Shown piece by piece: positions 1 through 64,000 of a stretch of 64,000 nucleotides of DNA. The notes below the pieces were generated by a model. That model did not search any database, was not told where the DNA came from, and saw only the letters and a program-made list of their open reading frames with translations. The DNA comes from Amycolatopsis aidingensis. GTDB taxonomy: Bacteria; Actinomycetota; Actinomycetes; Mycobacteriales; Pseudonocardiaceae. The DNA lies in contig NZ_CP076538.1 of the NCBI RefSeq assembly GCF_018885265.1, forward strand, positions 682,001 through 746,000. The letters run 5' to 3'. Made by a program: the position numbers and the translations under genes. Position 1 is the stretch's first letter; every line of letters begins with the position of its first letter.

Positions 1-2
1 AG

Positions 3-623
3 CACGACGGCCACGAGGAAGGTCACGAGGAAGGCCATGAAGCGGGCCACGAAGAGGGCCATGAAGAGCACGGTCATGGCCACGGGCACGCCGGGGTGAA
101 CGAGCACGTCTGGTACGACCTCGCCACCGTGGGCACGGTGGCCGACCAGGTCGCCACCCAGCTCGGCGAGCTGCAACCGGAGCAGCGGGAGACCTTCACC
201 GGCAATGCCGCCGCCTTCCGGGCCGAGCTGGACGAGCTGTCCGGCCAGGTAGAGGGCATCGCCACCGCGCAGCCGGGTGCCGAGGTGATCGCCACCGCAC
301 CGGTGGCGGAGTACCTGCTGGAGGCGGCCGGACTGGCCGACGTGACCCCGCCGGACTTCCTCGAGGCGGTGGAGAGCGAGACGGATGTGCCGGTCGCCGC
401 GCAGGAGCAGCTGAACAAGCTGGTCTCCGGTGGGCAGGTACGGGCCGTGGTGCACAACGTGCAGACCGCGAGCCCGGCCACCGAGCGGGTGGTGGCCACC
501 GCGGGTGAGGCCGGGGTGCCGGTGGTGGACGTGACCGAGACGCTGCCGGAGGGGCAGACCGACTACATTGCCTGGATGGGCGAACAGGTCTCCGCGCTGT
601 CCGCGGCGCTGGACAGGTCATGA
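3..623 (+). CDS. Zinc/manganese ABC transporter substrate-binding protein (C-terminal part)
   Basis: This is the 3' part of a cluster 9 (ZnuA/TroA-type) metal-binding lipoprotein that would capture Zn2+ or Mn2+ outside the membrane. The reading frame is open from base 3, so the gene starts upstream of the window. The first ~30 visible codons are a His/Glu/Gly-rich stretch (repeated GHEE units), the flexible metal-binding loop typical of ZnuA proteins. After it come the second lobe features, such as NEHVWYD and the AVVHNVQTASP region. A GTG at 96 lies inside the loop and is unlikely to be the true start. The stop overlaps the ATPase start in an ATGA junction, so this is the first visible gene of an importer operon. 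Zn versus Mn specificity cannot be settled by sequence alone. Confidence 0.85.
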   Translation, partial: HDGHEEGHEEGHEAGHEEGHEEHGHGHGHAGVNEHVWYDLATVGTVADQVATQLGELQPEQRETFTGNAAAFRAELDELSGQVEGIATAQPGAEVIATAPVAEYLLEAAGLADVTPPDFLEAVESETDVPVAAQEQLNKLVSGGQVRAVVHNVQTASPATERVVATAGEAGVPVVDVTETLPEGQTDYIAWMGEQVSALSAALDRS

Positions 624-1453
624 GCCCGCCGGCCATCGAGGTCACCGGCGCCCGGCTCACCTTCGGCCCGCGCACCCTGTGGTCCGGGCTCGATCTGGTG
701 GTCGAGCCGGGTGAGTTCGTGGCCGTGCTGGGGCCGAACGGTTCCGGCAAGACCAGCCTGCTGCGGGTGCTGCTGGGCCTGCAGCCGCTGACCGAGGGCG
801 CGGTGCGGCTGGTGGGCCGGCCGCCAGGGCGGGTCAACCACCGGATCGGCTACATCCCGCAGCAGCGGGTGCTGGACGAGGGCCTCGCCCTGCGCGGTAG
901 CGATCTGGTCGGGCTCGGCCTGGACGGCCACCGCTGGGGTCCGGGGCTGCTGGGTATGGCGCGCAGGCGCCGCCGGGTGGCCGAGGCGCTGGCCGCGGTC
1001 GGCGCGCAGTCCTACGCCAAGGCGCCGGTCGGCACCCTTTCCGGTGGGGAGCAGCAGCGGCTGCGGGTCGCGCAGTCCCTTGTCGGCGACCCCGAGGTGC
1101 TGTTCTGCGACGAGCCGTTGCTGTCCCTGGACATCGCGCACCAGCGTGCGGTGAGCGAGTTGATCGACGCGCGCAGGCGCTCGGCGAACACGGCAGTGCT
1201 GTTCGTCACGCACGAGATCAATCCGATCTTGTCCTATGTGGACAAAGTGCTGTACCTGGTGAACGGTGCTTTCCGGATCGGTACCCCGGACGAGGTGATG
1301 AACTCCGCTGTGCTGTCGGAGTTGTTCGACACCCGGGTCGAGGTGTTCCGGGTCGGCGGCCAGATCCACGTCGCCGGTGCGCAGAGCGCGCTGTGCGAGG
1401 ACGAGCCACACCATCTGGACACGCCGCAGCACCTGGCCGAACACGCATCCTGA
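620..1453 (+). CDS. Metal (Zn/Mn) ABC transporter ATP-binding protein
   Basis: Cytoplasmic ATPase that drives metal uptake with the flanking binding protein and permease. The 277-residue protein has Walker A GPNGSGKT (residues 38-45), the ABC signature LSGGEQQR (140-147), Walker B LFCDEP (161-166) and the switch histidine in VTHE (H198). Length and motif spacing are normal for ZnuC-type subunits. The C-terminal tail after about residue 245 is acidic and His-containing (DEPHHLD), possibly a minor metal-sensing feature, which is inference. The start overlaps the upstream stop by 4 nt, and the permease begins 22 nt downstream. Confidence 0.9.
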   Translation: MSPPAIEVTGARLTFGPRTLWSGLDLVVEPGEFVAVLGPNGSGKTSLLRVLLGLQPLTEGAVRLVGRPPGRVNHRIGYIPQQRVLDEGLALRGSDLVGLGLDGHRWGPGLLGMARRRRRVAEALAAVGAQSYAKAPVGTLSGGEQQRLRVAQSLVGDPEVLFCDEPLLSLDIAHQRAVSELIDARRRSANTAVLFVTHEINPILSYVDKVLYLVNGAFRIGTPDEVMNSAVLSELFDTRVEVFRVGGQIHVAGAQSALCEDEPHHLDTPQHLAEHAS

Positions 1454-1475
1454 ACGGGCGAGCTGAACGAGCGAG

Positions 1476-2372
1476 ATGGACAAGTTCTTCGACTTCGAGT
1501 TGACCGCGCGGCTGCTCGGCCTGGACTTCGTGCAGACGGCGCTGCTGGCCGCCGCGGTACTCGGCCTGGTCGCGGGCGTGCTCGGCCCGCTGATCGTGTT
1601 GCGCCGGATGGCCTTCGCCGTGCACGGCACCGCCGAGCTGGCCTTCACCGGGGCCGCGGCCGCGCTGCTGATCGGCGTCGGGGTGCAGTACGGCGCACTG
1701 GTGGGCGCGGTGCTGGCCGCGCTGCTGTTCGGGGTGTTCGGCGGCCGGGAGTCCGATCGGGACTCGGTGATCGGGGTGATCCTGTCCTTCGGGCTCGGCG
1801 TCGGGGTGCTGCTGCTGTGGTACGTGCCGGAGCGCACCTCGAACCGGCTGGGCATCCTGGTGGGACAGATCGTGGCGATCGACACCACCGACTTCACCCT
1901 GCTGGTGATCGCGGGGGCGCTGGTGCTGCTGGTGCTCGCGCTGATCTACCGTCCGCTGCTGTTCGCCAGCGTGGATCCCGGGGTCGCGATGGCCCGCGGG
2001 GTGCCGGTGCGCCTGCTCTCCCCGCTGTTCGCGGTGCTGGTGGGGGTGTCCACCTCGCTCGGCGTGCAGATCGTCGGGGCCCTGCTGGTGGTCGCGCTGA
2101 TGGTCACCCCGGCGGCGGCCGCGGCCAGGGTGACCGCGAGCCCGTGGCGGGCCACCCTGCTCGCCGTGCTGTTCGCCGAGGTCGCCGCCGTCGGCGGGAT
2201 CGTGCTTTCGCTGGCCCCCGGTGCCCCGGTGAGTTTCTTCGTCACCGCGATCTCGTTCGTCATCTACCTGGTCTGCCGGGTGATCGCGCACCGCCGCGCC
2301 GCGGCGGCCAGGGGGCGTACCGAGGTCAGCGAACCGGCCGCGCGGCCATCGCCGTCCGCACCCGTTCGATGA
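1476..2372 (+). CDS. Metal (Zn/Mn) ABC transporter permease
   Basis: Integral membrane subunit of the cluster 9 metal importer (ABC-3 family, ZnuB/TroC-like). The 298 residues form about eight hydrophobic segments. They include the family region LRRMAFAVHGTAELAFTGAA and a later MVTPAAAAARVT segment. A short charged Arg-rich C-terminal tail ends the protein. It completes a binding protein-ATPase-permease operon. The last 47 bp overlap the 3' end of the convergent AlgX-like gene, so no separate terminator fits between the two. No Zur box is visible because the operon promoter lies outside the window. Confidence 0.88.
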   Translation: MDKFFDFELTARLLGLDFVQTALLAAAVLGLVAGVLGPLIVLRRMAFAVHGTAELAFTGAAAALLIGVGVQYGALVGAVLAALLFGVFGGRESDRDSVIGVILSFGLGVGVLLLWYVPERTSNRLGILVGQIVAIDTTDFTLLVIAGALVLLVLALIYRPLLFASVDPGVAMARGVPVRLLSPLFAVLVGVSTSLGVQIVGALLVVALMVTPAAAAARVTASPWRATLLAVLFAEVAAVGGIVLSLAPGAPVSFFVTAISFVIYLVCRVIAHRRAAAARGRTEVSEPAARPSPSAPVR

Positions 2373-3639
2373 AGGCTTTGTCCAGGTACGGCAACCACCC
2401 GCCGGCCACCGACCGCTCCACACTCTCCACCACGATGACCTCGGCGTTGACGAAGGACTGCACGACCGCGTCCAGGTGCTCGCCCATCGGCGGATAGGCG
2501 AGCAAGGTGAGGTCGTTGAAGGCGGCGGGCAGGTAGCTCGAGGAGGCATTGGTGAACGAGTCGCCGAAGATTAAGGTCGGTTTGTCCACCGCGCCGGGCA
2601 CCGGGGTGGCGTACCGGCGCACCGGCGTGTCGATGTCCTCGATGTACGGTCCGGTCCGGTCGGCCCGGCCATCCGGTCGCAGCTCGTAGCGCATGCTGCT
2701 CTTCTTGTCCTGCCTGCCGAGGATGACGGGGAGATCCGCGTTGGAGGTGTACTTGCCGACCGGCCGGGTCGTCCAACGTTGGGTGATTCCCGGCTGAACC
2801 TGCTCCGCGAGCTGGCGGGCCAGCACGATCGATCCCTCGTCGCGCCAGTGTGTGTCCTGCGGCGGGTAAGCTGGCTGGCCGATCCGTTCCGCCGCCTCGG
2901 CCAGGCCGGGACGAAGGTCCACCGCGCGCCCGCGGCCGGTGATCAACCGCCAGAAGTCGGCGGCGACCTCCTGGGAACATTCCTTGTTCGGGTACTCCTC
3001 GGGCAGGTGCTGCGGCACCATCGTGGTCTTGTCCGGTGGCACCACGAAGATGAACTGCCTGCCCGAGTTCTGCACCGCCCGGCGCAGTTCGTTCAGTTTG
3101 TCCACGGTCTGGGTGATCGGGCGCATCGGCGAGCACTTGGCCTCGGCGTCCAGGCCGTAGTACAGCCAGCCGTCGTTGCCCTCGATCACCCGCCGCTGCC
3201 CGCGCTGGTTGCCGGTCGGCGGCCCGGGCACCGGACCGTCGGGTTCCCCCCGGGGCGGGGGTGTGTTGCCGGGAAGCGGCCCGGCGGGCGGTGCGCCGCC
3301 CTGGTCCAGCGGGGCGGGTTCGCCGAAGATCGACCTGCTGACGTCGTCGGCGGCCTGGATCGCCGCCGCACGGAAGACGAGCTGGTCGGTGGCCCATTCC
3401 GGGAGTCCGGTGAACAGGCCCCAGCCCTCGGTGATGCCGGGGAAACCGGCCAGCGCGTGGTTCTCGATCTCCGCGGGCCGCCCGCCGAGCACCCACAGCA
3501 TGGTCGGGGTCGCGAAGAAGACCAGCGCAGACAGCAGTGCGGTCAGCTGCCGCCCGCCATGCCGGGGGCGGTGCAGCGCGTGCTCCCTTGGCAGCCACGC
3601 CTCGTGCACCGCCGGCAGTTCGCCTCGTTCCTCCACCAC
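2326..3639 (-). CDS. AlgX/AlgJ-like SGNH acetyltransferase-family protein
   Basis: About 437 residues with one N-terminal membrane anchor (hydrophobic run LLSALVFFATPTMLW) and an exported domain. The AlgX/AlgJ SGNH fold is recognised by DTHW in the middle and GDSFTN near the C-terminus, which are the Asp-His and Ser of the catalytic triad. Such proteins transfer acetyl groups to exported polysaccharide, usually receiving them from an MBOAT (AlgI-like) partner. A Pro/Gly-rich linker follows the first third. I place the start at the GTG at 3639 (a second GTG is at 3636) because upstream sequence belongs to the DUF445 gene in another frame. No MBOAT gene is adjacent; the only one in the window is at 40.2-41.6 kb. 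Confidence 0.72.
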   Translation of the reverse strand: MVEERGELPAVHEAWLPREHALHRPRHGGRQLTALLSALVFFATPTMLWVLGGRPAEIENHALAGFPGITEGWGLFTGLPEWATDQLVFRAAAIQAADDVSRSIFGEPAPLDQGGAPPAGPLPGNTPPPRGEPDGPVPGPPTGNQRGQRRVIEGNDGWLYYGLDAEAKCSPMRPITQTVDKLNELRRAVQNSGRQFIFVVPPDKTTMVPQHLPEEYPNKECSQEVAADFWRLITGRGRAVDLRPGLAEAAERIGQPAYPPQDTHWRDEGSIVLARQLAEQVQPGITQRWTTRPVGKYTSNADLPVILGRQDKKSSMRYELRPDGRADRTGPYIEDIDTPVRRYATPVPGAVDKPTLIFGDSFTNASSSYLPAAFNDLTLLAYPPMGEHLDAVVQSFVNAEVIVVESVERSVAGGWLPYLDKAFIERVRTAMAARPVR

Positions 3640-3680
3640 ATGCCCACCGTAGAGGACCCCGCGGCCGGGCCGAGGGGGAA

Positions 3681-4847
3681 TCAGGGCGACAGCAGCAGGA
3701 GGTACAGCACACCAAAGCCGGCGCCGAGCAGCCCGCCCGCCATGCCGAGCCAGGCAAGGTGCAGCCGGAACGCGGGCCGCAACAGGCGTTCGTACTCGGC
3801 ATCGGGCAGCGCGCGCAGCCGCCGCTCGACCGTGCCCGCGACGTCGATCGCCTCGGTCAGGTAGCCCTCGGCATGCCGCGCGATATCCGGCAGTTTGTGC
3901 GCCACCCGCCGCGCCGCCGCCCGCTTCATCTCGCGCAGCCGCTCCCCGCCGACGGTCAGCGCGACGGCCGCGCGCTGCTCGCGTACCGAGGCCGCCACGG
4001 TGCGCTGGATCATCGCCAGCAGCCGGTCGGCATGCGGGCCACGCAGCACGGCGTCGATCAGGGTGGGCACGGTCAGCACCTCCCGGGCCACCAGCTCGCC
4101 ATACTGCCGGGGCACCTCGCCGCGCTCCCGCCGCGGCGCGATGGCCAGTCCGAGCCCCGGCAGGGCGGCCGCCACCCCGATCAGCACGGCGAAGGCCAGC
4201 AGCAGCACCGGCTGCCCGGTGGCCGCCACGACGACCGCCTGCACCACCCCGAGCAACAGGCCGAGCAGCACCCCGAACCGGGTCAGGAACGCGGTGTCCG
4301 CCTGCGCGGCCGTGCGCACCAGGCGGACCAGCAACGCCCGGTCCCCGCTCAACCGGTCCACGGCGAGCTGCCGCGCGTCCAGCACGGACTCTCCCGCCGT
4401 GGCCAGTTCCCCCAGCAGCCTGCGCACCAGGTCCGGCGCCGCGGCCTGCAGCTGCTTGATCGCCAGCTCCTGGGCCATCGCGGGCAGTGCCTCCCACAGC
4501 CGGGGGTGGTACTCCTCGAGGACGTCCCGCGCGATGTCGTCGACCGCCCGCAGCAGCGGTTGCTCCACCTCTCTGGTGAGCCGGTCGGGGTCGATACCGG
4601 CCACGACCTCGCCCGGCGTGCGCAGCCCGGTGGTCACGGCCTCGCCGATCCGGGCCGCCACCCGGCCCGCATGCCGGGGCACGACCCCCTGCCAGCCCAG
4701 CGGCGGCCTGCCGCCGAGCGGGTCCACCGGGCGCAGCAGCAGCTCCACGGCCAGCCGGGCGGCGAGGTAGCCGATGAGCGCACCGAGCAGCGGGAGCGCG
4801 GCGTAACCGGGCCAGTGCCGGGCGAGCTCGTCGAGGACGGCGTCCAT
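3681..4847 (-). CDS. DUF445 family membrane protein, divergent copy
   Basis: First of three tandem DUF445 paralogues; the family is membrane-bound and of unknown function. It has 388 residues. An N-terminal hydrophobic segment (PLLGALIGYLAARLAVELLL) is followed by the family LGWQGVVP motif, a central pair of membrane helices and a C-terminal hydrophobic end. Unlike its two neighbours it lacks the DWLALKMIF-P block after the central helices and has a Pro/Gly-rich, Arg-rich stretch instead. The start ATG at 4847 is supported by a strong GAGGAGGTG ribosome-binding site. It sits 41 nt upstream of the AlgX-like gene on the same strand. Confidence 0.82.
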   Translation of the reverse strand: MDAVLDELARHWPGYAALPLLGALIGYLAARLAVELLLRPVDPLGGRPPLGWQGVVPRHAGRVAARIGEAVTTGLRTPGEVVAGIDPDRLTREVEQPLLRAVDDIARDVLEEYHPRLWEALPAMAQELAIKQLQAAAPDLVRRLLGELATAGESVLDARQLAVDRLSGDRALLVRLVRTAAQADTAFLTRFGVLLGLLLGVVQAVVVAATGQPVLLLAFAVLIGVAAALPGLGLAIAPRRERGEVPRQYGELVAREVLTVPTLIDAVLRGPHADRLLAMIQRTVAASVREQRAAVALTVGGERLREMKRAAARRVAHKLPDIARHAEGYLTEAIDVAGTVERRLRALPDAEYERLLRPAFRLHLAWLGMAGGLLGAGFGVLYLLLLSP

Positions 4848-4894
4848 TCGCACCTCCTCACCCCGCGCGGCCTCGGCCGCACAGTAACGCAGGC

Positions 4895-6127
4895 TCAGTG
4901 CAGCAGCAGGAGCACCTGCAGCTCGCCGACCAGCCCGCCGATGATCGCGCCGACCGCGATGAGCTTCCACTCGTCCTGGCGGAAGGCGGGACGCAGCAGC
5001 CCCTCGAACTCCAGCGGGGACAGCTGCCGCATGCGGTCCACAATGGTGTTGCGCACGTCGAGCGCGTTCACCGCGTACTCCTCGGCGTGCCGGATGGTCA
5101 GCGGGACCCGCTCGGCGGCCTTCTTCGCCGCCGCCCGTTTCATCTCCTGGAACCGGCGGGAGCCGACCGCGGCAGCCACCACCGGTTTCACCACGCTCGC
5201 CTGCTGGTCAACGGTGCGCTGCACCTCCCGCTGGATCAGCCCGAACAGCCGGTCCGACTTTGGGCCGCGCAGGATGGCCTCCAGCAGGTTCGGGATGGTG
5301 ATGATCTCCGAGGCGATCATGTCCCCGTAGTCGGCCGCCACCTGGTGCCTGCGCCGCTGGAACACCCCTTGCCAGGTGTAGACGCCGAAGAACCGCCGCG
5401 GCTCCCGCGGCAGGAAGATCATCTTCAACGCCAGCCAGTCGGTGAACCAGCCGATCAGCACGCCGAACAGGGGCAGCACCAGCGGGGAGCGGGTCAGCGT
5501 CCACACCACGAGCTGCACGATGCCGAGGGCGAACCCGAAGCCGATGCCGGAGCGGGCGATGAACCGCATCTCCGGCTGCGAGATGTCCTTGATCAGCCGG
5601 TTCAGCAGCTCCTTGTCCCGGACCAGGTTGGTCACCACCATGTGCTTGAGGTCCAGCACGTCGTCGATGTTGTGCGCGATCTCGCGCATGATCTTGGCGA
5701 TGGCCCGCGGCGCCTCGGCCTGCACCCGGCGCAGCAGCATCCGCTGGGCCCGCTCCGGCAGTGCCTCCCAGAGGTTCGGCTGGTACTGCTCCATCACCTC
5801 GCGGGTGACGTCCTCCACCACCTGCAACAGGGGCTGCTCGATCTCCTTGGCGAGCTGGTGCGGGTCCAGCCGTGCGAAGATCTCCTTCGGATCCACCAGG
5901 TTGCGGGTGAGCATCTCGGTGGCGGTCGCGGCCATCCGCTCGGCGTTCGCGGGCAGTACCCCCTGCCAGCCGAGGAAGGGCCGGATCCCGACGAACTCCA
6001 GCGGGCGGAACATCATCTCGATGGCCACCCGCTTGGTGACATAGCCGATCAGGGCTGCGATGAACGGCATGCTGGCGTAGACCTGCCAGTGGTCACGCAC
6101 GTCCGCGATGATCGCGTCCACGTCCAC
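4895..6127 (-). CDS. DUF445 family membrane protein
   Basis: Second DUF445 paralogue, about 410 residues. It retains the motifs the third copy also has: MFRPLEFVGIRPFLGWQGV near the N-terminus, FTDWLALKMIFLP after the central helices, and FRQDEWKLI before the last hydrophobic segment. Function is unknown. The membrane topology (one N-terminal, two central and one C-terminal segment) and a long charged helical middle are clear. I start at the GTG at 6127 because an AGGGAGGA Shine-Dalgarno lies 5 nt upstream, and the resulting N-terminus aligns with the other two copies. A longer in-frame extension to 6244 has no homology to them. Confidence 0.83.
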   Translation of the reverse strand: MDVDAIIADVRDHWQVYASMPFIAALIGYVTKRVAIEMMFRPLEFVGIRPFLGWQGVLPANAERMAATATEMLTRNLVDPKEIFARLDPHQLAKEIEQPLLQVVEDVTREVMEQYQPNLWEALPERAQRMLLRRVQAEAPRAIAKIMREIAHNIDDVLDLKHMVVTNLVRDKELLNRLIKDISQPEMRFIARSGIGFGFALGIVQLVVWTLTRSPLVLPLFGVLIGWFTDWLALKMIFLPREPRRFFGVYTWQGVFQRRRHQVAADYGDMIASEIITIPNLLEAILRGPKSDRLFGLIQREVQRTVDQQASVVKPVVAAAVGSRRFQEMKRAAAKKAAERVPLTIRHAEEYAVNALDVRNTIVDRMRQLSPLEFEGLLRPAFRQDEWKLIAVGAIIGGLVGELQVLLLLH

Positions 6128-6337
6128 CCGGTCCTCCCTGCATGTCGTGACATCCCCGGCAGAACCGTATCCCCTGATCAGTGTTGGTTTCGAACGCGCG
6201 ACACGATCGGCTCGGCGAGGCTCGCGATTCATGAATCTCGCCACTGCGGACAGGGCGCCCCGCCTCGCCGCTCGTGGGCTTCGCCAGAGCGCGCGGTCCC
6301 ACTCGCCACGGCAGGTCGCCCCGGTTGTCGATCGCTC

Positions 6338-7561
6338 TCAGTGCAGCAGGACGAGTACCTGCAGCTCACCGATCAGGCCGCCGATCACGGCGCCGGTGAG
6401 GATGAGCTTCCACTCGTCCTGACGGAAGGCCGGGCGCAGGATGCCCTCGAACTCCACCGGGCTGAGTTGCTGCATCTTGTCCACAATGGTGTTGCGCACA
6501 TCGAGCGCGTCGGTGGCGTACCCCTCGACGTGCCGCATGGTGTCCGGCAGGTACTCGATAGCCTTCGCGGCCGCCGCCCGTTTCATCTCCTGGTACTGCC
6601 TGCCGCCGACGGTCAGCGCGACGATCGGCTTGGCCGCGCCCGCCTGCTGGTCGATGGTGCGCTGCACCTCCCGCGTGATCAGCTCGAACAGCCGGTCGGA
6701 GCGCGGCCCGGTCAGCACAGCCTCCATCACGTTGGCCCCGGTGAGCACCTCGTCCGCGATCAGCCCGCCGTAGTCCACGGCCACCTGCTGCCTGCGCTTC
6801 TGGAACAGGCCCTGCCAGCGAATGCCGAGGAACCGGCGTGGCCTGCGTGGGTAGAAGATCATCTTCAGCGCCAGCCAGTCGGTGACGAACCCGGTGAGGA
6901 ATCCGAAAATGGGCATCACCAGCGGTTCCTTGGTCAGTGCCCAGGCCGCGATCTGCACCAGGCCGATCACGAACCCGAAGTAGATTCCGGAGTGCGCGAT
7001 GAACCGCAGTTCGGGCTGGGCCACCTCCTTGATCAGCCGGCAGGTCAGCGCCTTGTCCCGGACCATGTTCGTGACCAGCATGTCCTTGACGTCCAGTACG
7101 TCCTCGACGTTGCCGGACAGCTCGCGCATCAGCTTGGTGACCACCTTCGGCGCCTGCGCGTGCACCTGGTTGATCAGCATCCGCCGGGCCCGCTCCGGCA
7201 GCGCATCCCACAGCCTGGGCTGGTACTGCTCCATCACCTCCCGGGTGATGCCCTCCACCGCGCGCAACAGCGGTTGCTCCAGCTCCCGCACCATCCGGTC
7301 CGGGTCCAGCCGCGCGAAGATCTCCTTCGGGTCGAGCAGGTGGCCGGTCAGGAGGTCCACGGCGGTGGTGGCCATCCGCCGCGCGTTCGCCGGGATGACG
7401 CCCTGCCAGCCGAGGAAGGGCCGGATCCCGACGAACTCCAGCGGGCGGAACATCATCTCGATGGCCACCCGCTTGGTCAGGTAGCCGATCAACGCCGCGA
7501 TGAACGGCATGGTGGCGTAGACGTGCCAGTGTTCAGCGAGGTCATCGAGGACCGTCCGCAC
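6338..7561 (-). CDS. DUF445 family membrane protein
   Basis: Third DUF445 paralogue, close to the second copy over its whole length (shared PLEFVGIRPFLGWQGV, DWLALKMIF-P, FRQDEWKLI and GGLIGELQVL blocks). Function is unknown. Two GTG codons could start it. The one at 7561 has GAAGGGTGG eight bases upstream and gives an N-terminus (RTVLDDLAEHW) that lines up with the paralogues (DAVLDELARHW), so I prefer it over 7573. About 210 bp of non-coding DNA separate it from the second copy. That gap contains a perfect ATTCATGAAT palindrome at 6227-6236, so the copies may be transcribed separately. Confidence 0.82.
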   Translation of the reverse strand: MRTVLDDLAEHWHVYATMPFIAALIGYLTKRVAIEMMFRPLEFVGIRPFLGWQGVIPANARRMATTAVDLLTGHLLDPKEIFARLDPDRMVRELEQPLLRAVEGITREVMEQYQPRLWDALPERARRMLINQVHAQAPKVVTKLMRELSGNVEDVLDVKDMLVTNMVRDKALTCRLIKEVAQPELRFIAHSGIYFGFVIGLVQIAAWALTKEPLVMPIFGFLTGFVTDWLALKMIFYPRRPRRFLGIRWQGLFQKRRQQVAVDYGGLIADEVLTGANVMEAVLTGPRSDRLFELITREVQRTIDQQAGAAKPIVALTVGGRQYQEMKRAAAAKAIEYLPDTMRHVEGYATDALDVRNTIVDKMQQLSPVEFEGILRPAFRQDEWKLILTGAVIGGLIGELQVLVLLH

Positions 7562-7714
7562 CTGCGAGGCCACCCTTCACGTCGTTTACCCACTGCCAAC
7601 AGTGCAGGGTGCCATGTGCCCCGGGAGTCGTATGTTGATCACCCGGTTCGGGTCGGCAAAGTGCAGCCGTTTGGCGGTATGGGATTCGGCGTGTTGACTC
7701 ACTAAAGTTCCCGC

Positions 7715-8563
7715 ATGGCCGCAGCCGACACGCCTGATCAGGCCCCCAACACCCCCCAGTTCGCCACCACTCTGCGTGGCTACAACCAGCAACAGGTTGA
7801 CGAGACCCTCAAGAAACTGTCCGACGAGGTCAAGGCCGCGAATCGCAGCCGGGACGAGGCGATGAACTCCGTCGCCGAGCTGACCAAGGCGCTGAACTAC
7901 GCGCAGCAGGAGCTGGCCGAGGCCAAGGCCGGTCTGTCCAGGATGGTCAACGACCCGGCCGGTCCGGCCGCGATGACCGAGCGCGTGCAGACCATGATGA
8001 GACTGGCCGAGGAGGAGATCGCCGAGCTCCGTAGCAAGGCCGAGGAGGACGCCGACGCCACCAGGTCGGCGGCCGATGCCTACGCCGAGAAGACGCGCGA
8101 GGAAGCCCGCGCCGAGGTCGAACGCCTGGACAAGGAGGCGGAGGAGCGCCGCAAGCGGCTCGACGAGGAAGCCGCCCAGCGCCGGGCCGAGGCCGAGCAG
8201 GAGACCGAGGAGGCGCTGGCCGCCAAGCGCAAGGAGACCGAGGACGGGCTGGCCGCCCGGCAGCGGGAGACCGAGGAGGCCATCGCCGCCAAGAAGGCCG
8301 AGTCCGACCGGGTCGTGGCCGAGCAGGAGGCCGCCGCGCAGGAGAAGGCGGCAACGCTCGTCGCGGACGCCGAGCGTCAGCTCGCCGAAGCCGAGCAGCA
8401 GCGGACCCAGGCGCTGGACCTGCGCCAGCAGGTCACCGACCGGCTGGCCGCGACGAACGCCGCGGTGCAGCAGGCCATGCAGGCCTTCGGCGTCGGCGCG
8501 GATCAGCCCGCCGAGGCGGAGGAACCGGCCACCGAGGACACCAAGTCCAAGCAGCCTGCCTGA
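7715..8563 (+). CDS. DivIVA-like coiled-coil protein
   Basis: A 282-residue soluble protein. Residues ~15-40 (FATTLRGYNQQQVDETLKKL) resemble the N-terminal membrane-curvature domain of DivIVA/Wag31/GpsB proteins. The rest is almost continuous coiled coil built of Glu/Arg/Ala heptads up to about residue 255, then a short acidic tail. By analogy it could act at the cell pole or septum, but it is not the canonical wag31, which sits in the dcw cluster. It is divergent from the DUF445 genes across a ~150-bp gap. Repetitive codons (GAG/GCC-rich) reflect the coiled coil and are not a sign of transfer. Confidence 0.72.
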   Translation: MAAADTPDQAPNTPQFATTLRGYNQQQVDETLKKLSDEVKAANRSRDEAMNSVAELTKALNYAQQELAEAKAGLSRMVNDPAGPAAMTERVQTMMRLAEEEIAELRSKAEEDADATRSAADAYAEKTREEARAEVERLDKEAEERRKRLDEEAAQRRAEAEQETEEALAAKRKETEDGLAARQRETEEAIAAKKAESDRVVAEQEAAAQEKAATLVADAERQLAEAEQQRTQALDLRQQVTDRLAATNAAVQQAMQAFGVGADQPAEAEEPATEDTKSKQPA

Positions 8564-8601
8564 CCTGGCGGGCGCGCCTTCCTGAACACGGCCTCGCCAG
8601 G

Positions 8602-8636
8602 CCCGCCAGCCGCGGTCACTGCCCGCGGCTGGCGGG
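8602..8636. terminator. Bidirectional stem-loop between convergent genes
   Basis: A perfect 14-bp inverted repeat (CCCGCCAGCCGCGG and its complement) with a 7-nt loop lies where the DivIVA-like gene and the peroxidase gene converge. The peroxidase stop codon is in the loop. There is no clear T-tract on either side, as is common in high-G+C actinomycetes. A shared terminator is the simplest reading. Confidence 0.65.
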
Positions 8637-10151
8637 GTCCACCCCGGCGAAGGTCAGCAGGTCGGCGAAGCCGAAGTCGCCGTTCGGTTTACCTGGCAGC
8701 GTGGGCCGCCAAGCGGGATCCGCCGCGAGATAGGACCGCGGGTCGAGTTCCAGCAGTCCGAGGATCACCTCGCCGATCAGCCGGGCGCCGACACCGGCCA
8801 GCGAGATGCCATCCCCGAGTACCTCCGCCTCCTTGAGCACGTAGTACCAGAGCGGGGTACTACGCTCCAGGCCGACGCCGAACTGCCGGAGCTCGGCCAG
8901 GGCGTCCGGTTCGAGCCGGGGCTGCCCCATCGCGTCCGCGATCGCCTGGCCGGAGGGCAGGGACCAGGTCAGGTGGCGTAGCAGGTTGCGCTGCGGCAGC
9001 GCGGTCGGCGGATCACCGGTCGGGATGGCCGCGATCGGCAGCCGGAACAGCACGGTGGAGATCTTCGTGTCGATCCGCTTGTTCGGCTTCACCTCGCCGT
9101 CGTTGAAGTTGAAGAATGTCTGCCAGCCGATGAACCGGCGCGGGGCACGCGCGCCGCCGCGCAGGTCGACCGGATCGTCCTGACCCTGGCCTGCCGGATC
9201 GAAGACGAACCCGAAGAACGGCTCGCCCTGATCGCCTGCCAGGTTGGCCCGGTAGGAAGGGCGCACCATGCTGTGCCCGAACCGGTAGGCGGCACCCTGA
9301 AACTCCACCGGCATGAAGTGCTGTCCGGACGCCGGCCGGTAGAACCGCCTGCCGTGCCGCAGCACATCCTGGGTGATGCCGAAACCGATCACCTGGGGCA
9401 GGAACTCGTGCACCACGATCCACTGGTAATGCCAGGTGACCAGCCGCCGGGCCCGGTCGAATACCTGACCGGCGGGCACCCCCTGTGCGCGCAGCCGGTC
9501 GACCATCCGGTTGTGGCAGAGCAGGAAAGCGGCGTGTATTCCGGAAACCATCAGATTCTCGTCGTTTCGCGGGTCCGAGATGATGGCGATCTCGTCCTGC
9601 TCGCGCGGGAGGTCCTCGAAAAGGCCGCCGCTTCCCACGATGAACTTGTCGTTGTCCTCCGGGTCGTACAAGGTGGGGTCCGCCGTGGGACCGCCGCCGT
9701 ATACCGAGTCGAGTTCCAGCGTGGGCGTGCGGGAGTTGGGTGACTCCTCCGGGTCGGCCGGTACGCCGAGCCGGGAGGAGAGGTCGAACGTGAAGTCGTG
9801 GTCCATGAACTGACCGAAGAACGTGGTTCCCGCCGTGTGGAAGGGATTGTCCACGTTGTTGGGACTGAGTTCGGGATGGGTGATGAGTCGTATCGGTCCT
9901 TCCTCGAGCGGGTCCTTGGCGTCCATCAGGCCGCCGGGCCTGCCCATTTCCCGCAGTGCCTCCTGCACGGCAGGGGTCGCCTGCGCGAAGGGCGGCAGGT
10001 CGGCGAAGATCCGGCCGAAGAACCGTGGTGACGAGGGTGCGGCCGCGGCCATTCCGGGCGTGAGGGCGGTTGCCGCGGCGCCCGCCGTGACTCCGCCGAG
10101 GAATCGGCGCCGGTTGACAGGTGCGCAGCGTTGATCGTCAGCATGTTTCAT
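8616..10151 (-). CDS. Tat-exported animal-type haem peroxidase
   Basis: A 511-residue secreted enzyme of the animal haem peroxidase (peroxinectin-like) superfamily, expected to oxidise substrates with H2O2 outside the cell. The N-terminus has a twin-arginine signal (NRRRFLGG, residues 13-20) followed by an Ala-rich hydrophobic run. The distal motif FGQFMDHDFTFD (112-123) contains the distal His H118 and the haem-linking/Ca-binding Asp residues. RNDENLMVSGIHAAF and LCHNRMVDRL match the family RxxEN/HNR region, and YRFGHSMV (289-296) holds the proximal His H293. The electron donor is unknown. It follows, on the same strand and after ~100 bp, the dual-HTH regulator gene, which might control it. 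Confidence 0.85.
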   Translation of the reverse strand: MKHADDQRCAPVNRRRFLGGVTAGAAATALTPGMAAAAPSSPRFFGRIFADLPPFAQATPAVQEALREMGRPGGLMDAKDPLEEGPIRLITHPELSPNNVDNPFHTAGTTFFGQFMDHDFTFDLSSRLGVPADPEESPNSRTPTLELDSVYGGGPTADPTLYDPEDNDKFIVGSGGLFEDLPREQDEIAIISDPRNDENLMVSGIHAAFLLCHNRMVDRLRAQGVPAGQVFDRARRLVTWHYQWIVVHEFLPQVIGFGITQDVLRHGRRFYRPASGQHFMPVEFQGAAYRFGHSMVRPSYRANLAGDQGEPFFGFVFDPAGQGQDDPVDLRGGARAPRRFIGWQTFFNFNDGEVKPNKRIDTKISTVLFRLPIAAIPTGDPPTALPQRNLLRHLTWSLPSGQAIADAMGQPRLEPDALAELRQFGVGLERSTPLWYYVLKEAEVLGDGISLAGVGARLIGEVILGLLELDPRSYLAADPAWRPTLPGKPNGDFGFADLLTFAGVDPASRGQ

Positions 10152-10253
10152 GTCGGCCTCCGCGTTCGCGGGCAGGGATAGGCGTGTCCCGAAAATGCTC
10201 CGTATGCGCGATCGTCGCCAGGACCAGAATGACCTAGGGGTGACGCGAAACCC

Positions 10254-11441
10254 TTAGGTGTCGCCAGGGGGTGAGACGAGCCCGAGCCGCCTGGCCAGCT
10301 CCAGCGCGGCCGGTCTGTTGTGTACCCGGAGTTTCGAGAACAGCTGCCGCTGAATACTTTGCACGGTCTTGATCGTGATCCCGAGTTCCTGCGCGGTCTG
10401 CCGGACGGAGTGGCCGCGGCCGATCGAGTCGAGCACGTCCCGTTCGCGCGGGGTCAGCATGGTCGGCGCGGCCGGTTGGTTCTCGGGCAGCAGTGCTCGC
10501 ACCGGACCGTCCGTGGTGACCAGGTAGCCAGCCGCGGTCAGCACGATGGTGGGCAGCAGCCGCTCGGCCAGGTGCTCACCGGTGAGCGTGGCGCTGGCTC
10601 CGCGTAACAACGCCCCGGCTGCCGCCTGCCCACCGTGGAAGGCGGGGTCGATCACGATGATCGGCGCCGCCTGCCGTTCGGCGGCCTGCCAGCAGCTCTC
10701 GGTCGGCTCCACCAGGATCGTCACCGGCGGCCGGGTGGCCATGCCCTGCGCGGAAAGGATCCGGGACACCTCGTCGTGCAGTGCGCCGGGCGGCCCGCCG
10801 AACAGGCCTTCGGCGGCGGGACCGGTACCCCTCCGCCAAGCCAGGCCGAGCCTGCCGACCTCGGCGGCGGCCTCGGTGCGGCTGTGCACCTCCAGCTTGG
10901 CGAAGATGCGTCGCTTGTGGTTGGTCACCGTGTGCGGGCTGATCCCAAGCACATCGGCGATCTCGACCACCGGGCAGCCTGCGCAGATCAGGGCGAGGAT
11001 CTCCAGTTCCCGGCCGCTCAGCCCGCCGCCCGCGGACCGGGACGGCAGCTCGGTTCCGGCCTCCAGCAGTGCGGCCCGCAGCGGCGGCAGTCCATACTGG
11101 CTGCTGACCAGCCGGTCAGCACCGGCGCGGTGCAAGCGAAGCAGTTGGGGCGCGTCCGGGGTGTGGTGCACCCCGATCACGTGTACCCGCGGGCAGCACC
11201 GGTGCAGGCTCGCCAGCAGGCCGAGTTCCTCGGTGCCTGCGGAGCTCAGCTCCACCACGGCGAGGTCCGGCGAGCGCAGGGTGCACAACCGGAGCAGCTC
11301 CGGTCCGCTGGTCACCGCGCCCGCCACCACATGGCCGGGTAGCGCCTGTACCCAGCTCGCGAGCGCATCCCGCAGCAGGGGATCCAGGCACCGCACGACC
11401 ACTTTGCGGGGTGCGCGGTCCTGATTGGTTGTGTCCGACAT
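10254..11441 (-). CDS. Response-regulator-like protein with two LuxR HTH domains
   Basis: A 395-residue transcription factor with an unusual duplicated layout. Residues ~12-130 look like a degenerate receiver domain, and 141-200 are a LuxR/NarL HTH (SGRELEILALI...SPHTVTNHKRRIFAKL). Residues ~240-320 resemble a second degenerate receiver, and 329-388 are a second LuxR HTH (TPRERDVLDSI...TIKTVQSIQRQLFSKL). A standard NarL-type regulator has one of each and about 220 residues. Clear phospho-acceptor geometry is not visible in either receiver half, so activation may not be by phosphorylation. Its targets are unknown; the peroxidase gene lies just downstream. Confidence 0.82.
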   Translation of the reverse strand: MSDTTNQDRAPRKVVVRCLDPLLRDALASWVQALPGHVVAGAVTSGPELLRLCTLRSPDLAVVELSSAGTEELGLLASLHRCCPRVHVIGVHHTPDAPQLLRLHRAGADRLVSSQYGLPPLRAALLEAGTELPSRSAGGGLSGRELEILALICAGCPVVEIADVLGISPHTVTNHKRRIFAKLEVHSRTEAAAEVGRLGLAWRRGTGPAAEGLFGGPPGALHDEVSRILSAQGMATRPPVTILVEPTESCWQAAERQAAPIIVIDPAFHGGQAAAGALLRGASATLTGEHLAERLLPTIVLTAAGYLVTTDGPVRALLPENQPAAPTMLTPRERDVLDSIGRGHSVRQTAQELGITIKTVQSIQRQLFSKLRVHNRPAALELARRLGLVSPPGDT

Positions 11442-11638
11442 GAGGGATCCGTTTCCTGACGATCCCGCGCGCCCGTGGATACGTCGGATTTGTCCGAGAA
11501 TAGGCGACCTGCATCCGTCAAGGTCTAGACCATACGGACGAATCTTTTACTGACCCGTCGGTCCGCTTACCGGCCGGTGCCGGGAAATAGGGCAATCGCC
11601 CGATCCATGGGCAGGTTCCTTAGCCGCAGGCTTGCGGT

Positions 11639-12445
11639 ATGGCGACAACGAACACCGCGGCGCTGTGGGGCGCCGAGAAGCTCCAACTGGAGGCATACCT
11701 GCGGCGTATCGGGCTGGCGGGGGAGCTGCCCGCCGACCCGGGGACGTTGCGTGCCGTGCATCGCGCGCACGTCACCTCGATCCCGTTCGAGAACCTGGAG
11801 GTGCTGCTCGGCGGCGTGCCCGCGCTGGACGTCGGCAGCGTGCAGGACAAGCTCGTCCGGCAGGAACGTGGCGGCTACTGCTACGAGCACACCGTGCTGT
11901 TCGCCGCGGCGCTGACCCGGCTGGGCTTCCTGGTCGAGGGGCTCGGCGCCCGGATCAGGGTCGGCCGACCGCAACCGCAGGCCCGCTCGCACGGCGCGTT
12001 GCTGGTCCAGGCTGGTGGCGTGGAATGGCTGGCCGACGTCGGCTTCGGCGGTGGTGGGCTGCGTGAGCCGATGCCGTTGCGCGCGGGGGACGCCGAGCAG
12101 GACGGCTGGTCCTTCCGGCTGGTGCGCGAGGAGAATCTGTGGGTGCTGCGGTCCCGCAACGGCGCCGACTGGGTCGATCTGTACGCCTTCGGCACCGAGC
12201 CGCACTACCCGGCGGACTACGAGGTTTACAATTACTTCGCCGCGGCCCACCCGGATTCCCCGTTCGTCGGCAGGCCGATCGCCTTGCGCACCACGGCCGA
12301 CTCGCGAATCTCCTTGCGCGGCAACGAACTGCACACCGCGACCCCGGACGGCCACAGCGAGCGGCGGGCGCTGGAGCCCGGCGAGCTGCCCGAGGTGCTG
12401 CGTGCGGTCTTCGGCATCACCCCGCCGGAAGAACTCCTTCAGTGA
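11639..12445 (+). CDS. Arylamine N-acetyltransferase
   Basis: A 268-residue cytosolic enzyme that moves acetyl from acetyl-CoA to arylamines or hydrazines. The Cys-His-Asp triad is complete: C81 in RGGYCYEH, H118 in SHGALLV, D133 in LADVGFGG. SIPFENLEVLL near residue 47 is the usual family N-terminal motif. A paralogue with the same catalytic residues lies at 59.8-60.7 kb. The gene is divergent from the dual-HTH regulator across a ~200-bp gap. It overlaps the 3' end of the convergent deaminase-like gene by 7 bp. Confidence 0.9.
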   Translation: MATTNTAALWGAEKLQLEAYLRRIGLAGELPADPGTLRAVHRAHVTSIPFENLEVLLGGVPALDVGSVQDKLVRQERGGYCYEHTVLFAAALTRLGFLVEGLGARIRVGRPQPQARSHGALLVQAGGVEWLADVGFGGGGLREPMPLRAGDAEQDGWSFRLVREENLWVLRSRNGADWVDLYAFGTEPHYPADYEVYNYFAAAHPDSPFVGRPIALRTTADSRISLRGNELHTATPDGHSERRALEPGELPEVLRAVFGITPPEELLQ

Positions 12446-13596
12446 CCGGCGCGTCCGGTGCGTACCTCGGATCGGGCCTGGCGAGCGGTCTCCAGCAGGT
12501 GCCGCCGGAGCTCGGCGCCGCCGGTGTGGGTGCATACCCAGTCCAGCTCCGCGTCGAGGGTCGTGCCGAACAGGCCGGGATCGTCGGAGGAGACCACGAA
12601 CGGGAGCCCGGCGGAAAGGAACCGGTGCACCGGGTGGTGCGCGGGGTCGGCGATGCCCCCGATCCTCCGGTTGGAGGTCGGGCACACCTCGATCACCGCC
12701 CCGCTCGCGTGCACCCGCTGGATCGCGTACTCCTGCCTGCGACGCAGCTGCGCCAGTCGCCGCTCCTCGTACTCGATGGTGATCGTCGCGGTGCCGGGCG
12801 ATGCGGTGAGCCGGTCCAGCTCCGCGCGCAGTGCCGAGGGGTCGACCCACACACCCGCCGCCCGTAACCCGGGCTCGTGTCGCAGGTCGTAGGCGATCTG
12901 GTCGCGGCGTTCCGCCACGGTTTCCGTGCGGGTGTGCGGGCCGAACAGGGCCGGGTCCACGCCGAGCGCGATGGCGTGCCCCAGCCGATGCGCGCCGAGC
13001 TCGGCCTTGTCCTTGGGCGGGTGGCCTTCCTCCATCCCGCAGAAGTCGATCCCGGTGATCGTGTCTCCCCGCGGCCCGAGCGCGAGCGCCCGCACGCGAT
13101 CCCAGTCCCGCCAGGGATCGGACCGGCTCAACGTGACGGCGAATCGCTCGGCCGATCCCGCATACCGCGGAGGCTGGGCCGCGGCCACCATCTCCGCGCT
13201 GACTCGCAACTCCGCATAGTCGATTCGCTGCCGCCGGTGGTCGGCCCTGATCTCCGCGGCGAACCGGGCGACCTCGGCGTCGGTCTCCGCCCAGGGTCTC
13301 GTGGGATCCTCCGGGTTCGCCGCTACCCACAGCAGGTTGGCCTTGGCCTGGAACCGTCCGAAGTTGCCGCCGTCCTCGTCACCGAACACGAACAGCCGCG
13401 CGAACTCGGCGGCGGCAGCCGAATCACCCTGCCGGTACCGCTCGACGAGCCGTCGGGTCGGCGGAACCGAGCCGTAAGCTACCGCCATCTCCCGCTCGTA
13501 CCAGTCCCACAGCACGCGCTCGCTGCGCGCGAGATGCCGGAGCAGTGGCAGCGGCCGGATGCAACCATGAAAATGCAGGTGCAGTTCGGCGCGCAT
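12439..13596 (-). CDS. Adenosine/AMP deaminase-superfamily protein
   Basis: A 385-residue amidohydrolase-fold protein. The metal-binding ELHLHFHG motif is at the very N-terminus, HRLGHAIALG is in the centre, and EVCPTSN and SSDDPGLFGT are near the end. These match adenosine deaminase strand motifs in order. The HAGE block of true adenosine deaminases is replaced by sequence around FCGMEEGHPP, so the substrate may not be adenosine. I start at the ATG at 13596, which places the HxH motif at residues 6-8. An upstream TTG at 13632 would add 12 polar residues without homology. It may be transcribed with the downstream-oriented sugar genes, but they are separated by ~70 bp. Confidence 0.72.
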   Translation of the reverse strand: MRAELHLHFHGCIRPLPLLRHLARSERVLWDWYEREMAVAYGSVPPTRRLVERYRQGDSAAAAEFARLFVFGDEDGGNFGRFQAKANLLWVAANPEDPTRPWAETDAEVARFAAEIRADHRRQRIDYAELRVSAEMVAAAQPPRYAGSAERFAVTLSRSDPWRDWDRVRALALGPRGDTITGIDFCGMEEGHPPKDKAELGAHRLGHAIALGVDPALFGPHTRTETVAERRDQIAYDLRHEPGLRAAGVWVDPSALRAELDRLTASPGTATITIEYEERRLAQLRRRQEYAIQRVHASGAVIEVCPTSNRRIGGIADPAHHPVHRFLSAGLPFVVSSDDPGLFGTTLDAELDWVCTHTGGAELRRHLLETARQARSEVRTGRAGH

Positions 13597-13665
13597 CCGG
13601 CGACTTTCACAGTCGCGGTCGTCGTCCCGCAACGGGTTTTCCGGGACAACACCAGCTGGATGCGG

Positions 13666-15117
13666 TTACCTGGTGGCGACGGCGAGCAGGTCGGCGTCGA
13701 TCCAGCCGCGCGTGTGCAACGCGGTGCAGAAGTGGTGGTAGGAGTCGGCCAGCGCGTCCCGTTCGGCCGGGTCCGGCTCGATCAGCTCGGACTCCTCGGC
13801 CAGCCTGCCGCTGGCCTCGCCGAGGCCGCCGGGAAGGGTAGCCGCGGCGGCTAGCAGTGCGGCACCGTAGCCGGTTTCCGCATGCGGCGCGATGCGCAGC
13901 CCGAGTCCGGTGACGGTCGCCCTGATTTTGTTCCACAGTGGACTTTTACTGCCACCACCGGCGGCCGAAAGCGGTCCGGTCACCGGGATACCAAGCCTGC
14001 GTAGGTGGTCCAGGGCGAGTCGTTCGAGAAACGCGACGCCCTCCAGCCGCGCGCGGTGCACCTCGACCTCGTCGGCGGGGGAGCCCAGCACGAAACCCCT
14101 TGCGGCAGGCGAGGTGAACGGGAACCGCTCGCCCTGCCTGCGCAGCGGGTAGGTGACGACCCGCGCGGGCCCGCCGGCCGCGGCGGCCGCGTCCAGCCTT
14201 GCCAGCTCTGGAGTGTCCGAAACGGACTCGCCACCGGTGTTCGAAGCCCCGCCGGGCAACCACCAGCCATCCGGGTGGCGATGGCTGTACATCGCGCCGG
14301 TGGGGTCCGGAACCAGCCGCTCGGTGACCCCCTTGAGCACGTAGGTGGTACCGAGGATGCCGACGAACTGACCCGGCGCCACCGCGCCGGAGGCCAGCTG
14401 GCCCGCGCAGCCGTCCGTCATCCCGGCCACCACCCGGCAGCCCGCGCGCAGCCCGGTCTCCGCCGCGGCCGCGGGCCCGACCTCGCCGAGCACGGTGCAT
14501 GGCGCGACCACCTCGGGCAGCCAGGACGACGGGACGCCGAGCGCGTCGAAAACCTCGCCTGCCCACGCACCGGCCAGGGGGTCGTACCCGCTCTTCAGCG
14601 CGTGTGCGGAGTCCGTGGCCACAGGGCCACCCACCAGCTCGGCGCCGATCACCTCCGGGGTGTGCCGGATCCCGGCGGCCGCACCGACGTGATCGCGCAG
14701 CCAGCCGATCCGGCCGAGCGCGGCGGTGGCCGACACGGTCATCCCGAGCGCCCGCCAGCGCGCCCAGCCCAGCTCGGCGGCCTTGCTGTTGTACGGGGTT
14801 CCGCGCCGGTCGTCGTACATCAGCGCGGGCGAGCACGGCCGCCCTCGCGCGTCCACGGCCACGATGGTGCCCGAGGTGGCGGCGACCGCGACGGCGGTGA
14901 CCTCGGCGCCCCGGCCCGGAAGGGCCGCGGTGGTCCGGCGCAGCGCGGTCGCCACGGCCGGCCACCAGCTTCCCGCGTCCTGCTCGCTGTGTCCCGCGGT
15001 GCGGACCGGGGCGGGCAACGGTGTCGCCGCGCCCGCGAGCACGCGCCCGGCGCCGTCCACCGCGAGGGTGCGTACCCCCGCGGTGGCGACGTCGATGCCG
15101 ATGGTCACTCCGGTCAC
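13666..15117 (-). CDS. FGGY-family carbohydrate kinase (A)
   Basis: A 483-residue sugar/polyol kinase. The N-terminal phosphate-binding strand is GIDVATAGVRTLAVD. The catalytic region contains YDDRRG, and GMTDGCAGQLASGAV and AAGGGSKSPLWNKI mark the second FGGY domain. Closest in feel to xylulokinase/erythritol-kinase types, but the substrate cannot be read from sequence. The GTG start at 15117 overlaps the TGA of the upstream polyol permease (GTGA), so the two are translationally coupled and very probably handle the same substrate. Their shared promoter carries the putative DeoR operator at 16487-16499. A second GTG at 15108 is an alternative start. Confidence 0.85.
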   Translation of the reverse strand: MTGVTIGIDVATAGVRTLAVDGAGRVLAGAATPLPAPVRTAGHSEQDAGSWWPAVATALRRTTAALPGRGAEVTAVAVAATSGTIVAVDARGRPCSPALMYDDRRGTPYNSKAAELGWARWRALGMTVSATAALGRIGWLRDHVGAAAGIRHTPEVIGAELVGGPVATDSAHALKSGYDPLAGAWAGEVFDALGVPSSWLPEVVAPCTVLGEVGPAAAAETGLRAGCRVVAGMTDGCAGQLASGAVAPGQFVGILGTTYVLKGVTERLVPDPTGAMYSHRHPDGWWLPGGASNTGGESVSDTPELARLDAAAAAGGPARVVTYPLRRQGERFPFTSPAARGFVLGSPADEVEVHRARLEGVAFLERLALDHLRRLGIPVTGPLSAAGGGSKSPLWNKIRATVTGLGLRIAPHAETGYGAALLAAAATLPGGLGEASGRLAEESELIEPDPAERDALADSYHHFCTALHTRGWIDADLLAVATR

Positions 15118-16448
15118 GTGACGGCGACCTTCTCTCCGGCCTGTTGCAAGGTGCTGTCCTTCTCGATCGCCTGCTCGGTTTCCTCCGGTAGCTTCAGGAA
15201 CCGGGTCAGTATGGCGGCCATGATGTACAGCGCCGCGAAGATGATCACCACTCCGGCGCCGCCGAACGGGCCGAGGAACAGGCTCACCACCGCAGGCCCG
15301 GCGAAGGTGGCCGCGCCCGCCCCGAAGTTCAACAGTGCCATCGCACCGCCCTTGTTCTCCGGGGCCAGCGAGGGCAAAAGGGCCGAGATCGGCACGAAAC
15401 CGGCGAGTGTGGCGCCGTACAGCGCGCCGACCAGCAGTGCCAGCCAGTAGTACTCGGCACCGGCGTAGACCGGCACGAAGTACAGCAGCAGGATCGAGAT
15501 GGCACACCCGATCGCGCCGAAGTAGGTGATCGTGGTCCGCCAGCCGATCTTGTCACTGAGCACGCCGAAGATCAGGTTGAAGAAGATGTTGGTGCCGAAG
15601 ATGACCGACACCAGCAGCAGCCAGCGGCTCTCGCCGAACCCGATCTCGCTGATGAAGATGGTCGGGAAGAACACCAGGATGCCGAACTCCGGGGCGGTGT
15701 TGATCACCCGGACGATCATGCCGACGCCAACCCTCGGTTTCTTCCAGGCAATGGAAAGGCTGGACACCAGGCTCTGCACCGGCTTGACCTCGGGCGGCGC
15801 CAGCCGTTCGCGCCCGGTGCGCTCGCGCACGCCGAGCAGGCAGACCAGGCCGCCGAGGCCGAGGATGCCGATGGAAAGCCAGAGCGTGCCGTAGTGCCCG
15901 AGCACCGGGTTGGTGAAGTTGGCGACCAGCGCGCCCAGGGTCGGCAGGCCCCCGGTGAAGGCGAAGTAGAACCAGCCCACCGCGGCACCCAGCCGGGCGA
16001 CCGGGGCAACGGCGGTGATCCACACCAGGAATCCGAACGCGAACATCGGGTAGCCGAACCCGCGCAGCCCGTAGAACAGGATCATCAGGGGGTAGCTCTC
16101 CCCTGCGACGGCCACCGCGAGGAACAGCGCGTCGAAGACCACCCAGATGACCAGGCCGGCGAGCATCACCCGGCGCGGCCCCCAGAGTTCGGACAGCGCA
16201 CCGGAAAGCCAGGACGCGAGCATGACCGCGACCCCGTACACGGTAATGACGTGCGAGGCCCGGATATCGGTGCCCGCGCCGTTGTCGGCCATGAACGGTG
16301 CGATGAACGCGGACTCCACCCCGTCGCCGATCATGAACAGCAGCAGGCCGACGTACCCGAGGAAGAGCGGCGCCGGCAGGCCCCACCTGTTCAGCATCCG
16401 GGCGAACGGGCCGGGCTGGGACAACTCCGATGTTGTCGACTGGCTCAT
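15114..16448 (-). CDS. MFS polyol permease (RbtT/DalT-like)
   Basis: A ~444-residue transporter with 12 predicted membrane segments, of the ribitol/arabitol-type polyol permease group. Recognisable blocks are FMIGDGVESAFIAPFM in helix 1, LSELWGPRRVML between helices 2 and 3, and FGVLSDKIGWRTT in the second half. I choose the second ATG (16448): GGAGG lies 5 nt upstream, whereas the first ATG (16460) overlaps that ribosome-binding site. The GGAGG is in one arm of a perfect 10-bp inverted repeat (16453-16486) that abuts the putative DeoR operator, so both transcription and translation may be controlled. Cotranscribed with kinase A. Confidence 0.85.
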   Translation of the reverse strand: MSQSTTSELSQPGPFARMLNRWGLPAPLFLGYVGLLLFMIGDGVESAFIAPFMADNGAGTDIRASHVITVYGVAVMLASWLSGALSELWGPRRVMLAGLVIWVVFDALFLAVAVAGESYPLMILFYGLRGFGYPMFAFGFLVWITAVAPVARLGAAVGWFYFAFTGGLPTLGALVANFTNPVLGHYGTLWLSIGILGLGGLVCLLGVRERTGRERLAPPEVKPVQSLVSSLSIAWKKPRVGVGMIVRVINTAPEFGILVFFPTIFISEIGFGESRWLLLVSVIFGTNIFFNLIFGVLSDKIGWRTTITYFGAIGCAISILLLYFVPVYAGAEYYWLALLVGALYGATLAGFVPISALLPSLAPENKGGAMALLNFGAGAATFAGPAVVSLFLGPFGGAGVVIIFAALYIMAAILTRFLKLPEETEQAIEKDSTLQQAGEKVAVT

Positions 16449-16452
16449 ATAT

Positions 16453-16486
16453 GCCTCCATGACAGTGATGAGCGTATCATGGAGGC
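16453..16486 (-). promoter_or_regulatory. Leader hairpin covering the ribosome-binding site of the polyol permease gene
   Basis: Perfect 10-bp inverted repeat (GCCTCCATGA / TCATGGAGGC) with a 14-nt loop, directly upstream of the permease ATG at 16448. In the minus-strand mRNA the 3' arm contains the GGAGG Shine-Dalgarno, and the 5' arm contains its complement. If transcription starts upstream of 16486, the site would be masked. The 5' arm touches the operator palindrome with no gap. Confidence 0.55.
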
Positions 16487-16499
16487 TGTTAATTTAACA
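16487..16499. promoter_or_regulatory. Putative DeoR operator, copy 1
   Basis: TGTTAATTTAACA is a perfect 6-bp inverted repeat about a single central base. The first 12 bases recur exactly at 18010-18021, in front of the other sugar operon. It is an A+T-rich island in very G+C-rich surroundings and lies between the DeoR-type regulator gene and the permease gene. Binding by that regulator is inference from position and duplication. Confidence 0.65.
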
Positions 16500-16533
16500 C
16501 GCAAGATGTTGCGAGAAGTTTTCCTCTTATCAC

Positions 16534-17325
16534 TCAGCCAGGGGCGACATCCACCTCGACGCGGTTGCGCAGCTCCTCGACCAGTGGGCTCGGCACGGCC
16601 GAGTCCACGACCAGCCGGTCGTAGTCGCTCACCGGGGCCAGCCGGTGCAGGGCCGAGCGCGGCATCTTGCTCGAATCCATCAGCAGCACCTTGGTCTCCG
16701 CGCTGGCCAGCATGGCGCGCTTGACCATCACGATCTCCGGCTCCTGGTGGAAGGTCATCTCGGCGTTCATCGCGGAGGTGGACACGAAGGTCGCGTCCAC
16801 CGTGATCCGCTCCACCGCCTCGAGGCAGGGCATGCCGAGGAAGGAGTCGTGCGTGCTGGAGTAGTCCCCGCCGATGCAGATCAGCCGCAGGTCCTCCACC
16901 CCCTTCAGCTCCTCGATGGTGCGCAGGTAGTTCGTGGCCACGGTCAGCGGCACCACTTCCGGCAGCAGCCTGGCCAGCGCCAGCGCGCTGGTGGAGTCAT
17001 CCAGCAGGATCGACATGCCGGGCTCCACCTGGGTCAGTGCCTGCTTCGCGATCGCAGCCTTGGCCTCCACATGCGCACCGAGCCGGTATTCGGCGTTGCT
17101 CTCGAACACGGTCGAAGGCTGGGCGGACACCCCGCCGCGGAACTTGCGCAGCAGCCCTCTTCTGGCGAGTTCATCGAGGTCACGATGCACCGTCATGACA
17201 CTGACCCCGGTGAGTTCGGCCAACTCGGCCGCGGAGGCCGAGCCCCGGTTCACCACGTAGTCGGTGATGCGTTGCTGCCTGATACCGCGAGAGCGCGCGC
17301 TGCCCCCGCTCGACGTCTCGCTCAT
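16534..17325 (-). CDS. DeoR-family transcriptional regulator
   Basis: A 263-residue repressor-type protein. The N-terminal DeoR HTH spans about residues 15-70 (RQQRITDYVVNRG...SVMTVHRDLDELARRGLL). The C-terminal DeoRC sugar-phosphate sensor domain has the LDDSTSALALARLL phosphate-binding motif and the later LMDSSKM motif. Such regulators usually respond to a phosphorylated sugar made by the pathway they control. The gene lies 12 nt after the histidine-phosphatase gene on the same strand and between the two putative operators, so autoregulation through 18010-18022 is likely. Confidence 0.88.
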   Translation of the reverse strand: MSETSSGGSARSRGIRQQRITDYVVNRGSASAAELAELTGVSVMTVHRDLDELARRGLLRKFRGGVSAQPSTVFESNAEYRLGAHVEAKAAIAKQALTQVEPGMSILLDDSTSALALARLLPEVVPLTVATNYLRTIEELKGVEDLRLICIGGDYSSTHDSFLGMPCLEAVERITVDATFVSTSAMNAEMTFHQEPEIVMVKRAMLASAETKVLLMDSSKMPRSALHRLAPVSDYDRLVVDSAVPSPLVEELRNRVEVDVAPG

Positions 17326-17337
17326 CAGTCCAGGATC

Positions 17338-17961
17338 TCACTCCCTGCCACCGGTCGGCTGGTTGAACCGCCGAATCGCGGTGTTCTCGCCATCGACCCT
17401 GAGCTCGGTGAGTGCGCAGTTGTCCATCCGGGGGAACACCCTGCGGTAGTTCCGCAGCGGGATGCCGACCAGTTCGCACAGGGTCAGCCGCAGCAGGGTG
17501 TTGTGCGCGACCACCAGCACCGGGCCTGCCCCGGACTCGGCCTCGGCGATCGCCCGCAGCGCGGCGGCACCCCGTTTCGCGGCCTGCTCCGGCGGCTCCG
17601 ACCCTGGGAAGGCGTCGCGCACCGGGTCGGCGCGGAACCGCGCCACCAGTTCCGGGTCCACCTCCTCAAGTGTGCGCCCCTCCACCGCGCCGAAGTGCAC
17701 CTCGCGCAGGTCCTCGACCACCAGCGGGCGCAACCCGAGCGCGGTGGCGGCCGGGCGAGCGGTGTGCAGCGCACGCTGCTGCGGGGAGCAGTACAGCGCA
17801 TCCGGCCTGCGTGCGGCGGGTAGCGCGGCGAGGAAGCAGGCCAGCGTCTCCGCCTGCGCCATCCCGGTGGCCGTCAGCGCCACCTCGCTGGTGCCTGCGT
17901 AGCGGTTCTCGGCGTGCCACTCGGTCTCGCCGTGCCGCACCAGAAGCAGGTGGGTGCTCAT
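17338..17961 (-). CDS. Histidine phosphatase family protein
   Basis: A 207-residue phosphoglycerate-mutase-like phosphatase. The catalytic RHGET motif is at residues 9-13, the second His is in VVAHN near residue 154, and the family acid motif is in REVHFGAVEGRT. The short length and lack of mutase insertions favour a phosphatase. It is the first gene of a two-gene unit with the DeoR regulator. Its promoter region is shared with the divergent HAD-kinase-isomerase operon and contains operator copy 2. A role in clearing stray sugar phosphates is an inference. Confidence 0.85.
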   Translation of the reverse strand: MSTHLLLVRHGETEWHAENRYAGTSEVALTATGMAQAETLACFLAALPAARRPDALYCSPQQRALHTARPAATALGLRPLVVEDLREVHFGAVEGRTLEEVDPELVARFRADPVRDAFPGSEPPEQAAKRGAAALRAIAEAESGAGPVLVVAHNTLLRLTLCELVGIPLRNYRRVFPRMDNCALTELRVDGENTAIRRFNQPTGGRE

Positions 17962-18009
17962 CGTTCCCTCCGGATGTAACAGTCAGGCCGTGACAACTCT
18001 CGTCTACGA

Positions 18010-18022
18010 TGTTAATTTAACG
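18010..18022. promoter_or_regulatory. Putative DeoR operator, copy 2
   Basis: TGTTAATTTAACG shares 12 of 13 bases, in the same orientation, with the palindrome at 16487-16499. It lies in the 89-bp divergent promoter region between the histidine-phosphatase/DeoR unit (minus) and the HAD/DhaKL/RpiB operon (plus), 28 bp before the HAD start codon. That position can repress both directions. Confidence 0.65.
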
Positions 18023-18050
18023 ATAACCATGTGAAAGGGGTTGTTACACC

Positions 18051-18734
18051 ATGGCACTGGCCGCGGTCGTGTTCGACATGGACGGGGTCCTCGTCGACAG
18101 CGAACACCTCTGGGAAGAGAACTGGGCGGCGTACGCGGCCCGGCACGGGGTCCAGTGGACCGCCGAGGACACGGCCACGGTGCAGGGGATGAGCGCCCCG
18201 GAATGGGCCGGTTACCTTGCCGAGCGCAGCGGCACCCCGGAAACCGCCGAACAGGTGGAGCGGGCCGTGGTGGACGGCATGATCGCCGCGATCGAGGCGG
18301 GCGAGGCCCCGCTGCTGCCAGGGGCCGACGCGATGGTGCGGGACTGCGCGGCCAGGGTCCCGGTGGCGCTGGCCTCCTCGGCCGCCCGGCGGGTGATCGA
18401 CGCGATCCTGCACACCCACGGGCTGACCGGCGAGTTCACCGCCACGGTATCCAGCGCCGAGGTGGCGCGGGGCAAACCGAGCCCGGACGTCTATCTCGCG
18501 GCGGCAGAGCGGCTCGGGTACGGCGGAGCCGAATGCCTCGGGGTCGAGGACTCCAGCAACGGCATCCGGGCCGCGGCGGCCGCCCGGTTGACCGTGATCG
18601 CCCTGCCAAACCCGGCCTACCCGCCCAAACCGGACGCGCTGGAGCTGGCCAGTGCGGTGGCCACGGACAACGACGACGTGCGCAGGAAGCTGCTGGCCTA
18701 CCTGGCGGGCGAGCTGGTGGGGAGGGGAGCATGA
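18051..18734 (+). CDS. HAD-superfamily hydrolase (beta-phosphoglucomutase-like)
   Basis: A 227-residue HAD-IA protein. Motif I is FDMDGVLVDSE (residues 8-18), motif II LASSA, motif III GKPSPDVY and motif IV GVEDSSNGI. The cap is helical, as in sugar-phosphate phosphatases and beta-phosphoglucomutases. It is the first gene of the plus-strand operon behind operator copy 2, with AAAGGGG about 11 nt before its ATG. With the divergent histidine phosphatase it makes two phosphatases in one catabolic locus, which is unusual. Confidence 0.86.
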   Translation: MALAAVVFDMDGVLVDSEHLWEENWAAYAARHGVQWTAEDTATVQGMSAPEWAGYLAERSGTPETAEQVERAVVDGMIAAIEAGEAPLLPGADAMVRDCAARVPVALASSAARRVIDAILHTHGLTGEFTATVSSAEVARGKPSPDVYLAAAERLGYGGAECLGVEDSSNGIRAAAAARLTVIALPNPAYPPKPDALELASAVATDNDDVRRKLLAYLAGELVGRGA

Positions 18735-18819
18735 CGCCACTTGTGTCAACTCGCGGCAGTCAGGGCGACCACAACGCGCGCTCTCGGCTGGAGGCGCGCG
18801 AAGCCGCGGAGGAGGCAGC

Positions 18820-20508
18820 ATGACCGTCCTCGGCTCGGCGGAGACCTTCAAACGCGACTGGCTGGACGGCTTCGTCACCGCATACGGCCGCACCGTGCGC
18901 AAGGTGCCGGATGCCTACGGGGTGATCGGCAGGCAGGTGCCGCGCCGGGGCAAGGTGGCCGTGGTGATCGGCGGGGGCTGCGGGCACTACCCGGCCTTCG
19001 CCGGGCTGGTCGGCCCCGGCCTCGCCGACGGCGCCGTGGTGGGCGACGTGTTCACCAGCCCCAGCGCCGAGCAGGTCTACCGCACCGCAAGGGCCGCCGA
19101 TGGCGGCGCAGGGGTGCTCCTCGGCTACGGCAACTACCAGGGCGATGTGCTGCACTTCGGGCTGGCCGCGCGCAGGCTGGCCGCCGAGGGCATCGACAGC
19201 CGCACCATCCTGGTCACCGACGACATCGCCAGCGGGCCTGCGGAGCAGGCCGAGCGCAGGCGCGGGGTGGCTGGCGACTTCCTGGTCTTCAAGATCGCCG
19301 GGGCCGCCGCCGAGCGCGGCGACGACCTTGCCGGGGTGCACGCGGCAGCGGTCAAGGCCAATGCGAACACCCGCACTTTCGGGGTCGCCTTCGGCGGCTG
19401 CACCCTGCCGGGCGCGGCCGAACCGCTGTTCACCGTGGATCCCGGTGCGATGGAGCTGGGGCTGGGCATCCACGGTGAGCCCGGGGTGCGCACGGTGGAC
19501 CGGCTGGACGCCCGCGCGCTGGCCGACGAGCTGGTGGACGGCTTGCTTCCGGAGCTGCCTGCGCACGACGGCCGGGTGGTCGTGCTGCTGAACGGCCTCG
19601 GCCGCACCAAGTACGAGGAGATGTTCGTCGCCTACACCCGGGTGCACGAGCGGCTGGCCGCGGCCGGGCTCAGCCCGCTGCACACCGAGGTCGGTGAGTT
19701 CGTCACCTCGCTGGACATGGCCGGGGTTTCGCTGTCGGTCATGGTGCTGGACGACGAACTCGCCGAGCTGTACGCCGCGCCCTGTGACAGCCCCGGCTAC
19801 CGCAGCACCGGGGCGGTGCTGGAGCGGGTCGAGGCGGAGTCCACCGTGGACGGCTATGCCACCGACTCCACTCGCGGCGGTGTGCTGGACCGGCTGCTGA
19901 CCAGTGCACTGGAGTCCATCGAGGACAACGAGGCCGAGCTTGGCAGGCTGGACGCGGTCGCCGCGGACGGCGACCACGGGCTGGGCATCAGCAGGGGAAT
20001 GCGGGCGGCCGTTGCCGCCGCCCGGCATGCGGAGGCGAGCGGCGCCTGCGTCCCGGACGCCCTGCTGCGGGCCGGTACCGCGCTGGCCGATGCCGCGGGC
20101 GGCGCCTCCGGCGCGCTGTACGGGGTGCTGCTCGCCGAGACCGGGGCCGGGCTGCGCGGCCTGCCCGAGATCACCGCGGTGGCGCTGGCCGAGGCGGTGG
20201 ACCGGGCCGCGCGGGCCTTCGTCCAGCTCGGTGGGGCGGAACCGGGGGAGAAGACGATGCTGGACGCGATCGAACCCTTCCGGGTGACCCTGCGTGCCGA
20301 GGCGGATGCGGGCAGCGGCCTCGCGCGGGCCTGGCGCACGGCGGCAGCTGCCGCGACCGCGGCGGCGGCGGAGACCGCGAACCTGGTGCCCGCCAAGGGA
20401 AGGGCGGCCCGGCTGGCGGAGAAGAGCAAGGGCCACGCCGACCCGGGTGCGACCTCGTTCGCGCTCATCGTCACGGCGGTCGGCGCGGAGTTGGGAAAGG
20501 ACGGCTGA
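18820..20508 (+). CDS. Fused DhaK-DhaL ketose kinase (erythrulose/dihydroxyacetone kinase type)
   Basis: A 562-residue ATP-dependent kinase with both domains fused. The N-terminal DhaK domain (about 1-330) has GGGCGHYP (51-58) and the substrate-binding His in LGLGIHGEPG (H218, the family's hemiaminal His). The C-terminal DhaL domain (about 350-562) has the Mg/ADP motif AADGDHGLG and the AGGASGALYG loop. The layout matches bacterial single-chain kinases, including the L- and D-erythrulose kinases described in Mycobacterium smegmatis tetritol pathways. Start at 18820 because GGAGGAGG precedes it; the frame is open further upstream but overlaps the HAD gene. It overlaps the isomerase start in a TGATG junction. 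Confidence 0.9.
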   Translation: MTVLGSAETFKRDWLDGFVTAYGRTVRKVPDAYGVIGRQVPRRGKVAVVIGGGCGHYPAFAGLVGPGLADGAVVGDVFTSPSAEQVYRTARAADGGAGVLLGYGNYQGDVLHFGLAARRLAAEGIDSRTILVTDDIASGPAEQAERRRGVAGDFLVFKIAGAAAERGDDLAGVHAAAVKANANTRTFGVAFGGCTLPGAAEPLFTVDPGAMELGLGIHGEPGVRTVDRLDARALADELVDGLLPELPAHDGRVVVLLNGLGRTKYEEMFVAYTRVHERLAAAGLSPLHTEVGEFVTSLDMAGVSLSVMVLDDELAELYAAPCDSPGYRSTGAVLERVEAESTVDGYATDSTRGGVLDRLLTSALESIEDNEAELGRLDAVAADGDHGLGISRGMRAAVAAARHAEASGACVPDALLRAGTALADAAGGASGALYGVLLAETGAGLRGLPEITAVALAEAVDRAARAFVQLGGAEPGEKTMLDAIEPFRVTLRAEADAGSGLARAWRTAAAAATAAAAETANLVPAKGRAARLAEKSKGHADPGATSFALIVTAVGAELGKDG

Positions 20509-20972
20509 TGCGGATCGTGGTCGCGGCGGACAATGCCGGTGTGGAGCTCAAGAACGTGGTGCGGGACCTGCTGCGTACCGATGGCAGGGTGACCGAGGTG
20601 ACTGACCTCGGCGTGGCCGACGCGGGCGACGACCGGGCGTACCCGGTGCTCGGGCTGGCCGCCGCCGAGGCGATCGCGCGCGGCGAGGCCGACCGGGGCG
20701 TGCTGGTGTGCGGCACCGGTATCGGTGTGGCGATCTCGGCGAACAAGGTGCCGGGCGTGCGCGCCACAGTGGCGCACGACTCCTACTCCGCCGAGCGCTC
20801 GATCAAGTCCAACGACTGTCAGATCATCACCTTCGGTGCACGGGTGATCGGCCCTGAACTGGCCAAGAAGATCGTCACCGAATGGGTCGGCCACCGGTTC
20901 GACCCGGAGTCGGCCAGCGCGAGCAAGGTCGCGCACATCACCGACTACGAACGGGCCCACGCGGCCTCCTGA
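20508..20972 (+). CDS. RpiB/LacAB-family sugar-phosphate isomerase
   Basis: A 154-residue aldose-ketose isomerase. The family signature CGTGIGVAISANKVPGVRA (about 72-90) includes the catalytic Cys, and the ADNAG motif at 7-11 and HDSYSAERS at about 94 are as expected. The usual substrate is ribose-5-phosphate, but close relatives isomerise D-erythrulose 4-phosphate to D-erythrose 4-phosphate. Direct overlap with the ketose kinase gene (TGATG) strongly suggests that it acts on that kinase's product. Substrate assignment is inference. Confidence 0.88.
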   Translation: MRIVVAADNAGVELKNVVRDLLRTDGRVTEVTDLGVADAGDDRAYPVLGLAAAEAIARGEADRGVLVCGTGIGVAISANKVPGVRATVAHDSYSAERSIKSNDCQIITFGARVIGPELAKKIVTEWVGHRFDPESASASKVAHITDYERAHAAS

Positions 20973-20996
20973 ACAGGTACGAGCGCGAGAGGAACA

Positions 20997-22037
20997 ATGA
21001 TGTTGCGGATACTCGCCGCGGGGGACGAGTTCGTCGGTACCGGGCTGCTGCGGGAGGCGGTACGCGCGGAATCGGGGGTCGAGCCCGAGTTCACCGAGCT
21101 TTCCCTGCCCTGGCCGGTCGAGCCCTTCGGCCCGGTCGGCAATGTCCAGGAGGCCAGCGGCACCGAGCGGCAGGTGATCGACGCCCTGGGCGATGCCGAG
21201 GTGGCGGTGACCCAGATGGCGCCCTTCACCAAGCAGGTCTTCGCCGCCGCGCCCGGGCTGAAGCTGGTCTCGGTCTGCCGCGGCGGGCCGGTCAACGTCG
21301 ACCTCACCGCCGCCACCGAGGCCGGGGTCGCGGTGACCTACGCGCCGGGGCGCAACGCCACCGCGGCCGCCGAGTTCGCGATCGGGATGATTCTGGCCGC
21401 CATGCGCCGTATCTCCACCTCCTCGGCCGAGCTGCTGGCCGGGGACTGGCGTGGGGACTACTACGCCTACGACAACGCGGGGATCGAACTCGAGGGCACC
21501 ACCGTGGGCCTGGTCGGCTACGGGGCGATCGGCTCCAGGGTGGCCAGGGTGCTGGTGGCCTTCGGTGCCAGGGTGCTGGTCGCCGATCCCTACGCCGACC
21601 CGGCAACGGTGGCCGCCGACGGTGCGGGCCTGGTCCAGCTGGACGACCTGCTGCGGCGCAGCCGGGTGGTCAGCCTGCACGCCCGGCTCACCGAGCAGAC
21701 CAGGCACCTGATCGACGCGGCCAAACTGGACCTGCTGCCACCGGGTGCGGTGCTGGTGAACACCGCCCGCGGGGGACTGCTGGACTACCGCCCGCTGCCG
21801 GAGGCACTGCGCTCGGGCAGGCTCGGCGCGCTCGCCCTGGACGTCTACGACGACGAACCGCCGCCCCCGGAGTGGCCGCTGCGCTCCGCGCCGAACGTGA
21901 TCGCCACCCCGCACCTCGCGGGCGCCAGCAGGCAGACCGCCGAGCGGGCCGCCGCCATCGTCGCCGCGGAGGTCGGCCGCTACGCCCGTGGTGAGGCCCT
22001 GCTGAACGTGGCCAACCCCGAAGTCCTCGGGCAGTGA
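20997..22037 (+). CDS. D-2-hydroxyacid dehydrogenase
   Basis: A 346-residue NAD(P)-dependent dehydrogenase of the phosphoglycerate-dehydrogenase family. The Rossmann motif is VGYGAIGSRVA (about residues 179-189). Catalytic Arg is in VNTARGGLLD, the acidic residue in DVYDDEP, and the catalytic His in TPHLAGAS. CRGGPVNVD is the substrate-loop motif. It has no ACT domain, so it is not a full-length SerA. It follows the isomerase by 24 nt and overlaps the next kinase start, so it belongs to the same operon. It may handle a sugar acid or 2-ketoacid made in the pathway. Confidence 0.85.
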   Translation: MMLRILAAGDEFVGTGLLREAVRAESGVEPEFTELSLPWPVEPFGPVGNVQEASGTERQVIDALGDAEVAVTQMAPFTKQVFAAAPGLKLVSVCRGGPVNVDLTAATEAGVAVTYAPGRNATAAAEFAIGMILAAMRRISTSSAELLAGDWRGDYYAYDNAGIELEGTTVGLVGYGAIGSRVARVLVAFGARVLVADPYADPATVAADGAGLVQLDDLLRRSRVVSLHARLTEQTRHLIDAAKLDLLPPGAVLVNTARGGLLDYRPLPEALRSGRLGALALDVYDDEPPPPEWPLRSAPNVIATPHLAGASRQTAERAAAIVAAEVGRYARGEALLNVANPEVLGQ

Positions 22038-23494
22038 CCATGTCGCACATCATCGGCGTGGATATCGGCACCTCGTTGACCAAGGCGGTGGTCTTCGACT
22101 CGGCCGGGGTCTCGATCGCCCAGGCCTGCACCCGCTCCGAGGTGCACCACCTGCCCGGCGGGCTGGTCGAGCAGGATCTCGAGCAGGTGCTCGGCACGGT
22201 GGCCACCGTGGTGCGCGAGGTGGCGGGGCAGCTCGACGGTGGCGTCGCCGCGCTCGCGCTGACCGGTCAGGGCGACGGGCTGTGGCTACGCGACGCCGCG
22301 GGCAACCAGGTGCGCCCGGCGATCTCCTGGCTGGACGGCAGGGCCAACTCGCTGCTGGCCAAATGGCAGGCCAGCGGGGTGACCAGGGAGGTCTTCCGGC
22401 GCACCGCCTCCGGGATGTTCCCCGGCTGCGCCGCCGCCATCATGTCCTACCTGGACAGTCACGAGCCGGAGTCCCTCGACCGCGCGGCGGTCGCCGGATA
22501 CTGCGTGGACGCGGTGGTGCAGCGGCTCACCGGCGAGATCACCGTGGACGCCTCGGATGCCTCGCTGCCCTTCCTGAACCCGGCCACCCGCCGGTACGAG
22601 GAGCAGGCGATCGCGGCCTGCGGGCTGGCGCACCGGCGCGGCCTGCTGGCCGAGCCCGCCCCACCGCGGACGGTGTTCCGGCTGCACGCGGCCGGTGCCG
22701 AACTGCTCGGCCTTCCTGCCGGGCTGCCGGTCACCGCGGGCCCGTTCGACCTGCCCGCCTGCGCGATCGGGGCCGGGGTGCGTGAGCCGGGGGACGGGAT
22801 CCTCACCGCGGGCACCACCCTGGCCTGCCAGGTGCTCACCGGCGAGGCCGGGTTCGATCCGGATGGCGAGCCAGCCGGGATGTTCCTGTGCACCCCGAAC
22901 GAGGGCGAGTTCCTGCGCGCGATGCCCGCGATGGTGGGCACCGCGAGCATCGACTGGGCCTGCTCGCTGCTCGGTGTCGACGTCGAGGACGTGGAGCGGC
23001 TGCTCGGGCAGAGCGCTCCGGGCGCGGGCGGGGTGCGGGCGCTGCCGTTCCTTTCCACCTCGGGGGAACGGGCGCCGTTCGTGGACGCCGCGGCGCGGGC
23101 CCAGTTCTCCGGGCTCAGCCTGGAGACATCCAGGGCCGATGTGCTGCGCGCGCTGTGCGAGGCGGTGGCCTACGCGGCCCGGCACTGCTTCGAGGCCGCC
23201 GGGCTCACCGGGCGGCTGTACGCCAACGGCGGCGGGGTCCGCTCAGCGGAGTGGACCCGGATCTTCGCCGACGTGCTCGGCAGGCCGATCATCGTTCCCG
23301 GTGATCCCGGGGTCGGCGCGCGGGGAGCGGTGCTGGTCGCGGCGGAGGCGCTGGGGCAGCCGTTCGACGTGGACCTGTGGGTGGAAAACTCGCGTACGGT
23401 CGAGATACGGCCGGAGAATGTCGAGTTCTACCAACAGGGTTACGCGGACTACCAGACCTCACTGTCCGCTGCCCGCGGACTGTGGAGCCTGTGA
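22034..23494 (+). CDS. FGGY-family carbohydrate kinase (B)
   Basis: A 486-residue sugar kinase. VDIGTSLTKAVVFD is the N-terminal phosphate-binding motif, TGQGDGLWL and SWLDGRAN form the substrate side, and GTTLACQVL and NGGGVRSAEWTRI are C-domain motifs. It differs clearly from kinase A at 13.7-15.1 kb, so the locus has two distinct FGGY kinases plus a DhaKL kinase. The GTG at 22034 overlaps the upstream stop (GTGA), while an ATG at 22040 is an alternative start. It abuts the aldolase gene without any gap. Confidence 0.86.
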   Translation: MTMSHIIGVDIGTSLTKAVVFDSAGVSIAQACTRSEVHHLPGGLVEQDLEQVLGTVATVVREVAGQLDGGVAALALTGQGDGLWLRDAAGNQVRPAISWLDGRANSLLAKWQASGVTREVFRRTASGMFPGCAAAIMSYLDSHEPESLDRAAVAGYCVDAVVQRLTGEITVDASDASLPFLNPATRRYEEQAIAACGLAHRRGLLAEPAPPRTVFRLHAAGAELLGLPAGLPVTAGPFDLPACAIGAGVREPGDGILTAGTTLACQVLTGEAGFDPDGEPAGMFLCTPNEGEFLRAMPAMVGTASIDWACSLLGVDVEDVERLLGQSAPGAGGVRALPFLSTSGERAPFVDAAARAQFSGLSLETSRADVLRALCEAVAYAARHCFEAAGLTGRLYANGGGVRSAEWTRIFADVLGRPIIVPGDPGVGARGAVLVAAEALGQPFDVDLWVENSRTVEIRPENVEFYQQGYADYQTSLSAARGLWSL

Positions 23495-24151
23495 ATGCTG
23501 CTGGAGGACGAGCGCGCCGCGGTATGCGAGTACGCGCGCAGGATGACCGCCGACGGCCTGGTGGTCGGCACCTCGGGGAATGTGTCGGTGCGCTCCGGCG
23601 ACCTGGTCGCCGTGACCCCGACCGGCGTGGACTACGACGCGCTGGCGCCGGGGGATATCACCGTGGTCGACCTTGATGGGTCCGTTGTGGACGGAGAGCT
23701 ACGGCCGACCAGCGAGCTGCCGATGCATCTCACCGTCTACCGCGAGGCGACCGACCCCGATGGCGCACCGGTCGCCGGCGTGGTACACACCCACTCGGTG
23801 CATGCCACGGCGGTGTCCACATTGGTCGACGAGGTACCGCCGATCCACTACATGCTGGCGACGATCGGGCCGAGCGCGCGGGTGGCGAGCTACGCGACCT
23901 ACGGCACCCCGGAGCTGGCCGAGGCGATGCTGGCCGCGCTGGAGGGGCGCCGGGGCTGCCTGCTGGCCAACCACGGCACCGTCACATACGGCAAGGACCT
24001 CGGCGCCGCCTACCACCGCGCCCAGCAGCTGGAGTGGCTCTGCAGGCTCTGGCTGCTCGCCCGCTCGGCGGGTACCCCCACCCTGCTGCCCCAGCCCGAG
24101 ATCGACCACATCGTCACCAAGCTCCGCGGCTACGGCCAGCCCGCCCGCTGA
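23495..24151 (+). CDS. Class II (zinc) aldolase, fuculose/ribulose-phosphate type
   Basis: A 218-residue class II aldolase/adducin-domain protein. GTSGNVS and TPTGVDYD form the phosphate-binding loops, ELPMH carries the catalytic Glu, and HTHS plus the later NHG supply the zinc ligands. Members cleave or epimerise short sugar phosphates such as L-fuculose 1-phosphate or L-ribulose 5-phosphate. Its ATG follows the kinase B stop directly, so kinase B and the aldolase probably act in sequence. The last 22 bp overlap the 3' end of the convergent AraC-type regulator. Confidence 0.87.
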   Translation: MLLEDERAAVCEYARRMTADGLVVGTSGNVSVRSGDLVAVTPTGVDYDALAPGDITVVDLDGSVVDGELRPTSELPMHLTVYREATDPDGAPVAGVVHTHSVHATAVSTLVDEVPPIHYMLATIGPSARVASYATYGTPELAEAMLAALEGRRGCLLANHGTVTYGKDLGAAYHRAQQLEWLCRLWLLARSAGTPTLLPQPEIDHIVTKLRGYGQPAR

Positions 24152-25104
24152 CCCAGCGGCCGGGCTTCGCCGGGGGTGCGTCCGTACTGGTCCCGGAAGA
24201 CCCTGGTGAAGTGCGCCTGGCTGGCGAAGCCCCAGTGGTAGGCGATATCGGCGACGGTGCTGTCCCGCGAGCCGGGGTCGGCCAGCTGCTCGGCGGCCTT
24301 GGCCAGCCTGCGCAGCAGGATGTACCGCGCCGGGGTCACCTCCTCCGGCGCGAACACCCGGCTGAGGTGCCGGGCCGAAATGCCCAGCTGGGCCGCCACC
24401 TGCCCCGCGCACAGCGCCGGGTCGGTCAGCCTGCGCTCGATGAAGTCCTTGGCCAGCGTCAGCAGGGCCGACCCGGCGCCGGGCTGCGTCCCGCCGAGCC
24501 TGCCCGCGATCAACGCGCCGACCAGCTCCAGCGTGCCACGGTCGGACTCCGCGGTGATCGGCCTGCCCGCGGCCAGGTGACCGAGTGCCGAGCGCAGGGC
24601 GGTGAGCGCCGGACGGTCGGCCGCGGAACTCGCGGTGAACCGCATCGGCGCGCTCAGCCCGCCGGGCAGGCAGTACTCGGTGAAGATCTCCCGCGGGATG
24701 TCCACCAGCACCTGGTGCATCGGCGCGGAGAAGCCGAACAGGTAGGAACGACGGGTGTCGTACAGTGCGAGGTCGCCCGCCTTCATCGCGAAGCTGCCGC
24801 CACGGTGCAGGAACACCGCCTCCCCGGACAGCAGCAGGCTGGCGAACACCGAATCCTTCGGCAGCGCCCGGCACATCCCGGGGGTGCGCTCGATGACGTG
24901 CTCGTTGCCCGCGATATCGGCCAGCCGCAGCGCGCCCATGCGCAGGTTGGCCTGCGAGGCGAGCAGCCCCTGCTCGGAGTACGGCGAGACGGTCAGCCCG
25001 ACCAGGGCCTGCCGGTTGTACTCCTGCCAGAAGTCGATCCGCTCCGCGGGCGGCACCGAACGCGTCGACACTTTGGAGATCGTCGAGACCGCGGGTACGG
25101 GCAT
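24130..25104 (-). CDS. AraC-family transcriptional regulator
   Basis: A 324-residue regulator with an N-terminal ligand-binding region like the AraC-binding-like family (residues ~20-190) and a C-terminal double-HTH AraC domain (~220-315, including WGFASQAHFTRVFRDQYGRTPGEAR). It is on the same strand as, and downstream of, the SDR/dehydrogenase/MFS/cupin genes, separated by ~80 bp. It therefore more likely controls that operon than the convergent sugar operon; this is inference. Confidence 0.86.
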   Translation of the reverse strand: MPVPAVSTISKVSTRSVPPAERIDFWQEYNRQALVGLTVSPYSEQGLLASQANLRMGALRLADIAGNEHVIERTPGMCRALPKDSVFASLLLSGEAVFLHRGGSFAMKAGDLALYDTRRSYLFGFSAPMHQVLVDIPREIFTEYCLPGGLSAPMRFTASSAADRPALTALRSALGHLAAGRPITAESDRGTLELVGALIAGRLGGTQPGAGSALLTLAKDFIERRLTDPALCAGQVAAQLGISARHLSRVFAPEEVTPARYILLRRLAKAAEQLADPGSRDSTVADIAYHWGFASQAHFTRVFRDQYGRTPGEARPLGQRAGWP

Positions 25105-25187
25105 CTCGGCCTCCTTGCCGCTCGTGCCCCCTTGCTCTCACCACGGAGCGTAACCCGCGCCGGTGTCCCACGTCACGCCCGCGCCGT

Positions 25188-25922
25188 TCAGCAGGCCAGA
25201 TACCCGCCGTCCACCGGCAGCACCGCCCCGGTGACGTACCCGGCCGCGGGGGAGCACAGGAAGGCGATCACGGCGGCGACCTCGGCCGGGGTGCCGAGGC
25301 GGCCCAGCGGGGTGCGGGCTAGCACGGCCTCGGTGGCCGCCGGGTCGTCCAGCACCCCGCGGGCCAGCGGGGTCACCACGAACCCGGGGGCCACGGCGTT
25401 CACCCGCACCCCCAGCTGGGCGTACTCCGCGGCCAGCGACCTGGTCAGCTGGGACACCCCGCCCTTGCTGGCGCTGTAGGCCGGCCGGTCCCTGCTGCCG
25501 AAGAAGGCGAACATCGAGGACAGGTTGACTATGCTGCCCCGGCTCTCGGCCAGCCGCTCGCGGGCCGCCTCGCTGGCCACCAGCACCGCGCCGAGGTTGA
25601 CCGCGAGCACCCGCTCCCAGGACGCGGCCCGGTACTCCCGCCGGTCCTGGCTGATGCCGGCACAGTTGACCAGGTGGTCGATCCGGTCCGCCGCCGCGAT
25701 CCACCCGGCCAGCCCGGCGGAGTCGGTGACATCGGCCTCGGTCAGCTCGATCCGCTCGTGCGCTGGAAGGTCGCCGGGGTCGGCCGGGGGCAGCCCCAGC
25801 ACCCGGACCCGCGCCCCGAGCTCGGCGAACAGCGCGGCTGTCGCCGCGCCGATCCCCGAGGTCCCGCCGGTGACCAGTACCGTGCCACCGGCGAAGAGGC
25901 CGGGCGCCAGCGCGCCGGTCAC
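25188..25922 (-). CDS. Short-chain dehydrogenase/reductase
   Basis: A 244-residue classical SDR. The cofactor motif is TGGTSGIG (about 18-25), with NCAG at about 88, catalytic Ser in NLSSM, and YSASK containing catalytic Tyr and Lys. The C-terminus LPVDGGYLAC is typical. A non-acidic residue after the second strand does not strongly decide NAD versus NADP. The GTG at 25922 overlaps the stop of the Zn-dehydrogenase (GTGA). The longer open frame upstream is a shadow of that gene. It probably interconverts an alcohol and ketone in the same pathway. Confidence 0.87.
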   Translation of the reverse strand: MTGALAPGLFAGGTVLVTGGTSGIGAATAALFAELGARVRVLGLPPADPGDLPAHERIELTEADVTDSAGLAGWIAAADRIDHLVNCAGISQDRREYRAASWERVLAVNLGAVLVASEAARERLAESRGSIVNLSSMFAFFGSRDRPAYSASKGGVSQLTRSLAAEYAQLGVRVNAVAPGFVVTPLARGVLDDPAATEAVLARTPLGRLGTPAEVAAVIAFLCSPAAGYVTGAVLPVDGGYLAC

Positions 25923-26977
25923 GCCCCGGCCCCCGGCCGGACCAGCACCTTGATCTGGTCGGTGCCCTCGGTGAGCGCATGGAACCCGGCGGTGACCACG
26001 TCCTCCAGCGGGATGATCGAGGTGATCAGCGGGCTCAGGTCCAGCGAACCCTCGCCGACCAGCCGGATCAGCTCGGGATGGCAGTCCCGGTAGCCGACGC
26101 TGGTGATGATCGACTGCTCGTCGTTGACCAGGGCGAAGGCGTCGATGCGCAGCTCGCCGCCCAGTCCGACCAGGATCATCCGGCCGCCAGGCCGGGTCGA
26201 CGCCAGGCAGGTCCGCACCGTGGTCTGCGCGCCGACCACCTCGAACGCGAGGTCCACCCCGGTCCCGTCGGTCAGTGCGCGCACCACCCCAGGGAGGTCG
26301 GGTTGCCTGGCGTCCAGGATGTCCGTGGCGCCAAGGCGGATCGCCAGGTCCAGCCGCTTCGGGTTGAGGTCCGCGGCGATGATCCGGCGTACTCCGCGCT
26401 GGGCGGCCAGCTGCACGATGAGCAGACCGATCGGACCGAGCCCGAGCACCAGCATGGTGTCGGCAGGGAGCAGCTCGGCGCGGCGCAGCGAGTGCAGGGC
26501 CACCGCGGCCGGTTCCAGCAGCGCGGCCTGCTCCAGCGGGAAGGAGTCCGGCAGCGGATGCACCATGTAGGCGGGCACGGTGGCGTACTCGGCGAGGCCA
26601 CCGTTGCCCATCAGCCCGGCGAAACCGAAGTGCCTGCAGATGTTGTACTCCCCGGCGGCGCAGCGGGCACAGGTCCCGCACCGGTAGTTCGGCTCCACGG
26701 CGACCTTGGTGCCCGGCACCAGCCCGGAGACCTCCGGCCCGGTCGCGGTGATCGTCCCGCAGAACTCGTGCCCCAGCACCAGCGGAGCGCGTACCCCGGA
26801 GGCCGGATGCGGCTCGGTCACCGGGATGGCATGCGGGCCGGAGGTGTACTCGTGCAGGTCGCTGCCGCAGATCCCGCAGTAGGCAACTTCGATCCGCACC
26901 TCGCCTGGCCGGGGTTCCGGAATGTCCACAGTGGTCACCCGGACGTCCTTGGCGCCGTGCCACACCGCGGCCCTCAT
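25919..26977 (-). CDS. Zinc-dependent alcohol dehydrogenase (2,3-butanediol/sorbitol dehydrogenase type)
   Basis: A 352-residue medium-chain dehydrogenase. Catalytic zinc ligands are C37 and the H70-E71 pair in GHE. The structural zinc lobe has Cys at 100, 103, 106 and 114. The Rossmann motif GLGPIG is near residue 183. The insert with PHAIPVTEPHP before the GHE motif is characteristic of butanediol dehydrogenases, which oxidise vicinal diols or acetoin. Start ATG at 26977 overlaps the MFS stop (ATGA) and the stop overlaps the SDR start, so all three are one translationally coupled unit. Confidence 0.87.
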   Translation of the reverse strand: MRAAVWHGAKDVRVTTVDIPEPRPGEVRIEVAYCGICGSDLHEYTSGPHAIPVTEPHPASGVRAPLVLGHEFCGTITATGPEVSGLVPGTKVAVEPNYRCGTCARCAAGEYNICRHFGFAGLMGNGGLAEYATVPAYMVHPLPDSFPLEQAALLEPAAVALHSLRRAELLPADTMLVLGLGPIGLLIVQLAAQRGVRRIIAADLNPKRLDLAIRLGATDILDARQPDLPGVVRALTDGTGVDLAFEVVGAQTTVRTCLASTRPGGRMILVGLGGELRIDAFALVNDEQSIITSVGYRDCHPELIRLVGEGSLDLSPLITSIIPLEDVVTAGFHALTEGTDQIKVLVRPGAGA

Positions 26978-28251
26978 CGGACCGGCTCCGGTTCCTGAGC
27001 GGCCGCGGCGGCGCGCCTGCGCAGCACCATCGGCGCGGTTTCCCGCAGCCCGAGGGAGAGCAGCACCACGAGTACCGCGCCACCGGCGGCGATGAACATC
27101 GCCGACTGCAGGCCCCAGATGTCGGAGGCCCAGCCGGCGACCAGCGGGCCGAGGAAGCCGCCCGCTAGCTCGCCGACGCCCATCACCAGGCCGAGCGCGG
27201 TGGCCAGGGCCGCCGGGTGCACGGTCTCCGCCGGGATGGTGGCCATGAACAGGGTGAAGCAGCCGAGTCCGGTGTAGGTCAGCACCACGATCACGCCCAG
27301 CAGCAACGGATCCGCCACGTACACCACGGCCAGCGGGCAGAGCGCGGCGACCGCGGTGAAGGCGATCATCGTGGTCTTGCGCCCGATCCGATCGGAGATC
27401 GCGGGAGTGAGGAAGCCCCACACCACCCAGGCCACCCCGAAGCAGGTCATGACGGCGCTCATGGTTCCCGGTGCGAAGCCCTTGACATCGGTAAGGTACT
27501 TCGGGGTGAAGGTGATGATCACGATGAACCAGGTGAGATAGCAGCAGGCGGCCAGTACGCACAGCAGCACGTTGCGGTGCCGCAGCACCTGCCACAGCGA
27601 GGGTTTCTCCGCGGTTGGGGTGCGTTCGGTGGTCGCCGTGACCCGGCCGAGCGGAGGGGTCTCCCGGACCGAGCGCCAGATCCACAGCGCGATCAGCAGC
27701 CCGGGAATGATGGTGAGGTGGAAGGCCGTCCGCCAGCCGTGCTCCTCGGCGATCCACACCGCCACCAGCGGGCAGACGATGCCGCCGAGCAGACCGGCCG
27801 ATGAGCCCTGCACCAGCCCCATGTTCAGCCCGCGCCGGTGCTCGGCCGAGGCCTCCACCATCAGCGACTGCGCGATCGGCAACACCGCGCCCTCGGCGAT
27901 GCCCATCAGCGCCCTGGCGATCAGCAGCCCGACGAACCCGGTCATCAGCCCGGATGCGGCGGAGAATACGGAGAACATGAGGACCGCGGCGATCAGGATC
28001 GGCTTGCGGGTGCCGAGCCGGTCGGAGAGCCTGCCGAAGAACAGGCCGGAAAGGGCCCAGGTGAGTGCGAGTACCCCGGACAGCGTGCCGAGCTCGGTGT
28101 TGGAGAGCCCGAAGTCGCCGTCGATATAGGGCGCCAGAAAGGACAGTGCCTGCCGATCGAAGAACACGAAACCGAAGGACAGGAACAGGACCGTCAGTAG
28201 CAGGTACTCGTACCGCCGCGCGGGGGTCGCCGGTGACCGGTTGCCGAACAT
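26974..28251 (-). CDS. MFS transporter (anion/organic acid symporter type)
   Basis: A 425-residue transporter with 12 predicted membrane segments. FFDRQALSFLAPYI in helix 1, GRLSDRLGTRKPIL after helix 2 and TPAISDRIGRKT in the second half are standard for the family that imports aromatic acids, hexuronates and similar anions. It starts 15 nt after the cupin gene and overlaps the dehydrogenase gene, so it is probably the uptake system for the operon's substrate. Confidence 0.85.
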   Translation of the reverse strand: MFGNRSPATPARRYEYLLLTVLFLSFGFVFFDRQALSFLAPYIDGDFGLSNTELGTLSGVLALTWALSGLFFGRLSDRLGTRKPILIAAVLMFSVFSAASGLMTGFVGLLIARALMGIAEGAVLPIAQSLMVEASAEHRRGLNMGLVQGSSAGLLGGIVCPLVAVWIAEEHGWRTAFHLTIIPGLLIALWIWRSVRETPPLGRVTATTERTPTAEKPSLWQVLRHRNVLLCVLAACCYLTWFIVIITFTPKYLTDVKGFAPGTMSAVMTCFGVAWVVWGFLTPAISDRIGRKTTMIAFTAVAALCPLAVVYVADPLLLGVIVVLTYTGLGCFTLFMATIPAETVHPAALATALGLVMGVGELAGGFLGPLVAGWASDIWGLQSAMFIAAGGAVLVVLLSLGLRETAPMVLRRRAAAAAQEPEPVR

Positions 28252-28266
28252 GGTGATCGCCTGACC

Positions 28267-28800
28267 TCAGCGGAAGAGCGAGTTGACGTAGTCGGCGCCG
28301 ATGCCGACCTTCTCGTAATGCTTGCGGCACAGGTCGATGTAGTCGTGCACATCGAAGAACCCGGCTGTGTCGCCGTTCTCGTCCAGCCAGATCAGCGGAC
28401 CCTTGACGATGAACATCGTCTTCATCGGCTCGTCGCTCTCGTAGGCGACCAGGGTGTGCCCCTCGCCGGGGGCCTCGTACACGAAGTCGCCTGCCGAGGC
28501 CGTCCAGGGGCGTTCCAGGTACCCCCATTTGCCGGAGATGGTGTAGGCGAACACCTCGTGCGGATGGTAGTGCCGGTTGACCAGTCCGGCCTCCTTGGCG
28601 CGCAGGATGTCCGACCAGGAGTTGTCCTTCACGTTGATCCACAGTGGACGTGATCCGACGGTGTCGGTGAAGGGCGCGTAGTAGCGGTCGTCATCGGTGG
28701 CAACCTGGGAGAGGTAGACCTCCGGTTGCGCATCCGGCTTGAAGGAGTTCTGGATCGGCTTGAGGCCCTTCCAGAACTCGGTGGTGGCCTGCTCGGGCAT
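28267..28800 (-). CDS. Cupin dioxygenase, 2,4'-dihydroxyacetophenone dioxygenase-like
   Basis: A 177-residue single-domain cupin. Motif 1 is HYHPHEVFAYTISGKWGYLE (77-96) with three His and a Glu as metal ligands; motif 2 includes GEGHTLVAY with H115. Length and motif layout resemble non-haem iron dioxygenases that cleave C-C bonds next to ketones (dihydroxyacetophenone dioxygenase and acetylacetone dioxygenase relatives). It is the first gene of the operon, with GGAGGGAAAC before the ATG. Substrate is unknown; with a diol-type dehydrogenase and an SDR it suggests catabolism of a hydroxyketone. Confidence 0.7.
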   Translation of the reverse strand: MPEQATTEFWKGLKPIQNSFKPDAQPEVYLSQVATDDDRYYAPFTDTVGSRPLWINVKDNSWSDILRAKEAGLVNRHYHPHEVFAYTISGKWGYLERPWTASAGDFVYEAPGEGHTLVAYESDEPMKTMFIVKGPLIWLDENGDTAGFFDVHDYIDLCRKHYEKVGIGADYVNSLFR

Positions 28801-28947
28801 GTTTCCCTCCTGTCCGCGACGACTGGTAACGGGCAGTCAACCCCGCCGGGGTGGCGTGGTCTTTCCCAGAAGGGACCTCACCGGTTGCCTGATCCGGACA
28901 TACCGGCAGAAGCTGCGATCTTGGACGACGAGGTGCAGGATGTCCGG

Positions 28948-29646
28948 ATGAGCACTGCGGTAGAGCCGGTGTCCCCGCCCCCGGACTTCCCCGTGTACGG
29001 GCTGGACCAGGCCTGGCAGGGACCGAGGTGGCTGGACTTCTTCGAGGCCAAACAGGGTGCGCCTGCCTGGGCGCTGTGGCTGGGCCATCGCGCCGAGGAC
29101 GGCTCCGGCGGGGTACGGATCGGTACCCTGCCCCGCTCGCGCTACGACGCGACGTTCACTCCCCGTGGCGGCGACAACCTCGCCCCGGTCGCGTTCAGCG
29201 CCGCCTTCGGCCTGGTCAACCTGACCCTGCCGGACGCGGCGGTGCAGCGCCCGGACGGGCTGATCCCCGCGCTGGTCGAACACGCGGAGCAACAGGCCAA
29301 GCGGCACGCCGAGTGGCGCCGGGTCACCTGGGACGTGGAGGGCACCCCGGTCCGGGCCGCGGTGTGGCGGTTCGCCGGCGCATGGGCGGGCTTCACCGAC
29401 GCACTCGGCGGGACGTACCTGGTGGCGGTCGGGATCGAAGTGCAGCCGGAAGGGCTGCGACTGAGCCGCTTCCCCGGCTCCAAGGAGCACGGGATCGACC
29501 TGGACGCCCCGCTGGATCTGGTGGAGCTGGGCAGGCAACGGCATGAGCGCCCGGACACCTGGCTACCCCCACCCCGCCGCGACTCCTTCCACCCCGATCA
29601 GCTCGCCGTCCTGGACCGCCCTTCCCCCACCCCACGAATGCCCTGA
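28948..29646 (+). CDS. Hypothetical protein
   Basis: A 232-residue soluble protein I do not recognise. It is rich in Trp, Pro and Arg, without signal peptide or membrane segment. PPPDFPVYGLDQAWQGPRWLDFFE near the start looks like a conserved recognition block. The start at 28948 is chosen because the open frame upstream lies in the divergent promoter region of the cupin gene. Before the AICE inserted, it would have converged with the MBOAT gene now at 40.2-41.6 kb. Confidence 0.7.
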   Translation: MSTAVEPVSPPPDFPVYGLDQAWQGPRWLDFFEAKQGAPAWALWLGHRAEDGSGGVRIGTLPRSRYDATFTPRGGDNLAPVAFSAAFGLVNLTLPDAAVQRPDGLIPALVEHAEQQAKRHAEWRRVTWDVEGTPVRAAVWRFAGAWAGFTDALGGTYLVAVGIEVQPEGLRLSRFPGSKEHGIDLDAPLDLVELGRQRHERPDTWLPPPRRDSFHPDQLAVLDRPSPTPRMP

Positions 29647-29721
29647 ACGTGGCTTTCGGGACGTTCAACGTCCCAAAAGTGCCGTTCGCAACGTCCAGTG
29701 TCTCGATCGCCACGTTCAGGG
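29641..29721. repeat. Intergenic inverted repeat beside attL
   Basis: Outer arms CCCTGAACGTGGC (29641-29653) and GCCACGTTCAGGG (29709-29721) are perfect 13-bp inverted repeats. An inner pair GGGACGTT/AACGTCCC lies at 29658-29674. The left arm includes the stop codon of the preceding gene. It may serve as a terminator for that gene or be one of the dispersed palindromic repeats of this genus; the second idea needs a genome search. Confidence 0.6.
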
Positions 29722-29751
29722 CGCTGGGTTGTCGGTCGGTGAGCTTGGTTC

Positions 29752-29764
29752 AGAACTGGTAGTA
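29752..29764. repeat. Attachment site, integrase side (attL)
   Basis: AGAACTGGTAGTA, repeated exactly at 40194-40206. It lies 43 bp past the integrase stop codon. Read on the minus strand with the chromosomal base that follows, it gives TAC TAC CAG TTC TGA, the presumed original end of the MBOAT gene. Confidence 0.75.
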
Positions 29765-29806
29765 GTGGTCACGGTCTCCCTTCTGACCTGCGGTAATGGA
29801 GATCAT

Positions 29807-31066
29807 TCAGGCCGCCAGGCCGTCATCGGGCCGTTCGGGGGAGCCAGGCCGGAACCCGAACGCCTTGTCGACAGCCCGCCGGGTCCGGTCCTTGCTGGAC
29901 GGCATCAAGTGCGTGTACGTCCGCAGGGTGAAGCCCGGATCTGCGTGACCCAGGTACTCCGCGAGGGCAGTGATCGTCTCGCCAGCGTCGAGCAGGGTGG
30001 AGGCGTAGAAGTGCCGCAGCGCGTGGAACCCATCGACCCGCGAGACCCGGACCACCCCCGCCTTCTCCAGCGCGGGCACCCACGTCCACTGGTTGTAGAC
30101 CGGCCGCCAAGCCGCTCTGCGGTCCCGGCTGTAGACGTAGACCGTCGCCGAGACGGGTTCACCATCCGGATGCTGCCATGGAAGCGTGACCGTGAGCGGA
30201 GGAAACCTCGCCGAGTGCTCACGGAGCGCGTGCGCCACCGAGTCTGGCAGCGGGATCTCACGCACCTTGCCCCGCTTGGGCGGTCCGAAGCACGGCTTGC
30301 CGTACACGATCTTGACCTGCCGTTGCACGGTCACGCTGCCGTTGCCGAAGTCCACGTCATCGACGGCGAGCCCGAAGACCTCACCCTGCCGCAGGCCGAG
30401 CCCGGCACCCAGCGTGACCGTGATCTTGTAACGCTCCGAGATCGCCTCGTGCACGGCATGTACCCGCTCCAGCGTCCATGGCACGATCTTCCGGGGCTGA
30501 ATCTGTGGCTTGCGGACCGAGGACGCGTTGCACGGGTTCTTCCGGATCAGCTCATCGTCAATCGCCGCGTTCAGGATGGCCTGTACATGGATGAACAGCA
30601 CCTGCCGGTAGCTCGCCGCCAGGCCCTGCTGTTGTAGCGCCCGGTCCCATTCCCTGATCACCGACGGTTTGATCATGTCCAGGTACTTGTCACCGAGGTA
30701 GGGGTAGACATGCTTCCGTAGCCGTACCCCGGTTGACTCGCGTGTGGACTCCTCGAACGTCTGCGACCGTAGCCAGCTTTCGCCGTACTCCCGGAACGGC
30801 ACCTTCCCGGCGTCCGGGTCCGTGTAGCTTCCCCGGTTCATCTCGTGCTCGACCCGGTTCAAGAACTCCTCGGCCGCACGCTTTTGCTTGTCCGGGAACG
30901 ACTTGCTGCGTTCCTTCCCAGTCGGGTCGACGTAGCGCACCTTGTAGCGCATGCCGACGCCGTACAGCTCGGTTCGTTCGAGCTCCGGCTTCCCACGCGC
31001 GTTGAACACTGGCTGACCGGACTCATCTTTCCTCGGCCGGTACCACCGATCTTGAATGTGTCCCAT
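29807..31066 (-). CDS. int: Tyrosine site-specific integrase
   Basis: A 419-residue tyrosine recombinase that integrates and excises the element. Residues ~85-190 are the SAM-like core-binding domain. The catalytic residues are visible: R226 in GLRQGE, H348-x-x-R351 in HALRH, H374 in LGHADPG and nucleophile Y384 in TYTHLM. The N-terminal ~60 residues form an arm-binding-like region. It starts within the excisionase stop (TGATG overlap). Its 3' end lies next to attL, and CCAGGCCG motifs in its last codons match repeats near attR. Confidence 0.92.
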   Translation of the reverse strand: MGHIQDRWYRPRKDESGQPVFNARGKPELERTELYGVGMRYKVRYVDPTGKERSKSFPDKQKRAAEEFLNRVEHEMNRGSYTDPDAGKVPFREYGESWLRSQTFEESTRESTGVRLRKHVYPYLGDKYLDMIKPSVIREWDRALQQQGLAASYRQVLFIHVQAILNAAIDDELIRKNPCNASSVRKPQIQPRKIVPWTLERVHAVHEAISERYKITVTLGAGLGLRQGEVFGLAVDDVDFGNGSVTVQRQVKIVYGKPCFGPPKRGKVREIPLPDSVAHALREHSARFPPLTVTLPWQHPDGEPVSATVYVYSRDRRAAWRPVYNQWTWVPALEKAGVVRVSRVDGFHALRHFYASTLLDAGETITALAEYLGHADPGFTLRTYTHLMPSSKDRTRRAVDKAFGFRPGSPERPDDGLAA

Positions 31067-31257
31067 CAGGCTGCCGCCTCCTGATCAAGCCAGGTTTGCA
31101 GGGCAGCCCGGTCGTAACGCAGGTGCCGTCCGATCTTGCGGACCGGCGGTCCCTCGCCGCGCCATTTCCATTGGTAGAGCGTCTTCACCGGCACGCCGAG
31201 GTACGCCGAGACATCCTCGGCCGTCCATAGTCGCTCGAACCTTCGTGTGTGCTCCAT
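31066..31257 (-). CDS. xis: Excisionase (MerR-type HTH, Xis)
   Basis: A 63-residue DNA-binding protein with one winged HTH: LWTAEDVSAYLGVPVKTLYQWKWRGEGPP, split here as TAEDVSAYLGVP and TLYQWKWRG, then RHLRYDRAALQTWL. This is the standard helix-turn-helix 17 excisionase of AICEs, directing Int toward excision. It is coupled to int by a TGATG overlap and sits 17 nt after the Rep gene. Confidence 0.9.
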   Translation of the reverse strand: MEHTRRFERLWTAEDVSAYLGVPVKTLYQWKWRGEGPPVRKIGRHLRYDRAALQTWLDQEAAA

Positions 31258-31274
31258 GCCGTCCCCCTCCCCGG

Positions 31275-32906
31275 TCAGACCGCTTGCCGAGTTGCCGAAG
31301 TTTCTGCCCCGCCTGGCGGTCCCTGCGCGGCGAGCAGTGCCCGGTCGTATTCGGCCCGCCAGGAGATGCGTTCCGCGATCGCGTGCATCAGCAGATGCGC
31401 CCGGGGCGGCACGTTCGGGTCACCGGGTGGGACCTTGCGCCACATCAGCCGGGAGGTGTCCTGCTCGGGCTTCTCGATCCCGATCGCGGCCAGCGCGTCC
31501 CGCACGAACGCCTTGCGGTCCGCCTTGTGGTCGGCCAGGGACTTACCCGACCACTTCCGGGAGACCAGCACCCGCCGTCCGGGCAGGCAGAGGGTGGACC
31601 GCCGGTGCGCCCTGCTTTTGCAGTGGCCGGGTGTCATCCGGCCGTGCGCCCCTTTGGGTTGCACCCCGTACAGCAGCCACACCGCACACCGAGGCGAACA
31701 CGGGGTCACAGCGAGTTCCGCGTGGAGCCGTTCGTGGTGTTCCCGCTGCCGCGCGCCCTCGGCTTCCACGACTTCGCCGGTTGCTTTGGTGAGGTACTTG
31801 GTCAGGTACCCGATGTGCCGCCCGGCTTCTTCGGTGCCGCCGAGGATGCCCTTGGAGTGCACCTGCCGCCCGAAGGCCACCACATGCGCGGGTTCCTCCA
31901 CCGCATCCACCGCCGCATCCCAGGCGGTGAGGGGTTGCCGGGTGTCGGGGTCCACGAACCCACGAGCGCGCATGTCCCACTCGGGTAGCCGGTCACTGTC
32001 GTAGACCAGCTCGTCATGCTGGGGCCACCAGACTTGGTGGTAGGTGGCCGCGGTGACCTGCCGGATCACCTCATGCGGAACCGACCCCCGAATCGCCGTG
32101 TGCAGATGCGGAGCCGCCCGCTTCTGCGGTTCCACGGTGGCGAAGTACTGCACGTCCCACCCCACGACCCGGCGCAGGTTCTGCCACCACCGGTCGACCA
32201 AGGCGGAGAAGTGCACCGCATCCCGCGCCGCCCTGCGATAGTCGTAGGAGTCCGGGTCGACGGGGGTGCCGTCGTCGCGGACCCGGCCGTAGGTGTCCAG
32301 GGTGAGGGTGACGAACATGGATGGCCGGAACCGGCCCGCATACTCCCGCCCGACCGTGGTCTTGGCGACCTTCTTACGCGGCAGGTCCGGTGCGTCCTGT
32401 CGCCGCCGGGTGGACCGCTTCCGAGCCGGAGTCACGGCCGGTTCCGGGGAGGGCAGCCGTCCCCGCATCCCCGTCGCCCGTAACTCGTCATCCAGACCCC
32501 GGATGTCGTCGCGCAGCTCTTCGGCCTGCCCAGCCTCACCCTCGCCCAGGGCTTGCCGGTAGGCGTGCACGAGGTCCGCCCGCGCCTCCAGCAGTTCGGT
32601 CTGCTGCTGGGTGGGAGGCTCGGGGGTGAAGTCGGGTTCCTCGGTCAGGTGCCAGCCCTCGCGGCACTGCGCCTGCCGCAGCGCCTTCGCCTTCCGCGCA
32701 CACGGCAGGCACACACTTTCCACGGTGCTGCCACACGGCACGGGGACGTAGCGCAGTTCCCCGGTGTCGGGATCGCCGACCTCCATGGTGAACGGCCGCA
32801 CACACACCCCGTGCTTTTCCGCCGTGGCCGCCACCACCTCAGTCGATAAGGGCAGCCGCATCCGCTCCGCCCGAGTCCGGCCGGCGGCTTCTGACGTGGT
32901 GCTCAT
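31275..32906 (-). CDS. Rolling-circle replication initiator (RepSA-like)
   Basis: A 543-residue initiator. Rolling-circle motifs appear in order: motif 1 FVTLTLD (198-204), motif 2 PHLH (266-269, metal-binding His pair) and motif 3 GYLTKYLTK (366-374, with nicking Tyr candidates Y367 and Y371). An N-terminal Cys cluster (C58, C66, C69, C81) probably binds zinc. The middle 95-180 is charged and linker-like. It nicks the element's origin for replication of the excised circle. The ATG at 32906 overlaps the upstream stop (TGATG), with GAGGTGG before it. Confidence 0.87.
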   Translation of the reverse strand: MSTTSEAAGRTRAERMRLPLSTEVVAATAEKHGVCVRPFTMEVGDPDTGELRYVPVPCGSTVESVCLPCARKAKALRQAQCREGWHLTEEPDFTPEPPTQQQTELLEARADLVHAYRQALGEGEAGQAEELRDDIRGLDDELRATGMRGRLPSPEPAVTPARKRSTRRRQDAPDLPRKKVAKTTVGREYAGRFRPSMFVTLTLDTYGRVRDDGTPVDPDSYDYRRAARDAVHFSALVDRWWQNLRRVVGWDVQYFATVEPQKRAAPHLHTAIRGSVPHEVIRQVTAATYHQVWWPQHDELVYDSDRLPEWDMRARGFVDPDTRQPLTAWDAAVDAVEEPAHVVAFGRQVHSKGILGGTEEAGRHIGYLTKYLTKATGEVVEAEGARQREHHERLHAELAVTPCSPRCAVWLLYGVQPKGAHGRMTPGHCKSRAHRRSTLCLPGRRVLVSRKWSGKSLADHKADRKAFVRDALAAIGIEKPEQDTSRLMWRKVPPGDPNVPPRAHLLMHAIAERISWRAEYDRALLAAQGPPGGAETSATRQAV

Positions 32907-33301
32907 CAGGCGGCCACCTCCCCGGTCCACTCGTGCAGCAGCGAGAGCGGCGCATGCTGGGTCACCCCGGCGGTGAGGGTGGGGAACACGGCCGGGTCGT
33001 AGGCGAGCCCGCCCCAGACCTCGATCGGGAACCCGGAGGGCATCCGCCCGCACACGGTGACCAGCACCCCGTCTCCGGCGGTGGTGTAGCGGCGCAACTC
33101 AACATGCGGATGGTCGAGGGTGGCGGCCCAGGCCAGCAGCGCCCCGGCCAGCGCACCCCGTCCCGGCGAGAGGTGGACCTCCACCGGCCGATCGTCGTCC
33201 GCCGACACCCGCACCGAATACGGCCCCGGAAGGCCATACCCGTCCAGGTGCGCCCGGAAAGCGTCCAGGAACGGCCGCACGTCCTCTGTGGTGGTGTTCA
33301 T
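32906..33301 (-). CDS. AICE-conserved hypothetical protein between traB and rep
   Basis: A 131-residue soluble protein of unknown function. It has the pattern of a small alpha/beta domain (GPYSVRVSADDDRPVEVHL, then GVLVTVCGRMPSGFPIEVWGG). Both ends overlap neighbouring genes (ATGA with traB, TGATG with rep), showing a tightly coupled operon. A protein in this position is common in pSAM2-like elements. No motif allows a functional call. Confidence 0.75.
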   Translation of the reverse strand: MNTTTEDVRPFLDAFRAHLDGYGLPGPYSVRVSADDDRPVEVHLSPGRGALAGALLAWAATLDHPHVELRRYTTAGDGVLVTVCGRMPSGFPIEVWGGLAYDPAVFPTLTAGVTQHAPLSLLHEWTGEVAA

Positions 33302-34791
33302 GCCACTGCACCCCCATCCCGCTCGCCGCGCTCGGGGAACGACAGGACTTGCGCCCGATGGGTAGGCACCCCGGTCACGGTCGTGACCAGCTCATCCAGA
33401 TCGTCATCAGTCACGTGGAACGCCCGGGCACGGAACGGTTCCCGCCGCCCGTCTTCCTTCGCCCAGGCGACACCCGGGGTCTGCTCCGAGATCTCATGCG
33501 CCGTCGCGCCCCGCTCACGCACCCCGTCCCCTAACACCATGTCGACCTGTTGCTTCTCATCCAGGCGCATCGCGATCCGGGTGGTGAACAGGTGCCGGAA
33601 CCCCACCACCTCCTTACGCGGGTCTTGGAGCAGGCCGAGGACGCACACGCCCGGGGCGCGGCCTTGGCTGGTGATGGTCTGCACGGCCCTGGTCGCGCGT
33701 TCGCGCAGGGTTTTGTCCGGCTGGTAGGCGATCACGTCCGCCAGCTCGTCCACCACCAGCAGCAGGAACGGATCACCCGTCGACGGCGACCAGGACCGCA
33801 ACCAGCCCCGATACCGCGAAGCCCGGGTCTTGACCTCGGTGGCGATGTCTTCCAGCAGCGCCACCGCATCCGGCCCGTTGTCGAACACCACCCGATTGCC
33901 GAACACTTCCGGAGCCTGCCCGAGTTCCATCCCGCCCTTCGGGTCGATCCCGTACAGCCGGACCTGCCCGGTGCGGATCATCGGCGCCAGGGCACGGACG
34001 ATGGCCCACAGCAGTGAACCCTTCCCGGCGCCGGACACGCCCACGACGAGCAGGTGCCGGGCGAGCAGCCGCAGCCGCCACAGCTTCCCGGTCTCGGTGC
34101 GCCCGACCGGCAGCCGCTTCAGATCCACCCCGGCTGCATCGTCCGCCAGTGCCGGGGCCGGAATCGGCCGCTGGAGTGGGTCACGGTGCACGAAGTCCAG
34201 CTCCAGGCGACCCGGCTTGCGCACCCGCACCCGGCACGAGGACGCCTTGAAGGCATGCGCCAACCCCGAGGCGTGGGCTTCCCACTGCTCCGGCGCCTGG
34301 CCCTTGACCATGCGGACCCGCACCCGGTCCCGCCATCCCTCGGAGCGGACCCGGCCGAGTTTCGGGCGGTGTTCTTTGCCGCGTACGAGCTTGACCAGGT
34401 CTGACAGCCGCATCACCGACCGCCAGTCGGCCGAGTAGACCGCGAGTTGCCGGATCTCGGAGCGGGCCGGTCCGGCGATGCGCCAGAACGAGTCCGGATG
34501 CACCCGCCACCACACCACCAGCCCCACCGTGAGCCCGGCGACCGTGCCGCCCACCGCCCAGTGACCCGCGATCATGTCGAACCAGGCCGTCACCACAGCG
34601 GCGAGCACGAGCAGCGGGTAGCGCCACACCACCCGACCCAGCAGCGCCAGCAGCCACGCCAGCACCCAGACCACAGCGACCGGCAGACAGACGAGCTTGA
34701 CCCAGCCGGGCAGCAGGGTCCACCACGGCAACCGAGGCCGGGCGATCTCCAACGGCGCCGGATCCACCCAGCGCGACTCCCGCGCACCCAT
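33298..34791 (-). CDS. FtsK/SpoIIIE-type conjugal DNA translocase (TraB/TraSA-like)
   Basis: A 497-residue motor protein for AICE transfer. N-terminal membrane helices span about residues 31-95, a DNA-binding/linker region follows, and the ATPase has Walker A GVSGAGKGS (251-259) and Walker B FLLLVVDEL (342-350). The C-terminal TTVTGVPTHR region may recognise the cis-acting transfer locus, which is inference. Family members form a hexameric pore and move double-stranded DNA between mycelia. The ATG at 34791 overlaps the stop of a small zinc-finger ORF. Confidence 0.9.
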   Translation of the reverse strand: MGARESRWVDPAPLEIARPRLPWWTLLPGWVKLVCLPVAVVWVLAWLLALLGRVVWRYPLLVLAAVVTAWFDMIAGHWAVGGTVAGLTVGLVVWWRVHPDSFWRIAGPARSEIRQLAVYSADWRSVMRLSDLVKLVRGKEHRPKLGRVRSEGWRDRVRVRMVKGQAPEQWEAHASGLAHAFKASSCRVRVRKPGRLELDFVHRDPLQRPIPAPALADDAAGVDLKRLPVGRTETGKLWRLRLLARHLLVVGVSGAGKGSLLWAIVRALAPMIRTGQVRLYGIDPKGGMELGQAPEVFGNRVVFDNGPDAVALLEDIATEVKTRASRYRGWLRSWSPSTGDPFLLLVVDELADVIAYQPDKTLRERATRAVQTITSQGRAPGVCVLGLLQDPRKEVVGFRHLFTTRIAMRLDEKQQVDMVLGDGVRERGATAHEISEQTPGVAWAKEDGRREPFRARAFHVTDDDLDELVTTVTGVPTHRAQVLSFPERGERDGGAVA

Positions 34792-34964
34792 CACCGACCA
34801 CCCCCAACCACTGGGAGGGGTAGCGGGAGCCTGCCCGCGCACCGGTTGCAGGTGGCCTCGCCCGGCAGCAGCCGAGCGAACCTCTTGCAGGTGGCACACC
34901 GGGTTGGGCGCGGTTGGGGGACCCCCTCTGGCGCCGACCGTGGTGTGTTGTCTAGCCTTGCCAT
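34791..34964 (-). CDS. Small CxxC...CxxC zinc-finger protein
   Basis: A 57-residue ORF. An ATG at 34964 follows GGAG by 8 nt, and its TGA overlaps the traB ATG in a TGATG junction. Residues about 23-43 contain two Cys pairs, CATC and CNRC, spaced 12 residues apart, as in a treble-clef or zinc-ribbon knuckle. The rest is Pro/Arg-rich. Coupling to traB and the intact Cys pairs argue for a real gene. The role is unknown; transfer or regulation is plausible. Confidence 0.62.
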   Translation of the reverse strand: MARLDNTPRSAPEGVPQPRPTRCATCKRFARLLPGEATCNRCAGRLPLPLPVVGGGR

Positions 34965-34991
34965 TGTTCTACTCCATGACGGGGTGAACAG

Positions 34992-35034
34992 CGCAGAACC
35001 GGCGAAGGTTGGTAGCCAGGGTTCCGGTTCTGCG
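34992..35034. promoter_or_regulatory. Long perfect stem-loop in the transfer operon
   Basis: CGCAGAACCGG (34992-35002) and CCGGTTCTGCG (35024-35034) form a perfect 11-bp stem around a 21-nt loop. The loop itself contains TGG-TAG-CCA able to pair. It lies between the 83-residue ORF and the zinc-finger gene. It could be an attenuator, processing site or cis-acting DNA site; no T-tract follows on the minus strand. Confidence 0.5.
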
Positions 35035-35119
35035 TCTTACGTCCACAATCGACTGTTTCAGGACGTGCTTCACCACCACGCGAATCCGCGTGTCAATTAG
35101 TGTCTATTGTGGAATGTTG

Positions 35120-35371
35120 TTATTCGGGGTTGTTCTGCTGCTCCCTTGCCGCAGCCATCTTCTGCTCACACAGCTTGGCCTTGTGCAGCTCCTTGTCCCG
35201 CCAGTACTTCCCGGCCTCGCCCAGCGATTCGTACACCGCCGCGCACTGGCGGTAGAACGTCAGCCACACCGACAGATCCGCATCCCCGCGAGGCATGGCC
35301 CGGCCGATCATCTCGTGCGCCTCATCCGTGCTCCCGGGGCTGACCTCGGAGTAGCCGAGTCGTACTCCCAC
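35120..35371 (-). CDS. Hypothetical AICE protein
   Basis: An 83-residue soluble, mostly helical protein of unknown function (SVWLTFYRQCAAVYESLGEA in the middle, Lys/Glu/Gln-rich end). I choose the GTG at 35371 because a full AGGAGG lies 8 nt upstream; the frame is open to 35419. Its first 50 bp overlap the end of the upstream ORF, consistent with the overlapping layout of this operon. Confidence 0.62.
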   Translation of the reverse strand: MGVRLGYSEVSPGSTDEAHEMIGRAMPRGDADLSVWLTFYRQCAAVYESLGEAGKYWRDKELHKAKLCEQKMAAAREQQNNPE

Positions 35372-35609
35372 GGTGCTCACCTCCTTTCCGTGCTGTGTCG
35401 AGGAAGTCGGCCAGCTCAAGCGCGCCGTCGCTGAGTTGGCGAAGGAGCCGGACGAACGCGGGCCAGTGGTCCGGGTTGGGTGGCGGGAGAATGGCCAGGC
35501 TGTCCGGGTCGAGGTACACCACCAGACCCACCTGGTGAATCCCCAGACCGACCGTGTGCATCCCCGCTACCGCTTGCGGCCCGGGTGTCCACCGGGCGTT
35601 GAAAGTCAT
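35322..35609 (-). CDS. Hypothetical AICE protein
   Basis: A 95-residue protein of unknown function. The central part (VVYLDPDSLAILPPPNPDHWPAFVRLL, quoted as DPDSLAILPPPNPDHW) has a convincing globular pattern. It begins with ATG ACT TTC, where the ATG overlaps a TGA in another frame. It overlaps the next upstream ORF (35416-35925) by 194 bp on the same strand. I consider this ORF the more protein-like of the two in the shared region. Confidence 0.55.
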   Translation of the reverse strand: MTFNARWTPGPQAVAGMHTVGLGIHQVGLVVYLDPDSLAILPPPNPDHWPAFVRLLRQLSDGALELADFLDTARKGGEHRGSTTRLLRGQPREHG

Positions 35610-35925
35610 CGTCGGTTGCTCCGCTGCTTATCCTGTTCGCTGTGTGGCCCCACTGACGTGCCAGCCCTTCGAACGCCTGCGCTGCCGATTCGGCAGCGGC
35701 CACTGCCCACCACGGCAGGCCCCGGGTCGCCGCGATCTTGTGCCAGGCGTGCGCCACGTTGGCGCAGGCCCAGGTCATCTCCTGCGCCTCCGCCAGGGCG
35801 GGCGGGTGGCTGGACACCACCCGGCCCGACACCTCGCAGTACACGCTGTAGGCGTGCTCCCACGCCTTGACCAGCTCGTTGAAGGTCACCGACCGGTCAC
35901 CGGTCTTGGGTGCCTGCGACCTCAT
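35416..35925 (-). CDS. Hypothetical AICE protein, possibly with a frameshifted 3' end
   Basis: A 169-codon frame whose first ~105 residues (TFNELVKAWEHAYSVYCEV; EMTWACANVAHAWHKIAA) look like a real helical protein. The last ~60 residues are low-complexity Gly/Pro/Arg/Ser and lie antisense in character over the next gene. The start is firm because the ATG overlaps the stop of the Pra-like gene (ATGA). Another frame reaches TGA exactly at the next gene's ATG, so a frameshift near 35610-35640 would give a normal junction. Either a natural overlap, a sequencing error or a shift is possible. Confidence 0.5.
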   Translation of the reverse strand: MRSQAPKTGDRSVTFNELVKAWEHAYSVYCEVSGRVVSSHPPALAEAQEMTWACANVAHAWHKIAATRGLPWWAVAAAESAAQAFEGLARQWGHTANRISSGATDDDFQRPVDTRAASGSGDAHGRSGDSPGGSGGVPRPGQPGHSPATQPGPLARVRPAPSPTQRRRA

Positions 35926-36398
35926 GCCGCAGCCTTGCCCGACTCACCGGCCGCCGCCGTGTTCGCCGAGCTGCCGGAGCCCTTGCCCGCCGAGCGGCCA
36001 CTACCGGTTGCCTTGAACCCGGTCGCGCGGAACACGTAGGACTGGTACTTGAACTCACCGTTGCCCGCGACCTTCGGCTCAGCCGTGAGCCCGTCCAGCT
36101 CGATCGGCCGCATACCCGGCAGCGCCTCCGTAGTGGTCGGTACCGGCTGCACGTCGGCGAGGAAGACCACCTCGAACGAGGCCCGCTTCGCGTTGGTCTC
36201 GCTCGGATCGGTCACCGTGACCTTCCACTGCCGCTTGCCGGTCCGCTCGTCCACCTTCTGCTTGGGCTGCCTGCCCCGCGCCCGCTCATCGTTGGACAGG
36301 TACTCGTTGTCCGGGGCGACCTCACCGACCATCACCAAGCCCTGCGGGAACGCTTCATCGAAGTCCACCGGGAACCGGAACCCCTTGGGGATCGCCAT
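35922..36398 (-). CDS. Pra-like replication/integration/excision activator
   Basis: A 158-residue protein. The opening MAIPKGFRFPVDFDEAFPQG and the middle PGMRPIELDGLTAEP resemble the AICE family annotated as plasmid replication, integration and excision activator (Pra of pSAM2). Pra switches on the rep-xis-int genes. The C-terminal ~25 residues are Ser/Gly/Ala-rich. It is the first gene of the leftward operon. Its promoter lies in the 140-bp region with three GntR-type operators shared with the divergent repressor, as expected for a pra/korSA-type switch. Family assignment is from memory of the pattern. Confidence 0.62.
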   Translation of the reverse strand: MAIPKGFRFPVDFDEAFPQGLVMVGEVAPDNEYLSNDERARGRQPKQKVDERTGKRQWKVTVTDPSETNAKRASFEVVFLADVQPVPTTTEALPGMRPIELDGLTAEPKVAGNGEFKYQSYVFRATGFKATGSGRSAGKGSGSSANTAAAGESGKAAA

Positions 36399-36442
36399 CA
36401 GTTGTCACCTTGCTCTCGTCGCTACTGCCTTGCTCCCTAGCC

Positions 36443-36491
36443 CTTGGTATGCCAAGGTGCATCTAGGTATACCAAGACTTGGTATGCCAAG
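36443..36491. promoter_or_regulatory. Triple palindromic operator for the GntR-type repressor
   Basis: Three 14-bp sites: CTTGGTATGCCAAG (36443-36456), CTAGGTATACCAAG (36463-36476) and CTTGGTATGCCAAG (36478-36491). The outer two are identical palindromes; the middle one differs at three positions. Start-to-start spacings are 20 and 15 bp. They lie between the Pra-like gene (minus) and the GntR-type gene (plus), matching the KorSA/pra arrangement of pSAM2. Confidence 0.8.
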
Positions 36492-36537
36492 TCAACTAGA
36501 CTCGGCGCGCAGGCGCAGAGAGCTGAGGAGGAGCCCG

Positions 36538-37287
36538 GTGTCAGAGCACATGTACGAGCGGATAGCCGCCGCTTTGCGCGAGCAAATCGTGAACGGAAGC
36601 CTGCCCCCTGGCGAGCGACTACCGTCACAAGAAGCGCTGAGCGAGCAGTACGACGTGTCTCGCATTGTGGCCCGGCAAGCACTGGACATCCTGGAAAACG
36701 AAGGACTGATCGACCGGACCAAGCGCATCGGCGCGTTCGTCCGCCGGTACCAACCGCTGGTCAGGCGCTCATCCCAGCACTACCGCACCAACCCCGGCGC
36801 CCCCTTCGCCGAAGAAGCCCTCGCCGCCGAACGCATCCCCCGCTACAGCCATACCACCTACCCCGACCGGGCCGACGCCGACATTGCGAAGCGGCTGAAC
36901 ATCCCGGTCGGCGCCGACGTGATGCGCACCGACTACGTGTCCTACGCCAACGACGAGCCCATGATGCTCACCCACTCCTACGAACCGCTGGCGATCACCA
37001 AGGGCACCCCCATCGAGCGCCCCGAAGAAGGCATCCACATGACCGCCGGTCTGGTCGACCGGTTCACCGCGATCGACATGCGACCCACCCGCGTGGTCGA
37101 ACGCCTGCGTTCCCGTATGCCCCGCCCCTCAGAGATCGAAGCGCTGCACCTGCGCCGAGGGACACCCGTGGTGATCGTCATGCGGACCACGCTCAAGGAC
37201 GACACGCCACTGGAGACCGCCGACATCCTGCTGGACGCGCACCGGTTCGAGCTTGAATACACGCTGGACGTGCCGCCATTGCCATAA
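36538..37287 (+). CDS. GntR/UTRA-family repressor (KorSA-like)
   Basis: A 249-residue regulator. The winged HTH (about 5-70: ALREQIVNGSLPPGERLPSQ, then VSRIVARQALDILENEG) is followed by a UTRA ligand-binding domain (about 95-245). In pSAM2 the equivalent KorSA represses pra and itself, keeping the element integrated. The GTG at 36538 is preceded by GAGGAGGAG; an ATG 12 nt later is possible. The three palindromes just upstream are its probable binding sites. It is the only core gene transcribed rightward. Confidence 0.85.
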   Translation: MSEHMYERIAAALREQIVNGSLPPGERLPSQEALSEQYDVSRIVARQALDILENEGLIDRTKRIGAFVRRYQPLVRRSSQHYRTNPGAPFAEEALAAERIPRYSHTTYPDRADADIAKRLNIPVGADVMRTDYVSYANDEPMMLTHSYEPLAITKGTPIERPEEGIHMTAGLVDRFTAIDMRPTRVVERLRSRMPRPSEIEALHLRRGTPVVIVMRTTLKDDTPLETADILLDAHRFELEYTLDVPPLP

Positions 37288-37307
37288 CTGCATAGTTCGG
37301 GTACGAC

Positions 37308-37345
37308 GAGCCTGCCGTGTTGGCTATCAACGCGGCAGGCTCTTT
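37308..37345 (+). terminator. Rho-independent terminator after the GntR-type gene
   Basis: GAGCCTGCCG (37308-37317) and CGGCAGGCTC (37333-37342) form a perfect 10-bp stem with a 15-nt loop followed by TTT. It is 20 bp past the repressor stop codon and separates it from the convergent 128-residue ORF. Confidence 0.75.
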
Positions 37346-37349
37346 GCCG

Positions 37350-37736
37350 TCAGCAGTTCAGCAGCTCAGGCTTCTGATTGAGGATCTGCGAGCGCGCCGA
37401 GGTGAACTCGGCATACTCAGCGGTCGCGTCCGGCCGGAACAGCCCCACCTTGCAGCAGTTCTGAAACGCCAGTCGCATGTTGAAGTGGCGCTCCACCGCC
37501 GCCCGCATCGCATCACTGGCCACCAGCCGGAACAACTGACCCCACGCCTGCTCATCCGGCGGAACATCCCCGTTCACCACGAACGGACCACCATCCGCCG
37601 CCAGCTCACCGGCGGTGCGCTCCACCACCGACCAGGCGTAGGGCAGCGAGTCCTGAATACAGCGGATGAAGTCCTCATCCCGGATCTCACCAGCCTGCGC
37701 CTGATCAACCAACTCCGGCGGCACGGTCAACGACAT
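37350..37736 (-). CDS. Hypothetical AICE protein
   Basis: A 128-residue soluble, acidic, helical protein of unknown function (PPELVDQAQAGEIRDEDFIR near the start; AYAWSVVERTAGEL-like and FRLVASDAMRAAVERHFN later). The ATG at 37736 has GAGGAGAGG upstream; the frame is open to 37763 but the first codons overlap that ribosome-binding site. Similar ORFs next to the repressor occur in related elements, but I cannot name the family. Confidence 0.62.
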   Translation of the reverse strand: MSLTVPPELVDQAQAGEIRDEDFIRCIQDSLPYAWSVVERTAGELAADGGPFVVNGDVPPDEQAWGQLFRLVASDAMRAAVERHFNMRLAFQNCCKVGLFRPDATAEYAEFTSARSQILNQKPELLNC

Positions 37737-37893
37737 GGACCTCTCCTCACTCGCGGAACACAAAAGGCCACCAGCAGTTAACCGCGCCGACCAGCACTGT
37801 GGCGACCGCCAAGCCGAGTGAACTTCTCTGACGCTCAGTCACCGCTTCCACGCTGGCGTGGTAGCAAGTTCGCCCTCTTGAACCGTCAGGAGG

Positions 37894-38049
37894 CTAGTCC
37901 TTGTCTATGCAGTCCTTGCAGCGACGGTAGTTGTTTGTCCCAGGAGCTTTGTTGTGCTGCGGAATCTGTCGTCCCGTAGGGCAGTCATCGTAGTCGTGAT
38001 AGACGTCCGGGTCGGTCGGATTCTTGGAGTGGTAAGGCGACACTTTCAT
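37894..38049 (-). CDS. Small conserved hypothetical protein
   Basis: A 51-residue protein with an excellent AGGAGG ribosome-binding site before the ATG at 38049. It is rich in Tyr, Asp, Asn and Lys (YHDYDDCPTGRQIP) with three Cys, two in RRCKDC at the end. Codon use is less G+C-biased than in the neighbours. Function is unknown; a small metal-binding or cargo-associated protein is possible. Confidence 0.6.
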   Translation of the reverse strand: MKVSPYHSKNPTDPDVYHDYDDCPTGRQIPQHNKAPGTNNYRRCKDCIDKD

Positions 38050-38694
38050 TGGTTCCTCCTGCGCTGTCCGATTGATCGACATGCAGTAACGAGCATCATG
38101 CGCCGTTTGGGCCATCAGCGGAACCCTACAAAACGAAAAACCGACGACGAATCGGTAACGTTGTTTTCTGACTCGGTTGATGCTTGACCTGTTGATGCTT
38201 GACCCCCGCGAATGCCTGCCCAGCTTTGCTAGCGTGTACAGGTGCGGCTGGTCATGTGCTGCCGAATTAGGCTCTAGGGGATCAAGGCGCGCCGCCAGCG
38301 GCGGCGCGCACGCGGCCCCTCACCCTGACAGCCCACGCCGCATCCATCGCGGCACACGCCGGGCTGCCGCTCCGCTCACGCCCGGCGGGCCGCGCGGCGC
38401 AGCCACCACAGGCGGTCCCCAGCACGCCGCCGCTGGCGACCCACATGACGCATAGCCAGCTCGGCAGACCTAGACACCCCTTCGCGCCACAATCGTCTTA
38501 CGCCGCGCCGACCGCCTCAAGGGCGCCTACGGCGTCGCTCCGCGATGAGCTGCGCTCACCCTTGACCCGGCCAGCACGGCGCAAAGCAGCGGCAAGGGCG
38601 AAGGGAAGGAGACTCGCTGGCCATAGGAGCCTGTGCTCCCGTAACAGCACGCCTTCCGCCTGAGATATAGAGCCAAGTCAAAGGAGTGAGATCA
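38050..38694. other. Non-coding region with strong hairpins in the AICE
   Basis: About 645 bp without a credible gene. It contains a perfect 10-bp inverted repeat with a 3-nt loop (GCGCGCCGCC / GGCGGCGCGC, 38287-38309) and a 7-bp pair TCAAGGG/CCCTTGA at 38517-38523 and 38560-38566. The left 150 bp are A+T-richer and could hold promoters. Such a structured gap in a rolling-circle element could be a replication origin or transfer site, but the nick sequence is not identifiable by eye. Confidence 0.5.
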
Positions 38695-40038
38695 TTGGGC
38701 GAAAATTTGCTAGACGAAGGCACGACACGGATGGGTTGGCTCATTGATGACAACCCCGAGACTCCTGAGATAGCTGTCATGCTCAAAAATACCGGAAAGG
38801 AAATCGTCCTTACCGTTCCAACTAAGGGTCTGGCTAGTACAGATGACCCGTACGCTCTGTGGTTTTCGTCTGGCATTCACTATGCGGCAGATCCTGAAAA
38901 GGTTCGCCGCCAGTATAGGCCGCCGCGGGTGTTGTTATTTCAGGATAATGACGGCACGGTAGTACTGGTAGGCTGTCGTGACGCCGGGTTCACATCCACA
39001 GTAGGGGCAGGTCACGGAAAAATTGTCGCCAACTTTGCAATTCTTGGCGGTAAGAGCCTGCGATACAACAAGATTAACGGCGTGAGATCAGAACTTCCAG
39101 CGATTGTTGAGTGGACTGGACTGAGAAGCGTTCATGCGGACCCAGAAGCGGATAATCAGGGTCGCGTTCAGAAGGTCCAGATAAAACTAGAATCACCTAG
39201 TCCGTCCCCTCTAAATCGTCGAATGAACCTAAATTTGAGACCAACATGGCGCACTTCGTTCCCCCGTCATGCTGGAACATTCTCGGCGCATGACATTGTT
39301 CAGCTTGAAACTACATCAAGAAGGCCCATGGCCTGGAAAGATCACCTAGAACAACATGTTGCTATGAGGGACCTTATTGTTCTCGCAGGTTGGCATCCGT
39401 TCGGTTTCTCTCGTCTAGAGGTGAATCGAATCGACGATCCGGAGACGTTTCTAAGTGGAGACGTATCCGGGCCCCGATGGGCTAGGGTTGTCACTCATCG
39501 GGTCCAGAGACATGAAGAGCGTGATCGCAGAAATGAATTTTTGTTCAATTTTGACGACATTGGTTATCAAGGGGTGCGTAAATGGCTCAAGTTACGTTCT
39601 CATTTTGCACGCGCTATTGATCCGGTTGTTGCGCTGGCTGATCAGCAAGGTGGTTTTTGGGAAACTCGTATGGTCCAGAGTGGTATCGCACTTGAGGCGC
39701 TCGGGTATCAATTGGAGACCGACAACGGCGGCACGGAATTCAATAGCCGCGGGCAAATTACCTACATGGATGCACTCGGCAAAATTCTAGCCGATATGTC
39801 GTATATTCCAATAGATGATCCTGACGACTGGAAGCAACGCTCGCGTGAATGTTATATGGGTGTAAAACACGCGGACAATTCGACGCCGGATTCCTTGATT
39901 TTGGCTAATACATTACGTGAAAACTTGCTCGTTGTACGTTTCTGGCTAGCCTCTCGTCTTGGATGCAAGAAACATTCCTTGCGACGGCGACGTGATCTCG
40001 ATCCATTGGCTGCCAGGTACGTTCCAGTTGGAGAGTAG
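38695..40038 (+). CDS. Candidate ApeA-like HEPN anti-phage protein (AICE cargo)
   Basis: About 447 residues. The N-terminal half (GWLIDDNPETPEIAVMLKN; PRVLLFQDNDGTVVLVGC; ELPAIVEWTGLRSVH) resembles the ApeA N-terminal domain. The C-terminal ~150 residues are helical, with RSRECYMGVKHAD (about 405-417) as a HEPN-like RNase motif, although the R-to-H spacing is longer than the textbook Rx4-6H. G+C is near 50% by eye, far below its neighbours, so it was acquired from another source. The TTG at 38695 follows AAGGAG by 8 nt; GTG 38686 and ATG 38731 are alternatives. Its place at the element's edge is typical for cargo. Function is inferred from the fold pattern only. Confidence 0.5.
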   Translation: MGENLLDEGTTRMGWLIDDNPETPEIAVMLKNTGKEIVLTVPTKGLASTDDPYALWFSSGIHYAADPEKVRRQYRPPRVLLFQDNDGTVVLVGCRDAGFTSTVGAGHGKIVANFAILGGKSLRYNKINGVRSELPAIVEWTGLRSVHADPEADNQGRVQKVQIKLESPSPSPLNRRMNLNLRPTWRTSFPRHAGTFSAHDIVQLETTSRRPMAWKDHLEQHVAMRDLIVLAGWHPFGFSRLEVNRIDDPETFLSGDVSGPRWARVVTHRVQRHEERDRRNEFLFNFDDIGYQGVRKWLKLRSHFARAIDPVVALADQQGGFWETRMVQSGIALEALGYQLETDNGGTEFNSRGQITYMDALGKILADMSYIPIDDPDDWKQRSRECYMGVKHADNSTPDSLILANTLRENLLVVRFWLASRLGCKKHSLRRRRDLDPLAARYVPVGE

Positions 40039-40067
40039 GACACCGCACCTCTCATGGAACAACATGG

Positions 40068-40187
40068 CCAGGCCGTCTCCAGGCCGTCAGACGGTGGAGA
40101 TGGACGAGAACCCGTGAGAAACGTCGAGAGGAATAATCGCAGCTCAGAGGTCCATTCGATCTTCGGTCGCCAGGCCGAGCCAGGCCG
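40068..40187. repeat. Helically phased CCAGGCCG repeats near attR
   Basis: CCAGGCCGTC occurs at 40068-40077 and 40079-40088 (11 bp apart), and CCAGGCCG at 40170-40177 and 40180-40187 (10 bp apart), the last pair ending 6 bp before the attR core. The same CCAGGCCGTC is at 29815-29824 near attL. One-turn spacing suggests arm-type binding sites for Int or Xis. The ~150-bp stretch between the cargo gene and attR holds no gene. Confidence 0.5.
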
Positions 40188-40191
40188 CCCG

Positions 40192-41628
40192 CTAGAACTG
40201 GTAGTACAAAAAGGGGCTGAAGGTGCCGGTGGCGACCAGGATGGCGGCGTAGGCGAGGCCAACGGTCATCACGGTGACGCGCAGCGCGGTGGCCGGGCGG
40301 CTGCGCGAGGATTCCAGCAGGGGGCCGGTCACCGGGTGCGCGGGCAGCGCGAACATGGTCAGCGCGGCCAGCAGGATCACCAGCCGCTGGTTGGTCAGCG
40401 AGGCGTCCACCAGATCGGTGAGGCCCTCGAAGTCGGGCAGGAACATGTGCCCGAGCATGGTCAGTGCCGAGCCGAGGTCGGCGGACTTGAAGAACACCCA
40501 GCCGAAGATCACCAGGACCAGGGTCAGCAGCCTGCGGGCGATCCGCGGGCCGGTGGCGCTGGGGGTGCGGTCCCAGCCGAAGGCGCGCTCGATGATCAGC
40601 AGCGCACCGTGATAGGCGCCCCAGACCAGGAAGGTCCATGCCGCGCCATGCCAGAAACCGGTCAGCACGAACACGATGCACAGGTTGCGATAGGTCTTGC
40701 GGGCGCCGCCACGGTTGCCGCCGAGCGGGATGTAGACGTAGTCGCGGAACCAGCGGGACAGCGACATGTGCCAGCGGCGCCAGAACTCGGTGATCGTCAC
40801 CGAGGCGTACGGCCGCGCGAAGTTCTCCGGCAGCCGGAAGCCGAGCATCCGGCCGAGCCCGACCGCCATGTCCGAGTACCCGGAGAAGTCGAAGAACAGT
40901 TGCAGCGTGTAGGCCACCGCGCCGAGCCAGGCGATGCTGAAGGTCATCTCCTCGGAGGGGGTGGCGAAGCACGCGTCCACCATCGGCGCGAGCGAGTCGG
41001 CGATGATCGCCTTCTTGCACAGGCCCAGTGCGAACCGGGGGAATCCGGCCGCGATGTCGTCCAGCCGGTGCGAGCGCAGCTGCGGCAGCTGGTCGGCGAT
41101 CTCCCGATACCGCACGATCGGTCCCGCGGCCAGCTGCGGGAACATCGCGATGTAGGTGCCGAACGCCACCGGGTTGCGCAGCGCGCGCCGTTCGCCGCGG
41201 TAGATGTCCACCACGTAGGAGATGTGGTGGAAGGTGAAGAACGAGATCCCGATCGGCAGCGCCAGCTCCACCACCGGAAAGTCCCCGCCGAGCAGCTGGG
41301 TGAAGGCCGCGATCTGCTCGGTGGCGAACCCGGCGTACTTCCAGATCACCAGGATGGACAGGTCGAAGGCGACCACCCCGACCAGCGTCCAGCGCCGCCG
41401 CCTTGCCGGCCGCATGCCCCACTCGTCGGGCTCCAGCGCGGGCCCGGCCAGGAAGTTGACCACCATGCAGGTGAGCAACAGCAGGGTGAACGCCCCGGCG
41501 CCGGTGGCGTAGAAGAGCAGGCTGCCGACGGCGACGATGCCGTTACGCCAGGTCCTCGGGCACACCAGCACGGCGAGCAGCACCGCCGGCATGAAGTACC
41601 ACAGGAACAGTGGCGATACGAACGACAT
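40192..41628 (-). CDS. MBOAT-family O-acyltransferase (AlgI-like)
   Basis: A 478-residue membrane protein with about 10-12 hydrophobic segments that passes acetyl groups across the membrane for O-acetylation of an exported polymer. LPIGISFFTFHHISYVVD, FFDFSGYSDMAVGLGRML and FWRRWHMSLSRWFRDYV are AlgI/DltB blocks; GFWHGAAW contains the catalytic His. Its last codons TAC TAC CAG TTC TAG lie in the AICE attachment site: the coding end is supplied by the element's own attR flank, restoring the same residues. The exported AlgX/AlgJ-type partner is not adjacent; one lies at 2.3-3.6 kb. Confidence 0.9.
   Translation of the reverse strand: MSFVSPLFLWYFMPAVLLAVLVCPRTWRNGIVAVGSLLFYATGAGAFTLLLLTCMVVNFLAGPALEPDEWGMRPARRRRWTLVGVVAFDLSILVIWKYAGFATEQIAAFTQLLGGDFPVVELALPIGISFFTFHHISYVVDIYRGERRALRNPVAFGTYIAMFPQLAAGPIVRYREIADQLPQLRSHRLDDIAAGFPRFALGLCKKAIIADSLAPMVDACFATPSEEMTFSIAWLGAVAYTLQLFFDFSGYSDMAVGLGRMLGFRLPENFARPYASVTITEFWRRWHMSLSRWFRDYVYIPLGGNRGGARKTYRNLCIVFVLTGFWHGAAWTFLVWGAYHGALLIIERAFGWDRTPSATGPRIARRLLTLVLVIFGWVFFKSADLGSALTMLGHMFLPDFEGLTDLVDASLTNQRLVILLAALTMFALPAHPVTGPLLESSRSRPATALRVTVMTVGLAYAAILVATGTFSPFLYYQF
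40194..40206. repeat. Attachment site, distal side (attR)
   Basis: AGAACTGGTAGTA, identical to 29752-29764, forming codons for the final Tyr-Tyr-Gln-Phe and the first stop base of the MBOAT gene. The stop is TAG here (element-derived) and would be TGA at the empty site. Confidence 0.75.
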
Positions 41629-41738
41629 CCTGAGCGGGCCCCCTGGTCACGGTTTGGCAACGTGACCCTAGCCGAGGCCCTGGGCTGTCCGGGTGAGAAC
41701 CGGCCGAATGTGCCGTTCGTTGCACCCGCGACGGGTGG

Positions 41739-42695
41739 TCAGGTGCGGCCGCGCACCCGGCGCCTGCGGGCCACCTCGGCGAGCAGCACGCCCGCCGCGA
41801 CCGAGGCGTTCAGCGACTCGACCCCGGCCGCCATCGGGATGGACACCGTGGCGTCGCAGGTCTCCCGCACCAGCCGGGACAGCCCCCTGCCCTCGGAACC
41901 GACCACCACGACCAGCGGGTCGGTGGCCAGTTCGAGGCCGTCGATCTCCACCGAGCCGTCCGCGTCCAGGCCGACCAGCATGAGCCCTTCGTCGGCCCAG
42001 GATCGCAGCTGCCGGGTGAGGTTCGTCGCCACCGCGATCGGCAGCTTGGCCGCGGTACCCGCGCTGGTGCGCCAGGCCACCGCCGTCATCCCGGCACTGC
42101 GCCGCGCGGGCAGCAGCACCCCGTGCGCACCGAACGCGGCCGCCGAACGGATCACCGCCCCGAGGTTGCGCGGGTCGGTCACCCCGTCCAGCGCGACCAG
42201 CAGCGGCGGGTCGCCGGAGTCCTGGGCACTGCGCAGCAGGTCGTCCGGATGGCCGTAGTCGAACGGCGGTACCTGCAGCCCGAGCCCCTGATGCATGGCC
42301 CGGTTGGTCTTGCGGTCCAGCTCCTCGCGGGGCACCTCCAGGATCGAGATGCCCCGGTCCGCGGCGAGCTGCACGGCCTCCTTGATCCGGTCGTCGGTGT
42401 CCACATGCAGCGCGACGTAGAGCGCGGTGGCGGGCACCTCGGCCCGCAGCGCCTCGACCACCGGGTTGCGGCCCGCGATCAGCTCCGGCCCCTCGGCCTT
42501 GCCTGCCCGCGACTTCTCCGCCTTGGCCTTGGCCATCGCACGCCGCTGCGCCGGGTGCCCGGTGCGGTTCTCGGCCTTCGGCGTCGGGCCCTTGCCCTCG
42601 AGCCCCTTGCGCCGCTGGCCGCCGGAGCCGACGACCGCGCCCTTCTTCGTGCCGGGCTTGCGGATTGCGCCCCGGCGCCGGGAATTGCCTGCCAT
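41739..42695 (-). CDS. rlmB: 23S rRNA (guanosine-2'-O)-methyltransferase RlmB (TrmH/SpoU family)
   Basis: A 318-residue SPOUT methyltransferase that modifies 23S rRNA with S-adenosylmethionine. The first ~70 residues are a basic Lys/Arg/Gly-rich tail typical of actinobacterial versions, and ~73-150 is the RNA-binding substrate domain ([14 protein letters not shown]). SPOUT motif 1 is [12 protein letters not shown], motif 2 [14 protein letters not shown], motif 3 [20 protein letters not shown]. It begins right after cysS (4-nt gap) on the same strand, the usual actinobacterial order. Confidence 0.92.
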
Positions 42696-42699
42696 ATTC

Positions 42700-44088
42700 C
42701 TAGTCTCTTACTGTCCACATAGGACCGTTGGCGGTGTCCTCCACCGCGATGCCTGCTTCGGTGAGCCGGTCGCGCAGTGCGTCGGCCCGCGCGAAGTCCC
42801 GCTCGGCGCGGGCGGCCTGGCGCTCCTCCAACATTCCTTCGACCAGCCCGGTCAGTGCCTGGCGCAGCGGCGCGTCGCCGCCGCCCGCTTCGGCCCACTG
42901 CTCGGACAGCGGGTCCAGGCCGAGCACCTCGGTCATCGCCCGCACCGCGGCGGCGCACTTGAGCGCGGTGGAGGTGTCGGAATCGGCCAGCGCGGCGTTA
43001 CCCTCGCGCACCGTGTTGTGCAACACGGCGAAGGCCTGCGGGGTGCCGAGGTCGTCATCCAGCGCGGCGGCGAAGTCCGGCGGCACCTCGCCTGCCCGCA
43101 CCGTGCCCGCCGTGCTGGTGACCAGCCGGAGGAACTGCTCGATCCGCCGGTAACCCTGGGCCGCCTCGGACAGCGCCTCGTCGGAGTACTCGATGGTCGA
43201 ACGGTAGTGCGGCTGGATCAGGTAGTAGCGCAGCTCCACCGCCCGGCAGGCACGCAGCATCTGCGGGATCGAGACCACGTTGCCGAGCGATTTGGACATC
43301 TTCTCGCCGGAGAGGGTCACCCACGCGTTGTGCAGCCAGAACCGGGCGAACGGGTCGCCGGCCGCGGTGGACTGGGCACGCTCGTTCTCGTGGTGCGGGA
43401 ACACCAGGTCGACGCCGCCACCGTGGATGTCGAACTCGGCGCCGAGGTAGGTGGTCGCCATCGCCGAGCACTCAAGGTGCCAGCCGGGCCTGCCCCGGCC
43501 CCACGGCGTCGGCCAGGACGGCTCGCCCGGTTTGGCGCTCTTCCACAGCGTGAAGTCGCGCGGGTCCCGCTTGCCGGTGGCCGCGCTCTCACCCTGCTGG
43601 ACCTCGTCCACCCGCTGCCCGGACAGCGTGCCGTAGCCGGGGAAGGAGGTGACCGAGAAGTACACGTCCCCGCCCTCGGCGTAGGCGTGCCCGGACTCGA
43701 TCAGCCGCTCCATCAGCTCGACCATCTGGGTCACATGCCCGGTGGCCCGGGGCGCGATCGAGGGCGGCAGGCAGCCAAGCGTCTCGTAGGCACCCTCGAA
43801 CGCGCGTTCGTGCTGGAACGCCCAATCCCACCATGGCCTGCCCGCATCGGCCGCCTTGTCCAGGATCTTGTCGTCGATATCGGTGACGTTGCGGACCATC
43901 CGCACGTCCAGTCCACTGTGGAGCAGCCAGCGCCGGAGGACGTCGTAGTTCAGCGCGCCCCGTACGTGGCCGATATGCGGGATGCCCTGCACGGTGGCCC
44001 CACACACGTACATCGACGCGGTTCCACTACGCGCGGGATGGAACTCCCGCAGCTGCCGGGTCGCGGTGTCGTAGAGGTGTAAGGCCAC
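42700..44088 (-). CDS. cysS: Cysteinyl-tRNA synthetase
   Basis: A 462-residue class I synthetase charging tRNA-Cys. HIGH-type motif is PHIGHVRG (about 37-44) and the KMSKS loop is EKMSKSLGN (about 265). Zinc ligands include the Cys in YVCGATVQ and the Cys-His-His set around WHLECSAM and FPHHENE. The C-terminal DALR/anticodon region has [14 protein letters not shown]. Start is the GTG at 44088. It lies in the conserved block ispD-ispF-cysS-rlmB, interrupted here only by a HAD hydrolase gene. Confidence 0.95.
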
Positions 44089-44122
44089 ACCGAAATGGTA
44101 CGGGGCGGGTCCGAGAGCTTGC

Positions 44123-44818
44123 TCACGGTGCCTTGAGGGCGCCGTGCCGGCGCAGGGCGGTGAGCAGACCGTCGGTGCGATCGCCGGTCGGTGTGGGCGG
44201 CACCAGGGCGAACGCGCAGCCCAGGGCCCGTGCCCCGCCGTCGGCCTCCTCGCTGTCGCCGACCATCAGCGTGCCCGGCCCCTCCGCCCCGAGGCGGTCC
44301 AGCGCGGCGCGGAAGATCGCCGGGTCCGGCTTGATCGCGCCCACCTCGTAGGACAGCACGAACTCGTCCACGTAGGCGTCCAGCCCACGGGAGGCGAACG
44401 CCGGCCGGATGTCGAAGGCGATGTTGCTCAGCACACCGACCCGTATCCCCTGCCCGGCCGCGCCCTTGAGTACCGCCTCGGTGTCCGGGTACGGCGTCCA
44501 CTCCAGGGGGTCCACCAGCCGGTCGTAGAGGGCCTTGGCCTGCTCCACGGTGGGCACCCCGGACTGCCGGAGCACCTCCAGGTACACCTTGGTGTGCAGC
44601 GCGGGGTCCAGGTCGCGGTGTTCCCATGCGTGCTGGTGCTCGGCGTCCAGGTCGACCACCTGGCCGACCGGCGCGGTCATCCGGCGCATCAGCTCGGTCT
44701 GCGCCTCCAGGTCGAGGGGGTCGCCACCGGCGTCGGTGAGGTGTTTGACCCAGGTTTCGTCGTGCTCGAGACGGAACAAGGTGCCGGAGAAGTCGAACAA
44801 CACAGCTTCGATCGCCAC
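44123..44818 (-). CDS. HAD-family hydrolase
   Basis: A 231-residue HAD-IA phosphatase. Motif I is [12 protein letters not shown] at the N-terminus (second Asp replaced by Ser, DFSGT), motif II LSNIAFD, motif [11 protein letters not shown] and motif [11 protein letters not shown]. The Asp-to-Ser change at the motif I +2 position would weaken the general acid and may alter activity. GTG at 44818 is chosen to begin just before motif I; upstream codons are a shadow of ispF. It sits between ispF and cysS, so it is probably cotranscribed. Confidence 0.82.
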
Positions 44819-44871
44819 GAGACCGAGGCTACCGGTGGGCCAGATGGAAAAGCCTGTGACTTTCTCCGGGA

Positions 44872-45345
44872 TCACTCCCGCTCGCCGGGCAGCAGCAGCG
44901 CGGTCGCGAGCGCCGCGAGGCCCTCGCCCCTGCCGGTCAGACCCAGCCCGTCGGTGGTGGTGCCGGACACGCTCACCGGCCCGCCGACGGCCTCGCCAAG
45001 CACCCGCTGGGCCTCTTCCCGCCTGCTGCCGATCCGGGGTGCGTTGCCGATCACCTGCACGGCCGCGTTGCCGACCCGGTAGCCGGCGTCCGTGATGCGG
45101 GTCCGTACCTCGGTGAGCAGTTCCGCGCCGTGCGCCCCGGCCCAGCGCGCCTGGCCGGTACCGAACACCGCGCCGAGGTCGCCGAGCCCGGCCGCGGAGA
45201 GCAGCGCGTCGCACAGTGCGTGCGCGGCCACATCACCGTCCGAGTGCCCGGCGCAACCGTCCACCCCCGGCCAGAACAGCCCGGCGATCCAGCAGGGCTG
45301 GCCGGCCGCGACGGGATGCACATCGACCCCCTGGCCGACCCTCAT
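44872..45345 (-). CDS. ispF: 2-C-methyl-D-erythritol 2,4-cyclodiphosphate synthase
   Basis: A 157-residue enzyme of the MEP isoprenoid pathway that cyclises CDP-ME 2-phosphate. Zinc ligands are in GVDVHP (D8, H10) and GHSDGDV. The conserved ending [18 protein letters not shown] is complete. Length is normal. Its ATG overlaps the ispD stop (ATGA), so the two are translationally coupled, as in other actinomycetes. Confidence 0.95.
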
Positions 45346-45980
45346 GTCTTTTCCTCCGCGAGTAACGCGCTCATCATGGCCCGGTCGAACGCGGTGCTCA
45401 GCCGCATCCCGCGGGCATCGCCCGCGACGGTGTGTACCGGCAACCCGCGGGCGATCGCGACACCCAGTGGATCGGTGCCGGGCAGTTCCCGCAGCACCGC
45501 GGCCCGGAAGCCGCAGGGAGCCTGGGTGGATCGCAGCGTGGCCCGGTCATGGGTGCCGGCGACGACGCCGGCGGATCCGATAGCCTTGACCGTGTCGGTC
45601 ACGGGTTGTACCGGTACCACTACCGGAGCGCCACGGCGTGCCTCCTGCACCACCGCGTCGATCACGGTGACCGGGGTGAACGCACGGGCCGGTTCGTGGA
45701 TCAGTACGATCTCCGCGTCCCCGCACACCTCGGCCGCCAGCGCCGACCAGTCGAGGTCGGCGCCGCGGCTCGAAAGGTGCAACCGGGTGTCCCGGACCGT
45801 CCGCAGTGCCGCCGTGCAGGCGGCGGAACGGTTCGGGTGCGTCACAATGACGACCTGATCCACGCTTCCGGAATCGAGAAGGTTGCGGACGGCATGTGTC
45901 AGCGCCGGTTCACCATGAATGGGAACCAAACCTTCTTCACCGGTCGCGGGGACCAGTGCCGCGATGTTTATGGCGTTCAG
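45342..45980 (-). CDS. ispD: 2-C-methyl-D-erythritol 4-phosphate cytidylyltransferase, atypical N-terminus
   Basis: By position (carD-ispD-ispF) and motifs this is IspD of the MEP pathway. HEPARAFTP corresponds to [15 protein letters not shown] and RSTQAPCGF are the CTP/ME4P motifs, and MRLSTAFD is the C-terminal motif. The N-terminal strand IAALVPATG is encoded from 45980, but no ATG, GTG or TTG starts it. Only CTG (45980) fits, while a TTG at 45929 would delete the strand. The glycine-rich loop is shortened: the conserved Arg and Lys after PAAG (GxGxR...PK) are missing, and the C-terminal Lys is Arg. It may be divergent, weak or non-functional. Confidence 0.78.
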
Positions 45981-45985
45981 GAGTG

Positions 45986-46477
45986 CTAAACCACTGCGGT
46001 ATCTAGAACCTCGTCGAGGAGCACTTCCGCTTTTGTCTCGTCAGTGCCCTCTGCCAGCGCTAGCTCGCTGACCAGGATCTGCCGAGCCTTGGCCAGCATC
46101 CGCTTCTCGCCTGCGGACAGGCCACGGTCCTTTTCACGCCGCCAGAGGTCGCGCACCACTTCGGCCACCTTGTTCACATCGCCGGAGGCGAGTTTCTCCA
46201 GGTTGGCCTTGTACCGGCGAGACCAGTTGGTCGGCTCGTCGGTATGCGGGGCGCGCAGCACATCGAATACGCGGTTCAGACCGTCCTGGCCGACGACATC
46301 GCGTACGCCGACGATCTCGGCGTTGTCGGCTGGGACCCGAACGGTCAGGTCACCCTGCGCGACCTTCAGGACGAGGTACTGCTTCTCCTCGCCTTTGATC
46401 ACACGCGTTTCAATTGCTTCGATGAGTGCGGCACCGTGGTGCGGGTAGACGACGGTCTCTCCGACCTTGAAAACCAT
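45986..46477 (-). CDS. carD: RNA polymerase-binding transcription factor CarD
   Basis: A 163-residue essential actinobacterial regulator that binds the RNA polymerase beta lobe and stabilises open complexes, especially at rRNA promoters. The N-terminal Tudor-like RNAP-interaction domain is [21 protein letters not shown]. The helical DNA-binding domain includes the conserved Trp in [15 protein letters not shown]. Length and sequence are canonical. Its stop lies 6 nt from the proposed ispD start. The ~300 bp upstream, shared with the divergent lipoprotein gene, contain weak promoter-like sequence (TAAGCT at 46507-46512 on the minus strand). Confidence 0.97.
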
Positions 46478-46774
46478 GTGTCCTCTGCCCCTTTCGCTAG
46501 GTCTAGCTTAGCACGGTGCGTTCCGGCCCACCTAGCGGCCCGGGTTCTGTCCTCGCAGGTCAGTGGCCTAATCGGGGGTGCTCGGGGGGTTGACAAACGG
46601 CCGTTCGGTGTACTCACGCAGGTGGCGGCGAACGGGTCCGGTAAGGTCTCGCTGCTCCACAGTGGACGGTTGATGGCCGCTTCCGGGTGTGCTCGGCCAC
46701 CAGGTGCGGGCCGTGATCGGGTACCCGGCTACCCTTCGCGGCAGGGTCGGCCTAGCTAGGAGGGACTGAAGACC

Positions 46775-47365
46775 GTGAGGCAGCAGATACGTCGCGTGCT
46801 CGGCTCGGCCGCGCTCGGCCTTGCCGCGGCCATCGTCGTCGCGGGCTGCGGGGCAGGTCAGATCACGCAGACCGACACGCAGGAAGCCGCGGTCAACGGG
46901 GCGCAGGCCACCGTGGGCTCGATCGCCATCCGGGACGCCACGCTGGCCTACCCGCCGAGTGACTCGGTGTACCGCGCCGGCTCGAACGCCCAGCTGAACC
47001 TGCGGATCATCAACGACAGCGACCAGCCGGCGGAGCTGGCTTCGGTGTCCTCCGAGGCCGCGGCGAACGCCACCATCAGCGGTGCGTCCACCATCGCCGG
47101 TCGCAATGTCCTGGTGATCGGGTCCACCGAGGGGGAGGTGCCGGACTTCCAGCGGCCGACCGCGGGGCCGGGGCCGATCGGCGAGGCCACCATCGTGCTG
47201 CAGGGGCTGGCCTACGACGTGCGGCCGGGGATGAACGTGCCGGTGACCTTCACCTTCGCCGAGGCCGGGCAGGTCACGGTCGAGCTGCCGGTCGGGGTGC
47301 CGGAGCATCCGCGCACCAACCACAGCGAGCCCGGTGCGCATGACGAGTCGGGGAGCAGTCACTGA
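46775..47365 (+). CDS. LpqE-like lipoprotein
   Basis: A 196-residue exported lipoprotein. The signal peptide has two Arg pairs, a hydrophobic core and the lipobox VAGC (C25). The mature part has a beta-rich copper-chaperone-like (PCuAC-like) pattern, with TFTFAEAGQVTVELPVGVP near the end, and a His-containing tail. In mycobacteria lpqE lies between carD and radA, as here, which supports the assignment. The GTG start has AGGAGGG 12 nt upstream. A role in metal homeostasis is inferred from the family. Confidence 0.8.
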   Translation: MRQQIRRVLGSAALGLAAAIVVAGCGAGQITQTDTQEAAVNGAQATVGSIAIRDATLAYPPSDSVYRAGSNAQLNLRIINDSDQPAELASVSSEAAANATISGASTIAGRNVLVIGSTEGEVPDFQRPTAGPGPIGEATIVLQGLAYDVRPGMNVPVTFTFAEAGQVTVELPVGVPEHPRTNHSEPGAHDESGSSH

Positions 47366-47403
47366 CGCGCGAGGCTGTCGGTACCCGCGGTTAACGTGCC
47401 GTC

Positions 47404-48792
47404 ATGGCGAAGAAGGCTGCTGCCGGTAGTCGAACCAGTTACCGCTGCGCGGACTGTGGCTACGAGACGGCCAAGTGGGTCGGTCGCTGCCCGGAATGCC
47501 AGGCGTGGGGAACCGTCGAGGAGCGCGGGGACTCCCGGCCCGCGATCGCCAGGGTGGCCGCGGGCGCCCCGAGTGCGCCCGCGCGGCCGATCGGCGAGGT
47601 GGATGTCGAGGCGGCAAGGGCCCGGCGGACCGGGGTCGACGAGCTGGACCGGGTGCTCGGTGGCGGGCTGGTGCCGGGCGCGGTGGTCCTGCTTGCCGGG
47701 GAGCCGGGTGTCGGTAAGTCGACATTGTTACTGGAGGTGGCCTACCAGTGGGCCGCCGACGCCGGCGCCGAGGCCCCCTCGCTGTACGTGACCGGCGAGG
47801 AGTCGGCCGGGCAGGTGCGGCTGCGGGCGGAACGCACCGGCAACGTGCATGACCGGATGTACCTGGCTGCGGAGAGTGACCTCGCGGCCATCCTCGGGCA
47901 TGTGGACACGGTCAAGCCCGGGGTGCTGATCGTGGACTCGGTGCAGACGATGTCCTCCCCGCAGGCCGACAGCGCACCGGGCGGGGTCACCCAGATCCGT
48001 GCGGTGACGGCCGGCCTGGTCGCGCTGGCCAAGGAGCGCGGGCTGCCGGTGGTGCTGGTGGGGCACGTGACCAAGGAGGGCTCGGTGGCCGGGCCCCGGG
48101 TGCTGGAGCACCTTGTGGACGTGGTGCTGCACTTCGAGGGCGACCGGCATTCCACGCTGCGGATGGTGCGCGGGGTGAAGAACCGGTTCGGCGCGGCCGA
48201 CGAGATCGGCTGTTTCGAGCTGCGCGAGGACGGGATCGCCGGGGTGCCCGACCCCTCCGGCCTGTTCCTGAACCGGCATGTGGACGCGGTGGCGGGCACG
48301 GCCGTCACGGTCACCGTGGAGGGCAAGCGGCCGTTGCTGGGGGAGGTGCAGGCGCTGGTGTCCAGGAGCAGCCTGCCGCAGCCGCGGCGGGCGGTCAGCG
48401 GGCTGGACTCCTCCCGGGTGGCGATGATCCTGGCGGTGCTGGAGAAGCGGGCCGGGGTCAGGTTCGGCGAGCAGGACGTGTACGCGGCCACGGTCGGCGG
48501 GATGAAGGTGGTGGAGCCCGCGGTGGACCTCGCGGTGGCGCTCGCGGTGCACTCGGCGGCCTATGATGACCCGCTGTCCCCGCGGCTGGTGGCGATCGGC
48601 GAGGTCGGGCTGGCCGGTGAGATCCGCAGGGTGACCGGGGTGGGCCGCCGCCTCGGCGAGGCCGTGCGGCTGGGCTTCACGCACGCGCTGGTGCCCCCGG
48701 ACCCCGGCCCGCTGCCGGACGGCATCCGCACCCTCGAGGTGAGCAGCCTGGAGACGGCCTTCAAAGCCGTCCGCTACGTCCCCGTGCAGTGA
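47404..48792 (+). CDS. radA: DNA repair protein RadA
   Basis: A 462-residue RecA-like ATPase for branch migration in recombinational repair. A C4 zinc finger is at C15-C18...C29-C32, Walker A GEPGVGKS at 99-106, the RadA-specific KNRFG motif at 259-263, and a C-terminal Lon-protease-like domain from about residue 300. All motifs are intact. It follows the lipoprotein by 38 nt. The disA gene, its usual partner in this group, is absent downstream. Confidence 0.95.
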   Translation: MAKKAAAGSRTSYRCADCGYETAKWVGRCPECQAWGTVEERGDSRPAIARVAAGAPSAPARPIGEVDVEAARARRTGVDELDRVLGGGLVPGAVVLLAGEPGVGKSTLLLEVAYQWAADAGAEAPSLYVTGEESAGQVRLRAERTGNVHDRMYLAAESDLAAILGHVDTVKPGVLIVDSVQTMSSPQADSAPGGVTQIRAVTAGLVALAKERGLPVVLVGHVTKEGSVAGPRVLEHLVDVVLHFEGDRHSTLRMVRGVKNRFGAADEIGCFELREDGIAGVPDPSGLFLNRHVDAVAGTAVTVTVEGKRPLLGEVQALVSRSSLPQPRRAVSGLDSSRVAMILAVLEKRAGVRFGEQDVYAATVGGMKVVEPAVDLAVALAVHSAAYDDPLSPRLVAIGEVGLAGEIRRVTGVGRRLGEAVRLGFTHALVPPDPGPLPDGIRTLEVSSLETAFKAVRYVPVQ

Positions 48793-48802
48793 CCCCGCCC
48801 AT

Positions 48803-48865
48803 CGTGTTTGCCGCCCACGTACCCGTGTTTGCTCCCCACGCGCACGAGTTTGCCGCCCACGCGCA
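48803..48865. repeat. Three tandem 21-bp repeats after radA
   Basis: Units start at 48803, 48824 and 48845 and follow the pattern CG(T/A)GTTTGC(C/T)(G/C)CCCACG followed by a variable 4-base end; a partial fourth begins at 48866. They fill the gap between radA and the convergent Uma2 gene. They could be a terminator-type or dispersed genus-specific repeat. Confidence 0.65.
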
Positions 48866-48887
48866 CGCGTTGGCTGTTGACGGACGG

Positions 48888-49433
48888 TCAGCAGAGCCGG
48901 GAGGGGTCGAGCGGCACCGGGACCGGCCCCGGAAGGGTCACCGGCCCACCACCCTCGGTGAACAGTTCCTGCCGGTAACCGGTGCCTGCCAACCGGTAGG
49001 CCCACAGCTTCGGGGGTTCCACGGTCCACAGGTATGGCACCCCGGCACCCGCGTAGGCAGCCATCTTGGTGTCCCGCTCGGCCCGGGTGTTGCCAGGCGA
49101 CCACACCTCGACCGCGAGTAGCAGGTTCTCGGCCGCGAAGCTGGTGTGGTGCGGGTCGGTGTCCAGCATCGCCACGTCCGGGATCAGCGCCGTCCGCCAC
49201 GGAGTGCTGATCCGTACTCCGATCCCGGGGAGCACGGACAGCTCCGCCCGGCCTGCGGTATCGCGCGCGTCTTCCAGCGCTCGGTACAGCCCGGCCACGG
49301 CGTATTGGTGCGAGCCGCTCGGTGGCGGCGTGACGTGGCGATAACCGAGAACCAGTTCGAGGTGAGAACCGTCGGTGGGGGAGGCAGTTGCCAGCCAGTC
49401 CTCGATCGTGAGCGGGCCAAGGGGATGGTCCAT
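48888..49433 (-). CDS. Uma2-family (DUF820) PD-(D/E)XK endonuclease-like protein
   Basis: A 181-residue protein with a restriction-endonuclease-like core. The catalytic pattern is IPDVAML, then LLLAVEVWSPGN (E in VEV), then DTKMAAYAGAGVPYLW. The family is very common and often present in many copies in actinomycetes and cyanobacteria; its biological role is not established. The start overlaps the promoter region of the XRE-type gene that follows in the opposite direction. Confidence 0.85.
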   Translation of the reverse strand: MDHPLGPLTIEDWLATASPTDGSHLELVLGYRHVTPPPSGSHQYAVAGLYRALEDARDTAGRAELSVLPGIGVRISTPWRTALIPDVAMLDTDPHHTSFAAENLLLAVEVWSPGNTRAERDTKMAAYAGAGVPYLWTVEPPKLWAYRLAGTGYRQELFTEGGGPVTLPGPVPVPLDPSRLC

Positions 49434-49499
49434 GCGGTCAAGCTACGGGTTGGCACCGACTTACCATTCGTATCTGCCCGATCTCGCGAGGTGATATCG

Positions 49500-50165
49500 A
49501 TGGGGAAGATGCGCAAGCCCGGTGCGCAAGCCAGGCGGCTCGCTCGCACGTTACGAGCGCTGCGCGAAGAGGTCGGGATGACCCAGTACGAGGCGGCGAA
49601 GCGGCTGCATTTCTCGCACGCCAAGCTGAGCAGTGTGCCGGTCACCGAGTGGGATCACTATCTGGCTCTCCGGGAGCGGGCCCTGGAGAAGGCCTGGTGG
49701 CACGAGTACGTGGAAGAAGGCAGGGGTTATCTCGCGGTCGAGGACACGGCCAGCTCGATCCGGACGTTCGGGTTCGGCTACGTGCCTGGGCTGCTGCAGA
49801 CCGAGGAGTACATGCGCGAGGTGTTCATCTCGGCCAGCAGCCCGCTGACCGGTGCGGCACTGGAGAACACTGTCGCCGTACGCCTGCGCAGGCAGCGTCG
49901 GCTGACCGAGGATCCCGTGCTGCGGCTACACGTGATCATGGACGAGATCGCCTTGCGTCCCAGGGTCTGCACCGGTGCGGCCCACCAGGAGCAGCTGCGC
50001 ACCGTCCTCGAACGCGCCGCGTTGCCGAACGTCACGGTGCAGGTGCTGCTGGAGGCGGACGGCGCCCATGACGGGGACTCGATCACACTGATCGAACGTC
50101 ACCTGGCCGGGGCAACGGTGTCGCCGCCATTGTCGGACCCCCGCAGTACGCTCCCTGTGACCTGA
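49500..50165 (+). pseudogene. Degenerate Scr1/DUF5753-type XRE regulator
   Basis: A 221-codon frame with recognisable but incomplete domains. The HTH begins normally (MTQYEAAKRLHFSHAKLS), but the recognition helix and following ~30 residues (the usual RIETGK...P block) are missing, joining straight to WDHYLALRERALEKAWWHEY. The DUF5753 part (FGFGYVPGLLQTEEYMREVF; LRLHVIMDEIALR) is good until VLLEADGAHDGDS, after which the C-terminus is unrelated. The DUF397 partner gene usually found downstream is absent. A decayed regulator is likely, though the frame is still open. Confidence 0.6.
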
Positions 50166-50183
50166 AACACAAGGGAGGTCGGC

Positions 50184-51275
50184 ATGGACGTACTGCTCGG
50201 CATCGGCACCCGGAAGGGCATGTGGTTCGCGCGCAGCCGGGACGGCCGCGCGAGCTGGGAGCTGACCGGACCGCACTATCCGGTGGACGGGGTCAGGGCG
50301 CTCACCATCGACACCAGGGGGCCGAGCCCGCGGGTGCTGGCCGGGGTGGTCAACGAGCACTTCGGCACAACCGTGGTCATCAGCACCGATCTCGGGCAGA
50401 CTTGGCACGAGCCGGAGCAGGCGCCGATCGCCTTCCCGGAGGACGCCGACGCCGCGTTGCAGGGCATCTGGCAGCTCGCGCCGGGGCCGGTCGACCAGCC
50501 GGACGTGGTGTACGCGGGGGTCGAGCCGCACGGGCTGTTCCGCTCCGAGGACGGCGGCAGGAGCTTCGAGCTGGTGCGCGGGCTGTGGGAGCACCCGCAC
50601 CGCAAGCAGTGGATGCCCGGCGGCGGCGGAGCCTGCCTGCACACCGTCATCCCGCACCCCACCAATGCCGACCGGGTGACCGTGGGGATCTCCGCGGGCG
50701 GGGTGTACCGCACCGCCGACGGCGGGCGGACCTGGGAGCCGGGCAACGCCGGGATCCAGGCCGTCTTCCTGCCCGAGGACCAGCGCTACCCGGAGTTCGG
50801 GCAGTGCGTGCACAAGCTGGCCATCAACCCCTCCCGGCCGGACCGCTACTTCCTGCAGAACCATCATGGCGTCTACCGCAGCGAGGACGACACGCGCAGC
50901 TGGCAGTCCATTGCCGAGGGACTGCCGGACGACTTCGGCTTCCCGATGGTGGCGCATCCGCACCGGCCGGAGGTCATCTACAACTTCCCGCTGGTCTCCT
51001 CGGAGTTCCGGTTCCCACCGGCGGGCCGCTGCCGGGTCTACCGCAGCGAGGACGCCGGGGACACCTGGACGGCGCTGTCCACCGGGCTGCCCGAGGAGGG
51101 TTTCTGGGCCGCGGTGATGCGGGACGCCATGTGCACCGACGACGCCGACCCGGCCGGGGTGTACTTCGGTTCCCGTTCCGGCGAGGTGTGGTGCACCCCG
51201 GACGAGGGGGAGCACTGGCAGCTGGTCGCCCAGCATCTGCCGGACGTGCTCTGCGTGCGGGCGGCGGTGGTGTGA
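50184..51275 (+). CDS. BNR/Asp-box repeat protein (beta-propeller, sortilin-like)
   Basis: A 363-residue predicted six-bladed beta-propeller. Six Asp-boxes are visible: STDLGQTW, SEDGGRSF, TADGGRTW, SEDDTRSW, SEDAGDTW and TPDEGEHW. There is no signal peptide and no sialidase Arg triad or RIP motif, so sialidase activity is not supported. It is separated by zero bases from a MoaD/ThiS-like gene, and this pairing suggests a joint but unknown role. A GGGAGGTC ribosome-binding site precedes the ATG. Confidence 0.8.
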   Translation: MDVLLGIGTRKGMWFARSRDGRASWELTGPHYPVDGVRALTIDTRGPSPRVLAGVVNEHFGTTVVISTDLGQTWHEPEQAPIAFPEDADAALQGIWQLAPGPVDQPDVVYAGVEPHGLFRSEDGGRSFELVRGLWEHPHRKQWMPGGGGACLHTVIPHPTNADRVTVGISAGGVYRTADGGRTWEPGNAGIQAVFLPEDQRYPEFGQCVHKLAINPSRPDRYFLQNHHGVYRSEDDTRSWQSIAEGLPDDFGFPMVAHPHRPEVIYNFPLVSSEFRFPPAGRCRVYRSEDAGDTWTALSTGLPEEGFWAAVMRDAMCTDDADPAGVYFGSRSGEVWCTPDEGEHWQLVAQHLPDVLCVRAAVV

Positions 51276-51551
51276 GTGGCCGTCACGGTTCGCCTGCCCT
51301 CGGTGCTGCGCACGGCCGCCGATGGGCAGGCCGAGCTGGAGTTGTCCGCGGCCACCCTCGGCCAGTTGCTGGACGAGCTCGGCAGGCGGCACCCGGCGCT
51401 GGAACGCAGGCTGCGCGATGAGCGGGGCACGCTGCGCCGGTATGTCAACTTCTACGTGGACGGGGAGGAATGCCGGGCGCTTGGCGGGGCCGACACCCCG
51501 CTGACCGATGGAACGGAGGTGGACGTGATCCCTTCGATCGCGGGCGGCTGA
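51276..51551 (+). CDS. MoaD/ThiS-family ubiquitin-like protein
   Basis: A 91-residue beta-grasp protein ending in Gly-Gly (SIAGG), the C-terminus that carries thiocarboxylate in sulfur-carrier proteins. NFYVDGEECRALGG and TDGTEVDVIPSIAGG match the MoaD/ThiS fold. The GTG start follows the stop of the BNR gene directly. No molybdopterin, thiamine or cysteine (CysM/Mec) genes are nearby, so its activator and sulfur acceptor are unknown. Confidence 0.85.
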   Translation: MAVTVRLPSVLRTAADGQAELELSAATLGQLLDELGRRHPALERRLRDERGTLRRYVNFYVDGEECRALGGADTPLTDGTEVDVIPSIAGG

Positions 51552-51562
51552 GCCACATCGGG

Positions 51563-52492
51563 TCAGCGCGGCGGAACCTGCCCCATCCGGTCCACCACGG
51601 CGTACCGGATCGTGCTCTCAGTCTCGTACCGGCCGTGTTGGCCGATCACCAGGCCGGTATCCGGGTCCACGAGCAGCTCGGTGGAGCTGCGGTGGCCGTC
51701 CACCCATCGCATCTCGATGGAGATCGCCGATCTGCCGTCCTTGGTGAACGCGCCAGGGGTGACCGTGAGCTGCGGAAGATAACCCAGCACGCGGTAGAGG
51801 GTCGCCCGCAGCGGTTCGGGCGCAGCGCCACTGAGCAGGGTGACGATCTGCTCGAATGCCGTCCTGGCCGGGTCCTCGTGGGAGCCGACCTGGTGGCGCA
51901 GCAGCTCGTACAGGGCTTTCGGGTCACGGGGCAGCCGTTCGAAGTTCCCCTGGTTCGGCAGGAACTCCCCGACGCCGAAGCCGCCTGCGGAGTGCGCCTC
52001 GTTCCCCTCCGGGGAGATCGCCAGCCAATCCGCGGAACGGTCCTTCGGGATCCAGGTCCGGGTTGGCTTGTCGTGTTTCCTTCCGTGGTCCCACTCTTGC
52101 TTCTCCAGATAGAGGTACTGCCCCGGTGCCAGCTGGATGTCCCGCACCCTGTCGGCGAGTTCACCGGCTCGGTTCAGCGGCTCGGCGGGCAGAGGTGGTA
52201 GTACATGGCTCTCCGGAGCGGTGCCCGCCACGGGTGCCTTTCCTTCGTCGCCGGCCAGTGTTACCGCGGCGACGCCAGCTCCGGCTATGGCTACCGTTGC
52301 CGCGGCGGCCACCGGAAGCAGCCGCCCCCGAAACGACTGCTTCCGGGGAGGCCGCCGCGGCAGCGGCACCACCCCCTTGCCCTCGGTCGCGGCGACCAGC
52401 TGGGCACGTCCATCCTCGAAGGCCTGCTCACTCATCTCCGGCACATCGGCGCGCAGGCCACGCACCACATTCAAGTCCAGGTCATCGGGCAC
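51563..52492 (-). CDS. CU044_5270-family membrane protein (possible anti-sigma partner)
   Basis: A 309-residue protein with a cytoplasmic N-terminus (~60 residues), one membrane segment (LLPVAAAATVAIAGAGVAAVTL) and an exported domain containing QYLYLEKQEWDHG and ELLVDPDTGLVIGQ. The family is typically encoded after an ECF sigma factor, and here its GTG start overlaps the sigma factor gene by 11 bp. The N-terminus may bind the sigma factor as an anti-sigma; there is no zinc-binding HxxxCxxC motif. Function is unproven. Confidence 0.78.
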   Translation of the reverse strand: MPDDLDLNVVRGLRADVPEMSEQAFEDGRAQLVAATEGKGVVPLPRRPPRKQSFRGRLLPVAAAATVAIAGAGVAAVTLAGDEGKAPVAGTAPESHVLPPLPAEPLNRAGELADRVRDIQLAPGQYLYLEKQEWDHGRKHDKPTRTWIPKDRSADWLAISPEGNEAHSAGGFGVGEFLPNQGNFERLPRDPKALYELLRHQVGSHEDPARTAFEQIVTLLSGAAPEPLRATLYRVLGYLPQLTVTPGAFTKDGRSAISIEMRWVDGHRSSTELLVDPDTGLVIGQHGRYETESTIRYAVVDRMGQVPPR

Positions 52493-53066
52493 GGTCGTCC
52501 TCCGAAATGACGAGATGGCGGCGCACGGCGGTGCGCGCGCGATGCAGCCGGGTCCGTGCGGTGTGGGTGTGGATGCCCAGCGCGGCGGCGGCCTCGGCCG
52601 GGGTCAGGTCCGCCCAGGCCACCAGCAGCAGGACGTCCCGCTCCTGGGGGCGCAGCCCGGCGATGACCCCGGCGGCCCGCCGGGCCTGCTCCCCGGCGTC
52701 CGCGCGCTCGGTGGCGACCACGTCCGGTGGCTCCGGCGTGCCCGCCCGCATTCCTTCTCGGGTGGCGGCGCGTAGCGCGCGGACCTCCGCCCGCGCGTGC
52801 CTGCGGGCGAGGTTGGTGGCGATGCCGAACAGCCAGGCCCGGGCCGAAGCCCGCGCGGGGTCGTAGCCGTCCCGCTGTCGCCACGCGGTCAGGAAGGTCT
52901 CGGCGACCAGGTCATCCGCGGTGGCGGTGTCCAGCCTGCGGGCGAGGTAGCCGTGCAGCGACCGGGCGTGGGCGTCGTAGAGCCTGGTCAGGACCGTCCC
53001 CGCCGAGCTCCCGGACAGGTCCGGACGCTCGAGGTCGCCGCCGGGCCGCGCACGCATCGTCGTCAC
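52482..53066 (-). CDS. ECF RNA polymerase sigma factor
   Basis: A 194-residue group IV sigma factor. Region 2 includes LYDAHARSLHGYLARRL and DDLVAETFLTAWRQ (-10 recognition side). Region 4 includes LRPQERDVLLLVAWADLTPAEAAAALGI (quoted parts: RPQERDVLLLV, TPAEAAAALGIH) for -35 binding. Companion CU044_5270 protein is encoded directly downstream with overlap. No cognate promoter motif could be identified by eye. Confidence 0.9.
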   Translation of the reverse strand: MTTMRARPGGDLERPDLSGSSAGTVLTRLYDAHARSLHGYLARRLDTATADDLVAETFLTAWRQRDGYDPARASARAWLFGIATNLARRHARAEVRALRAATREGMRAGTPEPPDVVATERADAGEQARRAAGVIAGLRPQERDVLLLVAWADLTPAEAAAALGIHTHTARTRLHRARTAVRRHLVISEDDRAR

Positions 53067-53109
53067 ATCTGTTTATTGCCCGACGGCGGCCGGAGCGTTC
53101 CGGCGCGGG

Positions 53110-55641
53110 TCAGCCGGACAGCAGCATGGCGCAGCGGATCAAGCCGAGGTGCGAGTACGCCTGCGGATGGTTGCCCAGCGAGCGCTCGGCGATCGGATCG
53201 TACTGCTCCGGCAGCAGCCCGGTCGGGCCCGCGGCGTCCACCAGTTGCTCGAACAGCTCCTTCGCCTCGGTCCGCCGCCCGGTGAGCAGGTACGCCTCGA
53301 TCATCCAGGCCGCGCACAGGTGGAACCCGCCCTCGTTACCGGGCAGCCCGTCATCGCGCCGGTAACGGTAGACCGTCGAGCCGCTGCGCAGCTCCGCCTC
53401 GATCGCGGTGACCGTGGACTGGAACCGCTCGTCCTGCGGGTCGATCAGCCCGGACAGCCCCACGAACAGCGAGGCCGCGTCCAGGTCGGTGCCGTCGTAG
53501 GCGGTGGTGAACGCCTGCACCTCCTCGTTCCAGCCGTGCTGGAGCACGTCCGCCGCGATGGTCTCGCGCAGCTCCAGCCAGCCGGCTGGAATCTCCCGGC
53601 CGTAGGTCTCGGCCAGCTTGATCGCCCGGTCCAGGGTCTGCCAGCACATCACTCGCGAGTACACCCGGTGCCGGGGAACGTGCCGCTCCTCCCAGATGCC
53701 GTGGTCCGGCTCGTCCCAGCGCCTGGTCACCGCCTCGGCCATGGCGCGCACCAGCTGCCAGTCGTCGTCGTGCAGCTCGCCCCGCTTGGCGGCGAGGATG
53801 ACGATCAGCTCCACCACCGGGCCGAACACGTCCAGCTGCACCTGGTGGTTGGCCAGGTTGCCGACCCGCACCGGCCGGGAGCCCTTGTACCCCGGCAGCG
53901 AGTCGATCACGGCCTCGGCGCCGAGCTGGGTACCGGCCAGCGAGTACAGCGGGTGCAACCGTTCCGGCCCGGCCAGGGTGCCGAGCACCCCGTGCAGCCA
54001 GCGCAGGTAGCCCTCGGCCTCGGCGATCGAGCCGAGATGCACCAGCTCGCGCACGGTCATCGCCGCGTCCCGCACCCAGCAGTAGCGGTAGTCCCAGTTG
54101 CGCACCCCGCCGATCTCCTCCGGCAGCGAGGTGGTGGCCGCCGCCATCACGCCGCCGGTCTCGGTGTCCACCAGCCCGCGCAGGGTCAGCGCCGAGCGGG
54201 CCACCAGGTCCGGCTCGATCTCGGGCAGTTGCAGGGTGCTCGCCCAGTCGCTCCAGTAGGCACCGGCGCGGGCCCTGCGGTCCAGCTCGGACAGCTCGTG
54301 CGGGCCGAGGTTCGTGGTGCCGCAGCGCAGCTCCAGTACCACCGGCCGCTCCGGCGCGGGCCGCACCAGCGCCGTCGCGGTGTCGTGCATACCGTCGCTC
54401 TCGATCTCCCAGCGCACCCCTGGTGAGCGCAGCACGAACGGCTCCGAGGTGCCGAGCACCCGCAGCCCGTCGTGCTCGGGTAGCAGGCGCACCTGCACCC
54501 CACCGAACTCCGGGCGCGGCGCGAAGGTCACCTGAGCCTCGGTATCTCCGGCGATCACCCGGACCAGGTTGGTCTCGTGCGCCGGGCTCTCCGGCTCAAG
54601 GTAGTCCGTGACCAATAGCCGGGACCAGCGGGTCTCCACCGTCATCGTGTTCGGCAGGTAGCGCTGGCCGAGCGGCAGCCCGTTGCGCGCCGGCTTGATC
54701 GAGAAGTGGCCTGCCCCAGGCCCGCCGAGCAGGTCGGCGAACACCGCGGGGGCGTCCGGGCCGGGGTGGCACAGCCAGGTCAGCCGGGCGTCCGGGGTGA
54801 GCAGCGCGACCGAACGCTCGCAGGCCAGCATGGAGATCCGCTCGATCGGCGGCGCCTGCTCGCCGTACAGCCAGTTGCGGCGCTCCTCCAGCATGAACGC
54901 CAGCACGGTGGCCACGTCCATGGTGTCCGGCACCCGGTAGGCGGCAAGGCTCTCCCCGTCCCCGACCTTGATCCCCAGGTCGGGACCGGACAGCCGGGCG
55001 AAGGCCTTCTCGTCGGTGACGTCGTCGCCGAGGAAGATGGCGGCGGTGGCGCCGACCTGATGGCGCAGGGTGTCCAGGGCGTTGCCCTTGTCGGTCTGCA
55101 CCACGGAGAGCTCGACGACCTCCTTGCCCTCGGTCACCGAGACGCCGTACCAGGTCGAAGGTCCACTGTGGACCCGCTCCAGCACGCGCCTGCCTGCGGT
55201 TTGCTCCGCTCTGCGGACGTGCACGGCGATGCTGGCGGGCTTGACCTCCAGCGACACCCCCGGCACGTCCAGTACCAGCTGCTCCAGCTCGGCCTCCAGC
55301 CGTTTGTGCAGCTCGCGGGCCTTGGCGTCCAGGGCGTGCACGAAGCCGATGTCGAACTCCGAGCCATGGCTGCCGACCAGATGCACCTCCGCCGGGAGTC
55401 TGGAAAGGGTCGCCAGGTCACGCAGGGCACGACCGGAGATCACCGCGGTGGTTGTCTCGTGCAGCGCGGCCAGCGACCGCAGCGCACCGACCGACTCCGG
55501 CAACGGGCGTGCCTCGTCGGGGTTCGCGGTGATCGGAGCCAGCGTGCCGTCGTAGTCACAGGCGACCAGCAGGCGCGGCGTCCTGGCGATCTGCATGATC
55601 GCGCGCCGCAGCTCGGCGGGCAGGGCCTCGGCGGTCAACAC
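53110..55641 (-). CDS. Trehalose-6-phosphate phosphatase fused to GH15 (glucoamylase/trehalase-like) domain
   Basis: An 843-residue fusion. Residues 1-255 are OtsB: HAD motif I DYDGTLAPI, VGSHGSEF, and motif IV FLGDDVTDEKAF. Residues ~260-843 are a GH15 hydrolase: NWDYRYCWVRDAA and LLPEQYDP...LGNHPQAYSH (catalytic Glu region). Mycobacterial relatives of this GH15 group act as trehalases. The start GTG at 55641 or TTG at 55638 follows AAGGAGGA. It is 36 nt after otsA, so otsA makes trehalose 6-phosphate, this N-domain dephosphorylates it, and the C-domain may degrade trehalose or act on another glucan. Confidence 0.88.
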   Translation of the reverse strand: MLTAEALPAELRRAIMQIARTPRLLVACDYDGTLAPITANPDEARPLPESVGALRSLAALHETTTAVISGRALRDLATLSRLPAEVHLVGSHGSEFDIGFVHALDAKARELHKRLEAELEQLVLDVPGVSLEVKPASIAVHVRRAEQTAGRRVLERVHSGPSTWYGVSVTEGKEVVELSVVQTDKGNALDTLRHQVGATAAIFLGDDVTDEKAFARLSGPDLGIKVGDGESLAAYRVPDTMDVATVLAFMLEERRNWLYGEQAPPIERISMLACERSVALLTPDARLTWLCHPGPDAPAVFADLLGGPGAGHFSIKPARNGLPLGQRYLPNTMTVETRWSRLLVTDYLEPESPAHETNLVRVIAGDTEAQVTFAPRPEFGGVQVRLLPEHDGLRVLGTSEPFVLRSPGVRWEIESDGMHDTATALVRPAPERPVVLELRCGTTNLGPHELSELDRRARAGAYWSDWASTLQLPEIEPDLVARSALTLRGLVDTETGGVMAAATTSLPEEIGGVRNWDYRYCWVRDAAMTVRELVHLGSIAEAEGYLRWLHGVLGTLAGPERLHPLYSLAGTQLGAEAVIDSLPGYKGSRPVRVGNLANHQVQLDVFGPVVELIVILAAKRGELHDDDWQLVRAMAEAVTRRWDEPDHGIWEERHVPRHRVYSRVMCWQTLDRAIKLAETYGREIPAGWLELRETIAADVLQHGWNEEVQAFTTAYDGTDLDAASLFVGLSGLIDPQDERFQSTVTAIEAELRSGSTVYRYRRDDGLPGNEGGFHLCAAWMIEAYLLTGRRTEAKELFEQLVDAAGPTGLLPEQYDPIAERSLGNHPQAYSHLGLIRCAMLLSG

Positions 55642-55677
55642 TCCTCCTTAAGGAGCTTGGCAGGGTGATGTGGGGAC

Positions 55678-57129
55678 TCAGCTGGCCGGCTCGGTCCCGA
55701 GGGCTTCAAGGAACGAACGCGCCCACCTGTCGACGTCGTGGGTGAGGACCTGTCGACGTAAGGCGCGCATCCTACGCCGGCCCTCGGCTGGGTCGAGCGT
55801 AATGGCAGCCTCCAGTGCGTTCTTCACCCCATCTAGATCATGGGGGTTGACCAGGAAGGCACTGCTCAGCTCCGCGGCAGCGCCCGCGAACTCGGACAAA
55901 ACGAGCGCTCCCCCCAGGTCGTGCCGGCAGGCGACGTACTCCTTGCAGACCAGGTTCATCCCGTCGCGCAGTGGGGTCACCACCATCACGTCGGCAGCGG
56001 AGAAGAACGCGGCCAGCTCGGTGCGGTTCACCGATTGATGTAAATAGTGCACGACGGGGTGCCCGACGCGGGCGAACTCCCCGTTGATCCGGCCCACCAT
56101 TTGTTCGATATCGCTGCGCATCCGCTGGTAGTGCTCCACCCGCTCGCGGCTCGGGGTGGCCAGCTGGACGAAGGTGACGTCCTCCGCGCTGACCCTGCCC
56201 TCGTGCAGCAGCTCGTGCAGCGCCTGCAGCCGCAGGTCGATGCCCTTGGTGTAGTCCAGCCGGTCGACTCCGAGCAGGATGGTCTTCGGGTTGCCCAGCT
56301 CGGCACGCACCTGCGTGGCCCGCTCGGCGACGTGCTTGCTGCGGGCGAGGTTGTCTAGGCCGCTCGCGTCGATGGAGATGGGGAAGGAACCGACCCGGAC
56401 CGTGCGGTCGCCGACCTGCACCATGCCCGGCCGGGAGCGCACCCCGACCGCGCCCCGGCTCGGCTCGAGGCCGATCAGCTGCCGGGCCAGCCAGAGGAAG
56501 TTCTGCGCACCGCCAGGGCGGTGGAAGCCGACCAGGTCGGCGCCGATCAGGCCGCGCACGATCTCCGCCCGCCACGGCAGCTGCATGAACAGTTCGACCG
56601 GCGGGAACGGGATGTGCAGGAAGAAGCCGATGCGCAGGTCGGGACGCAGGTCGCGGAGCATGCTCGGCACCAGCTGCAACTGGTAGTCCTGCACCCACAC
56701 GGTCGCGCCCTGGCCCGCCACCTGCGCGCTGGCCTCGGCGAAGCGGCGGTTGACCCGGACATAGCTCTCCCACCAGCTGCGGTCGAAGACCGGGCGGGCG
56801 ACCACGTCGTGGTAGAGCGGCCAGAGCGTGGCATTGGAGAAGCCCTCGTAGTAGTCCCGGACCTCGTCCCCGGTCAGCCGCACCGGGTGCAGGATCAGGC
56901 CGTCGTCGACGAACTCCTCCACCTCGACGTCGGGCACTCCGGGCCAGCCGACCCAGGCCCCCTTGCGGGAGCGTAGGAAGGGCTCCAGCGCGGAGACCAG
57001 GCCGCCAGGGCTCTGGGTCCAGCGTTGACTGCCATCGGCGGAACGTTCGAGGTCCACGGGTAGCCGGTTGGCCACCACCACGAACTCCGCCGCCGTGTGT
57101 TCTGGCTCGGTGCTCTCCGGGGGTGCCAT
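55678..57129 (-). CDS. otsA: Trehalose-6-phosphate synthase
   Basis: A 483-residue GT20 glycosyltransferase making trehalose 6-phosphate from a nucleotide-glucose donor and glucose 6-phosphate. [13 protein letters not shown] and [13 protein letters not shown] open the fold. [34 protein letters not shown] and [15 protein letters not shown] are the substrate-binding blocks. The true start is the ATG at 57129; the longer frame upstream belongs to the antisense shadow of the ThrE-type gene. Operon with the otsB-GH15 fusion. Confidence 0.95.
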
Positions 57130-57224
57130 ACCACGAACAGTATCCGGTGCGGCGCCGGCATGAGGTGTGAGCAATCCAGCAGCACGACACTCGTTCAGTC
57201 GAGTGCCGCGCTGCCGGCCGGTGC

Positions 57225-58742
57225 TCAGTCGAGCCTGCGGCTGTGCCGCAGCGGACCGGCCATCCGCGGCCCGGACAGCCTGCGTTCCAGCCTGCCCAGT
57301 CCGGTGCGCAGGGGCTGGGCCAGATACTCGCCGAGGACCACCCCCGCGGCCAGGGCGAGCCCGATCGCGACCGCGGTCATCAGGGTGATGATCGCGCCGT
57401 TCTCGATCAGCATGTACAGCCCGCGGTAGGTGGCGAGCCCTGGTAGCAGCGGGGTGATCCCGGACACCGCGACCACCAGCGGGGTCACTTTCAGCCTGCG
57501 GGCCAGCACCCCGCCGCCGAGCCCGACCAGGGTGGCCGCGACCGCGGAGGCGGTGATCTGGTTCGCCTCCAGCAGCCGCAGCGCGCCGTAGGCACCGGCG
57601 CCGACCGCCCCCGCGACACTGGCCACCAGCAGCGGCCGAAGGCGGGTGTAGGAGGCCAGCGCGAAGCAGGCCGCCGCCCCGGAACCGGCCATGACCATCA
57701 CCGGCAGCTCGAACGTGGTCACCGTGCCCGCGAGGGCGGGCGAGGAGCTGGTGATGCCGAGTGTGGTCGCGAGGTTGATGGCGATGGCCACTCCGGTGAT
57801 CAGCCCGGCACTCATCATCGCCACTTCCATCGCCCGGCCCGAGGCGGTGACGTAGTACCCGGTGATCGCGTCCTGCACCGCCGACACGGTGGACAAACCG
57901 GACAGCAGCACGGTGATCGCCGCCGCGACCACCAGCGTCGGTCGCTCCAGCGGCAGGACGTCGAAGTGCACCAGCAGGGTGGCCGTCATGGTGGCGATCA
58001 GGCCGCCGATGGCCTGCTGGAAGAAGAACGGCAGGGCGTAGCGGTTCAGCAGCCTGCCGAGCCGGTCGACCACGCCGCTGATTACGAACGCGGCCAGCGC
58101 GGTCCAGGCGTCGCCGCCGATGATCAGCGAGATGAACGCCGCCATGCCGCCCCAGGCCAGGGTGGAGATCCAGCGCGGGTAGGGGTGTGGGGCGTCGTAG
58201 ATCCGCTGCAGTTCGGTGGAGGCCTCCTCGGCGCTGATCCGGCCACGGGTGATCCGCTGCACCAGCTGCTCGGTGGCGGTGAGCCTGCTGTAGTCGAGGC
58301 TGCGGCCGCGGACCACGCGCAGCGCGGTGACCGGTGGCAGGTCGGAACCGCGGTGGCAGGTGATGGTGATCGAGGTGAAGATCACGTCCACCTCGCAGTG
58401 CGGCAGGCCGAGCGCCTGGGTCACCGCGATCATGGTGGCCGTCACGTCGGAGGCGCCCGCCCCGCTGAGCATCTGCACCTCGCCGATCCGCAGCGCGAGG
58501 TCCAGTACGAAGTGGACGGTTGCCTCGTCGGGGAGCATGGGGCCGATGGCGGCGTCGGTGTCCACCGCGGGCTGCTCCCCGGTCGGTGCCTCCAGCACAT
58601 GCCATGCCCGGCTGCGGGCGGTTCGCCCCTTGCGGCGATTCGCGGCCCGGTTGTCCGGCCCGTGCTCGTCCTGCGGCGGTTCGAGCACCTGCCACGCGTT
58701 CTTACGGTTCCCGGGCGTCCTGGCCCGCTGCCTGGCCTTCAC
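57225..58742 (-). CDS. Threonine/serine exporter family protein (ThrE-like)
   Basis: A 505-residue membrane protein with both halves of the ThrE exporter fused. A cytoplasmic N-terminal extension (~80 residues, basic) precedes the hydrolase-like domain ([35 protein letters not shown]), then about ten membrane segments. [17 protein letters not shown] marks the second domain. Export of small hydroxy amino acids is the known role in Corynebacterium. The gene begins with GTG; it is followed at ~95 bp by otsA on the same strand. Confidence 0.85.
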
Positions 58743-58918
58743 GACGGTTCCACCTCCTCACTGCTCCCGTGATTCCCGCTGACCATCGGGCTCCATTGTC
58801 CGACCGTTGCACGGTGCGATCAGTGGCGTCCACCACAGATTCGCGGAGGTCACGCGGGCACGTCGGCGACCGCGGCACGGTGGCCGATACACTTGACGCC
58901 GCGTTGACACACGCGCTC

Positions 58919-58991
58919 GCCGGTATAGCTCAGTTGGTAGAGCATCCGCCTTGTAAGCGGAAGGTCAGGGGTTCGAGCCCCCTTGCCGGCT
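58919..58991 (+). tRNA. tRNA-Thr (anticodon TGT)
   Basis: Full cloverleaf of 73 nt without CCA. The acceptor stem GCCGGTA pairs with TGCCGGC (one T-G wobble), the D-arm is TAGCTCAGTTGGTAGAGC, the anticodon stem TCCGC/GCGGA holds loop CTTGTAA with anticodon TGT, and the T-arm is CAGGGGTTCGAGCCCCC-like. Discriminator base is T. It reads ACA codons (rare here) and wobble partners. No integrated element is attached to it. Confidence 0.95.
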
Positions 58992-59041
58992 CCGGTCCGC
59001 CGGTGGCTGTCACAGAATCCGAACGAGGCAGGGACAGTCTC

Positions 59042-59785
59042 GTGAGCAGCCTGCCCGATCATGGGTGGGTGTCGTCGAACTCGCTGTACCTCAGCACTGG
59101 CCGGATTGGCGTCGGCCGGGGCAGGGCAGGGCGGCTGCTGGTGGGCGCGCTGGCCTGCCTGCTCGCACTCGGGCTGACCTGCCTGGTGTTCGTCTGGACG
59201 CGGGGCGGCCAGCAACTCGAGCAGGAACTGCTGCCTGGCTGGCGACCGGGCAGCGGACGTGGACAACAGGCCGCGCTGCTCGAACCCGCGCGGGTCGTGC
59301 TGTCCTTCGCAGGCGACCCGGTGGTGCTGGGCGCGCTGCTCGGCCTGGCGTTGCTGGTGGGCGCACTGTCCGGAAGATGGCGGGCGGGCTTGGCCGGAGC
59401 CGGTCTGTTCCTCGCCTCGGTGTCCGCCGCGCGCCTGCTCAAGCTGGTGGTGCCGCGTCCGGACCTCGGTGTGGCGGGCTCGACCACGCACAACAGTTTC
59501 CCCAGTGGTCACGTCGCGGCCGCGATGTCCCTCCTGCTCGTCTTCCTGTTCGTCTCGCCCGCTCGCGCGCGCTGGTGGCTGGCCGTCCCCGGGATGGCCG
59601 GGGTAGCCATGGTCGGCGCGGCCACCATGATCGCGGGCTGGCACCGGCTCAGTGACGTGCTCGGCAGCGTGCTGCTGGCCACCGCCCTGGCTTGCCTGCT
59701 GGCGGCGGCACTGGTCGCATCGGCCGGGCGGCGTGTCCTGGGTGCTGGTGATCGAGGACGGTCCGGCCGTCCGGGACGGCAATGA
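59042..59785 (+). CDS. PAP2-superfamily membrane phosphatase
   Basis: A 247-residue membrane protein with about six helices. The lipid-phosphatase signature is complete: KLVVPRPD (motif 1, KX6RP type), FPSGH (motif 2) and GWHRLSDVLGS (motif 3 with catalytic His). It probably dephosphorylates a lipid phosphate such as undecaprenyl diphosphate or phosphatidic/phosphatidylglycerol phosphate at the outer face. The GTG at 59042 is chosen as the first start after the tRNA; ribosome-binding site is weak and GTG 59069 is possible. Confidence 0.85.
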   Translation: MSSLPDHGWVSSNSLYLSTGRIGVGRGRAGRLLVGALACLLALGLTCLVFVWTRGGQQLEQELLPGWRPGSGRGQQAALLEPARVVLSFAGDPVVLGALLGLALLVGALSGRWRAGLAGAGLFLASVSAARLLKLVVPRPDLGVAGSTTHNSFPSGHVAAAMSLLLVFLFVSPARARWWLAVPGMAGVAMVGAATMIAGWHRLSDVLGSVLLATALACLLAAALVASAGRRVLGAGDRGRSGRPGRQ

Positions 59786-59832
59786 GCTGCCACCGTTGAC
59801 CTCGATCTAGGTTGAGGTGTGAGTCTGGGTTC

Positions 59833-60660
59833 ATGACGACACGGACTTTGGAAACCACCGAGGTGCAGGACTGGAACATCGAGGCCGTCGAGCTGGACGC
59901 CTACCTGGAACGGATCGGCCATCCGCTGGTCGCGCCGACGGCCGAGGCGCTGAGTTCGTTGCATGAGGCCCATGTCCGCGCCATCCCGTTCGAGAACCTG
60001 GACGTGGTGCTCGGCAAGCATCCCGGGCTGGACCTGGGCGTGGTGGCCGACAAGCTGGTGCACCGGCGCCGCGGCGGCTACTGCTTCGAGCACGGGTTGC
60101 TGTTCGCCGCGGCGCTGGAGCGGCTGGGATTCACCGTGCATCGGCGGATGGCGCGGGTGCAGCCGCACCGCTCGGGACTACGCACGCATATGGCCCTGGC
60201 CGTGCACGCCGAGGGCACGGACTACCTCGCCGACATCGGGTTCGGCGCCGGGATGATGTACCCGATGCCGCTGCGCGACGGTGCCGAGGTCGACCAGGCG
60301 GGCTGGCCGCACCGGATCGTCCGGCAGGGGAACCTGTGGGCGCTGACCAAGCAGCAGGGGGACGGCTGGGAGGTGCTGCACGCCTCGGACGAGTCGCCGC
60401 AGCGGCCGGTCGACTACGAGGTCGCGCATCACTACGTGTCCACCCATCCCCGCTCGCCGTTCACCGGGCAGCTGGTGGTGATGCGGCTGGACCACGGGGT
60501 CAGCAGGCGCCTTGTCGGCGACGAGCTGACCGTGGAGCGGGCGAACGGGGAGACCGAGCGGACCCCGGTCCGGCCGGAGCAGCTTGGCGACGTCCTGCGC
60601 GATCTCGACCTCGAACCGGGGCCGGCGGACCTGGCCGGCCTGCGTGCCCACCTGTCGTAG
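59833..60660 (+). CDS. Arylamine N-acetyltransferase (second copy)
   Basis: A 275-residue paralogue of the protein at 11.6-12.4 kb. The catalytic triad is C84 (RGGYCFEH), H119 (THMALAV) and D134 (LADIGFGAG). AIPFENLDVVLG and the C-terminal VDYEVAHHYVSTHPRSPF block are conserved. The ATG at 59833 is preferred; a TTG at 59812 would add seven residues. Different residues around the acceptor pocket suggest different substrates from the first copy. Confidence 0.9.
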   Translation: MTTRTLETTEVQDWNIEAVELDAYLERIGHPLVAPTAEALSSLHEAHVRAIPFENLDVVLGKHPGLDLGVVADKLVHRRRGGYCFEHGLLFAAALERLGFTVHRRMARVQPHRSGLRTHMALAVHAEGTDYLADIGFGAGMMYPMPLRDGAEVDQAGWPHRIVRQGNLWALTKQQGDGWEVLHASDESPQRPVDYEVAHHYVSTHPRSPFTGQLVVMRLDHGVSRRLVGDELTVERANGETERTPVRPEQLGDVLRDLDLEPGPADLAGLRAHLS

Positions 60661-60797
60661 CCGCTCGGTCGGGTGGATCGGCGAGAAAACTGGTCAGGAA
60701 CCTTGTCGAATGTGATTCGGGCGGGTTACCGTCCGGTACACATTCCCGCTCGCGTCCCTGAGCAGCGGATTCGGTGTCCCCAAGGAAGGTGGCAACG

Positions 60798-62135
60798 ATG
60801 AGCAGGTCCACCCGGCTTCGCAGGTTCCTCGGCGCCGTGCTGGCGGCGGCCATGGCCTGCACGGTGGCCGCCGCCCCGGCGAGCGCGGCCGCCCCGCCGA
60901 AACCCGAGAACGATCCCTTCTACCAGCCACCCCCCGGTTTCGAGTCGACCGAACCGGGCACGGTGCTGCGGTCCCGCCCGGTCGAGCTCGCCGCGTTCGC
61001 CCTGCTGCCGCAGAAGGTGCAGGCCTGGCAGCTGCTGTATCGCACGACCGACACCCAGGACCGGCCGCAGGCCACGGTTACCACGGTGCTGCTGCCTTGG
61101 GGTGCGGAACCGGACCGTTCCCGGCCGCTGGTCTCCTACCAGGTCGCCGAGGACAGTGCCGCGGCGCACTGTGCGCCCTCATACCAGTGGCGGCAGGGTG
61201 CGGGCAACGACAACTTCGTGACGCAGGCCGAGATCCTGCTCGTGGATGCGGCCATCCAGCAGGGCTGGGCGGTGACCGTGCCGGACTACGAGGGCCCGGA
61301 CAGCGCCTACGTGGCAGGCAAGCAGGCCGGGCAGGCGGTGCTGGACGGTATCCGGGCGGCGCAGGACTTCCCCGCCCTTGGCCTGGACGGTCGGGAGACC
61401 GACGTCGGGTTGTGGGGTTACTCCGGTGGCGCGCTGGCCTCCGGCTGGGCTTCCGAGCTGCAACCGGGCTACGCCCCGGAGCTGGACGTCAAGGGCGTCG
61501 CCGAGGGTGGGCTGCCGGTGAACGTCGAGCACGTGCTGGACAACGTGAACGGCTCGGTCGTCTCCGGGCTCGCGATGAGTGGCATCGCCGGGCTGAGTGA
61601 GGCCTACCCGGAGCTTGCCGGGTACCTGGACGCCAACCTGACGCCGGAGGGCAAGGAGGCCTTCGCGGAGGTCAAGACGCTGTGTAACCCGCAGGCCGTC
61701 GCCCGGTTCCCGTTCAAGGACATCTACTCCTACTTCAGCAACGAGGACCCGCTGAACCATCCGGTCGCCCAGGAGGTGCTCGCGGCCAACACGATGGGCA
61801 AGCACACCCCGACCGCGCCGCTGTTCGTCTACCACTCGGTGAACGACCAGCTCATCCCACCCGAGGACGTGGACGGCCTGGTCGAACGGTTCTGCGCGGA
61901 CGGTGCGCAGGTCAGCTACCGCAGGGACGTCCTAAGCGAGCATGCGGCGTTGACCGTCACCGGCGCGGCCAGCGCCATCAACTGGCTGAAAGCGCGTTTC
62001 GCGGGCGAACCGTCGTCGCCGGGGTGCGACACCAGGACCGTCGCGTCCTCGCTGCTGTCGCCCCAGGCGCTGGCCACCTTCGGTTCGGCCCTGCTGAATG
62101 CGCTGCTGGCCCTTCTCGGCCAGCCCATCCGCTGA
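60798..62135 (+). CDS. Secreted lipase (LIP family)
   Basis: A 445-residue exported alpha/beta-hydrolase. The Sec signal peptide ends near ASA-A30. The nucleophile elbow is GYSGG (S209), the acid is in HSVNDQLIP and the His in LSEHAALT, the order of the secretory lipase family known from Candida and actinomycetes. Two Cys in the N-terminal half and one near the C-terminus may form a disulfide. AAGGAAGGTGG precedes the ATG at 60798. A long perfect palindrome follows the stop. Confidence 0.86.
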   Translation: MSRSTRLRRFLGAVLAAAMACTVAAAPASAAAPPKPENDPFYQPPPGFESTEPGTVLRSRPVELAAFALLPQKVQAWQLLYRTTDTQDRPQATVTTVLLPWGAEPDRSRPLVSYQVAEDSAAAHCAPSYQWRQGAGNDNFVTQAEILLVDAAIQQGWAVTVPDYEGPDSAYVAGKQAGQAVLDGIRAAQDFPALGLDGRETDVGLWGYSGGALASGWASELQPGYAPELDVKGVAEGGLPVNVEHVLDNVNGSVVSGLAMSGIAGLSEAYPELAGYLDANLTPEGKEAFAEVKTLCNPQAVARFPFKDIYSYFSNEDPLNHPVAQEVLAANTMGKHTPTAPLFVYHSVNDQLIPPEDVDGLVERFCADGAQVSYRRDVLSEHAALTVTGAASAINWLKARFAGEPSSPGCDTRTVASSLLSPQALATFGSALLNALLALLGQPIR

Positions 62136-62137
62136 CC

Positions 62138-62190
62138 GCTGTGAGTGGCCCGTTCCCTGCGAACTTCGCAGGGAACGGGCCACTCACAGC
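62138..62190. terminator. 53-bp perfect palindrome after the lipase gene
   Basis: Two perfect 26-bp arms around a single C at 62164, containing GTGAGTGGCCCGTTC and its complement. It begins 3 bp after the lipase stop codon. It could terminate transcription, though no T-tract follows, or belong to a dispersed palindromic repeat class of this genus. Confidence 0.65.
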
Positions 62191-62233
62191 AGTTGATTGA
62201 CGGCGGGTGGCAGGCGGGTTACGGTGCTCCGTC

Positions 62234-62947
62234 GTGAACCTGTCCGACAGCCGGACTGCCGGTCAGGCGGTCCCGCGCCGGGTGAGCGCGATGGAGGCCG
62301 TGCTCGCCGACCTGCGGGACGCCATCGGCAGGGGCGAGTACGCCATCGGCGAGAAGCTGCCTGCCGAGTCCGCGCTGGCCCAGCACTACGGCGTCAGCCG
62401 GTCGGTGGTGCGGGAGGCGCTGCGCGCCCTGCAGGCGATCGGGCTCACCCGTTCACACACCGGCAAGGGCACCTTCGTCGCGGCCAGCACCGCGGTGGGC
62501 AACCCGATCTTCGGCTCCTACTCGGCCCGCGACCTGGTCGAGGTGCGCAGGCATGTGGAGATCCCGGTCACCGGGTACGCCGCGGCCCGGCGCTCCGAGG
62601 ACGACCTCGACCTGCTGGCCCAGCTGGTCGAGCGGATGGAGACCGAGACCGAGGACCTGGCCTGGACGGCGCTGGACACGCTGTTCCACATCACCATCGC
62701 GCAGGCCTCCGGCAACGAGGTCTTCCGGCGTGTGATCGAGGAGATCCGGGACGCCCTGGCCCGCCAGTCCAGCTTCGTCAACCAGCTGCGCGGCCGCCGT
62801 GAGCAGTCCAATGTAGAGCACCGCAGGATCGTGCGGGCGATCCTCGCGGGCTCCGAGGACGAGGCCGTGGCCGCCATGCGGGACCACCTGGCCGCGGTCG
62901 AGGCCAGCCTGCAGGCGATCGTCGGGCCGGAGGACCGGGATGAGTGA
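62234..62947 (+). CDS. FadR-type GntR regulator
   Basis: A ~237-residue regulator. The winged HTH covers about residues 18-80 (GEKLPAESALAQHYGVSRSV, REALRALQAIGL) and the C-terminal FCD helical domain has the metal-binding pattern HVEIPVTGYAA, DTLFHITIAQASGN and EHRRIVRAI. Such proteins respond to small carboxylates or amino acids. The GTG at 62234 is a choice; the frame is open to 62207. Its end overlaps the asparaginase start by 8 bp, so it probably controls asparagine/aspartate use. Confidence 0.86.
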   Translation: MNLSDSRTAGQAVPRRVSAMEAVLADLRDAIGRGEYAIGEKLPAESALAQHYGVSRSVVREALRALQAIGLTRSHTGKGTFVAASTAVGNPIFGSYSARDLVEVRRHVEIPVTGYAAARRSEDDLDLLAQLVERMETETEDLAWTALDTLFHITIAQASGNEVFRRVIEEIRDALARQSSFVNQLRGRREQSNVEHRRIVRAILAGSEDEAVAAMRDHLAAVEASLQAIVGPEDRDE

Positions 62948-63977
62948 ACCGGTACCGCTGGTGCACGTGGTCCGGGACGGCGTGGTGGAAGGTGTCCACT
63001 ATGGATCCGTCGCCGTGCTCGGCCCGGACGGCACGGTCGAGTTCGCCGCGGGCGATATCGGGGCGCCGTTCTTCCTGCGCTCGGCCGCCAAACCGCTGCA
63101 GGCGGCCGGAATGCTGCGGGCCGGGCTGGAACTGCCGGACGACCTGCTCGCGCTGGCCGCCGCCAGCCATTCGGGTGAGGACATCCACCTCGCCGGTACC
63201 CACGCCATCCTGCGTGCGGCGGAACTGGACGAGGCGGACCTGGGCAACCCGCCCGCACTGCCGTACGATCCCGCGATGCGCGACGAGTGGCTGGCGCGCG
63301 GCCGGGCTCCGCGGCGGGCGGCGCACAACTGTTCCGGCAAGCATGCCGCCATGCTGCGCACGGCCCGTGCCCGCGGCTGGCCGACCCGGAACTATCTGGA
63401 CCGCGGCCACCCCCTGCAACGCGGGCTCGCCACCACCGTGGCCGAGCTGGCGGGCGAGCGGGTCGCCGAACCCAGCGTGGACGGCTGCGGTGCCCCGCTG
63501 TTCTCGGTGTCCCTGACCGGGCTCGCCCGCGCCTCGGCCCGGATCGCGACCGCGCGGGTGGACACCGCCGAGGGCGGCCTCGCCCGTGCCCTGCGTGCGC
63601 ACCCGGAGATGGTGGCGGGCACCCGCAGGGATGTCACCCACCTGATGCGGGCCTTCCCCGGCCTGATCGCCAAGGACGGCTTCGAGGGCGTACAGGTGGC
63701 CGCGTTGCCGGACGGCCACGCGGTGGCGATCAAGATCGCCGACGGCGCCGACCGGGCCAGAATGCCCGCCGCCGCGGCGGCACTGGCGCTGTGCGGCCTC
63801 GATCCGGCCCGACTCGCCGAGCAGGCCACGGTCCCGGTGTACGGCGGGGGCGAGGTGGTCGGCAGGCTGCAGCCCGCAGGCGAACTCGGTGCCGCGGCGC
63901 TAGCCGCGGGCGCGGGCCAACTCTTCGACGTCAAGTACCCGATCACCCGAGCAAGGAGTGCGGCATGGACGGCCTGA
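62940..63977 (+). CDS. Asparaginase (thermolabile L-asparaginase/AnsA-II family)
   Basis: A 345-residue enzyme of the Rhizobium-type asparaginase family (PF06089 type), which hydrolyses asparagine to aspartate and ammonia. FFLRSAAKPLQAAGML, ASHSGEDIH, NCSGKHAAML and VDGCGAPLFSV carry the conserved Ser, Lys and Cys residues. The start overlaps the regulator gene, and the stop overlaps a following start by 13 bp. Together they form one operon. Confidence 0.88.
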   Translation: MSEPVPLVHVVRDGVVEGVHYGSVAVLGPDGTVEFAAGDIGAPFFLRSAAKPLQAAGMLRAGLELPDDLLALAAASHSGEDIHLAGTHAILRAAELDEADLGNPPALPYDPAMRDEWLARGRAPRRAAHNCSGKHAAMLRTARARGWPTRNYLDRGHPLQRGLATTVAELAGERVAEPSVDGCGAPLFSVSLTGLARASARIATARVDTAEGGLARALRAHPEMVAGTRRDVTHLMRAFPGLIAKDGFEGVQVAALPDGHAVAIKIADGADRARMPAAAAALALCGLDPARLAEQATVPVYGGGEVVGRLQPAGELGAAALAAGAGQLFDVKYPITRARSAAWTA

Positions 63978-64000
63978 TCGACGGAATCGGCGAGGTGAAC
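63965..64000 (+). CDS. Start of a downstream gene (cut by window end)
   Basis: ATG at 63965 follows AAGGAG by 8 nt and overlaps the asparaginase stop. Only 12 codons are visible (MDGLIDGIGEVN). The position suggests an operon member, possibly in aspartate metabolism, but the product cannot be identified. Confidence 0.5.
   Translation, partial: MDGLIDGIGEVN

Follow-up and report, generated by a model that had tools for sequence, protein, structure and literature searches.

The closest described counterparts of the locus analysed here are the ApeA system, reportedly from the work of Gao et al. of 2020, and AICEs of the pSAM2 type, composed of Int, Xis, RepSA, an FtsK-type Tra protein, a GntR regulator and direct repeats, with cargo near an att end. 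The same layout is given in a paper on deoxydinucleotide-specific nucleases (diDNases), of which 16% are reported to occur with AICE genes, and 41.9% in the neighbourhood of defence genes (PMC11706625). Restriction and AIPR abortive genes have been reported as AICE cargo (PMC9513070), and defence cargo in these elements is therefore already known. ApeA itself consists of an ApeA_NTD1 and a HEPN_Apea domain (via PMC7699616 and PMC10952713), and the title of a preprint announces its activation by deoxydinucleotides. According to the HEPN analysis of 2013, an Rx4-6H motif at the end of helix 3 forms the RNase site with a helix-2 acidic residue; the same analysis lists families in which the Arg has been lost (PMC3710099). 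The HEPN protein of the type IX retron (retron-Kva2) lacks the motif and requires a His and a distant Arg (PMC13405049).

Within the window (the whole 64-kb stretch of DNA that was analysed), an element of approximately 10.44 kb was distinguished which, judged by its gene content (integrase, RepSA, FtsK-type Tra and GntR genes and a xis-like ORF), is AICE-like (Table 1). It is delimited by 13-bp direct repeats (at 29752 and 40194), found nowhere else in the window when both strands were searched, and occupies the 3' end of a gene presumed to be of the MBOAT type. In G440, the closest of the relatives sampled, window positions 25925-29764 and 40196-43931 align to 7440-11278 (91.5%) and 11268-15001 (93.6%) of one stretch, respectively; since the two flanks abut there, this stretch represents an empty site. 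The AICE carriage and the att sites proposed in the initial annotation were thus borne out. Like pSAM2-type AICEs, the element combines Int, a xis-like ORF, RepSA, FtsK-type Tra, GntR and direct repeats with cargo by an att end; unlike them, it has integrated into a protein-coding gene (MBOAT-type), at its 3' end, and no NUDIX (Pra) gene was found among the 10 ORFs scanned. The small ORFs at the Spd position gave no Pfam match. Three candidates were rejected: (i) a tRNA as the integration target, as the sole tRNA in the window lies at 58919, (ii) genome G004 as an empty site, as its neighbour gene is differently oriented, and (iii) a second AICE at the same site in G011, where the 10 kb in question appear by eye to be ordinary chromosomal genes. 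Left of the element, a cluster of AraC-type, SDR, alcohol dehydrogenase, MFS and cupin genes (24151-28800; named by eye) is common to the window and G440 but is not included in the DNA blocks that the six further sister stretches compared have in common with the window.

Table 1. Features of the AICE-like element, its ApeA-like cargo gene and the integration site (window coordinates).
Feature	Position	Strand	Basis
attL core AGAACTGGTAGTA	29752..29764	+	repeat search; empty-site comparison
Tyrosine integrase	29807..31066	-	PF00589, 56.7 bits
Probable excisionase (xis-like ORF), 63 aa, helix-turn-helix-like	31066..31257	-	translation read by eye
RepSA replication initiator	31275..32906	-	PF20199, 344.4 bits
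FtsK/SpoIIIE-type transfer protein (TraB/TraSA-like)	33298..34794	-	PF01580, 41.1 bits
GntR-UTRA regulator	36532..37287	+	PF00392, 72.1 bits; PF07702, 60.2 bits
PF20704 (KH_NucS_shadow) protein, between gntR and cargo slot	37350..37763	-	190.9 bits
Possible 51-aa ORF, one CxxC pair	37894..38049	-	in stretch first called non-coding
Ribosome-binding site AAAGGAG, 8 nt 5' of TTG start	38680..38686	+	direct sequence reading
ApeA-like gene, 447 aa (N-terminal ApeA_NTD1, C-terminal HEPN-fold domain)	38695..40038	+	PF18862, 111.6 bits; AF2 pLDDT 90.3, pTM 0.87
ApeA_NTD1 domain, residues 15-290	38737..39564	+	profile match, coordinates converted from 450-aa frame
HEPN-fold domain, residues 297-424	39583..39966	+	range aligned to HEPN chain 2hsb; domain-alone model
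E334, conserved acidic residue of HEPN helix 2	39694..39696	+	126/127
Predicted variant active-site motif Y387-M-G-V-K391-H392	39853..39870	+	conservation in 127 domains
attR core AGAACTGGTAGTA, 3' end of MBOAT gene	40194..40206	+	repeat search; empty-site comparison
Presumed MBOAT-type acyltransferase gene, 3' end = integration site	40192..41628	-	23/23 other same-genus genomes sampled match

The last gene of the element, adjoining the right-hand att core, encodes the ApeA-like protein. The reading frame is open between 38686 (GTG) and 40038, and the TTG start at 38695 agrees with the N-termini of homologues (MGENLL..). The G+C content of the gene is 50.0%, compared with a mean of 0.702 (sd 0.024, minimum 0.638) for the 1186 other 1344-nt windows (overlapping, step 50) across the 64 kb and 0.670 for the part of the element to its left, in line with the roughly 50% in a 70% genome estimated earlier by eye. 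The gene had also been described as standing alone between a non-coding region and attR; its place by the right 13-bp core was upheld, whereas a possible 51-aa ORF lies within the region supposed to be non-coding.

The ApeA-like character suggested for the N-terminus was recovered with the ApeA_NTD1 profile (E 6.2e-32; 111.6 bits against a cut-off of 25.5). Of the two profile searches proposed in the initial annotation, that with HEPN_Apea gave no match in the window's protein at E up to 10; the same profile matches 9 of the 30 members of set A1 at E up to 10 (best 2.5e-5), and the PADLOC and NCBIfam models likewise miss the window's protein. When the C-terminal domain was modelled alone (pLDDT 91), a structure search returned mainly HEPN structures, and the predicted structure has the four-helix HEPN fold, with H392 directly after helix 376-391 and E334 inside helix 322-343. 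The ApeA_NTD1 match and this HEPN-fold model are the opposite of what had been named as speaking against the annotation, i.e., neither an ApeA or HEPN profile match nor a HEPN bundle.

A HEPN-like site had been read in RSRECYMGVKHAD (residues 382-394). The HEPN fold of the C-terminus stood; the Arg of the RSREC stretch (R382) was rejected as the HEPN Arg, as it is not clade-wide and the invariant basic residue is K391. The canonical Rx4H (Rx4-6H) site of ApeA is absent from the window's protein, in which H-5 is Tyr and the nearest Arg residues upstream of H392 are at H-8 and H-10. Three groups of proteins were compared, drawn from homologue searches that scored only the approximately 8000 candidates with most words in common: (i) group C, canonical ApeA relatives (39 of 57 hits, those >400 aa), with Arg at H-5 in 37/39 and Rx4-6H in 38/39; (ii) group W, the window's own protein and 65 of 70 hits >400 aa (P0001 omitted as a copy of it), with the His and a Lys at H-1 in 66/66, Tyr at H-5 in 61/66, Arg at H-5 in 0/66 and Rx4-6H in 4/66; and (iii) group M, 57 of 74 hits (mycobacterial and nocardial where named) obtained with a query chosen partly for showing KH, with the His and Lys in 57/57, Tyr at H-5 in 55/57 and Rx4-6H in 4/57. 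In a comparison of C-terminal profiles W joined M (96.4%, E 1.1e-9), KH being aligned on KH, and neither joined group C; the N-terminal domain of W has only a distant likeness to that of canonical ApeA (profile comparison 54.7%, E 1.2e-4). A combined set of 127 KH-type domains was assembled from the 66 of W, the 57 of M and loci L092, L093, L094 and L050 (a KH filter removed none), leaving outside L095 (internal stop), L048 and L047 (although KH is present). In this set K391 and H392 are invariant (127/127 each), and E334, W379 and Y387 are found in 126, 126 and 120 domains, respectively.

These counts bear on two alternatives. It is unlikely, in our judgement, that the HEPN-fold domain is not an RNase at all, K391-H392 binding a ligand or partner, with a sensing role for the protein or a stabilising (addiction) role for its gene within the element. 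The loss of the usual Arg is consistent with such a role, as are the gene's single position beside the att end and the nucleotidyltransferase-fused HEPN domains, described as losing the motif and thought to be substrate binders (PMC3710099); however, the invariant His and the nearly invariant helix-2 Glu are the two non-Arg residues of the described HEPN site, and the type IX retron HEPN still needs its His and distant Arg for defence despite its non-canonical motif (PMC13405049). The other alternative, that R408 or R382 rather than K391 fills the Arg role, appears rather doubtful: both are conserved in less than 85% of the 127 domains, although within the close group (n = 66) R408 is present in 66 and R382 in 59 proteins, and a distant Arg does serve in the retron protein (PMC13405049).

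The KH type also forms a clade. In a tree of the N-terminal part only (68 hand-picked rows, the last 165 residues cut off and L046 dropped as too short), the KH label, scored also for L092, L093 and P0028, which fit both motif patterns, needs 2 changes; none of 500 shuffles was as low (mean 20.1), and a single KH change suffices in just 2% of 200 bootstrap trees. One branch (support 98/97) holds 43 of the 44 KH rows, the exception being L048, whose branch is very long and whose placement is unsure. All rows with an organism name (a minority) belong to Actinomycetota. A survey of 396 genomes of this phylum gave 13 ApeA_NTD1 matches in 12 genomes: 7 Rx4H, 5 KH (including L048, which has W at H-5) and 1 (L046) without a readable HEPN part. 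Among 80 same-genus genomes, only the window's own protein and one weak match (G451, E 2.4e-4) were found. Plasmid records obtained with a canonical query numbered 76, and R-[NHD]-x3-H is present in all 10 that were inspected; with the window's protein as query, 4 plasmid relatives of the Arthrobacter group were obtained, and these have KH. The earlier remark on an atypical R-to-H spacing and a possible new HEPN subgroup therefore holds at the sequence level, as a clade-wide Y-x3-K-H in place of R-x4-H. An ApeA-like relative on a Pseudarthrobacter plasmid (L095, 4788-6206) is annotated as two ORFs divided by a stop, and its stretch also has TIR, caspase-family, EcoRI-type methylase and DUF262 genes.

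In another species (G485), a related element (integrase pieces 75-79% and RepSA 77% identical to those of the window element) occupies the same MBOAT end; its cores lie at 181 and 14469, and it carries different low-G+C cargo, including a presumed XRE plus ImmA-like gene of 53% G+C. A changeable cargo slot is suggested mainly by this genome; in G441, genes of 49-52% G+C lie right of the transfer genes of a related element, and a third relative (G471) has no such low-G+C gene among the ORFs of at least 110 aa in the stretch fetched (lowest 0.61). In the G485 stretch (L091, read reversed, 181-14481) the integrase of the element is interrupted, and a gene of no recognised kind (537-1853, 50% G+C) lies beside the left repeat.

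A contig scan for relatives of the ApeA-like gene yielded 7 loci, which are not independent evidence for KH since this motif was one of its two seed patterns. Among the 5 long loci inspected (L029-L033), the relative (i) directly follows HsdR and HsdS genes (L033), (ii) comes after an integrase gene (L032), (iii) is near GmrSD, TIR and methylase genes (L029), (iv) is near an AAA_21 gene (L030) or (v) has no clear defence neighbour, as judged by eye (L031). In L029 two luciferase-like monooxygenase genes flank the relative (8866-12206); a split gene as proof of insertion was rejected, as the copies on either side cover overlapping parts of the profile and share just 52% identity, and are therefore two separate genes. 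An activity directed chiefly at competing mobile elements or at the re-entry of related AICEs, rather than at phages, would suit the carriage of the gene by a conjugative-type element and the use of the same site by a related element with different cargo. We nevertheless consider this quite improbable, given that relatives occur next to type I restriction genes and also in other contexts.

Taken with the HEPN literature, the retron case and the deoxydinucleotide reports, the window's protein is best read as an abortive-infection protein that would sense deoxydinucleotides and cut RNA, the basic residue of its site having shifted. It is likely that the cargo of the AICE-like element at the 3' end of the MBOAT gene is an ApeA-like abortive-infection RNase module which consists of one gene and has a variant HEPN site, its defence role and RNase activity being predicted. 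The beta-rich N-terminal domain would sense a sign of infection, probably deoxydinucleotides from DNA breakdown; the HEPN-fold domain would act as a dimer and cut RNA, halting growth before the phage spreads; and the site would use H392 and E334, with the adjacent invariant K391 presumably replacing the usual H-5 Arg. The boundaries of the element, the identity of the domains, the predicted fold, the conservation and the clade are established here, and the putative deoxydinucleotide sensing is carried over from the title of the ApeA preprint.

The protein resembles ApeA in its N-terminal domain family, two-domain order, size and encoding by a lone gene; its C-terminus, too, has the HEPN fold, in which the helix-2 Glu and a His of catalytic type are conserved. 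It differs in having Y-x4-H with a Lys before the His for the R-N-x3-H of ApeA, in the missing HEPN_Apea match and in its actinobacterial clade. With the type IX retron HEPN it would share a defence role despite lacking the canonical motif; unlike that protein, in which a distant Arg meets the His, it has an adjacent KH pair, an ApeA-type sensor domain and no retron. The diDNases are likewise AICE cargo tied to defence and act on the trigger named in the ApeA title (PMC11706625), but form a nuclease family. No frame of diDNase size was seen in this genome, only PF01612 frames of 421 and 1032 aa. In the open-licence literature searched, neither ApeA-like AICE cargo nor this clade or its site was found; ApeA with 'defense system' and Streptomyces returned only the 2013 HEPN analysis, and Gao_Ape with Streptomyces and AICE with anti-phage returned nothing.

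Here, an actinomycete conjugative-type element with exactly mapped ends carries an ApeA-like gene, at a position occupied by different genes in a related element. The analysis also delimits a clade in which the HEPN site does not follow the Rx4-6H rule. In addition, the locus suggests a link between two separate reports, namely ApeA activation by deoxydinucleotides, as titled, and AICE-borne deoxydinucleotide-specific nucleases (PMC11706625). In an extended version, which we consider rather unlikely, a large actinobacterial ApeA-type clade would have moved its basic residue from H-5 Arg to H-1 Lys and remained an active deoxydinucleotide-triggered RNase, AICEs would spread it, and AICE-borne diDNases would serve as an off-switch or counter-defence by removing the trigger. 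If the protein is active, the clade raises the question of how a HEPN RNase works without an Arg at the usual place.
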